Source: Mangrovicoccus sp. HB161399 (GTDB lineage: Bacteria; Pseudomonadota; Alphaproteobacteria; Rhodobacterales; Rhodobacteraceae). Taken from it: a DNA stretch of 43,028 bases. How positions within the stretch are numbered: the first letter of the stretch is position 1; each line of letters opens with the position of its first letter. Below are positions 1 through 43,028 of this stretch, in pieces. The notes under the pieces were generated by a model that was not told where the DNA came from, ran no database searches, and was given only the letters and a program-made list of their open reading frames with translations. The stretch lies in NCBI RefSeq assembly GCF_013184745.1, contig NZ_JAATVU010000051.1, positions 1 to 43,028 of the forward strand, in the 5' to 3' direction. Position numbers and translations under genes: made by a program.

Positions 1-523
1 CAACGCCGCGAGGCCGGGAGAGGCCGGGAGGTTGCGCAGCCCGTCCGGCACGGCGGAAACCGTTCCGCCCGCACGGCTATGTCGGCAGCCTGCTAGCGGT
101 TCGTGAGGGAAGTCCGCCAAGGAAGCGCGCCGGATGGCGGCGATGGTGCTGGAAGGCGTGGCCGCGCCCCGTTCCGGGCGGCGGCGGGGCTGGTCCGCGA
201 GGGGACGCAGTCGGCCGCGGTGTCTTCCCCCGGAAACTGGCAAAGGCTTGCCAGCGGGCCGCATGCTGTCCCGTCGGACGAGGCCGGCAAATAGTGCCTA
301 CTGATGGCGGGCGCGGCCGCGCACCGCTCGGGGAGGCACTGGCGGCAGCGGGTCTTGATCAGTGCAATTGCGTGCCCGGTACCGGGAAGGGGGCCCGCGG
401 CCGCTGCTCACCGCAGCGGAACTGGCGGGCATTGCAGCAGGTTTGCGGCTCCGGTTGCGCACCAGATTGGCCAGGGGTGCGGACACTGCCCTGCGGCATT
501 GCCCGCGCCTCCGGCCTGCGCAA
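1..523. other. Gene-free left edge
   Basis: I see no open frame here with a recognisable protein family, a ribosome binding site and sensible codon use. The short open frames on both strands look like random GC-rich frames. Part of the stretch (62-96) resembles DNA next to the IS5-family element near 35.8 kb, so this may be decayed insertion-sequence DNA. Confidence 0.5.
73..96 (+). repeat. Short repeat shared with the IS5-family end near 35.8 kb
   Basis: This 24-base stretch matches 35807-35830 at about 20 of 24 positions. Both copies contain ACGGCTAT followed by CAGCCTGC-like sequence. The heptamer GTTCCGC lies just upstream of both copies. The second copy begins just outside the right inverted repeat of the IS5-family element. 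Shared ancestry is plausible but the match is short. Confidence 0.35.
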
Positions 524-539
524 CGGGCATGCCTGCCCG
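524..539 (-). terminator. Candidate terminator of the chemoreceptor gene
   Basis: A perfect 6-bp stem (CGGGCA / TGCCCG) with a 4-base loop starts about 10 bases after the chemoreceptor stop codon. No run of T follows, so an intrinsic terminator is only a suggestion. Confidence 0.35.
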
Positions 540-548
540 GGGACGGCG

Positions 549-3515
549 CTAGCCCGCCTTCCTGGCCGGAACGTCCGGGGCGGCCTCCGCAAGGGTGAAG
601 CGCGCCACCGCCTCGGTCATGGCGCGGGCCTCGGCGCCGAGGGAGTGGCTGGCGGCGGTGGTTTCCTCCACCATGGCCGCGTTCTGCTGTGTCGCGCGGT
701 CGAGCTGGCCGAGGGCGGTGTTGATTTCGGACAGGCCCGCCGACTGCTCGTTCGAGGACTCCGCGATGCTGCGCGCCTGCACAGCGATCTCGTTCACCGA
801 GTCCGCGATATTGCCGAGGACCTGCCCGGTCTGGGTGACCATCTGCACGCCCTTCGTGACCTGCTGGGCCGAGGCGCTGATCAGCCCGCCGATCTCGCGC
901 GCGGCATCCGAGGCCCGCTGGGCAAGGGCGCGGACTTCCGAGGCGACCACGGCAAAGCCCCGGCCGGCCTCTCCCGCGCGGGCGGCCTCCACCCCGGCAT
1001 TCAGCGCCAGGAGGTTCGTCTGGAAGGCGATCTCGTCTATTGTCGCGATGATCTTGGACATGGCTTGCGAGGATTTCTCGATCTCGTCCATGGCGAAGAT
1101 GGTGTCGCGCACGACCGCACCGCTGGCCCCGGCATCGGCCTTGGCTGCCTCGACCAGCTTCGCCGCCATGTCCGCGCCCTGGGCGGAGGATTTGACCGAG
1201 GCGGCGATCTGGTCCATCGCCGCCGCCGTCTCTTCCAGGGTCGCCGCCTGGGTCTCCGTCCGGCGGGCGAGGTCGTCTGTGGCCGAGGTGATGCCGCCGG
1301 ATTCGCGCCGGATCGCCTCGGATTTCTCTGCGATCAGTGCCAGCGCTTCCGCCAGGGACTCGGCCGCCGAGTTGAAGTCGCGCCGGAGTTCCTCGTAATC
1401 CTCGGCGAATTGCGTCCGGATCCGGGCGGTCAGGTCGCCCTGGGACAGCTGGCGGAGCCCGACCTGCAGGTTGTCGACGACATCCTGCTGGGCCTGCCGC
1501 ATCCGCTCCTGGACGGCATGGGCTGCGGCCATCTCCTGCCGCTGGCGGGTGACGTCGGAGGCAATCAGCAGCGCCCCGGCCGGGCGGCCGGTCTCGTCCG
1601 GCAGGGGGCTGAGGCTGCCTTCCAGCAGGAAGACGCGGCCTCCATGGCGGATCTCGAATGTGCCGAGGCGGCTCTTGCCGGCGCGCAGCTCGTCCCAGAC
1701 CCGGTCCGGATCGGGCATGTCCGGTCCGGGGCTGATCATGTCCGGGAGGCGCTGGCCTTCGAGCTCGCGGGCGGGCAGCCCCAGGAGATCCGCGAAGATC
1801 GGGTTGACGGATTTCAGCGTGCCGCCGAAATCCGTCTGGACGCGGCATTGGCAGGCATCGACCGCCGACTGGATTACCTGGCTGCTCATCTGGAAGGTCT
1901 GGTCGCGCCATTCCGCGACGTAGCCGATCAGTTCGTCCCGAGCGTTGCGCACCGGCGCGAAGAGCAGGCCGATGAAGGACTCTCCGAAGCGGATCTTGCG
2001 GCGGATCGGCAGGTTTGCCGGGGCGCTTATTTCGGCTGGCGACAGGCCCAGCACGCCGGCGAAGATCGCCATGTTGCGGCCGAGCAGCGCATCCGCCGAG
2101 AAATCCGCGATCTCGCGGCGGAAGTCGCCGCCCTTGTCCCCGGCCAGGCGCAGCATCGCCTTGTTGCAGTAGATGATCTCCAGATCGGGGCCGCAGACGA
2201 ACATGGGCGCGCCGGACATGTCGAAGCCTGCGCCCTTGAACGCGGCCTCGCGCGCAACGCTCTCGCCCGCCAAGAGCGACTCGCGGAAATTTTCCAGCGA
2301 CTTGGCGATGGCGCCGATCTCGTCGCCGCGCGAGGTGTCAGGAACGTGCTGTCCGAGATCGCCGCCGGAAATCGCCTCCATCGCGCTGCCGACCCGGGCA
2401 AGCGGCCGGGTGATGCTGCGGGCGAGGAGGGTCGAGAAGGCGAGCGCGAAGATCACCAGCCCGGCACCGTTCAGGAAGAAGCTGCGCCGCAGCTCGCCCA
2501 GCATCGAGAACAGCTCGGCGCTCTGCTCGGTGACGACCAGAAGCCACGGGGTGCCTCCGAAGTCGATTTCCTGCGCGCTGCCGACGGCGGGCTGCCCGGC
2601 AAGGTCGGTGAATTCGGCGAAGGTTCCGGCCCTGGACTGGAGGTCCGACAGGACCTCTGGCGGCAGCCGGGTTGCGAGGATGTCGTTCGTTCCGGTCTTC
2701 AGCGAGTCGGTGCGCAGGAGCCCGTCCCCGCCGACGATATAGGCGTCGCCGCTTTCGCCGAGGCCCTTGAAATCGCGCACCGCCTCGTTGATCGCGTCGA
2801 CCGGCATCTGGTAGGCGATGGCGCCCAGCCGCATGCCGTCCGCGGCGAAGACCGGCATCGCGATGAAGGAGGCGGGGGCGCCGGCGCTGGGGGCGTAGGG
2901 CGCGAAATCCGAAAAGGCGGCGCCGCCGTCCCGGTCCAGCTGCATCGCCCGGCGGTAGACATCGCCCAGCCCGGTATCCTTCCACTCGCCGTCCAGCAGG
3001 TTGGTGGCGAAATCGAGTTCCTTGAAGACGGTGTAGACGACATTGCCCGCCGCATCGACGAGGAACACGTCGTAGTAGCCGAACGCGTCCTGGAGCTGGT
3101 TGTAGTGAGGATGGAAGGTGGCATGGGCAAGGTCGTAGGGATTGTCCGCCCCGGTGCTGACCAGCAGATCCTTGGACCCGGCGGGATTCGGGTTCTCGTC
3201 TATGTACCTGCGCTGCAGCTCTTCCCGGGGCGCGCCGGTCCCGGCGAAGGCCGCGGCGAAGGCCTGCAGCGCAGCGCGGGTGTCAGGTTCGGCGGAGACG
3301 ACATGAAGGTTGCGCTCGATATTGCCGAAGAAGCGCCGCACCATGCCGGCCTGCTGGTAGCCGATGGCGACGATCCGGTCCTCCGCGGCCTGCCGGATCT
3401 CGATCCGGGCGCTGCGGTAGGAAACGAGCCCCATGGCGATGATCGCCATGAGCGTGAGCGCCACCATGAACAGGGGCAGCTTGGTCTGGAGCCGGACAGA
3501 ATCTAGGTACGTCAC
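549..3515 (-). CDS. Methyl-accepting chemotaxis protein with dCACHE and two PAS-like domains
   Basis: This is a transmembrane chemoreceptor that should signal through CheW and CheA. A short N-terminal tail leads into a first membrane helix (about residues 14-31). Then come a periplasmic dCACHE-like sensor (about 35-340), a second helix (about 346-365, [15 protein letters not shown]), a HAMP linker, two PAS-like segments (about 425-540 and 550-665) and a second HAMP-like stretch. The C-terminal signalling coiled coil has the classic hairpin tip [20 protein letters not shown]. At 988 residues it is long for the family. I place the start at the GTG at 3515, which has a GGAAAG sequence upstream and puts the membrane helix near the N-terminus. 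Another GTG at 3563 would add 16 residues but has no visible ribosome site. The ligand is unknown. No che genes are nearby, so it is an orphan receptor. Confidence 0.93.
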
Positions 3516-3628
3516 GAACAGGCACTTTCCGCAAGGGCCCGGCTGACCTGCCGGCCAAGTCACGGAATAGGGCCCAATCGGTTACAAAACATGAACATCG
3601 CCGGAACCGTCCCCGGGCGCGGTGCCGT

Positions 3629-3861
3629 TCAGCGCGCTCCTGCTCCGCGGCGCAGGAAAAGGCGCAGCAGGTCATCCGCGGAGGGACGGCCGGCGAAGCC
3701 CGTCGCAGGGGCATGGGCGATCTCGCGCAGGAGCGCGCCGAGCGTCGCCCAGTGCCCGGCGAGCACCTCCGCCTACGCCGGGGCGCGGCGCGACAATTCG
3801 AGGATCGCCAGCGGCCGGAGCCCGGAGCGCGACCGGCTGCCCGCCCAGGAGACCAGATGGA
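3629..3861 (-). pseudogene. 3' part of a TetR-family regulator, cut off by the IS110-family element
   Basis: Read on the minus strand this encodes the C-terminal ligand-binding part of a TetR-type regulator. It runs from FHLVSWAGSRS through LRPLAILELSRRAPA, meets an in-frame TAG at 3773-3775, continues as AEVLAGHWATLGALLREIA and ends at a TGA at 3629-3631. Removing the 1380-base element (3862-5241) joins it in frame to the N-terminal part at 5242-5509, giving a product of about 166 codons. TetR relatives are usually about 190-210 residues, so some sequence may have been lost. The TAG probably replaced a TAC or TAT tyrosine codon by one substitution, a sign of decay after the gene was already broken. 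Family assignment rests mainly on the 5' part. Confidence 0.7.
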
Positions 3862-3872
3862 GTGGTTGCCGC
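3862..3872 (+). repeat. Left inverted repeat of the IS110-family element
   Basis: GTGGTTGCCGC, the exact reverse complement of 5231-5241. Confidence 0.7.
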
Positions 3873-3951
3873 GCTCCCCAGACGGCATCGCAATGTGCCA
3901 AGGCCGTGGTGTTGAACGCCACATAACGGAGAGGACAGCTATAAGAAGGAT

Positions 3952-4970
3952 ATGATGACCGGAGTCGATCTGGCAAAGAATGTTTTCCAGGTCCACGGCG
4001 CGTTGCGGACAGGAGAGGTGCAGTTTCGCATGAAACTTGCGCGCGCTCAGTGTCTAGCGGTCATGGGCCAGCAAGGATCTTGCATTGTCATCTTGGAGGC
4101 TTGCGGCAGCGCGAGTTGCTGGGCGCATCAGATGGCAGCGATTGGCCACCAAGTGAAACTGGTCGCGCCTCAGTATGTCCGCCCGTTCGTGAAGCGCCAG
4201 AAGAATGACGCTGCCGACGCCGAGGCAATCGTTATCGCGGCCCGCCAGCCCGAGATGCGCTTCGTGGACCCCAAATCGGTTGAGCAGCAGTCCCGCGCGG
4301 CGGTTTTCCGCAGCCGGGAGCGGCTGGTCTATCAGCGCACCGCGGATGTGAATGCCTTGCGGGCCCTGCTGCATGAACATGGCCATGTGTTTCCTGCGGG
4401 ATCCGCCACCTCAACCGCATGACGGCCCTTGTGGAGGATGCCACCTCAGACCTGCCCCTGCTGATCCGGGAGGAGTGCCAGGATCTGCTGGCGCAGATTG
4501 CAGAAAAGACGGTGCGCATCACCGGGCGGGCCAAGAAACTCTCGGCGCTGGCCACCCAGACGGACAGGGCGCGTCGGCTCCAGACCATGCCGGGTGTTGG
4601 ACCGATGACGGCTGTGGCAGTGGAAGCGTTTGGACCTGACTTGGCGCAATTCAGAACCGGGCGTGACTTTGCGCCATGGCTGGGCCTGGTGCCCAGGCAG
4701 CATTCCTCTGGAGGGAAGGAGCGCTTGGGCCGCATGGCCAAGGCGGGGCAGTCGGATATCCGACGCCTTCTGATCATCGGAGCGATGCCGCGCTTGAACT
4801 GGCTCGGGACGCGCGCCATTGCGGAGGACAGCTGGCCGTCTCGCATGTTGGCGCAGAAGCCCAGGATGCCGGTCGCGATCGCGCTGGCCAACAAGATGGC
4901 CTGGCAGTTCTGGGCGATGCTGGCGAAGAACGAGGACTGCAAGGTTCCGGCGCTGGCCGGCGCGGCATGA
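3952..4970 (+). pseudogene. IS110-family DEDD transposase, frameshifted
   Basis: The N-terminal half (3952-4422 frame) has the DEDD RuvC-like catalytic motifs: D in GVDLAKNVFQVHG, E in LEACGS, and the D pair in KNDAADAEAI. The C-terminal half (frame of 4419-4970) has the Transposase_20 region, beginning MPGVGPMTA, and the serine-containing HSSGGKERLGRMAKAG. The halves lie in different frames. Relatives read VFPxGIRHL across this point. Here the first frame gives VFPAG and the other frame continues IRHLNRMTALVED, so one G appears to be missing from the G-run at 4398-4400. Together the halves make a protein of about 340 residues, the normal length. A sequencing error or programmed shift cannot be excluded, but loss of function is simplest. 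Confidence 0.88.
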
Positions 4971-5230
4971 TGCTCATGCGGAACCGCTAGCGACGGTGCC
5001 AAGGGGGGGGGGCGAGGAGGCGACGACCTGAATGGGCGAACCGGTCGAACAGATCCGGATTGGGAAAACCAGAAACGCTGTGTGGGCTATTGAAGCTCGA
5101 AAACCAGATTTGGACCCGGTTCGCTGATCACCATACCGGCCGACGGCTTCTGGAATGCCGCATCAAGAGGCCTGACAGAAGTTCGCACTCGATCACATGT
5201 CTGAAGGGGCAAAAACTTCTTGCGCTACGG
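4971..5230 (+). ncRNA. Candidate bridge RNA region of the IS110-family element
   Basis: This is the 260-base noncoding right end of the element, between the transposase stop and the right inverted repeat. IS110-family elements encode a structured bridge RNA in a noncoding end, and in the IS1111 group that end lies downstream of the transposase. The position and length fit. It contains a run of ten G at 5003-5012. I have not folded it or identified target- and donor-binding loops, so the call rests on family knowledge and placement. Confidence 0.35.
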
Positions 5231-5241
5231 GCGGCAACCAC
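5231..5241 (-). repeat. Right inverted repeat of the IS110-family element
   Basis: GCGGCAACCAC, the exact reverse complement of 3862-3872. Confidence 0.7.
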
Positions 5242-5509
5242 AGAAGCAGCGTTCCACGGCATGGCCATCCGGCGCCGCGGTGATGCGCGCGGCCGGAGCC
5301 CGGACATCCTCGGTGCCGATCCGGTCGAGGACCTCCAGGAAAATCGCCTCCTTGGGGGCGAAGCCGACATGGAAGGCGCCCTTGGCGAACCCGGCTTCGG
5401 CGGCGATCGCGGCCACCGCCGCCGCGGCATAGCCGTCGCGCGCGAACAGCCGAGCCGCCGCGTCGAGCAGGGCCCGGCGGGTGCGGGCGCTGCTTTCCCA
5501 GCGCGTCAT
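5242..5509 (-). pseudogene. 5' part of a TetR-family regulator, interrupted by the IS110-family element
   Basis: The fragment starts MTRWESSARTRRALLDAA and continues with the usual TetR helix-turn-helix (VAAIAAEAGFAKGAFHVGF, then KEAIFLEVLDRIG). After about 89 codons it runs into the insertion sequence, where the frame adds only a few residues and stops at 5225. The rest of the gene is at 3629-3861, beyond the element. The gene points away from the flavin reductase at 5681, a common arrangement for a TetR repressor and its target, so the reductase may have lost its repressor. The truncated product keeps the DNA-binding domain but lacks the dimerisation and ligand domain. Confidence 0.85.
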
Positions 5510-5570
5510 CGGCCTGGCCAACTCTCCGTGCTCCTTCCGGTAAATCCTTGAAATCTTCCGCCCCGGCGGT

Positions 5571-5587
5571 ATCTGATCGACACAGAT
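5571..5587. promoter_or_regulatory. Possible operator between the broken TetR gene and the flavin reductase
   Basis: A small inverted repeat, ATCTG-N7-CAGAT, lies between the divergent TetR fragment and the reductase. Dyads like this are common TetR sites, but it is short and could be chance. Confidence 0.2.
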
Positions 5588-5680
5588 CCCATGCGGTATC
5601 CGAAATTCAAATCCGCGGACGGCCTCCGGAGATGGCGCGACGCTGTCCGGCCCGCGGCCCGTTGCCGAAGGAAGACCGAG

Positions 5681-6238
5681 ATGAAAGAATGCTACGACAT
5701 CGCCGTTCTTGTGGGCTCGCTGCGCGCGGGCAGCTACAACCGGATGCTGGCGCAGGCGCTGGCCGGGCTGTCGCCCGCAGGCATGAATTTCCGCTTCGTG
5801 GAGATCGGCGACCTGCCGCTGTACAACTCCGACCTCGACACCGATGCACCGCCCGCGGCCTGGACCCGGTTCCGCGGCGAGATGCGCGGCGCGGACGGGG
5901 TGCTGTTCGTGACGCCGGAATACAACCGCTCGGTGCCCGGGGCTCTGAAGAACGCCCTCGATGTCGGCTCGCGGCCGATGGGCGAAAGCGTCTGGAAGGG
6001 CAAGCCCGCGGCGATCGTCACCGGCTCTCCGGGGGCGATCGGCGGCTTCGGCGCCAACCACCACCTGCGCCAGCCGCTGGTCTTCCTCGACATGCCGCTG
6101 ATGCAGCAGCCCGAGGCCTATATCGGCAACGTGGCCAAGCTGTTTGCCCAGGACGGCTCGGTTGCCTCCGACGGCACGCGGGACTTCCTGAAGTCGATCG
6201 CGGAGGCCTTCGCGGCCTGGGTCGCGAAATTCGCCTGA
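5681..6238 (+). CDS. NAD(P)H-dependent FMN reductase (flavodoxin-like fold)
   Basis: A predicted cytoplasmic flavoprotein of 185 residues, the usual size. It should reduce FMN, quinones or similar acceptors with NAD(P)H. The phosphate-binding loop GSLRAGSYNRML lies near the N-terminus, followed by the family motif TPEYNRSVPGALKNALD and the flavin-contacting SPGAIGGFGA. I use the ATG at 5681, preceded by a GAAGGAAGA purine stretch. An upstream ATG at 5591 would add 30 residues that do not resemble the family. It is divergent from the interrupted TetR gene, its probable former regulator. It could supply reduced flavin or detoxify quinones, but nothing in the sequence decides between these. Confidence 0.9.
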   Translation: MKECYDIAVLVGSLRAGSYNRMLAQALAGLSPAGMNFRFVEIGDLPLYNSDLDTDAPPAAWTRFRGEMRGADGVLFVTPEYNRSVPGALKNALDVGSRPMGESVWKGKPAAIVTGSPGAIGGFGANHHLRQPLVFLDMPLMQQPEAYIGNVAKLFAQDGSVASDGTRDFLKSIAEAFAAWVAKFA

Positions 6239-6277
6239 GGCGCCGCGCGGGGCGGAGCCCGGCCCGGAACCGGAACA

Positions 6278-6297
6278 GGGGCCGCAGATGCGGCCCC
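6278..6297. terminator. Bidirectional hairpin between convergent genes
   Basis: GGGGCCGC and GCGGCCCC form a perfect 8-bp stem around a 4-base loop. It lies between the flavin reductase (ends 6238) and the ABC operon (ends 6324). No T tract follows on either strand. Confidence 0.5.
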
Positions 6298-6323
6298 GTC
6301 CTGGCGTGTCCGGCTCGGCCGGG

Positions 6324-7916
6324 TCAGGTCGCGGGGGCCAGGCTGTCCTCCCGGACAACCGGCGCGGCACTGACCAGGCGCTGCGTGTAGGGGTGGCGCG
6401 GCGCGTCGATGATCTCTCCGGCCGGGCCCTCCTCGACGATCTCGCCCTTGTACATCACCGCGACGCGGTGCGCGAAGCTGCGTGCCAGCCAGATGTCATG
6501 GGTGATGAAGAGGATGGCCAGCTGCCGTTCGGCCTGCAGCTCGCGCAGCAGCGCCACCACCCGGTCGCGGATCGACACGTCGGCCCCCGAAAGCGGCTCG
6601 TCCGCCACCAGCACCTCCGCGCCGGTCGCGAGCGCCCGCGCGATGGCGAGGCGCTGGCGCTGGCCGCCCGACATTTCGTGCGCGTAGCGGTGCAGATAGG
6701 CGGCGCCGGGGGTCAGGTGCACCTGCTCCAGCACATCGATCGCGCGCGCCTCGTGCTCGGAGGGCGGCACGCCCGCGACGGCGAGGGCCTGGCCGAGGAT
6801 GCCGCTGACCGGGCGGCGCGGGTTGAACGCCTCCGAGCTGTCCTGGAACACGGGATACATCGCGGTGCGGGCGCGGCGCAGCTCGCCGGCGGGCATGGCA
6901 AGAAGGTCTCGGCCCAGCAGTTCCAGCCGCCCGGCATCGGGGCGCAGCAGCGACAGCGCGACCTTGGCCAGGGTCGACTTGCCCGAGCCGCTTTCGCCCA
7001 CCAGCGCCAGGGTCTCGCCGCGGTGGAGCGCGATCCCGCAGCCGCGCAGCACTTCGGCCGCGTGGCGTCCCTTGCCGAAAGTCTTGCGGATGCCCTCGAG
7101 CTTCAGCACCGGCGCCTCGGACAGGCCGGGGGACTGCTCCACCGGGGCCTTGCGGGCGGAACCGGCGGCGATCAGGCTGCGGGTGTAGTCATGCTCCGGC
7201 CGGGCGAAGACCCGGGCGACTGAACCGGCTTCGATCACCCGCCCGCGATACATGACATGGACCTCGTCGCACATGGTCGAGACCACGCCCAGGTCGTGGC
7301 TGATCAGCAGCAGCGCCATGCCGGTTTCGGCGCGCAGCTTCGAGATCAGCGCCAGGATCTCGGCCTGGGTGGTGACGTCGAGCGCGGTGGTAGGCTCGTC
7401 CGCGATCAGCAGCCGCGCGCCGCAGGCCAGCGCCATGGCGATCATGACCCGCTGGCGCATGCCGCCCGAAAGCTCGTGCGGGAACGCGGTTTCCGTGCCG
7501 GGCTTCAGCTGCACCTGGGCCAGAAGCTCGGCGACGCGTCCGGCCGGGGCGGCGGGATCGTGCACGGCCAGCACTTCGGCAATCTGGCGGCCGACCTGCA
7601 TCAGCGGGTCGAGATAGCTCAGCGGGCCCTGGAAGACCATTGCCACCTGGCGGCCGCGCAGGCCGCGCCGTCCGGCCGCGTCGAGCGCGCGCCCGTCGAA
7701 GGCGAAGCTGCCGGCCACCTGCGGCAGGCCGGCGGCGGGCAGCAGGTCGAGGATCGTGCGCGCCAGGGTCGACTTGCCCGAGCCGCTTTCGCCGACCACC
7801 GCCACCGAGGCACCCGGCGCGATGTCGATCGACACGCCGTCGACCGCCTGCACCGGGGAATGGCCGCCGCCGAAGCTGACCGAAAGGTCCTTGATCGAAA
7901 GGAGGGGTGTGGCCAT
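6324..7916 (-). CDS. Peptide-type ABC transporter ATPase, DppD-DppF fusion
   Basis: A 530-residue protein with two complete ABC cassettes in tandem, corresponding to DppD and DppF fused. Both have a Walker [10 protein letters not shown]. The signatures are LSGGMRQR in the first half and [15 protein letters not shown] in the second. The Walker B regions are [12 protein letters not shown] and [12 protein letters not shown]. It should energise the two permeases encoded directly upstream. Its ATG follows the permease stop by one base. The D-loop of the second cassette reads LSGADVS rather than the usual SALDVS form. It is the last gene of an operon that starts with the solute-binding protein at 12537. 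Confidence 0.94.
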
Positions 7917-7917
7917 G

Positions 7918-8751
7918 TCAGTGCTCCGACCGGGGGTTGAAGACTTCGGCCAGCTTGTCGCCCGCCAGGTTGAAGGCCAGCACGGTGACGAAGATCGCCA
8001 CGCCGGGGAAGACCGAGAGCCACCAGGCCTGGTAGAAGAACCGCTGCCCGGAATTCAGCATCTTGCCCCAGCTCGCGACATCGGGGCTGCCGAGGCCGAA
8101 GAAGGCAAGCCCGGCCTCCAGCAGGATCGCCTGGCCGACGATCAGCGTGCCCAGCGTGATCACCGGGGCGATCGCGTTCGGCACGACCTCGCGCCAGAGC
8201 ACCTCCCAGGGCCGCATGCCCAGGCATTGCGCCGCCGCCACGTAGTCGAGCGAGCGGATGCGCAGCACCTCGCCGCGCATCATCCGCGCGGTCTGCGGCC
8301 AGGACAGCAGCGCGATCACCAGCACGATCTTGCCCATGCCCGGCCCCCAGAGCGCGACGATCACCGCCGCCAGCACGAAGGAGGGCATCACCTGGAAGAT
8401 CTCGGTGATCCGCATGACGAAATTGTCCAGCCCGCGGCTGCCGAAGCCCGAGACGGCGCCGATCAGCGCGCCCGCCACCGTGGCCGAGACCGCCGCGGCC
8501 AGACCGACGAACAGCGAGGTGCGGCTGCCCAGGACCATCTGCACCAGGACCGAGCGTCCCAGCTCGTCGGTGCCCAGCCAGTCGGCGCCCGAAGGCGCGG
8601 CCAGCCGGTTGGCGGACATGTCCAGCGCCTGCCCGCCGTAGATGATGGGGCCGATGGCGGCGCAGAGCAGCAGCAGCAGGACGATGCCGCCGCTGAACAG
8701 CGCCAGCGGCGAGGAGAGGAGCTTCCGCAGGCGGCGGTCAGGCCCGGACAT
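7918..8751 (-). CDS. Peptide-type ABC transporter permease (DppC-like)
   Basis: An inner-membrane permease of 277 residues. The N-terminal membrane helix (LALFSGGIVLLLLLCAAIGP) is followed by the DppC landmark DWLGTDELGRSVLVQMVLGSR. The ATPase-contacting loop DYVAAAQCLGMRPWEVLWREVVPN comes later, with further helices after it. I start at the ATG at 8751 (MSGPDRRL). It overlaps the end of the upstream permease by 14 bases, which suggests coupled translation. A start at 8811 would add 20 residues inside the neighbour. Confidence 0.92.
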   Translation of the reverse strand: MSGPDRRLRKLLSSPLALFSGGIVLLLLLCAAIGPIIYGGQALDMSANRLAAPSGADWLGTDELGRSVLVQMVLGSRTSLFVGLAAAVSATVAGALIGAVSGFGSRGLDNFVMRITEIFQVMPSFVLAAVIVALWGPGMGKIVLVIALLSWPQTARMMRGEVLRIRSLDYVAAAQCLGMRPWEVLWREVVPNAIAPVITLGTLIVGQAILLEAGLAFFGLGSPDVASWGKMLNSGQRFFYQAWWLSVFPGVAIFVTVLAFNLAGDKLAEVFNPRSEH

Positions 8752-9715
8752 AGCTGTCGCGGACGCGCGGATCGATGACTGCATAGAGGATATCCGTGAG
8801 AAGGTTGGCAAGGACGGTCACCAGCGCGACCGCGAGGAAGATGCCCTGCAGCACCGGGTAGTCGCGCGAGGCGATCGAGGACATGAAGAGCTCGCCGATC
8901 CCGGGCCAGCCGAACACGGCCTCCACCATGATCGTGCCGGTCAGCAGGTTGGTCAGGTTGTGGCCGATGACGGTGACCACGGGGATCAGCGCGTTCGGCA
9001 GGACATGGCCGAACAGGATCTTGCGGCGCGGCAGGCCGGCTGCGGAGGCGGTGGTGACATAGTCGCCCAGCATCGCCTCCTTGAAGCTGACCCGCGCGAC
9101 CCGCGCGACGATGGCCAGGTTGAAGGCGGTGGCGATCAGCCCGGGCATCAGCCAGTGCTCCGCCAGGTCGACGAAGGCGGGCCAGCCCGGTTCGACGCCG
9201 CGCAGCGACTGCATCCCCTGGGCGGGCAGCACCTTGAAATGCACTGCCAGCAGCAGGATCAGCACCTGGCCCGACCAGAAGATCGGGATCGACTTGCCGC
9301 CGAGGCTCAGCGCCGTGATGGTCACGTCGATCCAGCGCACCTTCTGCACCGCGGCCAGCATGCCCAGCAGGATGCCCAGCACCGAGGACAGCACCAGCAC
9401 CGGCACCATCAGGATCAGCGTGTTCACCGTGCGCTCGGCCAGCAGCGCGATCACCGGCTGGCGGTTGAAGAACGAATAGCCCAGCTCGCCCTGCGCCAGG
9501 TTGGCCAGGTAGAGCCGCAGCTGGGTCCAGACGGAGTCGTCCAGCCCGAATTCCGCCCGCAGCCGCGCCACGTAGTCGGGCGGGGCGGGGAAATCGCCGA
9601 TCAGCGCCGTTACCGGGTCGCCGGGCACCAGCCGGGTCAGCAGGAAGTTCGTCACCAGCACCGCCAGCACGACGGGCACGGCATAGGCGAGGCGCGAGAG
9701 GATGAATCTTGTCAT
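8738..9715 (-). CDS. Peptide-type ABC transporter permease (DppB-like)
   Basis: A 325-residue permease beginning MTRFILSRLAYAVPVVLAVL, the typical DppB N-terminal helix, followed by RLVPGDPVTALIG. The ATPase-contacting loop reads FKEAMLGDYVTTASAAGLPRRKILFGHVLPN. It partners the DppC-like protein encoded next. I start at 9715. Longer frames run into DNA downstream of the dehydrogenase gene and lack similarity. About 60 bases separate it from the upstream alcohol dehydrogenase, compatible with one transcript. Confidence 0.92.
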   Translation of the reverse strand: MTRFILSRLAYAVPVVLAVLVTNFLLTRLVPGDPVTALIGDFPAPPDYVARLRAEFGLDDSVWTQLRLYLANLAQGELGYSFFNRQPVIALLAERTVNTLILMVPVLVLSSVLGILLGMLAAVQKVRWIDVTITALSLGGKSIPIFWSGQVLILLLAVHFKVLPAQGMQSLRGVEPGWPAFVDLAEHWLMPGLIATAFNLAIVARVARVSFKEAMLGDYVTTASAAGLPRRKILFGHVLPNALIPVVTVIGHNLTNLLTGTIMVEAVFGWPGIGELFMSSIASRDYPVLQGIFLAVALVTVLANLLTDILYAVIDPRVRDSYVRA

Positions 9716-9776
9716 GCGCAGGTCCGTTTCGGGAAAGGGGCGCGCGCCGCGCGGGGCGGCGCAGCGGCCGGATCGG

Positions 9777-10844
9777 TCAGAGGACGAAGACGGCCTTGCC
9801 GGTCTTCTGCTGGCTGAACAGGCTGTAGGCGGTCGCGGCCTCCTCCAGCTTCCATTCGTGGGTGAAGACACTGTCGATATCCAGCCCCTTGGAGGCGATG
9901 AATTCGGCGCAGTCGGCCTGGCCCGCCTTCGACATCGTCCAGGACCCCATGACGGTCACCTGGCGGCGGATCAGGTCGTTGGTGACGTCGAAGGTCACGT
10001 CCCGGCCCATGCCGACATAGGCGACCTTGCCCCAGGTCCGCACGCAGCGCGCCGCGTCGCGCCGTGCGACCGGCGAGGCCGACGCGTCGAGCGCCAGTTC
10101 GGTGCCGAGCCCGCCGGTCAGGTCGCGCACCGCCTGGACGGTGTCTTCCAGTTCCGCCGGGTTCAGCAGCTCGGCGGCGCCGAAGTTCCGGGCCGATTGC
10201 AGCCGCCCCGCATTGGTGTCGAGCGCGATCACCCGCGCGCCCATCTGCGCCGCCAGCAGCGTCGCCGAGAGCCCGACCGGCCCCTGGCCGAAGATCGCGA
10301 TGCTCTGGCCGGGCTGCACGTCCAGCCGCTGGAGCGCGCCCCAGGCAGTGCCGGTGCCGCAGGAGATCGTGGCGCCGGCCTTGAAGGACAGCGCGTCGGG
10401 CAGCGGCACGATGGTGTGGGCAGGCGCCTTCATGTACTGGGCGTGGCCGCCATGGCGGGTGGCGCCGTAATTCTCCATGACGCCGGGCTCGCGGCAGAGC
10501 TGGGTCCAGCCGCCGTTGCAGTGCTCGCAATGCCCGCAGGCGTCGTAATGGTGCTGCATGGCGCGCATGCCGACCGGGATCTTCTGCGTGTCGACCCCGG
10601 CGCCGGTGGCGACGACCACGCCGCAGGGCTCGTGCCCGGCAATGACCGGCCCGCCCTCGTAGGACGATCCGATTTCGGCAGCGATCTTCCTGCGAAGCTC
10701 CGACGGGCCGCGGTAGAGATTGAGGTCGCTGCCGCACATGCCGGACGCCTTGATCTCCAGCACCACCTCGCCCGGGCCGGGGGTCGGGTCGGGGAAGGTC
10801 ATCAGCTCGGTGGTTTCGTTGCCTGTAAACACGATGCCCTGCAT
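9777..10844 (-). CDS. Zinc-dependent alcohol dehydrogenase (MDR superfamily)
   Basis: A 355-residue medium-chain dehydrogenase that should oxidise an alcohol with NAD(P)+. The catalytic zinc region shows C37 in GMCGSD and H71-E72 in AGHEPCG. The structural zinc site has C103, C106, C109 and C117 in the order CGHCEHC...C. The nucleotide loop is IAIFGQGPVGLSA. Variation in the C-terminal half does not let me name a substrate. The gene lies between the solute-binding protein and the permeases of a peptide-type importer. This suggests the imported compound, or its first product, carries a hydroxyl group. Confidence 0.9.
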   Translation of the reverse strand: MQGIVFTGNETTELMTFPDPTPGPGEVVLEIKASGMCGSDLNLYRGPSELRRKIAAEIGSSYEGGPVIAGHEPCGVVVATGAGVDTQKIPVGMRAMQHHYDACGHCEHCNGGWTQLCREPGVMENYGATRHGGHAQYMKAPAHTIVPLPDALSFKAGATISCGTGTAWGALQRLDVQPGQSIAIFGQGPVGLSATLLAAQMGARVIALDTNAGRLQSARNFGAAELLNPAELEDTVQAVRDLTGGLGTELALDASASPVARRDAARCVRTWGKVAYVGMGRDVTFDVTNDLIRRQVTVMGSWTMSKAGQADCAEFIASKGLDIDSVFTHEWKLEEAATAYSLFSQQKTGKAVFVL

Positions 10845-10913
10845 CGGGGTCTCCTTGGTAGAATCCGCGCGGCGCGCGGCACGGCCGGGACGGGCCCGGC
10901 AAGATAGGGGGGA

Positions 10914-10931
10914 CGGGCGGCAGTCCGCCCG
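10914..10931 (-). terminator. Hairpin between the solute-binding protein and alcohol dehydrogenase genes
   Basis: CGGGCGG and CCGCCCG form a 7-bp stem with a 4-base loop, some 40 bases after the solute-binding protein stop. No T tract follows. It may be a partial terminator or an RNA-stabilising stem that keeps binding-protein mRNA more abundant than the downstream part. Confidence 0.35.
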
Positions 10932-10971
10932 GACGCAGGCCGGCCGTCCCGCAGGACCGCCGGCCGCCGTC

Positions 10972-12537
10972 TCAATCGGCGAAATGGGCGGAGCGGAAGG
11001 AGGGCAGATAGTATTCCTCCTCCAGTCCCCGGAGCTTGGAGGAAACGCCGCTCTGGGCGATGCGCTCGTGCAGCGTCAGCACCGGCAGGTCGCGGGCCAG
11101 GATGCGCTGCGCCGCGGCATAGGCCTCGCCGCGCACGGCCCGGTCGGTGGCTGTCTGCCCCTCTTCGAAGAGCGCGTCGACCTCCGGGCTGGAATAGCCG
11201 GTGGGGTTGCCGAAGTTGCGGCCCTCGGTGGCGCTGCTCCAGATCCGGGTGAGGCCGATCGCCGGATCGCCGCCGGAATTGTAGGCCACCAGCGCAAGGT
11301 CGTAGTCGAAACTGGTGAAGACCGCCGGGATGACGCTGACGCGCTCGCCGGGTTCCAGCACCAGCTCGATCCCGACCTGCTGCAGCATCGCCTTCAGCGC
11401 GGTCGCCTCCAGCTGGGAGTCGCTTTCGGTGCTGAAGTACTTCACCGACAGCGCGAAGCGGGTGCCGTCGGCGCCGCGCGGCCTGCCGGCCTCGTCGAGC
11501 AGGGCGTTCGCCTTCTCCGGGTCATAGGGATAGAGCGCGTCGAAATCGGTGTCCGCATCCGCGGCCCAGCCCATGCGGTTGGTGAAGGGCATGGTGGCCG
11601 CCGCGCCGATGCCGTTGAAGGCGGTGGCCAGCAGCTGGCTGCGGTCGATCGCCATCATCATCGCCTGGCGCACCTTGGGATCGGCGAGATCGGGATTGCG
11701 GGTATTGGCCAGCATCACATCGATCGCCGGAACCGGCGAGGGGATCATCGTGTAGGCCGGGTTGCCTTCCAGCATCATGTAGTCGTTCGACGGCAGCAGG
11801 GTGAAGTTGACGTAGTCGACCTCGCCCGCCATCAGCGCCTGGGTGCGCGAGGAGGACTGCGGCAGGACCTGGCCGATCACCGCGTCGAGATAGGGCAGGC
11901 CCTCCTCCCAGTAATCCGGGTTCTTCGCCAGCTTGACGTACTGGCCGCGGCGCCATTCGTCGAACATGAACGGACCGGTGCCGACCGGCTCGGAGGTGGT
12001 CACCGGGTTGGTCGCAGGGTCGGTGCCCTCGTAGAGATGCTTCGGCAGGATCGCCGCGCCCTGGGTGCAGTTCAGCGTGCGCAGCAGCGGCCCGTAGGGC
12101 TTCGACAGGTGCAGCACGACCTCGTGCGGGCTGGGCGTGTCGATGCTCTCGATCGCCTTGGCGGCGCCGGAGAAGACCGAGCTGAACTTGCCGCTGATCT
12201 CCTCATAGGTGTATTTCACGTCCGCCGAGGTGAAGGGCGTGCCGTCGTGGAAGGTGGCGTCGCGCAGGTGGAAAGTGTAGGTCGTGCCGTCCTCGCTGAT
12301 CTCCCAGCTCTCGGCCAGGCGCGGGACGATGTCGCCCTCGGGGGTGACGTCGACCAGCCCCTCGTAGACCTTGCAGGCGACCAGCCCGTCGGGGGTGCTG
12401 GTGGAGAGGTTGCGGTTCAGTCCGGAGGGGTCGCTGCCCAGCACGAAGATCGCGGTTCCGCCCGTTCCCTGGGCCAGGGCCGCGCCGGCGCACAGCGCAA
12501 GGGCCGTCCCGACAGCTGCCATCGGCATTGGTCGCAT
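10972..12537 (-). CDS. ABC transporter solute-binding protein, family 5 (SBP_bac_5)
   Basis: A periplasmic binding protein of 521 residues for peptides or similar solutes. The signal peptide is MRPMPMAAVGTALALCAGAALA with cleavage likely before QGTGG. Family features include the early VYEGLVDVTPEGDIVPRLAESW region and the repeated YTFHLRDATFHDGTPFTSADV motif. I chose the ATG at 12537. It has AGGAG eight bases upstream and puts the signal peptide at the N-terminus; a frame opening at 12615 does not. It is first in the operon with the dehydrogenase and the Dpp-like components. A GntR-type operator copy lies at 12568-12579, just upstream of the ribosome site. Confidence 0.94.
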   Translation of the reverse strand: MRPMPMAAVGTALALCAGAALAQGTGGTAIFVLGSDPSGLNRNLSTSTPDGLVACKVYEGLVDVTPEGDIVPRLAESWEISEDGTTYTFHLRDATFHDGTPFTSADVKYTYEEISGKFSSVFSGAAKAIESIDTPSPHEVVLHLSKPYGPLLRTLNCTQGAAILPKHLYEGTDPATNPVTTSEPVGTGPFMFDEWRRGQYVKLAKNPDYWEEGLPYLDAVIGQVLPQSSSRTQALMAGEVDYVNFTLLPSNDYMMLEGNPAYTMIPSPVPAIDVMLANTRNPDLADPKVRQAMMMAIDRSQLLATAFNGIGAAATMPFTNRMGWAADADTDFDALYPYDPEKANALLDEAGRPRGADGTRFALSVKYFSTESDSQLEATALKAMLQQVGIELVLEPGERVSVIPAVFTSFDYDLALVAYNSGGDPAIGLTRIWSSATEGRNFGNPTGYSSPEVDALFEEGQTATDRAVRGEAYAAAQRILARDLPVLTLHERIAQSGVSSKLRGLEEEYYLPSFRSAHFAD

Positions 12538-12567
12538 CGAGTCTACTCCTGTTGGGGTTTTTCTAAA

Positions 12568-12579
12568 TTTGTATTCAAA
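12568..12579. promoter_or_regulatory. Operator copy A (TTTGTATTCAAA) upstream of the solute-binding protein operon
   Basis: TTTGTATTCAAA is an imperfect palindrome in an AT-rich stretch, 31 bases upstream of the solute-binding protein start. The same motif recurs at 12714, 23321 and 23434, each at the start region of a transcript. It resembles sites of GntR/FadR-type regulators, and one is encoded at 26462. Confidence 0.65.
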
Positions 12580-12684
12580 CCGTAGATGCAGCCTGTTCAT
12601 GAGTCCACGATTCAAAGTTTATGAAGCCATAATTCCCTCATATGCCAAAAAGTGCCCAATATTTGAACTAAAATTCCGGATATT

Positions 12685-12713
12685 TTGACTGCAACGCAGA
12701 GAAGTTGGATCAT
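12685..12713 (+). promoter_or_regulatory. Candidate promoter of the CoA-transferase gene
   Basis: A -35-like TTGACT at 12685-12690 is followed after 17 bases by a weak -10, GATCAT, at 12708-12713. Operator copy B begins right after it, where transcription would start. Confidence 0.4.
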
Positions 12714-12725
12714 ATTGAATACAAA
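12714..12725. promoter_or_regulatory. Operator copy B (ATTGAATACAAA) upstream of the CoA-transferase gene
   Basis: ATTGAATACAAA is the reverse-complement form of the TTTGTATTCAA motif. It lies 15 bases before the CoA-transferase ATG and 146 bases centre to centre from copy A. A repressor bound here would cover the transcription start. Confidence 0.6.
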
Positions 12726-12740
12726 AATGGAGATTCGCCC

Positions 12741-13910
12741 ATGCAACCTTTCCGTGGCGTGATGGTGCTCGACGTGACCCATGTGCTGGCCGGACCCTTC
12801 GCGACGGTCCAGCTGGCGATGCAGGGCGCCTCCGTGATCAAGGTCGAACCGCCCGGGGACCCCGATCAGTCGCGCTTTGCCGGGGCGGATCCGGCTCTGA
12901 ACGCCGAGGGCCTCGGGACGGCCTTCCAGACCCAGGGCGCGGGCAAGCGCTGCCTGGCGCTCGATTTGAATACAGAGCAGGGGCGGACGGTCCTGCTGCA
13001 GCTTGCGGAACGGGCGGATGTCTTCGTCGAGAATTTCCGGCCGGGCGCGCTGGCCGGGCTGGGCCTGGGTGCGGCGGATCTGCGCAGGCGCAACCCCCGG
13101 CTGATCCATTGCGCGATCTCCGCCTTCGGCGCGGAAGGACCGCGCGGGCAGGAGACGGCCTATGATCTGGTGGTGCAGGCAGCCACCGGGCTGATGGCGA
13201 TGAACGGCACGCCCGAGACCTCGCCGGTCCGGCTGGGCATTCCGGCGGTGGACTACGCGACCGGCATGATGGCGGCCTATGCCATCTCGGCGGCGCTGTT
13301 CCGGCGCGAGCGGACCGGCGAGGGGGCGCAGATCGACCTGGCCATGGCAGATGTCGCCGGGCTGCTGATGGCCTCGGGCCTGACCGGCTTCGCCAATGGC
13401 GGGGCGGAGCCGCGGGCGACCGGCCATGCGCTGCCCGGCGTGGCGCAGGGGATGTTCCGCGCCAAGGACGGGCCGGTGGCGATCGCCGCCAACAACCTGC
13501 GCCAGCAGCAGCGGCTCTTCGCGGCGCTGGGGCGGCCGGATCTGGTGCGGGAGACGCGTGAGGAGGCGGCGCGCCACCGCGATGCCGACCGGGCCCAGCT
13601 GGAGCAGATGGTGGCGGAGCGCAGCGCCGCCGATCTGGAAGACCTGCTGCGCGCGGCGCGGGTCCCGGTCTCGCCGGTGCGCAGCGTCGCCGAGGCCATG
13701 GCCGATCCGCAGCGCCGCGCGCGCGGCAGCTTCGCCCGGCCGGAAACCGGCGGCCCGCTGCTGCCGCTGTCCGGCTTCCTGATCGACGGGCAGCCCGCGC
13801 GCCATGCATTCGCGCCGCGCAAGGCGGGGGCCGACAGCGCGGAGATCCTGGCGGAACTGGGATATTCGGAGGCCGAGATCGCCGCGCTGGCCGCCGGTGG
13901 CGTGATCTGA
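12741..13910 (+). CDS. CaiB/BaiF family (class III) CoA-transferase
   Basis: A cytoplasmic enzyme of 389 residues that should move CoA between carboxylic acids. The N-terminus VMVLDVTHVLAGPFATVQLA and the segment VIKVEPPGDPD are typical. ADVFVENFRPG follows, and the catalytic aspartate is likely D142 in AYDLVVQAATG. The ATG at 12741 gives the family-like N-terminus and has GGAGA upstream; an ATG at 12705 would add residues coded across operator B. It stands alone on the plus strand, divergent from the importer operon. Acid activation for a catabolic pathway is a reasonable role. A fifth operator-like sequence lies within the gene at 12965-12976. Confidence 0.93.
   Translation: MQPFRGVMVLDVTHVLAGPFATVQLAMQGASVIKVEPPGDPDQSRFAGADPALNAEGLGTAFQTQGAGKRCLALDLNTEQGRTVLLQLAERADVFVENFRPGALAGLGLGAADLRRRNPRLIHCAISAFGAEGPRGQETAYDLVVQAATGLMAMNGTPETSPVRLGIPAVDYATGMMAAYAISAALFRRERTGEGAQIDLAMADVAGLLMASGLTGFANGGAEPRATGHALPGVAQGMFRAKDGPVAIAANNLRQQQRLFAALGRPDLVRETREEAARHRDADRAQLEQMVAERSAADLEDLLRAARVPVSPVRSVAEAMADPQRRARGSFARPETGGPLLPLSGFLIDGQPARHAFAPRKAGADSAEILAELGYSEAEIAALAAGGVI
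12965..12976. promoter_or_regulatory. Operator-like copy C inside the CoA-transferase gene
   Basis: TTTGAATACAGA shares the core TTGAATACA with copy B, 251 bases upstream. It is coded by TTG AAT ACA (Leu-Asn-Thr), three AT-leaning codons in a row in a gene otherwise rich in G and C at third positions. It could be a downstream operator for looping repression, or chance. Confidence 0.3.
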
Positions 13911-13928
13911 CGCGCCGCCGGACAAGGC

Positions 13929-14408
13929 TCAGCCGATCAGGTCCTGCAGCGGCAGCGCGTGGCGCTGCACCGGGGTCTTGATCACGATGTAGCTGAAATA
14001 CTGCGAGATGCCGATGTTGCGCTCCAGGAGCGCCTCGGCCATCTCGTGGTAGTCCTGCACGTTGCGCGCGGTGAATTTCACCAGGTAGTCGTAGCCCCCC
14101 GAGATCAGGTGGCATTCGCTGACCTGCGGGATGCGCGCTATCTCGTTCTCGAAGCGGGCGAAGAGCTCCCGCCGGTGGTCGGCGAGAGTGAATTCGGTGA
14201 AGACCGTGATCGTGTCCGAGATCTTCGAGACGTCGACGAAGGCGCCGTAGCCCGAGATGATGCCCTGCGCCTCCATCCGCTTGATGCGCTGGATGCAGGG
14301 CGAGGCGGAAAGCCCGACATGCTCGGACAGGCGGACATTGGATATCCGCCCGTTCTTCATCAGCTCGCTGAGGATGCGGATGTCGATCTGGTCGAGCTTC
14401 TGCGACAC
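13929..14408 (-). CDS. Lrp/AsnC family transcriptional regulator
   Basis: A 159-residue DNA-binding regulator of normal family length. The N-terminal helix-turn-helix runs from LDQIDIRILSELMKNGRIS through SEHVGLSASPCIQRIKRME. The C-terminal RAM ligand-binding domain includes VSECHLISGGYDYLVKF and YHEMAEALLERNIGISQYFSYIV. Lrp proteins usually respond to amino acids or related small acids. The gene lies 10 bases after the dehalogenase gene on the same strand, so the two are probably co-transcribed. It may autoregulate and control the divergent aldehyde dehydrogenase. It converges on the CoA-transferase gene with only 18 bases between. Confidence 0.94.
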   Translation of the reverse strand: MSQKLDQIDIRILSELMKNGRISNVRLSEHVGLSASPCIQRIKRMEAQGIISGYGAFVDVSKISDTITVFTEFTLADHRRELFARFENEIARIPQVSECHLISGGYDYLVKFTARNVQDYHEMAEALLERNIGISQYFSYIVIKTPVQRHALPLQDLIG

Positions 14409-14418
14409 GTCATGCCCC

Positions 14419-15147
14419 TCAGGAGGCGAGCGACAGCTGCTTCTGATGGGCCTGGACGAGTTCGGCCATCGAATTGAAGCGGAAGTCGTATTTCGGCATC
14501 TCGCCGGGGTTCATCGTGGCGCCGAAGCCTTCCTTGTCGTGGCGGCGGTAGATCCAGGCCGAGGTCAGCCCGTGACGGTTGGCGGGCTGGTGGTCGTGGA
14601 ACATGCTCTCGGCGGTGTGCAGGATGTCGCCCTTGCCGTAGCCGTTGCGCGCCAGATGCGCGAGCATGTAGTCGAAATTCCGGTCCGACGGCTTGTACGA
14701 GCCCACGTCCTCGGCGGTGTAGACATAGTCGAAGGTCACGCCGAGCTTCTCGTTGGAATGGGCGAAGCTCCTCGCGTCCACGTTCGAGAGCACGGCCAGC
14801 TTGTAGTATTTCTGCAGGTACTGCAGCGCGCCGGCGCTGTCGGCGAAAGCGGGCCAGTATTCGACCGAATTGCCGTAGGTCTCGCATTCCGCCCAGGTCA
14901 CCGGGATGCCCCATTCCTCGGCAATGCGGCGGTAGACCGTGGCCAGCAGGCGCGAATAGGGCATTGCGGGCGTCGCCGCCTGCTGGGTGCTCTCATGGAA
15001 GGCGTGGGTTTCCAGAACCTTGTCGCGGCTGGGCTGCTCGGGCAGGCGTTCGAAGAGAGGGCGAAGGCCTTCGAACATGCCGGTCTCCCAGTCGATCAGG
15101 GTGCCGTAGACGTCGAAGGTCAGGACTTTGAAATCTTGCAGGGTCAT
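14419..15147 (-). CDS. Haloacid dehalogenase type II (HAD superfamily)
   Basis: A 242-residue HAD hydrolase resembling L-2-haloacid dehalogenases. The nucleophile motif is FDVYGTLIDW, with the aspartate near residue 12. Motif II appears as LSNVDARS, the lysine of motif III as GSYKPSDRNFDYML, and the acidic end region as ESMFHDHQPANRHGLTSAWIYRR. The ATG at 15147 gives the canonical N-terminus. Several family members act on phosphorylated or other substrates, so halogen chemistry is not proved. The neighbours are an Lrp regulator downstream and a divergent aldehyde dehydrogenase. Dehalogenation of a haloacid followed by oxidation would be coherent but is inference. Confidence 0.88.
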   Translation of the reverse strand: MTLQDFKVLTFDVYGTLIDWETGMFEGLRPLFERLPEQPSRDKVLETHAFHESTQQAATPAMPYSRLLATVYRRIAEEWGIPVTWAECETYGNSVEYWPAFADSAGALQYLQKYYKLAVLSNVDARSFAHSNEKLGVTFDYVYTAEDVGSYKPSDRNFDYMLAHLARNGYGKGDILHTAESMFHDHQPANRHGLTSAWIYRRHDKEGFGATMNPGEMPKYDFRFNSMAELVQAHQKQLSLAS

Positions 15148-15496
15148 CGGTGTTTCGCTCTCGTTGCTTCTGTGGTGTCGGTTCCGGGCCGCCGCGGAGG
15201 CGCCGCGCCGCCGGTCTCCGCCGCGGGGACGGGGCCTGGCTGTTCCGTCCTTCCGGCGGCCATGAATGTCTTCCTTCCTCCAGATGCACGTCCCGCACCT
15301 GTTCCGCAAGCGGCGGGCCCGGCCGGACCGGTCCGCTGCGGCACCATCCTTGCCGCTGCCGCGCCGCGGAATTCACCGAATTTCCCGCCGAAACTGCCGG
15401 GAAATGTTGTTCTGCGGTGCAGCTTTGCCGAAACCCGCTGCCGGAGCCGTCCTAGCCTCGGAGCCATCGAAAATGTGAAAACAGGGCAGGTGCTTC
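15148..15496. other. Intergenic region between divergent dehalogenase and aldehyde dehydrogenase genes
   Basis: A 349-base region that must hold both promoters. I see one dyad (15381-15404) but no convincing -35/-10 pair and no copy of the GntR-type motif, so this pair of operons may be controlled differently from the rest of the island. Confidence 0.5.
15381..15404. promoter_or_regulatory. Dyad TTTCCCG-N10-CGGGAAA upstream of the aldehyde dehydrogenase gene
   Basis: Two perfect 7-base arms are separated by 10 bases, about 92 bases before the aldehyde dehydrogenase start. The arm centres are about 17 bases apart. It is a plausible regulator site, perhaps for the Lrp protein encoded nearby, but untested. 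Confidence 0.35.
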
Positions 15497-16933
15497 ATGA
15501 GCCGGAAAGATTTCTATATTGACGGACAATGGGTTGGGTCGAAGGGCACGCTGACCCGCGAGATCGTCGATCCGGCGAGCTACGAGGTCATCGGCCATGT
15601 CTCCCTGGCCACGGCGGAGGATGTCGAGGCAGCGGTTTCCGCTGCGCGGCGCGCCTTCGAGCGGCAGATCGGCCCGGAGGGGCTGGACGTTGCGGCGCGG
15701 ATCGCGCTGCTCCGCCGCATCGCCGACATCATGGAGCGCCGCCAGGAGGACCTGGCCCAGGCGATCTCCGCCGAGATCGGCGTGCCGATTTCCTATGCGC
15801 GCAGCGGCCATGCCGCCGCCGGAGCCGCGCATATCCGCATCCTCTGCGAGGAGATGGAGCGCTTCTCCTTCGAATGGATGCAGACCGATACGCTGGTGAC
15901 CCGGGTGCCGATCGGCGTCGCCGCGCTGATCACGCCCTGGAACGTGCCGGTCAACCAGATCGTCATCAAGGTCGCTCCGGCGCTGGGGGCCGGCTGCGCG
16001 GTGATCCTGAAGCCGTCGGAGATCGCGCCGGGCAATGCCCGGATCATCGCCGAGATCCTCGACGAGGCGGGCGTGCCGCCGGGCCTGTTCAACCTGATCC
16101 ACGGCGACGGCGAAGGCGCGGGGGCGGCGCTGTCCTCGCATCCCGACATCGACATGGTCTCCTTCACCGGCTCGACCCGCGCGGGCGTGGCCGTGTCGCG
16201 CAATGCCGCGCCGACGGTGAAGCGGGTCGGGCTGGAGCTGGGGGGCAAGTCGGCCAACATCCTGCTGCCCGACGCCGATTTCGCCGAGGCCGTCGCCAAG
16301 GGCGTGAAGGGCTGCTTCGCCAATTCCGGCCAGGCCTGCTCGGCGCCCAGCCGCATGCTGGTGCCGCAGGACCGGATGGAAGAGGCGGCCGCGGTCGCGG
16401 CGGAAACCGCGGCGGGCTTCGCGACCGGCGATCCGCGCGATCCCGGCACCGATCTGGGCCCGGTGGCGGGCGAGGCGCAGTGGACGCGCATCCAGGGACT
16501 GATCGAGAGCGGCATCGCCGAGGGCGCGCGGCTGGTGGCCGGCGGTCCGGGCCTGCCCGAGGGGCTTGCCTCGGGCGCCTATGTGCGGCCGACGGTCTTC
16601 GCCGATGTCGCCCCGGACATGGCCATCGCGCAGCAGGAAATCTTCGGCCCCGTGCTGTCGATCATCGGCTACCGGGACGAGGACGACGCGGTCCGCATCG
16701 CCAACGGCACGGTCTACGGGCTGGCCGCCTATGTGCAGGGCCGCGACCTGGACCGGGTCCGTGCCGTCGGCCGCCGCCTGCGCGCCGGGCGGGTGCACCT
16801 GAACTACCCGGTGCTCGACCGGACCGCGCCCTTCGGCGGCTTCCGCCAGTCCGGCAACGGCCGCGAGCAGGGGCGGTACGGGCTTGAGGAATTCCTCGAA
16901 TACAGTGCATTGATCGGTCATGGCCATGGATGA
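15497..16933 (+). CDS. NAD(P)+-dependent aldehyde dehydrogenase
   Basis: A 478-residue aldehyde dehydrogenase of standard length. The oxyanion-hole asparagine is N149 in ITPWNV, the general base E247 in GLELGGKSAN and the nucleophile C281 in NSGQACSAPSRM. The nucleotide-binding FTGSTRAG precedes them, and PFGGFRQSGNGREQGRYGLEEF closes the domain. It should oxidise an aldehyde to an acid; the substrate is not evident. The lyase-like gene starts just after or overlaps its end, so the pair is probably one transcript. A coupled lyase-to-aldehyde-oxidation step is possible. Confidence 0.95.
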   Translation: MSRKDFYIDGQWVGSKGTLTREIVDPASYEVIGHVSLATAEDVEAAVSAARRAFERQIGPEGLDVAARIALLRRIADIMERRQEDLAQAISAEIGVPISYARSGHAAAGAAHIRILCEEMERFSFEWMQTDTLVTRVPIGVAALITPWNVPVNQIVIKVAPALGAGCAVILKPSEIAPGNARIIAEILDEAGVPPGLFNLIHGDGEGAGAALSSHPDIDMVSFTGSTRAGVAVSRNAAPTVKRVGLELGGKSANILLPDADFAEAVAKGVKGCFANSGQACSAPSRMLVPQDRMEEAAAVAAETAAGFATGDPRDPGTDLGPVAGEAQWTRIQGLIESGIAEGARLVAGGPGLPEGLASGAYVRPTVFADVAPDMAIAQQEIFGPVLSIIGYRDEDDAVRIANGTVYGLAAYVQGRDLDRVRAVGRRLRAGRVHLNYPVLDRTAPFGGFRQSGNGREQGRYGLEEFLEYSALIGHGHG

Positions 16934-16943
16934 GGAGATGCCG

Positions 16944-18476
16944 ATGGCGGAGAACGGCAATCCGGACCGGGCCCCTGCGGGTGCTGCCGCGCCCGGCCGC
17001 CCGGGGGCGCGCCGGACGGCGCCCCCGGCCTACATGGACAGCTACAAGGAGGCCTTCGTCGAGGAAACGGCGGCCTTCGTGCATTCCTATGACCTGGCCC
17101 ATGTGACGATGCTGGGCGAGCGCGGGATCCTGCCCGCGGAAACCGCGCTCGGCGTGCTGGCGGGGCTGGCGGACATGCAGGCGCGTGGCCTCGCAGACTG
17201 CCGCCGCGCCGCGGGAGGCGGCAACCACGCGGGCGAGAAATACCTGACGCAGGCGCTCGGCAGCGAGATCGGCGGCGCCATCGGGCTGGCCCGCTCCTCC
17301 GGCGATCTCTCGGCGATCTCCTTCCGTATGTATGCCCGCGACCGCGTCCTGTCGCTGCGCGGCGGGCTGCTGTCGCTGCGCGGCGCGCTGGCCGACTTCG
17401 CCCGCCGCCATGCCGAGACGGTGCTGCCGGGCAATACCCATGGCCAGCACGCCCAGCCGGTCACCGCCGCACTCTGGGCGATGATGCTTCACGACGCGCT
17501 GGCGCGCGACGGCGCCCGGCTGGCTGCGCTCGGCACCAGGCTCAATCTCAGCCCGGCGGGCGCGGGGATCATGTCGGGAACGGAATTCCCGATCGACCGC
17601 CGCCGGATCGCCGATCTGCTGGGCTTCGACGCGGTGGTGCCGAACACGCTGGATGCCGCGCTCAGCCACGATCTGGAGATCGAGTTCGCCTCGGTCCTGA
17701 ACCTGCTCTGCCACACGCTGTCGCGGATGGCCGAAGACCTGTTCCTGTGGACGACCACCGAATACGCCCTGATCGCGCTGCCGGACTGGTTCATCGGCAT
17801 TTCCTCGATGATGCCGCAGAAGCGCAATCCAGACGGGCTGCAGGATCTGCGCAACCTCTCGGCGCAGTCGCAGGCGGTGCTGACCATGGTAACGGGCACC
17901 GAACGCGGCCCGACCGGCTTCCCGATCATCGAGCGGCGCAATTCCGACCGGATGCTGCGCGCGCTGGCGGCCGGGATCGGCGAGCGGCTGGAGGTGCTGC
18001 CGGATCTGCTGGCGGAGATGGCGGTCGATGGCGCCCGCGCCGAGGACCTCGCCAATGCCGGCTGGGCCAGCGTCACTGACCTGGCCGGGGCGCTGGTCCG
18101 GATCAACCGGATCGAATGGCGCCGGGCGCACAACCTGGTGGCTGGCTTCGTGCGCGACTGCATCGCGCGGGGCATCGGGCCGGTCGAGGTCACGGCCGAG
18201 GATTTCAACGCCTATGCCAGCCGCAGCGGCGCGCAGATGGTGACGATGGACGACGCGACCCTGACCAAGGCGCTGGATGCCCGCGCCTTCGTGCGCCGCC
18301 GCGAGACCTTCGGCGGGCCGGGCCCCGGCGCGATGGAGCAGGCGATCCGCAATGCCGGGGCGCGGATGCGCGAGGAGGAAGCCGCCATCGCCGCCCTGCG
18401 GGCGCAGTTCGCGGCTGCCGAGGCGCTGCTGCAGGAGACCGTGCAGCGCACGCTGGCGGCCGGCCGCTTCGCCTGA
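16944..18476 (+). CDS. Argininosuccinate-lyase-like enzyme (fumarase/aspartase superfamily), catalytically complete
   Basis: A 510-residue lyase expected to eliminate an amine or alcohol from a dicarboxylate-like substrate, usually as a homotetramer. The three superfamily regions are present: ARSSGDLSAISFRMYARD, GNTHGQHAQPVT with the conserved Thr-His, and the signature loop ISSMMPQKRNPD with the catalytic serine. I prefer the ATG at 16944, which has GAGGAG six bases upstream. ATGs at 16920 and 16926 would overlap the aldehyde dehydrogenase. It is unlikely to be the arginine-biosynthetic enzyme: context is catabolic, the loop starts ISS rather than GSS, and the protein is longer than the usual 460 residues. 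A related but motif-less protein is encoded at 19713-21197. Confidence 0.85.
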   Translation: MAENGNPDRAPAGAAAPGRPGARRTAPPAYMDSYKEAFVEETAAFVHSYDLAHVTMLGERGILPAETALGVLAGLADMQARGLADCRRAAGGGNHAGEKYLTQALGSEIGGAIGLARSSGDLSAISFRMYARDRVLSLRGGLLSLRGALADFARRHAETVLPGNTHGQHAQPVTAALWAMMLHDALARDGARLAALGTRLNLSPAGAGIMSGTEFPIDRRRIADLLGFDAVVPNTLDAALSHDLEIEFASVLNLLCHTLSRMAEDLFLWTTTEYALIALPDWFIGISSMMPQKRNPDGLQDLRNLSAQSQAVLTMVTGTERGPTGFPIIERRNSDRMLRALAAGIGERLEVLPDLLAEMAVDGARAEDLANAGWASVTDLAGALVRINRIEWRRAHNLVAGFVRDCIARGIGPVEVTAEDFNAYASRSGAQMVTMDDATLTKALDARAFVRRRETFGGPGPGAMEQAIRNAGARMREEEAAIAALRAQFAAAEALLQETVQRTLAAGRFA

Positions 18477-18485
18477 GGGCGAATG

Positions 18486-18510
18486 GCTCCGGGCGTGCCG
18501 CGCCCGGAGC
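18486..18510. terminator. Bidirectional hairpin between the lyase and MFS genes
   Basis: GCTCCGGGCG and CGCCCGGAGC form a perfect 10-bp stem around TGCCG, between convergent stops at 18476 and 18516. No T tract is seen. Confidence 0.6.
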
Positions 18511-18515
18511 TGCCG

Positions 18516-19697
18516 TCAGCTTTCCGCAGCGGCGCGCTGTTCGCGCCCGGTGCCGCCGAGCAGAGCGGCCAGCGACAGCAGCGCGATGGCCGGGAAGAGC
18601 AGCGCGCCATGGCCGAGATCGATCATCCGCCCGATGGCGAGCGGCGCCAGCACCTGGCCCGCGAAGAGGCCGGAGGTGACGAAGCCGAAGATCGCCGCCT
18701 GGTCCGGTCCGCGCGCCTGATCGGCCAGCAGCGTGTCGCGCGAGGGCAGGGCGAGCCCGTTGCCGACCCCCGCCGCGCAGGCCAGCACGGCGACCGCCGC
18801 GGCCGGAAGGCCGGGCATCGCCGCGGCAAGCCAGAACAGTCCCGACCCGCCCATGCCCAGCAGCATCACGCGGCCCGGCCCGATCCTGGAGGACAGCGCC
18901 CCGCCGAGGACCACGCCGGCCGTGGCCGCCGCCAGATAGGCCGACAGCAGAGCGGTCGCCGCCGGGGCGTCCATCCGGCCGGTCTGGGCCATGGCCGGGA
19001 TCAGGAAGCCCTGCAGCCCGGCCGATATCGCGCCGAACAGCCCGAAGACCGCGAATTGCAGCTGGAACCGGGCCTGCCGCCAGATGCCCGCCGCCTGCGG
19101 CCTTGCCTTCGGCGCGGCGGGCGTGTCCGCTCCGGCGAGCCCGCGGCGGGCGAGGACCAGCGCCAGGATGCCGGCCAGCGACAGCGCCGCCGCCGCCGCA
19201 AGTCCCGCGCGCCAGCCGAAGGCCAGGCCGATCCCGCCGGTCAGCAGCGGCGCCGCGGCGAATCCGGCCGTGCCGGCCACCGAATGGACCGCGAAGGCGG
19301 TGCTGCGCCGGGCTTTCGAGACATGGCTCGACAGCAGCGACATGTCTGCCGGGTGATAGACCGCATTGGCCACGCCCGCAGCGATGACGCAGATCGCCAG
19401 CACCGCGAAGCCCTGTGCCAGCGTGGCCAGAAGGAAGGCCGCCGCCGCCCCGGCCAGCGCGGCATGCAGCAGCGGCATGCCGCCGAAGCGGTCGGTCAGG
19501 CGGCCCATCCGGGTCTGCAGCAGCGCGCCGACCAGGCTGTAGCCGACGGTCAGCAGCCCCAGCGTGGCATACGACGTGCCAAATTCCGCGCGCAGCAGCG
19601 GATAGAGCGGCGGCAGCGCGAGGATATGGACGTGGCTGACGAAATGGACGGCGGAGATCAGCACGATCATCCGCCAGTCCCGGCGTTTTTCGGTCAT
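18516..19697 (-). CDS. MFS transporter
   Basis: A 393-residue carrier with about 12 predicted membrane helices. The N-terminus RDWRMIVLISAVHFVSHVHILALPPLYPLL and the motif AVYHPADMSLLSSHV recall the fosmidomycin-resistance-like group. The loop GRLTDRFGG is a degenerate version of the MFS GRxxDRxGR motif. It is the last gene of the operon that starts with the FAA hydrolase, 15 bases after the second lyase-like gene. It probably exports or imports a small acid or pathway intermediate, but the direction cannot be told. Confidence 0.88.
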   Translation of the reverse strand: MTEKRRDWRMIVLISAVHFVSHVHILALPPLYPLLRAEFGTSYATLGLLTVGYSLVGALLQTRMGRLTDRFGGMPLLHAALAGAAAAFLLATLAQGFAVLAICVIAAGVANAVYHPADMSLLSSHVSKARRSTAFAVHSVAGTAGFAAAPLLTGGIGLAFGWRAGLAAAAALSLAGILALVLARRGLAGADTPAAPKARPQAAGIWRQARFQLQFAVFGLFGAISAGLQGFLIPAMAQTGRMDAPAATALLSAYLAAATAGVVLGGALSSRIGPGRVMLLGMGGSGLFWLAAAMPGLPAAAVAVLACAAGVGNGLALPSRDTLLADQARGPDQAAIFGFVTSGLFAGQVLAPLAIGRMIDLGHGALLFPAIALLSLAALLGGTGREQRAAAES

Positions 19698-19712
19698 CCC
19701 TGTGCCTCCCGG

Positions 19713-21197
19713 TCAGGCGCGCGCGGTCTTGCGCGGCTGCAGCAGCAGCCCTTCGGCGGCGGCGCGCAGCTGGGCGCGGGCGCGCTCCAGCGCATGGTGG
19801 CGGTCGGCAAGGCGGCTGCGCCCGAGCCGGATCCGCGCCTGGGCCGAGACCAGCCCGCGGGCCAGCCCTTCGGGGCCGGGTCCGCCCGTGCCCGAGCGGC
19901 GCTCGACGAAAGCGCGCGGGTCGAGCGCGGCGTCGATCTGCTCCTGCGACAGCCGTGCCTCGGCCATGCCGAGCTCGGACGCGACCCGAGAAAGCGCGGC
20001 CGCGGTCAGCGTCTCGGGGCCGGTGCCGCGGGCGAGCCCGTCGCGCATCACCGCCTCGGCCAGCTGTTCGGCGCGGTGGCGCGCCATGCCGCAATGCCGC
20101 CCGAGCGCTGCAGAGAGGTCGATCGCCAGGCTCCATTCCCGCGCCGCGAGCCGCGCCGCCCGGCCGGCATCGATCCGCACCCCGTCGAGCAGCCGCGCGA
20201 TCTGCGGCAGCCCTTCCAGCACTTCGCCGGACAGGCCGATGGCGCCCTCTTCCGAGGCGTGGCGGCCGTAATTCGCCAGGGCTGTCGGGCCGCGTTCGGC
20301 CAGGACGGCGGAGGAGGCGACCCCATGGGCGCGGGCGGCCAGCATTCGGATCGCGCCCAGAACGGCGGGTCCGGCATCGCGGGCGAAGCGCGCCCCGCCG
20401 GTTTCGCCCGGCAGCGCCACCAGCCCCTGTCCGGGTCCGGCCCAGAGCAGCAGGTCATCGGCCAGCCGGGCGGCGGTCTGCGCCAGAATCGCCAGCGCGC
20501 CGGTGAATTCCAGCATCAGGTCCTGCCCGGCCACGGCGTCATAGGTGTTCTCCACCAGCCCGTCGAAGCCCAGCAGCTCGGCGGTGCGCAGCCTGCGCAG
20601 CGGCAGGTCGGCGCCGGAAAGCCCGCCGGCCCCGGCCGGGGAGCGGTTGATCCGCCCGTAGAGCGCCACCAGCCGCTCCGAATCGCGGGTCAGGGCGGAG
20701 TCGATCATCAGCGCCCAATGGCCGAATGTCGTCGGCTGCGCCGGACCGCCTTGCACCTGCGCGGCGACGATCTCGCCCGAATGCGCGTCGGCAAAGCGGA
20801 TCAGCGATTCGCGCAGCTGGTAGAGCGCTTCCATCAGCTCCAGCAGCCGCGTGCGCGCGAAGAGGCGGAATCCGGTCGCCGCCAGTTCCGCCGGGCTGCG
20901 TGCCAGGCCGAGCTGGCCGCCGACCGCCGGTCCCAGCCGCGCCGTCACCAGCCGTTCGCCGGCCAGGTTCCCGCCGCCCACGCCGTCGCGGGCATCGAAG
21001 ACGCCCTCGATCTCGGTATCGAACAGCGTCGACAGGATCGCCGCCCCGGTCTCGGGGGCGACGAGCTCGCTTTCCACCAGAACGACCATGTGCGCCAGGT
21101 CGAGCTCGTGGAGATGCGGTGCCGTCTCGGGCCGCACCGGGTCTTCCGGCGCGGCATGGGAGAGGGCGGAAAACGGGCCCGGCGTGGTGTCGGTCAT
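19713..21197 (-). CDS. Argininosuccinate-lyase-like protein lacking catalytic motifs (probable pseudoenzyme)
   Basis: A 494-residue relative of the lyase at 16944-18476 with a similar overall pattern. Examples are GGGNLAGERL against GGGNHAGEKY, RINRSPAGAGGLSGADLPLRRLRTAELLGFD against the equivalent SPAGAGIMSG region, and RRSGTGGPGPEGL against RRETFGGPGPGAM near the C-terminus. Three active-site regions are altered. SSGDL has become SPAEL, the Thr-His of THGQHAQP has become VQGGPAQP, and the serine loop has become ALPGETGGARFARDAG. It should not catalyse the canonical elimination. It may be a regulatory or structural subunit, or have new chemistry. Its ATG overlaps the reductase stop (ATGA), so it is translated with the operon and not decaying. 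Confidence 0.8.
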   Translation of the reverse strand: MTDTTPGPFSALSHAAPEDPVRPETAPHLHELDLAHMVVLVESELVAPETGAAILSTLFDTEIEGVFDARDGVGGGNLAGERLVTARLGPAVGGQLGLARSPAELAATGFRLFARTRLLELMEALYQLRESLIRFADAHSGEIVAAQVQGGPAQPTTFGHWALMIDSALTRDSERLVALYGRINRSPAGAGGLSGADLPLRRLRTAELLGFDGLVENTYDAVAGQDLMLEFTGALAILAQTAARLADDLLLWAGPGQGLVALPGETGGARFARDAGPAVLGAIRMLAARAHGVASSAVLAERGPTALANYGRHASEEGAIGLSGEVLEGLPQIARLLDGVRIDAGRAARLAAREWSLAIDLSAALGRHCGMARHRAEQLAEAVMRDGLARGTGPETLTAAALSRVASELGMAEARLSQEQIDAALDPRAFVERRSGTGGPGPEGLARGLVSAQARIRLGRSRLADRHHALERARAQLRAAAEGLLLQPRKTARA

Positions 21198-22420
21198 GCG
21201 TGGACGGCCTTTCTTGCGTTCAGCGACCGTAGCTGGACCGAGGGGTCTTGGAGAAGCCCCTTCTCCAAGACGGCCCCGCTTTCGATCAGCGCGGTGACCG
21301 GGCGGGTGTCGCGGCCCTGGTCGATCATCACCGCGCCGATGATGCGGCCCTCCTCGAGGTAGAGCCGGGTCTGCGCGCCCTCCGGATCGCCGCGCAGGAC
21401 GGAGTCGCCGGCACCGAGCGGATCGCCCAGCACCTGCAGGTTGATGCCCTGCTGGTCGGTCCAGAACCAGTGCACCGGCGCGTAGTCCGACGGGAGCCCC
21501 GCCATGCGCCGTGCCACATGCGCGCCGTGGCGGCGGGCATGCTGCCAGGTCTGCCAGCTCTGCCGCGCGCCGGACGGACCGGGAAAGACGGTGGCATCGC
21601 CGGCCGCGTAGATGCCGGGAACCGAAGTCCGGCCGTCGCCGTCGACGACAATGCCGCGGTCGATCTCCAGCCCGGCCGCTGCGGCAAGCGCGGTATCGGC
21701 GTCGAATCCGATGCCTGCGACCAGCAGGTCGGCGGCGAGCACCGATCCGTCCTTCAGCGCGACGACCTGGCGGCCGTCCGCCCGGGTGGTGACGCCGGTG
21801 ATTCCCGCGCCGAACAGGAACTTCACCCCGGCCGCCTCGTGCCGGGATTGCAGCAGTGCCGAGATTTCGGGCGGCAGCGAGCGGGCCATGACGCGCTCGC
21901 CTGCCTCGATCACGGTGACCTCCAGCCCGAGCTTGCGCGCCGACGACGCGGTTTCCAGCCCGATCACGCCCGCGCCGATCACCGCCAGGTGGCCGCCCTT
22001 GCGCAGGGCGGCATGCAGCAGCCGCGAATCGGCGGCGGTGCGCAGCACGTGGCAGGCCTCGCCGCCGGGAACGGCAAGCTGCCGCGGCATGCCGCCGGGA
22101 CAGAGCAGCAGCCGGTCGTAGCCCAGCCGGTCCCCGCCTTCGAGCACGACCTCGCGCGATCCGGCTTCGATCCGCTCGGCGGCCCTGCCGCCATGGAACG
22201 CGATTCCGCCCGCCGCCCAGTCATGCGGGGCGGACTCGGGGAAGGTGTCGGCGGTCAGCCACTCCTTGGAGAGGGAGGGGCGTTCGTAGGGCAGGCCGGC
22301 ATCGGCGTCGACCAGGATGATTTCCGCCTCGAGCGCGCCGGATTTCGCGGCCTTGGCCAGCTCCTGCGCCGCCGCGGCGCCGGCATGTCCGGCGCCGATG
22401 ATCACGTGGCGCCGGGTCAT
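21194..22420 (-). CDS. FAD-dependent ferredoxin reductase of a Rieske oxygenase system
   Basis: A 408-residue flavoprotein that should pass electrons from NAD(P)H to a small iron-sulfur protein. The FAD site is VIIGAGHAGAAAAQEL at the N-terminus, the NAD site is LAVIGAGVIGLETASSARKLG near residue 150, and the second FAD motif is SVPGIYAAGDATVFPG. The arrangement is that of oxygenase-coupled reductases. The likely partner is the Rieske ferredoxin encoded at 27141, with the oxygenase at 23512. I start at 22420, where ATG overlaps the FAA-hydrolase stop as ATGA. The longer open frame is extended upstream into that gene. Confidence 0.92.
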   Translation of the reverse strand: MTRRHVIIGAGHAGAAAAQELAKAAKSGALEAEIILVDADAGLPYERPSLSKEWLTADTFPESAPHDWAAGGIAFHGGRAAERIEAGSREVVLEGGDRLGYDRLLLCPGGMPRQLAVPGGEACHVLRTAADSRLLHAALRKGGHLAVIGAGVIGLETASSARKLGLEVTVIEAGERVMARSLPPEISALLQSRHEAAGVKFLFGAGITGVTTRADGRQVVALKDGSVLAADLLVAGIGFDADTALAAAAGLEIDRGIVVDGDGRTSVPGIYAAGDATVFPGPSGARQSWQTWQHARRHGAHVARRMAGLPSDYAPVHWFWTDQQGINLQVLGDPLGAGDSVLRGDPEGAQTRLYLEEGRIIGAVMIDQGRDTRPVTALIESGAVLEKGLLQDPSVQLRSLNARKAVHA

Positions 22421-23298
22421 GCCACCATGTTCTCCAGCGCGCCGATGCCGCTGATCTCCACCCGCACGGTGTCGCCGGGCACCAGGTAGACCGGCGGGAC
22501 CATCCCGATGCCGACGCCTTCGGGCGTGCCGGTCAGGATGATGTCGCCGGGCTCCAGCGTGATGACGCGGGAAATCGTCTCGATCAGGGTCGGGATGTCG
22601 AAGATCAGGTCCTTCAGCACGGCATCCTGCCGCTTCTCGCCGTTGACATGGGTGGTCAGGCGCATCTCGCCCAGTTCCGGAATGTCGGCGGCGGGCGTGA
22701 TGCAGGGGCCCATCGGGCAGAAGCCGTCGATCGACTTGCCGATCAGCCACTGGCGGTGGTCCTTCTGCAGGTTCCGCGCGGTGACGTCATTGGCGACCGT
22801 GTAGCCCCAGACATGGTCCATCGCCGCCGCCTTCGAGATGCCGCGGCCGCCCTTGCCGATGATGACGGCAAGCTCGCCTTCGTAGTCGGTGCTGTCCGAG
22901 TAGTCGAGCCAGGAGGGAATCGGCGCGCCGGGTCCGGTCACGGTGCTGGGCGCCTTGGTGAAGATGATCGGGAATTCCGGCGTGGCGTCCTTGCCGGCGG
23001 AGGCGTCGAAGCCCGAGCGGTGAAACTCCTCGGCATGGGCATGGTAGTTCTTGCCGACGCAGAAGATGTTCCGGCCCGGACGCGGCAGCGGCGCCAGCAG
23101 GATGACATCGGCCAGCGGCACGGGCGCGGCCTTGGCGGCGGCGGCCTCGGCCTCCGCCTCGCGCCCGATCAGATCCAGCAGGTCCCCGCCGCGGCACAGC
23201 CCGTCCAGCGGCAGCACGGCGGTGCCGTCCGCACTCAGCGCGCCTGCGCGGGGCGCTGCGGCGGAATCGGAAGCGGGTCGAAAGCTCACATATTTCAT
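22417..23298 (-). CDS. Fumarylacetoacetate hydrolase family protein
   Basis: A 293-residue metal-dependent enzyme of the FAH fold. Members hydrolyse C-C bonds of acylpyruvates or isomerise and decarboxylate ring-fission products. The metal site is formed by glutamates around DYEGELAVIIGK and an upstream acidic residue. GYTVANDVTARNLQ, GKSIDGFCPMGP and ILTGTPEGVG are family hallmarks. CVGKNYHAHAEEF marks the start of the catalytic domain. It heads a four-gene minus operon and is divergent from the Rieske alpha gene. A role as fumarylpyruvate-type hydrolase downstream of ring cleavage fits the neighbourhood but the ring-cleavage enzyme is not here. Operator copy D overlaps its promoter. Confidence 0.93.
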   Translation of the reverse strand: MKYVSFRPASDSAAAPRAGALSADGTAVLPLDGLCRGGDLLDLIGREAEAEAAAAKAAPVPLADVILLAPLPRPGRNIFCVGKNYHAHAEEFHRSGFDASAGKDATPEFPIIFTKAPSTVTGPGAPIPSWLDYSDSTDYEGELAVIIGKGGRGISKAAAMDHVWGYTVANDVTARNLQKDHRQWLIGKSIDGFCPMGPCITPAADIPELGEMRLTTHVNGEKRQDAVLKDLIFDIPTLIETISRVITLEPGDIILTGTPEGVGIGMVPPVYLVPGDTVRVEISGIGALENMVA

Positions 23299-23320
23299 CT
23301 TTGGTCTCCTTGTCCGCGTT

Positions 23321-23350
23321 CTGAATACAAAATGACAGCGCGTCGGTCAA
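23321..23350 (-). promoter_or_regulatory. Promoter and operator copy D of the FAA-hydrolase operon
   Basis: Read on the minus strand, TTGACC (-35, 23345-23350) and TATTCA (-10, 23322-23327) are 17 bases apart. The -10 lies within an operator copy, CTGAATACAAAA at 23321-23332 on the plus strand. Binding there would block RNA polymerase. Confidence 0.6.
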
Positions 23351-23411
23351 TCTGAATGCTTAATCGAGAGGCGGTTGCCTTTTTGATAGGTCATAATTGC
23401 AAAAAAATATG

Positions 23412-23447
23412 TTGACTATGGGATGCACCTACGTTTTGTATTCAAAA
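23412..23447 (+). promoter_or_regulatory. Promoter and operator copy E of the Rieske oxygenase operon
   Basis: TTGACT at 23412-23417 and a -10-like TTGTAT at 23436-23441 are 18 bases apart. The -10 lies inside TTTTGTATTCAAAA (23434-23447), the most complete operator copy, whose arms TTTTG and CAAAA are palindromic. This is the layout of a promoter shut by a repressor. Confidence 0.65.
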
Positions 23448-23511
23448 CAGGCCCAGACGGGCAAGACAGGCAGACGAGCTGCCGACTGACAGCCAAAGGA
23501 CTCCGAGTGAC

Positions 23512-24783
23512 ATGAAGGACTTCGCCAGCGTTCAGGTGAACTGGCCGCGCAAGGACTATTCCCGCGTGCCGTATTCGATCTACCACGACCCCGAGATCTA
23601 CCAGCTGGAGCAGGAGAAGATCTTCCGCGGGCGATGCTGGAACGTGCTTTGCCTTGAAGCCGAGATCCCGAATCCGGGCGACTTCCGCGTCTGCCATGTC
23701 GGCGACACGCCGGTGGTGGTGAACCGCGACGACGACGGCGAGCTATACGCCTTCGTCAACCGCTGCGCCCATCGCGGCGCCGAGATCGTCCGCGAGCCCT
23801 GGGGCACCGCGAAAGAGCACACCTGCATCTACCATGCCTGGCTCTACAACCGGAAGGGCGACCTGAAGGGCGTTCCCTTCCGCCGCGGCGCCAACGGCAA
23901 GGGCGGCATGCCCGCCTGCTTCGACATGAAGAACCACAACCTGGTGAAGGTGCGCGTCACCTCCTTCAACGGCGTGATCTTCGGCACCTTCCACCACGAC
24001 ATGGAGCCGATCGAGGAGTATCTCGGCCCGCTGTTCACCAAGCATGTCGGCGAGATGTTCAACCGTCCGGTCAAGGTGCTCGGCTACCAGCGCCAGCGGA
24101 TCAACGCCAACTGGAAGCTCTATCCGGAGAACATCAAGGACGCCTATCACGGCTCGCTCCTGCACGAGTTCAACCGGACCTTCGGCCTGTCGCGCCTGAC
24201 CCAGGTCGCCGGCGGCTACATGGACGAGAAGCACCGCCACTCGATCCTCTTCCAGTACAAGGGATCGGACAGCGACGAGGAAGCGCTGAAGGCCTATATC
24301 GAGAACGGCGTGAAGAAGGGCGAGATCGCCGGGCTGAACGACTACTCGATGGTCAACATCATCGACGAGAACCCGTTCGGCATGTCGACCCGCGTGATGA
24401 ACGTCTTCCCGAACTGCTTCTTCCACCAGATCGGCAACACCCTGGCGATGCGCAAGATCCGCACGCTCGGCGTCGACGCGTTCGAGCTGACCTGGGTGCT
24501 CTACACCTACGAGGACGACAGCGAGGAAATGGTCCAGCACCGGCTGAACCAGGCCAACATGGTGGGTCCGGCGGGCCTGATCTCCATGGAGGACGGCGAG
24601 GCGCTGGAAATGGTGCACCGCACCACGAAATCCGCAGCCGAAGAAGAGATGGCCGTCATCGAGATGGGCGGCATCGGCGAGATCGGCGACCGCGACACCC
24701 GCGTGAACGAGGTCACCATCCGCGGCTTCTGGGCCTATTACGCGCAGCTCATGGGCTTTGCCCCGGAAGGAGCCGAACAATGA
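23512..24783 (+). CDS. Rieske ring-hydroxylating oxygenase, alpha (catalytic) subunit
   Basis: A 423-residue oxygenase subunit. The Rieske cluster ligands are C85 and H87 (NRCAHRG) and C105 and H108 (CIYHAW). The mononuclear iron site includes D210, H213 and H218 in KDAYHGSLLH. Segments such as GDTPVVVNR, GDLKGVPFRRG and QANMVGPAGLISMED resemble salicylate 5-hydroxylase and anthranilate dioxygenase large subunits, so a benzoate-like substrate is likely. An AAAGGA ribosome site precedes the ATG. The beta subunit follows with an ATGA overlap. The ferredoxin (27141) is downstream in the same direction, and the reductase (22420) is in the divergent operon. Confidence 0.95.
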   Translation: MKDFASVQVNWPRKDYSRVPYSIYHDPEIYQLEQEKIFRGRCWNVLCLEAEIPNPGDFRVCHVGDTPVVVNRDDDGELYAFVNRCAHRGAEIVREPWGTAKEHTCIYHAWLYNRKGDLKGVPFRRGANGKGGMPACFDMKNHNLVKVRVTSFNGVIFGTFHHDMEPIEEYLGPLFTKHVGEMFNRPVKVLGYQRQRINANWKLYPENIKDAYHGSLLHEFNRTFGLSRLTQVAGGYMDEKHRHSILFQYKGSDSDEEALKAYIENGVKKGEIAGLNDYSMVNIIDENPFGMSTRVMNVFPNCFFHQIGNTLAMRKIRTLGVDAFELTWVLYTYEDDSEEMVQHRLNQANMVGPAGLISMEDGEALEMVHRTTKSAAEEEMAVIEMGGIGEIGDRDTRVNEVTIRGFWAYYAQLMGFAPEGAEQ

Positions 24784-25298
24784 GAGACCTGATGGACAAG
24801 CCCGCCGCGCGCAAGACCGACCGGTCGATTCCGATGGAGGTGCGCCAGGCTGCCGACGATCTGATCATGGACAGCACGGTCCACCTGGACCGGATGGAAC
24901 TGGACGCCTGGATCGAGTGCTTCGACGAAACCGCCGAATATCACGTGATCCCGCGCGAAAACCTCGAAGTGGGCTATGGCGCGGCGGTGATCCGCTGCAA
25001 TTCGCTCGACGTCATCAAGGACCGGCTGATGGTCCTCGACGTGTCGAGCAAGTACAACCCGCATTGGGACCGGCATTTCCTGAACGGCACCCAGTACCTG
25101 TCCTACGAGGACGGGATCCTGGAGGCTCGCACCAACTTCATGATCGTGCAGTCGTCGCTGGAAGGCTTCTCCAAGCTCTTCGTCGCCGGTCACTACGAAG
25201 ACAAGATCGTGATGACCGACGCCGGGCCGCGCCTGCGCTCGCGGGTCGTCGTGCTCGACACCTTCTCCGTCCCGAACCTGATCGCGGTCCCGCTCTGA
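24780..25298 (+). CDS. Rieske ring-hydroxylating oxygenase, beta (small) subunit
   Basis: A 172-residue protein of the SnoaL/NTF2-like fold, the structural partner of the alpha subunit in an alpha3beta3 hexamer. Family landmarks are LDAWIECFDETAEYHVIPREN near residue 42 and the C-terminal strand segments FVAGHYEDKIVMTDAGPRLRSRVVVLDT. Its ATG overlaps the alpha stop. An alternative ATG at 24792 would shorten it by four residues. Confidence 0.93.
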   Translation: MRDLMDKPAARKTDRSIPMEVRQAADDLIMDSTVHLDRMELDAWIECFDETAEYHVIPRENLEVGYGAAVIRCNSLDVIKDRLMVLDVSSKYNPHWDRHFLNGTQYLSYEDGILEARTNFMIVQSSLEGFSKLFVAGHYEDKIVMTDAGPRLRSRVVVLDTFSVPNLIAVPL

Positions 25299-25307
25299 GG
25301 AAATCCG

Positions 25308-25970
25308 ATGGCATACAATATCTACAAATCCCAGTTCCGCCAGCTTTCGCCCGAACGGCTGGAAGCCTGGTCGAAGGTCAACACCGCTTCGGCCTCCGAC
25401 ATGATGAACCGCGGCCAGGCGATGGGCCATGACATCAAGCCGCTCGACCGTTCCATGCGGATCTGCGGCCAGGCCCGCACCGTGCGCGCGATCCATGCCG
25501 ACAACTCGATCATCCACTACGCCAATTCCTATGCCCGTCCGGGCGAGGTCGTGGTGGCCGAGGCCGGCGGCAATTGCGAGGTCGCCATGTTCGGCGGCGT
25601 CACCGCTCTGGAAGGCATCAAGCGCGGCCTCGGCGGGCTCGTCATCGACGGCGCGGTGCGCGACATCAAGGAAGCCATCGACCTGGGCTATCCGATCTTC
25701 TGCAAGGGCGTGACGCCGAAGGGCCCGCACAAGGCCTTCGGCGGCGAGATGGACATCCCGATCGCCTGCGGCGGGCTCGCGGTGAAGCCCGGCGACCTGA
25801 TCCTGGGCGACATGGACGGCATCACCGTCGTGCCGCTGGAATGGGAAGAGGAGGTCTTCGCCAAGGTCACCGAGTTCCGCAAGACCGAGGATTACTGGCT
25901 GACCATCTTCGAGGGGCCGAAGACGCTCTACGAAGTGCTCAACATCCCCGAGCCGACCTTCATCGACTGA
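25308..25970 (+). CDS. RraA-like aldolase (4-hydroxy-4-methyl-2-oxoglutarate / oxalocitramalate aldolase family)
   Basis: A 220-residue protein of the RraA fold. Members of this size with the motif GGLVIDGAVRDIKEA are usually class II pyruvate aldolases that also decarboxylate oxaloacetate. VVAEAGGNCEVAMFGG and VKPGDLILGDMDGITVVP are also conserved. It could cleave a 4-hydroxy-2-oxo acid from a ring-fission pathway to give pyruvate. A GAGGA ribosome site lies nine bases after the beta-subunit stop. The RNase E inhibitor RraA shares the fold, but the operon argues for catabolism. Confidence 0.88.
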   Translation: MAYNIYKSQFRQLSPERLEAWSKVNTASASDMMNRGQAMGHDIKPLDRSMRICGQARTVRAIHADNSIIHYANSYARPGEVVVAEAGGNCEVAMFGGVTALEGIKRGLGGLVIDGAVRDIKEAIDLGYPIFCKGVTPKGPHKAFGGEMDIPIACGGLAVKPGDLILGDMDGITVVPLEWEEEVFAKVTEFRKTEDYWLTIFEGPKTLYEVLNIPEPTFID

Positions 25971-25989
25971 CGACCAAGGACCAAGATAC

Positions 25990-26394
25990 ATGAACATCGC
26001 CTATATCGATCCGCCGGGCTCGGTCCCGGCCCAGGGGCTCTATACCTCGGTCGGCCATCTCGAAGGTTCCGCCTACCGCTTCGTCGCGGGCCAGCTTTCG
26101 GTCAACGCGGCCGGCGACATCGTCGGCGCGGACGACTTCGACGCGCAGTTCGACCAGGTCTTCGGCAATCTCGAAGGCGTCATCAAGGGCCTGGGCGGTT
26201 CGATGGCCTCGGTGGTCAAGTTCACCACCTTCGTCACCTCGCGCGACTGCATCGACCCCTTCATGAAGAAGCGCGCCGCGGATTTCCCGAAATGGTATCC
26301 GTCGGGCATCTTCCCGCCGAACACCCTGCTGATCGTGCAGGGGCTGGTGAAGCCCGAGTTCATGCTCGAGGTGGAAGCCGTCGTGGCGATATGA
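25990..26394 (+). CDS. Rid (YjgF/YER057c/UK114) family protein without the usual catalytic arginine
   Basis: A 134-residue protein of the trimeric Rid family. Classic RidA hydrolyses enamines and imines, and pathway-specific relatives deaminate aminomuconate-type compounds. The body is typical (YRFVAGQLSVNAAGDIVG, FGNLEGVIKGLGGSMASVVKFTTFVTS). The segment that normally reads like PARSTVEV, with the substrate-binding arginine, here reads PPNTLLIVQGL. A general deaminase role is therefore doubtful, and it may bind or transform another pathway intermediate. It lies between the RraA-type and GntR genes with short gaps and an AAGGA ribosome site. Confidence 0.88.
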   Translation: MNIAYIDPPGSVPAQGLYTSVGHLEGSAYRFVAGQLSVNAAGDIVGADDFDAQFDQVFGNLEGVIKGLGGSMASVVKFTTFVTSRDCIDPFMKKRAADFPKWYPSGIFPPNTLLIVQGLVKPEFMLEVEAVVAI

Positions 26395-26400
26395 CAGGCA

Positions 26401-26432
26401 GGGACGGGGGGTTGTTCCCGACGCCCCGTCCC
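26401..26432 (+). terminator. Hairpin between the Rid and GntR genes
   Basis: GGGACGGGG and CCCCGTCCC form a 9-bp stem with a 14-base loop, 7 bases after the Rid stop and about 30 bases before the GntR ATG. It may partly end the oxygenase transcript or set the level of regulator expression. Confidence 0.5.
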
Positions 26433-26461
26433 TCGTCGAAAACCTGACCGCCGGAGGCCCC

Positions 26462-27139
26462 ATGGACGGAAACCAGCTTGTCGCAGGCACGCTCTACCGC
26501 GAGATCCGCGAGCGGATCCTCTCCGGGCAGTACGCCCCGGGATCGGTGCTGCGCCAGGAGGACATCGCGCGCCAGTTCGAGACCAGCCGCGTGCCGCTGC
26601 GCGAGGCCTTCTCGAAGCTGGAGGCCGAGGGCTTCCTGATCCTGCGGCCGCGCCGCGGCTATGCGGTGATCTCGCTGGAGCCCGAGGAGATCGCCGAGAT
26701 CTTCGACCTGCGCACGGTGATCGAGGGCCATGCCGGCCAGATCGCCACGCGGATGCAGAAGCCCGGCGATGCCGAGGCGCTGGAGGCGCTGCTGGCGGAG
26801 ATGGCGGAAACCAACCCGCTGGAGCAGGAGGGGATGACGCGCTGGTGCGAGCTGAACCGCGCCTTCCACGAGCGCATCCTCGAATGCTGCAACCGGCCGC
26901 GGCTCCAGCGGATCGCGCTGCAGCTGCGCGACCAGGTCGAACCCTATGTCCGGGTGGAGCTCGCCGTCACCGGCGATGTCGCCGAGGCCACGCGCGATCA
27001 CGAGGAGATCGTCTCGGCCTTCCGCTCCGGCGATGCCGAGCTCGTCGGAGAGCTCTGCGCCGTTCATTGCAGCCGCACCGCAAGGCGGCTTCTCGACAAA
27101 CTCAGAGCCCCCGCGCTCACGGCAGACGAGGACAGATGA
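26462..27139 (+). CDS. GntR family regulator, FCD (FadR C-terminal) type
   Basis: A 225-residue regulator. The N-terminal winged helix runs from LYREIRERILSGQYAPGSVLRQEDIA through FETSRVPLREAFSKLEAEGFLILRPRRGY. The C-terminal FCD domain shows EIFDLRTVIEGHA, LNRAFHERILE, DHEEIVSAF and CAVHCSRTARRLL, which carry the histidines of the usual metal and ligand site. The first acidic metal ligand seems to be an asparagine. A GGAGG ribosome site precedes the ATG. It sits inside the oxygenase operon and is the best candidate to bind the TTTTGTATTCAAAA-like sites at 12568, 12714, 23321 and 23434, releasing them when a pathway acid is present. Confidence 0.93.
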   Translation: MDGNQLVAGTLYREIRERILSGQYAPGSVLRQEDIARQFETSRVPLREAFSKLEAEGFLILRPRRGYAVISLEPEEIAEIFDLRTVIEGHAGQIATRMQKPGDAEALEALLAEMAETNPLEQEGMTRWCELNRAFHERILECCNRPRLQRIALQLRDQVEPYVRVELAVTGDVAEATRDHEEIVSAFRSGDAELVGELCAVHCSRTARRLLDKLRAPALTADEDR

Positions 27140-27140
27140 G

Positions 27141-27458
27141 ATGACACAGACAAGCGAAATGGTGAAGGTGCTCGACAGCGCCGCGCTGGAAGAGGGCGGC
27201 ATGACCTCCGTCACTGTCGGCGAGGAAGAGGTCGCGCTCTACCGGGTGGAAGGGGTGGTCTACGCGACCTCCAACATCTGCTCGCACGCCTATGCCATCA
27301 TGACCGAGGGCTACCTGGACGGCGACTGCATCGAATGCCCGCTGCACCAGGCGCTGTTCTCGATCAAGACCGGGGAACCGGTCGACGCGCCCACCGACGT
27401 GCCGCTGCCGGTCTTCGCGACCGAGGAACGCGACGGCGCCATCTACGTCAGGGCCTGA
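27141..27458 (+). CDS. Rieske [2Fe-2S] ferredoxin of the oxygenase system
   Basis: A 105-residue small electron carrier. The cluster ligands are C47 and H49 (NICSHAYAIM) and C66 and H69 (IECPLHQALFS). The spacing of 17 residues between the two pairs is as expected. The start at 27141 lies just after the GntR stop and gives the usual ferredoxin length; a longer in-frame opening extends back into the GntR gene. It should carry electrons from the reductase (22420) to the oxygenase (23512). Confidence 0.93.
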   Translation: MTQTSEMVKVLDSAALEEGGMTSVTVGEEEVALYRVEGVVYATSNICSHAYAIMTEGYLDGDCIECPLHQALFSIKTGEPVDAPTDVPLPVFATEERDGAIYVRA

Positions 27459-27503
27459 TCCGGCTCCCGCCTGAGGGACACGGACACCCCTGCTTCCGCA
27501 CTG

Positions 27504-27521
27504 TGCGGCGCATCCGCCGCA
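27504..27521 (+). other. Small hairpin in the leader before the NMT1-type binding protein
   Basis: TGCGGC and GCCGCA form a 6-bp stem with a 6-base loop, in the 206-base gap between the ferredoxin and the binding protein. The gap holds no other gene that I can support. Confidence 0.25.
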
Positions 27522-27664
27522 GGAGACCTCCCGGCCGCATTTCCCCGATGCGGACGAGGGGACCGGCTTGCCCATGCCCAGGGCAGGCCGGAGCCGAAGG
27601 CCCGCCAAGAGGCCGGAACCGGGACGAAGTCCCACAATGCCACCTCCAACAGGGAAGCCGCGAC

Positions 27665-28738
27665 ATGAATGCAACCTTTCTGAAATCCCGCCTCGCCGGC
27701 ACCGCTGCCGGGATCGCGCTGGCCACGATGGCCGCTCTGCCGCTTTCGGCCGCCGATCTCGACGACGTCACCTTCGCGCTGCCGAGCTCCACCGTCCTGC
27801 CCTATCACGGGTTCATCTTCCTCGGCATTCCCGCCGGGTTCTACGAGGATCTCGGCCTCGACGCCGATGTCGAGCGCATCCAGGGCTCCGCCGCCGCCGT
27901 CCAGCTTGTGGCCTCGGGCGATGTCGACATGGCGCATATCGGCCTTTCCGCGCTGATCGCCGCCAAGAAGAGCCAGCCCGACCTGCCGGTCAAGGCGGTC
28001 TTCCTGCAGGACATCGCGCCGATCTATTCCATCGCCATCCCGAAGGGCACCGGCATTTCCAGCCCGGCCGACCTGAAGGGCAAGAAGCTGGGCGTCCTCA
28101 GCCTCTCCTCCGGCGCGGTGCCGTGGGCCAAGGCATATCTCGCCAAGGAAGGCCTGTCCGAGGATGACTACGAGATCGTCGCCATCGGCTCGGGCGCGCA
28201 GGCCTATTCGCTGCTGAAATCCGGCGAGGTCGACGCGATCAGCTTCTCCCGCGGCCTTTCGGCGGCGCTGGAGATCCTCGGCGCCGATTTCGAGTACTAC
28301 GCCCCGGACGAGCCCTCGGGCGTGATCGTCGCCAACACGGATTTCCTCGCCGAGCATCCCGACATCGCCACCCGCGCGCTGGAAGGCGTGGTGCTGAACC
28401 AGACCTTCATGGAGATCAACCCCGAAGCGGCCACCCGCTATTTCTGGGACTACGTGTCCAAGCCCGCGGGCATTTCCGAGGAAGAGGCGCTGAAGCAGGG
28501 CGTGACCTACATCACCCGCACCGCGGCGATCTGGAAGGACTACCAGGACACGTCGCGCGACTGGGGCAGGATGACCGACGGGACCTGGACCGGGCTGATG
28601 GAGTTCGGTCCGATCGCGGCGAGCTTCGACAACGAGGATGCGCTCGGCGATTTCGTCGCCTCGCTCTACACCAACGAGCTGATCGACGGCGTCAACGAGG
28701 TCGACCTGTCCATCGCCGAGAAGGCAGCGGCGGAATGA
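27665..28738 (+). CDS. ABC transporter solute-binding protein, NMT1/SsuA type
   Basis: A 357-residue periplasmic protein with a signal peptide (MNATFLKSRLAGTAAGIALATMAALPLSAA). The mature protein has the NMT1/THI5-like pattern, including GIPAGFYEDLGLDADVERIQGSAAAVQLVASGDVDMAHIG. Relatives bind sulfonates, nitrate, pyrimidine precursors or aromatic acids. Given the operon, an aromatic or related acid is the best guess. The ATG at 27665 has AGGGA upstream. The stop overlaps the ATPase start (ATGA). Confidence 0.92.
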   Translation: MNATFLKSRLAGTAAGIALATMAALPLSAADLDDVTFALPSSTVLPYHGFIFLGIPAGFYEDLGLDADVERIQGSAAAVQLVASGDVDMAHIGLSALIAAKKSQPDLPVKAVFLQDIAPIYSIAIPKGTGISSPADLKGKKLGVLSLSSGAVPWAKAYLAKEGLSEDDYEIVAIGSGAQAYSLLKSGEVDAISFSRGLSAALEILGADFEYYAPDEPSGVIVANTDFLAEHPDIATRALEGVVLNQTFMEINPEAATRYFWDYVSKPAGISEEEALKQGVTYITRTAAIWKDYQDTSRDWGRMTDGTWTGLMEFGPIAASFDNEDALGDFVASLYTNELIDGVNEVDLSIAEKAAAE

Positions 28739-29559
28739 GGGGCGCGGCCATGCTCAAGGCCGTCCCCGATGCCGGTTCCCCCATGGGGGACCGGTCGATC
28801 CGGCTGGAGGACATCCGCCTGACCTATGGCAGCCGCGAGGCCGGGGTCACGGCGATCGAGGATTTCAGCTGCGACATCGCCGAGGGCGAGTTCGTCACCA
28901 TCGTCGGCCCGTCCGGCTGCGGCAAGTCGAGCCTGCTGCGCCTGCTGATGGGGCTGCAGAAGCCGACGGAAGGCAAGGTGCTGCACGGCGGCAAGCCGGT
29001 CGAGAAGCCGACCCGCGATTTCGGCATGGTCTTCCAGGCGCCGGTGCTGCTGCCGTGGCGCAACATCCGCGAGAACGTCGCCATGCCGGCCCGTGTCGCG
29101 GGCGAGGACATGAAGGCGGCGCGCGCGCGTGCCGACGAACTGCTGGAGACCGTCGGGCTGAAGGGATTCGGCGACCGCTACCCCTGGGAGCTGTCGGGCG
29201 GCATGCAGCAGCGCGCAGGCATCGCGCGGTCGCTGCTGCACGATCCCGACACGCTGCTGATGGACGAACCCTTCGCCGCGCTCGACGCGCTGACGCGCGA
29301 GAAGATGATGTTCGAGCTGCAGTCGATCTGGATGCGCCAGCAGAAGACGGTCGTCTTCGTCACCCACGGGATTTCCGAGGCGGTGTTCCTGTCGACCAAG
29401 ATCGTGGTGATGACCGGACGGCCCGGCAAGGTGCTGAAGGTCATCGACAACCCGCTGCCGCGCCCGCGGAAGCTCGAACACATGGCCAGCGACACCTTCG
29501 CCGAGCTGACCGTCGAACTGCGCCGCCTGCTCGGCGCGTCGGACATGGGAGACCACTGA
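28735..29559 (+). CDS. ABC transporter ATP-binding protein, SsuB/TauB type
   Basis: A 274-residue ATPase with Walker A GPSGCGKSS, Q-loop FQAPVLLPWRNI, signature LSGGMQQRAGIARSL, Walker B LLMDEPFAALD and the switch histidine in VTHGISEAVFL. The Q-loop sequence is typical of nitrate/sulfonate/taurine importers. The ATG at 28735 overlaps the preceding stop. An ATG at 28750 is possible but has a poorer ribosome context. It energises the permease that follows. Confidence 0.94.
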   Translation: MRGAAMLKAVPDAGSPMGDRSIRLEDIRLTYGSREAGVTAIEDFSCDIAEGEFVTIVGPSGCGKSSLLRLLMGLQKPTEGKVLHGGKPVEKPTRDFGMVFQAPVLLPWRNIRENVAMPARVAGEDMKAARARADELLETVGLKGFGDRYPWELSGGMQQRAGIARSLLHDPDTLLMDEPFAALDALTREKMMFELQSIWMRQQKTVVFVTHGISEAVFLSTKIVVMTGRPGKVLKVIDNPLPRPRKLEHMASDTFAELTVELRRLLGASDMGDH

Positions 29560-29560
29560 G

Positions 29561-30364
29561 ATGCCTGCCGACCACGCCGCCAATCCGCCCGCCCCGGTCT
29601 TTCCGCCGCGGCTTGCCCACTGGATCCGCTACCGCAGCCAGTACCTGATCCCTGCCGCCGTGCTGATCGCGGTCTGGTGGCTCTCCGTCGCGATCTTCGA
29701 CGTGCCGGGCTATGTCCTGCCCGATCCCGCCTCGGTGGTCCGCGCGCTGGCGAACGGCCTTGCCTCCGGCGACTATGTCGAGGCCGCGGCGGCCACGACC
29801 GGATCGATCCTGGGCGGCTTCGCCGCCGGCACAGCGATCGGCATGACGCTGGCCATCGTCATGGTGCTCTGGCCGGTGCTCGACCGGCTGGTCTTTCCCT
29901 ACATCGTCGCGCTGCAATCGATGCCGAAGATCGCCATCGCGCCGCTGATGATCGTCTGGTTCGGCTTCGGCTACGGTGCCAAGGTCGCCATCGTCGCCAT
30001 GGTCGCCGCTTTCCCGGTGCTGGTGAACATGCTGGCAGGGCTGCGCGCCACCGAACACGAGCGCATCGAGCTGATGCGCGCGCTGGCCGCCTCGCGCCTG
30101 CAGATCCTGACCCAGGTGCTGATCCCCTCGGCGCTGCCCTATCTCTTCGCCGGCCTCTCGGCCGCGCTGGTCCTGTCGGTGACGGGCGCCATCGTCGGCG
30201 CGCGGAAGGGCATCGGCGTGCTGATCCTGCAGGCGAACTATGCACTCGACCTCGCCTCGGTCTTCGCGCTGCTGCTGCTGCTCGGCGGGATCTCCGCGGT
30301 GCTCAACCTGATCCTGCGCATGATCGGCGCCCGCGTCGTCTTCTGGACGCAGCGCAAGAGATAA
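29561..30364 (+). CDS. ABC transporter permease, SsuC/TauC type
   Basis: A 267-residue permease with about six membrane helices. The ATPase-contacting loop reads ELMRALAASRLQILTQVLIPSALPYL. SMPKIAIAPLMIVWFGFGYGAK is typical of the family. It begins one base after the ATPase stop with GGAGA upstream. It completes an importer with the two preceding genes. Confidence 0.94.
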   Translation: MPADHAANPPAPVFPPRLAHWIRYRSQYLIPAAVLIAVWWLSVAIFDVPGYVLPDPASVVRALANGLASGDYVEAAAATTGSILGGFAAGTAIGMTLAIVMVLWPVLDRLVFPYIVALQSMPKIAIAPLMIVWFGFGYGAKVAIVAMVAAFPVLVNMLAGLRATEHERIELMRALAASRLQILTQVLIPSALPYLFAGLSAALVLSVTGAIVGARKGIGVLILQANYALDLASVFALLLLLGGISAVLNLILRMIGARVVFWTQRKR

Positions 30365-30388
30365 CTTCCAAGAAACGGACCCGAGACA

Positions 30389-31183
30389 ATGCCTCTCAAC
30401 GACTTCACCAACCCGCTCCGGCCAAAGCTGCAGGGAACCGATCCCTGCAAGGGACTCTGGGTCACGATGGACTGCGCCACCGTGACCGAGCTTGCCGCCG
30501 AGCTGGGGCTCGACTGGGTCACGCTCGACATGGAGCACGGCAACCTCGACTACAAGGACGTCACCGAGCACCTGCGCGCCGCCAAGGGCAGCGACACCGC
30601 CGTGCTGGTCCGCGTCCCTGCGATCACCGTCGACGCGATCAAGCGCGCGCTGGATCTCGGCGCCGACGGCGTGCTGCTGCCGCTGGTGCGCACCGCCGAG
30701 GATCTTGAGCTGGGCATGCAGTTCGGCCGCTACCCGCCGCGCGGCCAGCGCGGCATCGGCGGCGAGCGCTCGCTGCGCTGGGGGCTGAAGCTGCAGGAAT
30801 ACCTCGCCCTGGCCAATCAGGAATGCATGGTCATCCCGCTGATCGAGCTGGGCGATGCGGTCGACAACATCGACGGCATCCTCGAGGTCGAGGGCCTGGA
30901 GGCCGTGTTCCTCGGCCCGGCGGACCTGTCCTCCAGCCGCGGCTATCTCGGCGAATGGGAAGGCCCCGGCGTCGCGGAGGAGATCCTGACCGTGCTGGAG
31001 AAGGCCGGCAGGAAGGGCATCGCCTCGGGCATCATGGCGATGGACAATGCCGACCTGATGAAGCGGCTGGAGCAGGGCTTCCGCATGGTCGGGCTGGGCT
31101 CCGACGTGGGCATGATGTCCCGCCAGCTGCGGCCGATGCTGGCCGAGATGGGCGGCCGCCGCTTCGAGAAGCGCTGGTTCTGA
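30389..31183 (+). CDS. HpcH/HpaI family class II aldolase
   Basis: A 264-residue TIM-barrel enzyme that should split a 4-hydroxy-2-oxo acid into pyruvate and an aldehyde. The catalytic histidine is in LDMEHGNLDY. Metal ligands are the glutamate of VIPLIELGDAVDNI and the aspartate of LGPADLSSSRGY. RVPAITVDAIKRALDLGADGVLLP is also conserved. The final barrel strand reads GFRMVGLGSDVGMM. It is the last gene of the oxygenase operon, followed by a strong hairpin. With the RraA-type enzyme at 25308, the operon encodes two unrelated pyruvate-type aldolases. Confidence 0.92.
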   Translation: MPLNDFTNPLRPKLQGTDPCKGLWVTMDCATVTELAAELGLDWVTLDMEHGNLDYKDVTEHLRAAKGSDTAVLVRVPAITVDAIKRALDLGADGVLLPLVRTAEDLELGMQFGRYPPRGQRGIGGERSLRWGLKLQEYLALANQECMVIPLIELGDAVDNIDGILEVEGLEAVFLGPADLSSSRGYLGEWEGPGVAEEILTVLEKAGRKGIASGIMAMDNADLMKRLEQGFRMVGLGSDVGMMSRQLRPMLAEMGGRRFEKRWF

Positions 31184-31225
31184 TCCGCCTCCGGCCGCCG
31201 CGGCCGGTTCCCCGACGACTGCAGG

Positions 31226-31256
31226 ACGGGCTCCCCAGGACACTGGCGGAGCCCGT
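31226..31256 (+). terminator. Terminator hairpin of the oxygenase operon
   Basis: ACGGGCTCC pairs with GGAGCCCGT (9 bp), and inside the loop CCAG pairs with CTGG around GACA, giving one long stem. It lies 43 bases after the aldolase stop. There is no clear T tract. Confidence 0.6.
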
Positions 31257-31552
31257 TGCGCCATCTGCGCTCCGCGCGGAACGCAGCCCGCAGGGCGGCT
31301 GCGGCTGAAGAGATTTCCTCAAAATTGCGGTGCCCGCACTGTGCGCCCGGCTGTAACCTTCAGGACGGAGGAGCGGGAACCTGGCCTGAGGGCAGGGGGG
31401 AGACAATCACCATCGGTCCGTCCGTGCCTGCGGGCATGGCGGCGCCGCGCCGGCTTCCGGCAGCATCCCCTGCACGCTGCGCTTCGTCCCCGCGGCCCGG
31501 CCGCGCGCCGTGCCGCTCTCCGCCATGTTGTACAGCAAGTGGACAAGGGTAG
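31257..31552. other. Intergenic region before the sugar-type porter
   Basis: About 300 bases with no supported gene. It should hold the promoter of the porter gene and perhaps a site for the LacI protein encoded at 33118, but I do not see a convincing palindrome or -35/-10 pair. Confidence 0.4.
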
Positions 31553-32962
31553 ATGCTTGAACAGACCATGACGACCGAAACGCCGCTCGACACCGAGGGG
31601 GACCACGCGCGGCGGCTGAACCTGATCACCGTGATCGCCTGCCTCGGCGGGCTGCTCTTCGGCTACGACACCGGCGTGATCAACGGCGCGCTCGAGCCGA
31701 TGAAGGCCGATCTCGGCATGTCTCCGGCGATCGAGGGATTCGTCGTCTCCATCCTGATCTTCGCCGCGGCCATCGGCGCAGTTCTGGGCGGACGGCTCGC
31801 GGATGCCCATGGGCGGCGCCACAACATCCTGCTGCTGTCGCTGCTGTTCATCGCGGGCACGCTGGGCTGCGTCTTCGCGCCAAGCTGGCAGGTGCTGGCG
31901 CTGTTCCGCGCGGTGCTGGGCCTGGCCGTCGGCGGCGCCTCGGCGATCGTGCCGATCTACCTGGCCGAGGTCTCGCCGCACGAGCGCCGCGGCAGCCTGG
32001 TCACCCGCAACGAGGTGATGATCGTCAGCGGCCAGTTCGCGGCCTTCGTGATCAACGCGCTGATCTATTCGTTCTGGGGCGGGCACGAGGATGTCTGGCG
32101 CTGGATGCTGGCGATCGCCGTGCTGCCGGCCATCGCGCTGATGATCGGCATGCTGCGCATGCCCGAAAGCCCGCGCTGGCTGAGCATGCAGGACCGCAAC
32201 GACGAGGCGCTGGAGGTGCTGCAGCAGGTGCGCAGCCCGGAACGCGCCGTGGCGGAGATGAGGGAGGTCCGCGAGATGGCCGCCATCGACCGCCAGGATC
32301 CCTCGACCATCCTCGCCGACCTGGCCCAGCCCTGGGTCAAGCGGCTGATCTGGATCGGCATCGCGCTCGGCGTGTTCATGCAGCTGACCGGCATCAACTC
32401 GATCATGTATTACGGCTCGCAGCTCCTGCAGGATGCCGGCTTCTCCAGCCGCGCGGCAGTGATCGGCAACACGCTCTACGGCCTTGCCAGCCTCGCCGGG
32501 ATCCTCGGCGGCATCATGCTGATCAACAGGCTCGACCGGCGCACCATGCTCATCGGCGGCTTCGTGCTGACCACGGTCTTCCACCTTCTCGTCGGGCTCT
32601 CGGCCTATTTCATGCCTGACGTGGCGGCCAAGCCCTGGGTGATCCTGTGCTTCACGGTGCTCTTCGTGCTGGCCATGCAGGGCACGATCGGGCCGCTGGT
32701 CTGGCTGATCCTGGCCGAGATGTTCCCGCTGCGCGTCCGAAGCTTCGCCATGGGGATCAGCGTCTTCGCGCTGTGGATCACCAATGCCACCGTGGCCTTC
32801 GCCTTTCCGCCGCTGGTGGCGGCCGTGGGCATCGGCGCGACGTTCTTCGGCTTCGCGGTGCTCGGCGTCATTGCCATCGCCTTCATGGCGGCGCTGGTGC
32901 CCGAGACCCGCGGCAAGACGCTGGAGGAGTTCGAGCAGGAGATGCAGGCACGGATGTCCTGA
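31553..32962 (+). CDS. MFS sugar porter family transporter
   Basis: A 469-residue 12-helix porter. Family motifs are present in order: GGLLFGYDTGVINGAL, GGRLADAHGRRHNI, VSPHERRGSLVTRNEV, PESPRWLSMQDR, QLTGINSIMYYGSQLL and PETRGKTLEEFEQE. It likely imports a sugar or polyol by proton symport. Myo-inositol and hexose porters share these motifs, so I do not name the substrate. AAGGG precedes the ATG at 31553; an ATG at 31568 lacks one. A LacI regulator follows, and together they form a small unit separate from the oxygenase operon. Confidence 0.93.
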   Translation: MLEQTMTTETPLDTEGDHARRLNLITVIACLGGLLFGYDTGVINGALEPMKADLGMSPAIEGFVVSILIFAAAIGAVLGGRLADAHGRRHNILLLSLLFIAGTLGCVFAPSWQVLALFRAVLGLAVGGASAIVPIYLAEVSPHERRGSLVTRNEVMIVSGQFAAFVINALIYSFWGGHEDVWRWMLAIAVLPAIALMIGMLRMPESPRWLSMQDRNDEALEVLQQVRSPERAVAEMREVREMAAIDRQDPSTILADLAQPWVKRLIWIGIALGVFMQLTGINSIMYYGSQLLQDAGFSSRAAVIGNTLYGLASLAGILGGIMLINRLDRRTMLIGGFVLTTVFHLLVGLSAYFMPDVAAKPWVILCFTVLFVLAMQGTIGPLVWLILAEMFPLRVRSFAMGISVFALWITNATVAFAFPPLVAAVGIGATFFGFAVLGVIAIAFMAALVPETRGKTLEEFEQEMQARMS

Positions 32963-33008
32963 CGGAGGTTCCGGCGCGGTCCCGCAGCGGGGCCGCCATT
33001 GCGCCGCG

Positions 33009-33032
33009 GGGGCCGGGGGAAACTCCGGCCCC
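33009..33032 (+). terminator. Hairpin after the sugar porter gene
   Basis: GGGGCCGG and CCGGCCCC form an 8-bp stem with an 8-base loop, 47 bases after the porter stop and before the LacI gene. Confidence 0.5.
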
Positions 33033-33117
33033 TTCCATGCTTGAGCGGGTCCGCGCGGGGTGCTAGCGAACCGCGCAGCGGAGGACCTGGGAGAGCTTTC
33101 CCCGCGATGGAGGGGCA

Positions 33118-34134
33118 ATGGCGCGGAAACCGACGGCACGGGACGTGGCGCGCGAGGCGGGGGTCTCGGCGGCGACGGTCGACCGGGTGCTCAACAGCCG
33201 CGGCGGCGTGACCGAGGAAAAGGAGCGGCGCGTTCTGGAGGCGGCGCGGCGGCTGAAGCTCGACCGCATGCTCGACCAGCGCCCGGCCCGCACGATCCGC
33301 ATCGCGGTGATGCTGCAGCCGCCTGCAAACCCGTTCCACGCCGAGCTGCAGGAGGCGTTCCATGCCGCGCGCCATACCCATGCCGCGCTGAACATGGAAT
33401 TCCGCGTGCACCATCTGGTGCCGACCGATCCGGCCAGGGTGGCGGCGCAGATCGGCGCGCTCGGCGCGACCCATGACGGCTTCGTGGTCTGCGCGCTGCA
33501 CCATCCGGCGATCGCCGCCACGCTCGACCACCAGATCGGCCTCGGCAAGGCGGTGCTGACGCTGGGCACCGACATCCTGACCGAGGGGCCGCGCATCTAT
33601 GTCGGCTCGGACAACTACCGCTCCGGCCGGGTCGCGGGCAACCTCATGGCGCGGCTGATCGGTCCCGGCGGCGGCGACGTGCTGGTGATTGCCGGGCTGC
33701 TGAGCATGATCGGCCACGAACAGCGCGAGCAGGGCTTTCGCGCGGTGCTGTCGGAACGCCATCCGGCCTGCCGCCTTGCCGGGGTGGTGGAGAGCCAGGA
33801 GGAAGGCAGCCGCGCGGGCGAGCTGGTCTTCCGCGCGCTGAAGGACAATCCGCGGCTCCGCGGGGTCTACAACGCCTCTGCCGGGTCGCAGGCAGTGGCG
33901 GCGGCGATCCGCGCGGCGGGACGTGCTGGCGAGGTGGTGGTGATCACCCACGAGCTGACGGCGAACCGCAGGGTGCTGCTGCGCGAGGGGCTGATCGACG
34001 TGGTGCTCGACCAGAACCCGGCCGACGAGGCCCGCACCGCCGTGGAGGCGCTGGCCGCGCATTTCGGGCGGCTGCCCGCCGGTCCCGCAACCACCCTGAC
34101 GCCGGTGCAGATCCACACGATCGAGACCTGCTGA
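33118..34134 (+). CDS. LacI family transcriptional regulator
   Basis: A 338-residue regulator. The N-terminal helix-turn-helix reads PTARDVAREAGVSAATVDRVL, followed by the hinge helix region. The periplasmic-binding-protein-like domain contains VMLQPPANPFHAELQEAF, YVGSDNYRSGRVAGNLMARL and DVVLDQNPADEARTAVEAL. Its closest pattern is the LacI group with sugar-binding-protein-like domains. It likely controls the porter upstream. The hairpin between the two genes suggests it may also have its own promoter. Confidence 0.92.
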   Translation: MARKPTARDVAREAGVSAATVDRVLNSRGGVTEEKERRVLEAARRLKLDRMLDQRPARTIRIAVMLQPPANPFHAELQEAFHAARHTHAALNMEFRVHHLVPTDPARVAAQIGALGATHDGFVVCALHHPAIAATLDHQIGLGKAVLTLGTDILTEGPRIYVGSDNYRSGRVAGNLMARLIGPGGGDVLVIAGLLSMIGHEQREQGFRAVLSERHPACRLAGVVESQEEGSRAGELVFRALKDNPRLRGVYNASAGSQAVAAAIRAAGRAGEVVVITHELTANRRVLLREGLIDVVLDQNPADEARTAVEALAAHFGRLPAGPATTLTPVQIHTIETC

Positions 34135-34323
34135 CGCCGCGCCTTCCGGCCGGCGCCCGATCGAGTGGCTGCGCGCATGGGCGCTGGCGCGACCGCTTGA
34201 GGCCCGCCGGCCGGGCGGCCGGCGCCGACGGGCCGCAAGCGGTGCGGGACTGGATTTGAGCGCAACGTGCGGGGACCGCACCACTGAACTGCCCCCCGCC
34301 TGCCGCAGGTTGTTTGCTTGATG

Positions 34324-34451
34324 TCAGGCGGCCAAGTTCAGCTGCGTTTGCCGGTCGAAGAAATCCCGTGCCGCTGCGGCTGGAGGACTGTCTCCGACAG
34401 GGCCGAGCAAGCGCCGCATGTTGAGCCAGTCGACCCACTTCAAGGTTTGAT
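34324..34451 (-). pseudogene. 3' fragment of an IS3-family transposase (OrfB, rve type)
   Basis: On the minus strand the fragment reads TLKWVDWLNMRRLLGPVGDSPPAAA and ends at a stop at 34324. This matches the C-terminal end of IS3-type OrfB integrases, which read like EWVDWFNxRRLLEPIGxIPPAE. The rest is missing. The fragment is cut at the inverted repeat of the IS5-family element, so the later element may have inserted into it. Confidence 0.7.
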
Positions 34452-34470
34452 GGGCATTGTTGCAGAAGTC
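34452..34470 (+). repeat. Left inverted repeat of the IS5-family relic
   Basis: GGGCATTGTTGCAGAAGTC, matching the complement of 35785-35803 at 16 of 19 positions. Confidence 0.65.
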
Positions 34471-35120
34471 TGCGTCGGGACGTGATGCCCCTTCCCCAGC
34501 GGAGGTCAGGCCAAGCGCTCGATCTCGGCGGTGCCGAGGGCGTTGAATCGGTTCATGAATGAGCGGCAAGCGCCATCGGTCCGAGCGCAGCCGCGAATGA
34601 CACGGATGCGGATTTCGGCGGCCTGCCGGCCGGGGTCCCTCGAAGCGATCCGTTCGCCGGAGGATTTGAGGTTCCCCATCCTGGCCTCGATCCTGCTCCG
34701 GACGTGGCAGCCGGACCACCGCTTACAGATCGTCCGGCCGGGCCGCTGGGCGGCCCGCGGGATGGCGTTGCGCGCCAGCGCAGCAGGGCAGTCCTCCTTC
34801 CACAGGCGGCCGTTTTCCGGATGGGAGCGAGGGCATGACTGCCGTCGCCAGCGGTGCTCGGAGTTTCCCATCGCGGCGCCATCGGTTCGAGCCCGATGGG
34901 CGACGGCGCATCCGCCGGCAACCGGTCGGCAACGGTGCCGGTTTCCCCGTCTTCCGGAATCCGGGCGGGCAATTCGGGACGGACAGGGCTGCCGCCCCCG
35001 CGGCTGGAGGCGAACTCCACCGCCCGGATGTCGCCGGTGCCTGTGTCCATCGCCAGATGGAGCTGGCGGCACTGGCGGCGGCGGTGGGTGCCGTGCTTCC
35101 CGGCCAGCCACTCATTGACC

Positions 35121-35152
35121 GGGCTTTCGCGGCGCCGCTGGCGCCACGGTCC
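35121..35152 (+). repeat. Direct repeat copy 1 within the IS5-family relic
   Basis: A 32-base sequence beginning GGGCTTTCGCGG that matches 35252-35283 at 30 of 32 positions. The repeat start points are 131 bases apart. It marks an internal duplication not found in intact relatives. Confidence 0.7.
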
Positions 35153-35251
35153 TTCTTCATTCGCCCGGGAACTTGATGTCGGTGCCGTCCACGAGGAGGT
35201 TGAGCGGGCCCGGAGCCCGCCGCGATGAAAGCTGGGCCGCGATTGTCCGAC

Positions 35252-35283
35252 GGGCTTTCGCGGCCCCACTGGCGCCACGGTCC
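35252..35283 (+). repeat. Direct repeat copy 2 within the IS5-family relic
   Basis: Second copy of the 32-base repeat at 35121-35152, with two differences. Confidence 0.7.
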
Positions 35284-35784
35284 CGTCTCGCTCGGACGTC
35301 GGCCAAGCGCGGAAAAGCCCGGGACCGGCCAGTCCGGGCACGCCATCTCGAGGATGCTGGCGGCCATCCCGGCCGTTTGCCTGGGCGGCAGACTGAAGAG
35401 CACCTTGATCATCAGGCAGAACTGGATGGCACTCCTCGGGCAGGGCTCCGCCCGTCCGGCCCTCAAATCCTGTGCCGGAGGGTTTGCCGCTGGCGCGGAC
35501 CGGCCCGAACTCCCCAGGACCGTCTGCTGATCCTCCCCATTCCGAAAAGGCCGGCGGACGCCCGGGTTTGCCTGCCTTCGGCGCGAGCCAGGCCACGTCC
35601 CTGTCCAGCCAGACCAGGAGCGAGCCGCGCCGCTTCAGCCCGTTCGCCATTGTGCTCGAACCAATGGCGCATCAATGGCTCGCTGCAGGATTTCCGTTTG
35701 GCTGTGCGGTGCCGGGCAGGTTCCGGCTTCGCCATGCCAAGCTCTTGGCCCGCCGGATCCACGCCGTGAGTCCCGGAAGCCGAC

Positions 35785-35803
35785 GAGTTCCGCAACAACG
35801 CCC
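35785..35803 (-). repeat. Right inverted repeat of the IS5-family relic
   Basis: GAGTTCCGCAACAACGCCC; its complement matches 34452-34470 at 16 of 19 positions. Confidence 0.65.
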
Positions 35804-35806
35804 CGT

Positions 35807-35830
35807 ACGGCTATTTCAGCAGCCTGCCAG
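35807..35830 (+). repeat. Short repeat shared with 73-96
   Basis: About 20 of 24 bases match the copy near the left edge of the window. This copy starts three bases outside the right inverted repeat of the IS5-family relic. Confidence 0.35.
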
Positions 35831-36676
35831 GGCAGTGCATGTGTGCCGTGCCGCCCACGGGCAACGAAGCGCGGGCCGGACTCGCCGCCCGCGATCATGT
35901 CCAGGCCGCGCGCATGGACCCGGAACGGCGATCGCTCCTGCTCATCAAGCCGCACCGTCCTTTCGCGGGGTGCCCCGGCCGGGACGATCCCGTGGTCAGT
36001 CTTCGCCACCGGCTGGAACTCGCCACGAAGGGCGTGGCGAAACAGCGTGCCGCCTCCGCAGGCGCCAGAACGGCGGTGCCCGGCCAGGCGGGCGGCCCAG
36101 CTGCGGCTGGGCCGGTTCCGGTATCGGCAGTTCAGGGCTGGACCGGTTCCACGCTGGGCTGCATTGCGCGGCGCTCTGGTGGAGCATGGTCTGGAATACC
36201 GGCGTTTTCCCCCGTGCGGGCCGTCGGCGCAGACCCTGCCTGGACATCGACCAGTCGCTATGCGGGTCCGCCAGCGGCGCGATAACAGAGGCAGCGCAGA
36301 GGGGAGCCGGGCTGCAGAATTTGGCCGGTCTCGCGGCTGCCTGTGATCGCGATGACAGCCAGATGGCAGCCCGGATGATGCGCGGCTGGACGGGCGGCGC
36401 GGAGCTGGAACTCGGTCCGCGCCGCCCGTGCCCCGCACAGCGGGAGGGCTCCTCCGAGATCAAGGCGGGCCGAAGGTCATGCCGTGCCGGAGGGTTGCAG
36501 CGGAGAGCGCCGTGCCGCCGAGGGGCCCGCCGGAACCCCGGCGTGTCGGCCCGCCGACGGCTTGGTCCGGGGCTGCCGCGCCCTGACTCCGATACCGACT
36601 TTCTACCGTATTTATCCGTCCGGGGATGCCGCCTAGCCTGACCGTGCGGTCCCGCACAAAAAGAACGGGAGGAGAC
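35831..36676. other. Gene-free stretch before the MoxR cluster
   Basis: About 850 bases with open frames on both strands but no recognisable family, no good ribosome site and irregular codon use. It is probably decayed mobile-element or host DNA. The last 70 bases are AT-richer and should hold the promoter of the MoxR cluster. Confidence 0.45.
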
Positions 36677-37633
36677 ATGGACCAGCCGCAGGTTTCAATG
36701 GCCGGACCGGTCGGCGATCTGGCGCGCCAGCTGCGTGCCGGGCTTGTCGGGCATGACGTGCTGGTCGAACGGCTGCTTGTCGCAATCCTTTCGGGGGGCC
36801 ACCTGCTGGTGGAGGGCGCGCCGGGGATCGCGAAGACGCGGGCGGTCAAGTGGCTGGCCGAGGCGGTCGAGGGCAGTTTTGCCCGCGTCCAGTGCACGCC
36901 CGACCTGATGCCCTCGGACCTCACGGGCACCACGGTCTTCCGGCCGCAGGACGGGCGCATCGAATTCATTCCGGGGCCGGTTTTCCACAACCTCGTCCTG
37001 GTGGACGAGATCAACCGTGCGCCGCCCAAGGTGCAGTCGGCGCTTCTGGAGGCCATGGCCGAGTCCCAGGTCACCATTGCCAGCGAGACCCATGCCCTGC
37101 CGGCGCCGTTCCTCGTTGTGGCAACGCAGAACCCGATCGAACATGACGGGACGTTTCCGCTGCCCGAGGCGCAGCTCGACCGGTTCCTGCTGCATGTGGT
37201 CCTTGCCCTGCCGGATGCGGAGACCGAGCGGCGGATCCTCGACCTGGTGGAGACCGAAGCGCAGGACGGCGCCGCGCCGCACCAGGTGCTGACCTTGGCG
37301 CAGCTGGCCGAAGCGCGGGCGGCCGTGTCCAGGATCCACCTGGCGCCGGAGCTCAGGGACTACATCGTCCGGCTGGTGACCGCGACGCGGACAGGCGCGT
37401 TTGCCTCCGAGATCCAGCATGCCGTCTCGCCGCGGGGCTCCATCGCGCTTGCCGCCGCTGCGCGTGCGCGCGCCTTCCTGATGGGCCGCGACTATGCGCT
37501 TCCCGAGGATGTCGCGGCGCTGGCCGGGGACGCGCTGGCGCACCGGATGGTGCTGGCATGGCGGGCGACGGCCGAGGGGCGCACCGCCCGCGCCGTCATC
37601 GGCGACCTCCTGAAGGAGGTGGAGCCGTTGTGA
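36677..37633 (+). CDS. moxR: MoxR-type AAA+ ATPase
   Basis: A 318-residue cytoplasmic AAA+ ATPase of the MoxR family. Walker A is EGAPGIAKTRAVKWLA, Walker B is LVLVDEINRAPPKVQSALLEAM and sensor 1 lies in LVVATQNPIEHDGTFPLPEAQLDRF. MoxR proteins act as chaperone-like ATPases with VWA-domain partners in maturing enzyme complexes, first known from methanol dehydrogenase. The ATG at 36677 has GGGAGGAGA upstream. It heads seven genes whose starts and stops overlap or nearly so. The adjacent methanol dehydrogenase end at 42833 suggests that enzyme as client. Confidence 0.94.
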   Translation: MDQPQVSMAGPVGDLARQLRAGLVGHDVLVERLLVAILSGGHLLVEGAPGIAKTRAVKWLAEAVEGSFARVQCTPDLMPSDLTGTTVFRPQDGRIEFIPGPVFHNLVLVDEINRAPPKVQSALLEAMAESQVTIASETHALPAPFLVVATQNPIEHDGTFPLPEAQLDRFLLHVVLALPDAETERRILDLVETEAQDGAAPHQVLTLAQLAEARAAVSRIHLAPELRDYIVRLVTATRTGAFASEIQHAVSPRGSIALAAAARARAFLMGRDYALPEDVAALAGDALAHRMVLAWRATAEGRTARAVIGDLLKEVEPL

Positions 37634-38529
37634 GCCCCGCTGCCCTCGACGCCCCCGGCGTGGCGCTCGATGCCGCCCGCCTGATCGCCCTGCGCCACGT
37701 GGCGCTGGCGGCCCGGGACGAGGCGTCGCTGGCGGCCGCGCCCGGCGGCTTCGCCTCGCGCAAGCGGGGACGGGGGCTGGAGATTGCCGATGTCCGCGAA
37801 TACCAGACCGGCGACGACCTGAGGCAGCTGGACCGGGGCACCACGGCCCGCACCGGGCGGCTGCACGTCCGGCTGTTCCAGGAGGAACGCGACCGGATCG
37901 TGCTTCTGGTCGCGGATTTCCGGTCTTGCATGTTCTGGGGCGTCGCCAGGGCATTCCGGTCCGTGGCCGCTGCCGAGGCGCTTGCCCTGATCGGCTGGAC
38001 CGTTGTCGCGGAGGGCGGCCGCGTGGGGCTTCTGGCGCTGACCGACGGCGCGCCGGTGATGGTGCCGTCCCGGGGGCGGACGCGCGGAATGCTCGATGCG
38101 ATCGGCGGGATGGTCGCGGCCCATCGCGACGGCCTTGGCCGCGCGGGCCGGGGTCCGTCCGCGGATCCGCCGCTCGACGCCGCGCTGTCGAGGCTGGAGC
38201 GGATCGCGCCCGCCGGGTCCGAGATCGTGATCGCGTCGGGCTTCGACAGGGCCGGCCCGGCCTTTGCCGACCGGCTGGGACAGGCCGCGCGGCGGCGGTC
38301 GGTCCGGCTGCTTGCCGTCTCGGCCGGCCGCGGCGGAGAGCTGCCGCCGGGAACCTACCCGATCCGGCTGCCGGACGGGCGCGTGATGCGCCTCCGGCTG
38401 GGCCGTGGCAGCGCCCCGGAAGAGGAGCGGATCGACGGCTGGCCGGCGACGAGGATCGAGTCCGCCGATCCGCCGGAAGAGACCGCGCGGCGGCTTGCCC
38501 TTGCGCTGCAGGCGGAGCCCGCCCGATGA
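37630..38529 (+). CDS. DUF58 domain protein (MxaS-like)
   Basis: A 299-residue protein with the DUF58 core motif EIADVREYQTGDDLRQLDRGTTARTG (read in two parts), then VRLFQEERDRIVLLV. DUF58 proteins almost always accompany MoxR ATPases. MxaS of the methanol oxidation cluster is one. It starts with GTG at 37630, overlapping the MoxR stop as GTGA. A longer frame from 37558 lies inside the MoxR gene and looks unreal. No membrane helix is obvious, so it is probably cytoplasmic or membrane-associated. Confidence 0.9.
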   Translation: MSPAALDAPGVALDAARLIALRHVALAARDEASLAAAPGGFASRKRGRGLEIADVREYQTGDDLRQLDRGTTARTGRLHVRLFQEERDRIVLLVADFRSCMFWGVARAFRSVAAAEALALIGWTVVAEGGRVGLLALTDGAPVMVPSRGRTRGMLDAIGGMVAAHRDGLGRAGRGPSADPPLDAALSRLERIAPAGSEIVIASGFDRAGPAFADRLGQAARRRSVRLLAVSAGRGGELPPGTYPIRLPDGRVMRLRLGRGSAPEEERIDGWPATRIESADPPEETARRLALALQAEPAR

Positions 38530-38897
38530 CCGGGGCGCCTGCCAGCGAGGCCGCGATGCTGGCGGCCCTCCGGGACATCCACCTGCCGCTGGCTGCCCCG
38601 GGCGGCACCGTTGCCGAGATCGCGGCGGCCGTGGCCGTCGGCGGAGCGGCGGCGATCGCGGCGGCGCTGCTTCTCCGGCTGGCCACGCGGCGCCGGCCCC
38701 GACCGGCGCCCGAAACCCTTGCCGCGTCTCTCGACAGGCTGGCCGGGGCGCCCGAGGATGTCCGCCGGATCGAACTCCTTCGCCTGATGAAGGCCCGCGC
38801 GCCCGACCGTTTCGCGGCGCTCTGCCCGGATCTCTACCGCCCGGGCCCGGTGCTGGCCTCCGAACTGCTGGAACGGGAGTTGCGCGGCCTTGCCTGA
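38526..38897 (+). CDS. Small membrane protein, DUF4381-like
   Basis: A 123-residue protein. The N-terminal LRDIHLPLAAPGG resembles the start of DUF4381 proteins found between DUF58 and VWA genes. One membrane helix follows (about residues 31-55, AAAVAVGGAAAIAAALLLRL) and then a charged cytoplasmic tail. The ATG overlaps the DUF58 stop, and its end overlaps the next gene by eight bases. Its exact role is unknown; such proteins may tether the MoxR-DUF58 pair to the membrane. Confidence 0.8.
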   Translation: MTGAPASEAAMLAALRDIHLPLAAPGGTVAEIAAAVAVGGAAAIAAALLLRLATRRRPRPAPETLAASLDRLAGAPEDVRRIELLRLMKARAPDRFAALCPDLYRPGPVLASELLERELRGLA

Positions 38898-39849
38898 GCT
38901 TGCCGATCCCTGGGCGCTCCTCCTGGTGCCGCTGCCCTTGCTCGCCGCCCGGCTGCTGCCGCCGATGCGCGCGGGCGGCGGCGCCCTGGCCGTGCCGGAG
39001 CGCGTGGGCTTGGCGCTGATCGCCGCAGCCCGGACCGGAAAGATCGCGGCCAGGCTCAGCCTGCGGCAGGTGCTGCTCTGGGGGATCTGGCTGCTGCTGG
39101 TGGTCGCCATTGCCGGTCCGCGGAGCGTGACACCGGTTCCGGCGCTGCGCGTGTCCGGCCGGGATCTGGCGGTGGTGCTCGACCTCTCGGGCTCGATGGT
39201 CCGCGACGATTTCTTCCTGGACGGGCAGCCCGCCACGCGGCTCGACGCGGTCAAGCGGGTGGGAGCCGCCTTCGTCCGGCGCAGGGCAGGGGATCGCGTT
39301 GCCCTGGTCGTCTTCGGGTCCGAAGCCTACTACGCCGCTGCGTTCTCCCATGATGTCGAGGCCGTCGCGCAACGGATCGAGGCGGCGGAGATCGGGATAT
39401 CGGGCCGGGCCACCAACATCCCCGACGGGCTCGGCCTGGCGCTGAAGCGGCTCCAGCGGTCCGAGGCCGCCTCGAAGGTGGTCATCCTGCTCTCCGACGG
39501 GTCCAGCAATGCCGGCGCGACCGAGCCGGCAGGCGTTGCCCGGATGGCGCGCGACATGGGCGTCACCGTCCACACGATCGCGCTGGGACCGAAGGATGCG
39601 GCCGATGCTTCCCCTTCTGACCAGGGGGTCGTCGACGCGAAGGCCCTCCGCGTGCTGGCCGAGATCACCGGTGGCGAAAACTTCCGGGTGCGGACCACTG
39701 AAGACCTTGTCGCCGTGGGCGAGGCGCTTGACCGGCTGGAGGCGACCGAGGGCGACGGGCTGAGCGCGGAGGTCTTCCGCGAGCTCTGGGTCTGGCCCGC
39801 GGGGATGGCGCTGGTGCTGAGCCTCGGGCTGGCATGGAGGGAAACGTGA
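38890..39849 (+). CDS. VWA-domain membrane protein (BatA/MxaC-like)
   Basis: A 319-residue protein with two N-terminal membrane helices (around LLLVPLPLLAARLLPP and VLLWGIWLLLVVAIAGP), a VWA domain and a C-terminal helix (WPAGMALVLSLGLAW). The metal-ion site has DLSGSM and the threonine of GRATNIPDGLGLALKRL. This is the layout of BatA and of MxaC/MxaL. I use the TTG at 38890 with GGGAG nine bases upstream. It overlaps the preceding gene. It is a likely partner of the MoxR ATPase. Confidence 0.9.
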   Translation: MPELADPWALLLVPLPLLAARLLPPMRAGGGALAVPERVGLALIAAARTGKIAARLSLRQVLLWGIWLLLVVAIAGPRSVTPVPALRVSGRDLAVVLDLSGSMVRDDFFLDGQPATRLDAVKRVGAAFVRRRAGDRVALVVFGSEAYYAAAFSHDVEAVAQRIEAAEIGISGRATNIPDGLGLALKRLQRSEAASKVVILLSDGSSNAGATEPAGVARMARDMGVTVHTIALGPKDAADASPSDQGVVDAKALRVLAEITGGENFRVRTTEDLVAVGEALDRLEATEGDGLSAEVFRELWVWPAGMALVLSLGLAWRET

Positions 39850-40748
39850 GCGCGCTTCCGGATTTCGCCGTCCTCCGCCCTCTGTTCCTCCTGGCCCTGC
39901 CGCTGCTGGCGGCGGCGGCATGGTGGTGGCACCGGCACCGCGCGGCCGCAGGGGCATGGCAGCGCGCGGCGACGCCCGCTCTGCTGCAGGCGATGGCCGC
40001 CCTGGGCTGGGTCCCGGCGCGCAGCGGGCGGCCGCATTTCCGGCTGGCGATGGCGGCGGCGGCCCTGACGGCGCTCGCGCTCACCGGCCCGGCAGCGGAA
40101 CGGCGCGACGCGCAGTCCTTCCGCAATCTCGACGGCGTCATCCTCGTGATCGATGCCTCGCCCAGCGTCGCCGGAGACCCGCGCTGGCCGCAGATGCAGA
40201 CCATGGCCCAGGTTGCGGTCGCGTCCCTGGGCACGCGCCCGGCCGGGGCGGTCGTCTATGCCGGGGATGCCTACCTGGCCGGCGGGATGACCATGGACCA
40301 TGCCGAGCTTGGCCAGACCCTGACCCTCATCGACGCGGAAACCGTGCCGGATCCGGGATCGCGCCCCGAGCGCGGGCTGCGGATGGCGCTGCAGGTCATG
40401 GAACAGGGCGCGCTGCTTTCTGGCGACGTGCTCCTGCTCAGCGACGGGGCGGGCCTCGGCTCCGAGGCCCTCGCGGTGGCCGGGGAACTCGCGGCGCGCA
40501 ACCTGCGGGTGTCGGCGGTGGTGCCCGGGACCCCCAGCCCCGATGTCGCCGCGCTGGCCCGGCTGGGCGGCGGGCAGGTCTTCGCGACCGACCAGACCGC
40601 CGCGCTGGCCGCGTGGCTCGGAGACGCGGCGCGCACCCGGCTGGTCCGGCAGGCCTTCCCGCTCCTCTACTGGCGCGATCTCGGCCGCGCCGTGCTGGTG
40701 CTTGCCCTGCTTCCGGTGCTCATGCTGTTCCGGAGGCCGGCGGCATGA
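39846..40748 (+). CDS. VWA-domain membrane protein (BatB/MxaL-like)
   Basis: A 300-residue protein with an N-terminal membrane helix (LRPLFLLALPLLAAAAWWW), a second helix near LAMAAAALTALALTGPA, a VWA domain starting VILVIDASPSVAG, and a C-terminal helix (AVLVLALLPVLMLF). DASPS is the metal-ion motif. It resembles the preceding protein in layout but not closely in sequence. The GTG at 39846 has GGAGGG upstream and overlaps the previous stop. An ATG at 39834 would add four residues. Confidence 0.87.
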   Translation: MSALPDFAVLRPLFLLALPLLAAAAWWWHRHRAAAGAWQRAATPALLQAMAALGWVPARSGRPHFRLAMAAAALTALALTGPAAERRDAQSFRNLDGVILVIDASPSVAGDPRWPQMQTMAQVAVASLGTRPAGAVVYAGDAYLAGGMTMDHAELGQTLTLIDAETVPDPGSRPERGLRMALQVMEQGALLSGDVLLLSDGAGLGSEALAVAGELAARNLRVSAVVPGTPSPDVAALARLGGGQVFATDQTAALAAWLGDAARTRLVRQAFPLLYWRDLGRAVLVLALLPVLMLFRRPAA

Positions 40749-41419
40749 GGCTCCTGCTGGCAGGAACGGCCCTCGCGGCCCTGCTTGCCGTGGCCTCGGG
40801 CGGGTCCGCGCCCTTCGGCCGGGTGCTGCTGGCGGCCGGGCTGCCCGGATGGGCAGGGCCGTTCTTCGCCGATCCGGCCTGGCGCGGCGTTGCCGCCTAC
40901 CGGGCGGGCGACATGGAAGCCGCGGCCGCCGGCTTCCGCGAAGCGGGCGACTTCCACAATCTCGGCAATGCCGAGGCGATGCGCGGCGCCTATGCTGCCG
41001 CGCTGGAAGCCTACGACATTGCCATCGCCATGGGCGATGCGGATGCGCGCGCCAATTTCGACCTCGTCTTCGCCGTCTACGGCCGCAGCGCGATCGATCC
41101 CGAAGCGCTGAGCCTGTTTCCCGAACGCGGGGACGGTCCCACCGCCGAGGCCCCGACGGCGCGGGGCGATGCCCGCGCGGCCGGAACCGGCGACGAGGTC
41201 ACGAATGCGAGCACCATGCTGGGCCGCACGGAACTTGCGAGCCACGAACAGCAGGGGGTGCGGCGGGTCTATGACGACCTCTACATGATGGCGGACGAGC
41301 GCTGGCTGCAGCAGCTGTCCGATGTCCCCGGCGCATGGCTGAAGGCGCGCATCGCGGCCGAGCACAAGGCCCGCGCCGAAGCCGGGCTCAGCCCCCCGCA
41401 GCCGGAGGACCCGCGGTGA
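40745..41419 (+). CDS. TPR-like membrane-anchored protein (BatC/MxaK-like)
   Basis: A 224-residue protein with an N-terminal signal anchor (MRLLLAGTALAALLAVASGG) and TPR-like repeats, seen in RGVAAYRAGDMEAAAAGFREAG and the following GAYAAALEAYDIAIAMGDADA. The rest is probably periplasmic. VRRVYDDLYMMADERWLQQLSDVPGAWLK near the end is well-formed but I do not recognise a family. Position and size recall BatC or MxaK. It overlaps both neighbours by four bases. Confidence 0.82.
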   Translation: MRLLLAGTALAALLAVASGGSAPFGRVLLAAGLPGWAGPFFADPAWRGVAAYRAGDMEAAAAGFREAGDFHNLGNAEAMRGAYAAALEAYDIAIAMGDADARANFDLVFAVYGRSAIDPEALSLFPERGDGPTAEAPTARGDARAAGTGDEVTNASTMLGRTELASHEQQGVRRVYDDLYMMADERWLQQLSDVPGAWLKARIAAEHKARAEAGLSPPQPEDPR

Positions 41420-42594
41420 GGGCGCTCCTCGCCATCCTGTTCCTGCTGGCCTGCGGCCAGGCGGCGGCGCAATCCTCGGTCGTCCGGCCCGGCGAGCTCG
41501 GCTTGACGGTCACGGTCGAAAACAGCGGCCAGACGCCGTTCGTGCGGGAAATGGTGCTGATCCGCATACGCGGCATGTACCGCAGGCACATCACGCTCGA
41601 AAAGCTGGAACAGCCCGATCTCGACGGGTTCAGCTGGGCGCAGCTCGGACCGGACAGCTGGACCAGGGGCGTGGTCGCCGGGCGGCCGGTCAAGATATTC
41701 GAACGCCGCATGGCGCTCTACCCGACCCGGCCCGGCCGGCTGGACATAGGACCCTTCGTCCACCACCTGACGCTGACCGACGAGGACAACGGCTGGTTCG
41801 CCCACGACGTCCGTTCCGAGCCGGTTGCGATCGAGGTGGACCCGGCCCCTGCCGATGCCGGCTGGTGGTTCCCGGTGCTGTCGCTGCAGATATCGGACAA
41901 CTGGTCGAACCCGGCGACGCAGCTTGAGGAAGGTCAGGGGGTCCTGCGCGTGATCCGCGTGGACGCCCTCGGCGCCATGCCCGACATGATCCCGCCGATG
42001 CCGGAGCTGTCCTCGCCCTCGGCGCTGATCTTCCCGCATCCAGAGAAGCGCCTGGTGGAACAGACGCCCTTCGGCCCGCTCACCCGCGCCTTCTGGCGAT
42101 GGACGATCCGCCCGACGAACGGCACCTCCGCCATCGTCGAGCCGCTCCGGGTGCCGTTCTACGATACCCGCAACCGGGTGGCGCGCGTCGCCGAAATCTC
42201 GGCGCAGCGCATCGCCTATGCCGACAGGGCCATTCCCGAACCAGAGCCTGCCGCTGTTGCCGACCTGCCCGGCCTCGCGGCGGGCCTGGCCGCGGCGGCA
42301 GCGTTCCTGGGCGGGCTGGCCGTTGCGGCCAGGGGCCGCCGCTTCGAGCTGCGGACGCGGCTCGCCCGTGTGCGGGCCCTGGATCCGCTGGCATGGCGGA
42401 TGCGCCGCGCCGCGCGGCAGGGCGACGCTGCAGGCGTCCGCCGGGCCGCGGCAGCCATGCTCCGGCGCGACGCCGCGCAGTCTCCGCCGCGCAAGCTTGG
42501 CGACCTGGCCGCCATCGACCGCCACATCTTCGGGCCGGAGGGGGCAGGGACCGACCTGAAATCGCTGGCGGACGCCTTCCTGCGGCGGCGGTGA
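41416..42594 (+). CDS. BatD/MxaA-like periplasmic protein
   Basis: A 392-residue protein. It starts with GTG at 41416 and has a signal peptide (VRALLAILFLLACGQAAAQ). A beta-rich periplasmic part follows, with EMVLIRIRGMYRRHITLEKLEQP, the YPTRPGRLDIGPFVHHLTLTD segment and WRWTIRPTNGTSAIVEPLRVPFYD. A late membrane helix (LAAGLAAAAAFLGGLAVAA) leads to a cytoplasmic tail. This is the BatD pattern. In methanol oxidation clusters MxaA occupies a similar place. It is the last of the seven genes, ending before a hairpin at 42776. Confidence 0.85.
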   Translation: MRALLAILFLLACGQAAAQSSVVRPGELGLTVTVENSGQTPFVREMVLIRIRGMYRRHITLEKLEQPDLDGFSWAQLGPDSWTRGVVAGRPVKIFERRMALYPTRPGRLDIGPFVHHLTLTDEDNGWFAHDVRSEPVAIEVDPAPADAGWWFPVLSLQISDNWSNPATQLEEGQGVLRVIRVDALGAMPDMIPPMPELSSPSALIFPHPEKRLVEQTPFGPLTRAFWRWTIRPTNGTSAIVEPLRVPFYDTRNRVARVAEISAQRIAYADRAIPEPEPAAVADLPGLAAGLAAAAAFLGGLAVAARGRRFELRTRLARVRALDPLAWRMRRAARQGDAAGVRRAAAAMLRRDAAQSPPRKLGDLAAIDRHIFGPEGAGTDLKSLADAFLRRR

Positions 42595-42775
42595 CCGCGA
42601 GGCCGAAGGCACTCCGGCGGCCGGGAACCGCAATTCGGATCCGCAGTCCGGCGGCCTGGCGGTTGCCGTTCCGCGGCATCGGCCGCCGGGCAGGCAGGAT
42701 CGCGCAGGCCATCCGGTCGCCGGGGGCTGTGGGCAACGCCGGTAGGTTGCCTGTCCCGGAACCCTCGGCAAGCGC

Positions 42776-42805
42776 GCCCGGACCGCGCGCTCCAGCGGTC
42801 CGGGC
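42776..42805. terminator. Bidirectional hairpin between the Bat-like cluster and xoxF
   Basis: GCCCGGACCGC and GCGGTCCGGGC form a perfect 11-bp stem with an 8-base loop, between convergent stops at 42594 and 42833. The remaining intergenic DNA (42595-42775) shows nothing I can support. Confidence 0.65.
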
Positions 42806-42832
42806 CTGCCGCCCCGAAGCTCGGGCCGGCAG

Positions 42833-43028
42833 CTAGGGGAGGGCGAAGACGGTGAGCTGGCCGCCGAGTGCGGTGTAGTTGCTCAGCGAGGAATAGAGCC
42901 CGACCGCGCCGTCGCCATCCGCCGGGTTGGTGAGCCCCGCGGCGAGGCCGATTCCGGCCCAGCCGCCGACGCCGGAGAGCACCGCGACGTACTGCTTGCC
43001 CGCCTGCTCGTAGGTCATCACGTTGCCG
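42833..43028 (-). CDS. xoxF: PQQ-dependent methanol dehydrogenase large subunit, XoxF-type, C-terminal part
   Basis: The minus-strand frame runs off the right edge and ends at 42833. The visible 65 residues read [19 protein letters not shown], then [16 protein letters not shown], and finish [17 protein letters not shown]. This is the C-terminal end of PQQ methanol dehydrogenases. The LTVFALP finish and [12 protein letters not shown] fit lanthanide-type XoxF better than calcium-type MxaF. The metal- and PQQ-binding residues lie outside the window, so the type is not proved. The gene converges on the MoxR-VWA cluster. Confidence 0.82.

Follow-up and report, generated by a model that had tools for sequence, protein, structure and literature searches.

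Four conserved near-palindromes as predicted operators of a VanR-type GntR/FCD regulator in a catabolic island of Mangrovicoccus sp. HB161399

When one short word stands at several promoters of a catabolic island, the question is whether it is an operator and, if so, which regulator it serves. The window analyzed here, a 43,028-nucleotide stretch of Mangrovicoccus sp. HB161399, holds four such words, and a first-pass annotation had described them as near-identical palindromes at four divergent promoters, confined to transcript starts. All four sequences are present (Table 1) and they are indeed near-exact copies standing at four promoters, although these promoters share two divergent gaps rather than four, and the palindromes are imperfect, as positions 4 and 9 of the 12-mer set T opposite T. 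Likewise, all four exact cores lie in the two gaps, but the CoA-transferase gene contains a fifth near-match, TCTGTATTCAAA at 12965. This copy is probably due to chance, as the corresponding stretch of a congener (L064) offers no counterpart to it, even with one mismatch to the 10-mer allowed, and for the same reason we rejected it as an auxiliary operator. We consider it highly probable that the four sites serve as operators for the VanR-type GntR/FCD repressor that the island itself encodes, a protein that would act by promoter occlusion and, on release by a metabolite, allow joint induction of the gene sets behind them.

Table 1. Features of the window, with predicted roles; positions in relatives are given by locus
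Feature	Position	Strand	Remarks
Putative operator 1, TTTGTATTCAAA	12568..12579	+	before leftward SBP-ADH-Dpp operon; kept in HB161398 (L064 10301)
Putative operator 2, ATTGAATACAAA on +	12714..12725	-	before rightward CoA-transferase; kept in HB161398 (L064 10448)
Putative operator 3, TCTGAATACAAA on +	23320..23331	-	before leftward FAH operon; overlaps inferred -10; kept in HB161398 (L029 9812) and N. flavum (L030 9621); in Thioclava at L077 19811 with 2 mismatches, spotted by eye
Putative operator 4, TTTTGTATTCAAAA	23434..23447	+	before rightward Rieske operon; overlaps inferred -10; kept in HB161398 (L029 9927), N. flavum (L030 9958) and, inverted, Thioclava (L077 19926)
Possible -35 TGGACT, SBP promoter	12602..12607	-	23 bp before 10-mer; same in HB161398
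Possible -35 TTGACT, CoA-transferase promoter	12685..12690	+	24 bp before 10-mer
Inferred -35 TTGACC, FAH promoter	23345..23350	-	17 bp before the site's TATTCA part
Inferred -35 TTGACT, Rieske promoter	23412..23417	+	18 bp before 10-mer
Operon behind operator 1: SBP (10972-12537), alcohol dehydrogenase, DppB, DppC, DppDF	6324..12537	-	extent inferred; SBP ATG at 12537
CaiB-type CoA-transferase behind operator 2	12741..13910	+	
Operon behind operator 3: FAH (22417-23298), ferredoxin reductase, lyase, MFS	18516..23298	-	extent inferred
Operon behind operator 4: Rieske alpha, beta, RraA, RidA, GntR, Rieske ferredoxin (27141-27458), ABC importer, HpcH aldolase	23512..31183	+	extent inferred
GntR/FCD regulator, proposed binder of the four operators	26462..27139	+	Pfam GntR and FCD; inside Rieske operon
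Lrp/AsnC regulator	13929-14408	-	
LacI regulator	33118-34134	+	

The rarity of the word is the first line of evidence for its specificity. Its 9-mer core, TTGTATTCA, matches the window at 12569 (+), 12716 (-), 23322 (-) and 23436 (+), compared with a mean of 0.01 in shuffled sequence, and all four matches are intergenic, in the SBP/CoA-transferase and FAH/Rieske-alpha gaps. Across the 7,179,110 bases of the genome the core occurs nine times, four of them in the window (reversed control, 0), and under a uniform model the probability of at least four of nine cores falling within 35 kb of a single point, on either side, is about 1e-6. Each of the five cores outside the window sits in an open frame of at least 296 codons; those on C190 and C291 look coding by GC3 and those on C41 and C299 are in low-GC stretches, while the frames around the core at C223:78661 do not look coding, so that this copy may be intergenic. 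The longer word TTTGTATTCAAA, with up to two mismatches, gives seven strand-matches at five places in the window (shuffle mean 0.21, largest 2), and with up to one mismatch it is found genome-wide at six places, five of them in the window (the four operators and the intragenic 12965); TTGTATTCAA occurs four times in the genome, three times in the window. With up to two mismatches the genome holds 33 strand-matches against 39 in the reversed control, a background level, so that only near-exact copies carry information, and these are rare elsewhere in the genome. With gathering thresholds applied, Rfam had no match in the window.

The candidate binder is a protein with an N-terminal GntR winged helix (PF00392, E 5.4e-17, residues 10-69) and a C-terminal FCD domain (PF07729, E 2.2e-23, residues 79-203). 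It had been singled out as the only such regulator, and it is the sole GntR protein among the window proteins scanned, a subset of the open frames, but Lrp/AsnC and LacI regulators are also encoded in the window. Its structural model, of modest confidence (mean pLDDT 68.5, three-row alignment), has six helices after the wing, and the solved folds nearest to it are FCD proteins including McbR, PmiR, Atu1419 and AlkR. The effector domain has six helices in VanR versus seven in FadR. N132, H136 and H180 align with Atu1419 and H202 is one residue out of register; these four are candidate metal-binding residues of the FCD pocket. The sites also fit the operator signature TNG(N)nCNA quoted for the FCD group (PMC7797058), as three of them read TTG-TATT-CAA, whereas operator 3, reading TTG-TATT-CAG, departs from it in the last letter.

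All four sites or the FAH/Rieske pair are kept in the orthologous intergenic gaps of Poseidonocella sp. HB161398, Novosphingobium flavum and Thioclava. At 1e-100, Rieske alpha was found in three of 394 genomes of the host family, namely the window's own and two at 40-42%, while its near relatives are in HB161398 (100%), N. flavum (78%) and two Thioclava plasmids (97%), a distribution that suggests lateral transfer. In HB161398, a congener, all four sites are kept, spread over two contigs with the SBP/CoA-transferase pair on C278, a contig that breaks off shortly past the CoA-transferase, and the Rieske locus on C46. (G397, of the same genus, and G394 were counted as one genome because their contig place is identical.) The spacer between operators 1 and 2 differs between the two congeners at many positions, and the block TCATGAGTCCACGATTCAAA and the gene-proximal ends are kept along with the operators. 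The FAH/Rieske gap of N. flavum is 414 bp long versus 213 bp in the window and its sequence differs, and it contains two sites whose order and orientation are those of the window; nothing else in 21 kb matches the 10-mer with one mismatch or fewer. On Thioclava p3 the FAH/Rieske pair has the 115-bp spacing of the window around a spacer that is 41% identical, and its Rieske-side copy is inverted, as expected for a dimer site.

The link between the motif and the GntR protein, first drawn from the protein's status as the only regulator of its kind, now finds independent support in their co-occurrence and in palindromes upstream of GntR homologs. In the alphaproteobacterium G438 (GntR 46%), none of the four cores in the genome is more than 12 kb from the GntR gene; two of them are in predicted frames, near 5' ends. 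All three cores of Thioclava p3 are near GntR homologs, one of them within the FAH gene and another ahead of a second GntR gene, and pSA1 of N. resinovorum SA1 has three of its eight cores near GntR, two of these within 230 bp before it. The corresponding fractions are 2/4 in N. flavum, 4/9 in the window's genome and 4/9 in HB161398; these last two genomes do not count as independent cases, and just two of the four HB161398 cores share a contig with GntR. A GntR match was obtained in 37 of 385 genomes, and 29 loci were taken from the 45 matches listed outside the own genome. Among these 29 more distant homologs, TTGnATnCAA occurs within 300 bp upstream in 10 and downstream in none (dinucleotide shuffles, mean 0.2, largest 3; reversed word, 0 and 0), the variants being ATTGTATACAAT, ATTGGATCCAAT and ATTGTATCCAAT. 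The other 19 do not carry TTGnATnCAA in the 300 bp upstream, and at L111, L112, L114, L115 and L117 (GntR 40-45%) neither core nor palindrome is found in 18-20 kb. Distant Rieske loci without a close GntR (L031-L044, 36-51% identity) hold the exact core in 0 of 14 cases; two of the 14 encode a GntR that is only distant (26-28%), and five (L031, L032, L033, L040 and L043) have one-mismatch 10-mers. A search of seven genomes across the order of G438 added nothing.

The positions of the sites relative to the promoters are consistent with repression. The earlier statement that two sites overlap recognizable -10 elements fits the FAH and Rieske promoters. At the Rieske promoter, the 18-bp distance from the -35 hexamer to the 10-mer recurs in HB161398, N. 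flavum and Thioclava, and at the FAH promoter the arrangement is identical in HB161398 and has a 16-bp gap in N. flavum, with no hexamer found in Thioclava. The 23-24 bp gaps at the SBP and CoA-transferase promoters would place the site at or just past the -10; the CoA-transferase hexamer was not found in HB161398. Three further promoters, in N. flavum and on pSA1, have a TTGAC-type hexamer 17-18 bp before the 10-mer, and overall a -35-like hexamer is present at 15 of the 17 sites examined and absent at two. The paired sites are spaced by 146 and 115 bp, about 14 and 11 helical turns, and looping was considered because Atu1419 loops. Helical phasing over six pairs was not significant (Rayleigh p about 0.46), and we dropped it as evidence for looping.

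Other readings of the motif can be set against these data. As both are encoded in the window, Lrp/AsnC or LacI might own the motif, and the AsnC-HAD pair is indeed a neighbor of the Rieske locus in N. flavum, and HB161398 has it too; AsnC turned up in N. flavum, at L065 and L118, and as a 33% match at L068. However, neither protein was found (tblastn, 1e-8) in L077 (41 kb), L079 (31 kb) or L110 (20 kb), three loci with cores and a GntR, whereas L118 has AsnC-HAD without the core, and LacI was found in none of the 30 loci examined. Since neither tracks the motif across loci, we reject both as its owner and regard such an assignment as very unlikely. It is extremely improbable, in turn, that the motif is a mere promoter element, a -10 word with no operator function, even though at several promoters a TTGAC-type hexamer precedes part of it by 16-18 bp. 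Were it a general -10 word, copies would be expected all over the genome, yet the core occurs nine times in 7.18 Mb; the motif is inverted relative to transcription at SBP, CoA-transferase and the Thioclava Rieske gene, and its exact form is absent from the 14 Rieske loci without the GntR. Genome rarity and inverted orientations led us to reject this reading.

There is little to recommend a third alternative, in which GntR binds the sites but activates, or acts both ways depending on the promoter. The sites lie at or past the -10 at two promoters and over it at the other two, and CitO, an FCD protein, is described as an activator. Repression is nevertheless usual for sites over or downstream of the -10, as reported for Atu1419 and AlkR (PMC7797058; PMC12042122), and it would be surprising if this regulator behaved otherwise.

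The operator set is thus best described as real, specific and conserved, and, judging from sequence, it most likely serves the local VanR-type regulator as a repressor. We postulate that a GntR dimer binds the near-palindrome TTTGTATTCAAA through TTTG half-sites and, from positions overlapping the -10 at FAH and Rieske and at or just past it at SBP and CoA-transferase, would block RNA polymerase at four sigma-70-like promoters. Such occlusion is the natural reading of the site positions by analogy with the reports on Atu1419 and AlkR. The GntR gene sits within one of its own proposed target operons, that of Rieske alpha, which would result in autorepression. The ligands of FCD pockets are usually carboxylates; a metabolite of the pathway, most probably a carboxylate bound in this pocket, may free the operators. 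The Dpp-type importer with the alcohol dehydrogenase, the CoA-transferase, the FAH-reductase-lyase-MFS operon and the Rieske operon would then be induced together.

The first-pass annotation, whose reading holds up in substance, had a single regulon joining the island, and four gene sets do carry sites, but the predicted regulon stops short of the whole, as the operator is absent from the ALDH-lyase operon (15497-18476) and the HAD-AsnC pair (13929-15309), both within the island. Among the encoded proteins, the SBP has AgaA (6hlx) as its best solved relative, RraA has 3noj and FAH has 8sky, while the lyase at 16920 is closest to 6g3d, deposited as argininosuccinate lyase, which we take to be EDDS lyase; the best matches in the literature on EDDS lyase held nothing pertinent.

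The operator word offers a specific handle on an uncharacterized catabolic island and should help annotation and pathway discovery. The operator-bearing genes may be read as one pathway, from import through the oxygenase to side-chain processing, the word flags additional candidate members of the pathway in other genomes, and the effector of GntR would reveal the pathway substrate. One may further imagine, although we think it rather doubtful, a portable module of GntR, operator word and Rieske-FAH-RidA core that moved between Rhodobacterales and Sphingomonadales, with looping between paired operators (the 115-bp spacing being kept while the spacer drifts) and with different promoters recruited in each host. 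In the window these would belong to the Dpp importer and the CoA-transferase, in N. flavum to a PQQ dehydrogenase and a TonB receptor, and on pSA1 to a GH3 glycosidase and a TonB receptor.

While regulation of this type is well known, the pathway is unstudied. Among the papers listed we found no account of the regulon and no occurrence of TTGTATTCAA, in a coverage that leaves out most subscription journals; the regulon is also absent from the parts of Suvorova et al. (PMC4494728) on FadR-group divergons, and it may be unpublished. Atu1419 of Agrobacterium fabrum, a VanR-type FCD repressor (PMC7797058), is among the solved relatives of the window GntR by sequence and fold, at about 24% identity over the aligned fold. 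According to that report it is, like the proposed system, an FCD regulator of a catabolic region that regulates its own region, through a short AT-rich palindrome (there ATGTATACAT) over the -10, with a pair of sites in one gap. Its operator letters and genes are different, and tetramer formation and looping are shown there (PMC7797058).

AlkR of Pseudomonas aeruginosa, the GntR/VanR repressor of alkB2 (PMC12042122), likewise uses TTG/CAA half-sites in a palindrome (there ATTGTCAGACAAT), which covers the -10 regions of a monooxygenase gene, and a pathway metabolite releases the protein. AlkR differs, according to the same source, in its 13-bp site with an odd center, its one main target and its acyl-CoA effector. 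Of the GT/AC box of the FadR group, only one half is intact here, the right half reading TTCAA. The arrangement of sites resembles that of the separate-sites divergons described for this group (Suvorova et al., PMC4494728), in which each divergent gap has two sites, each near its own gene.

Copies of the short near-palindromic motif, the putative operator of the island's GntR/FCD regulator, also occur at other genes in related loci. On plasmid pSA1 of N. resinovorum, the GntR gene itself is preceded by the motif, as are the genes for a TonB receptor and a GH3 glycosidase; genes for RidA and FAH are located downstream. In Thioclava p3, a core copy (L077 15775) lies immediately ahead of a second GntR gene, from which a lyase gene diverges, and N. 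flavum carries an additional divergent motif pair (L068 19461 and 19989) 28 kb from its Rieske locus. The alphaproteobacterial genome G438 likely holds a further aromatic-pathway regulon, judging from its gene content, as the GntR gene near its cores is accompanied by an extradiol LigB-type dioxygenase, RidA, FAD monooxygenases and a branched-chain-type importer.

Within the island, sequence comparison with Poseidonocella sp. HB161398 revealed that the block TCATGAGTCCACGATTCAAA is conserved despite drift in the remainder of the gap between operators 1 and 2, and a possible −35 element of the solute-binding protein (SBP) gene falls inside it. Lateral movement of the island would be consistent with the IS110-type transposase pieces at its left.

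Features of the island and of comparison loci
Feature	Location	Remark
Block TCATGAGTCCACGATTCAAA	window 12598-12617	between operators 1 and 2
IS110-type transposase pieces	window 3952-4970	two adjoining frames, left of island; PF01548, PF02371
ArgH/fumarase-type lyase 1	window 16920-18476	
ArgH/fumarase-type lyase 2	window 19713-21197	
ArgH/fumarase-type lyases (two), Thioclava island	L077 14327-15649; L077 30783-32297	
Second GntR gene, Thioclava p3	L077 15836-16495	64% identity to window GntR
Motif copies, N. resinovorum pSA1	L079 9475, 14775, 14925	TGAATACAATCTA common to them
GntR region, G438	L110 9497-17857	near core copies
PQQ dehydrogenase with cytochrome domain, N. flavum	L068 17275-19425	flanks second motif pair
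TonB-dependent receptor, N. flavum	L069 25-2391	flanks second motif pair

The lyases also bear on the substrate. Because the top solved-structure match of lyase 1 is 6g3d, and the SBP is AgaA-like by the same type of comparison, there are hints that the substrate may contain a dicarboxylate joined via a C-N bond, and a purely aromatic acid is therefore not assured.
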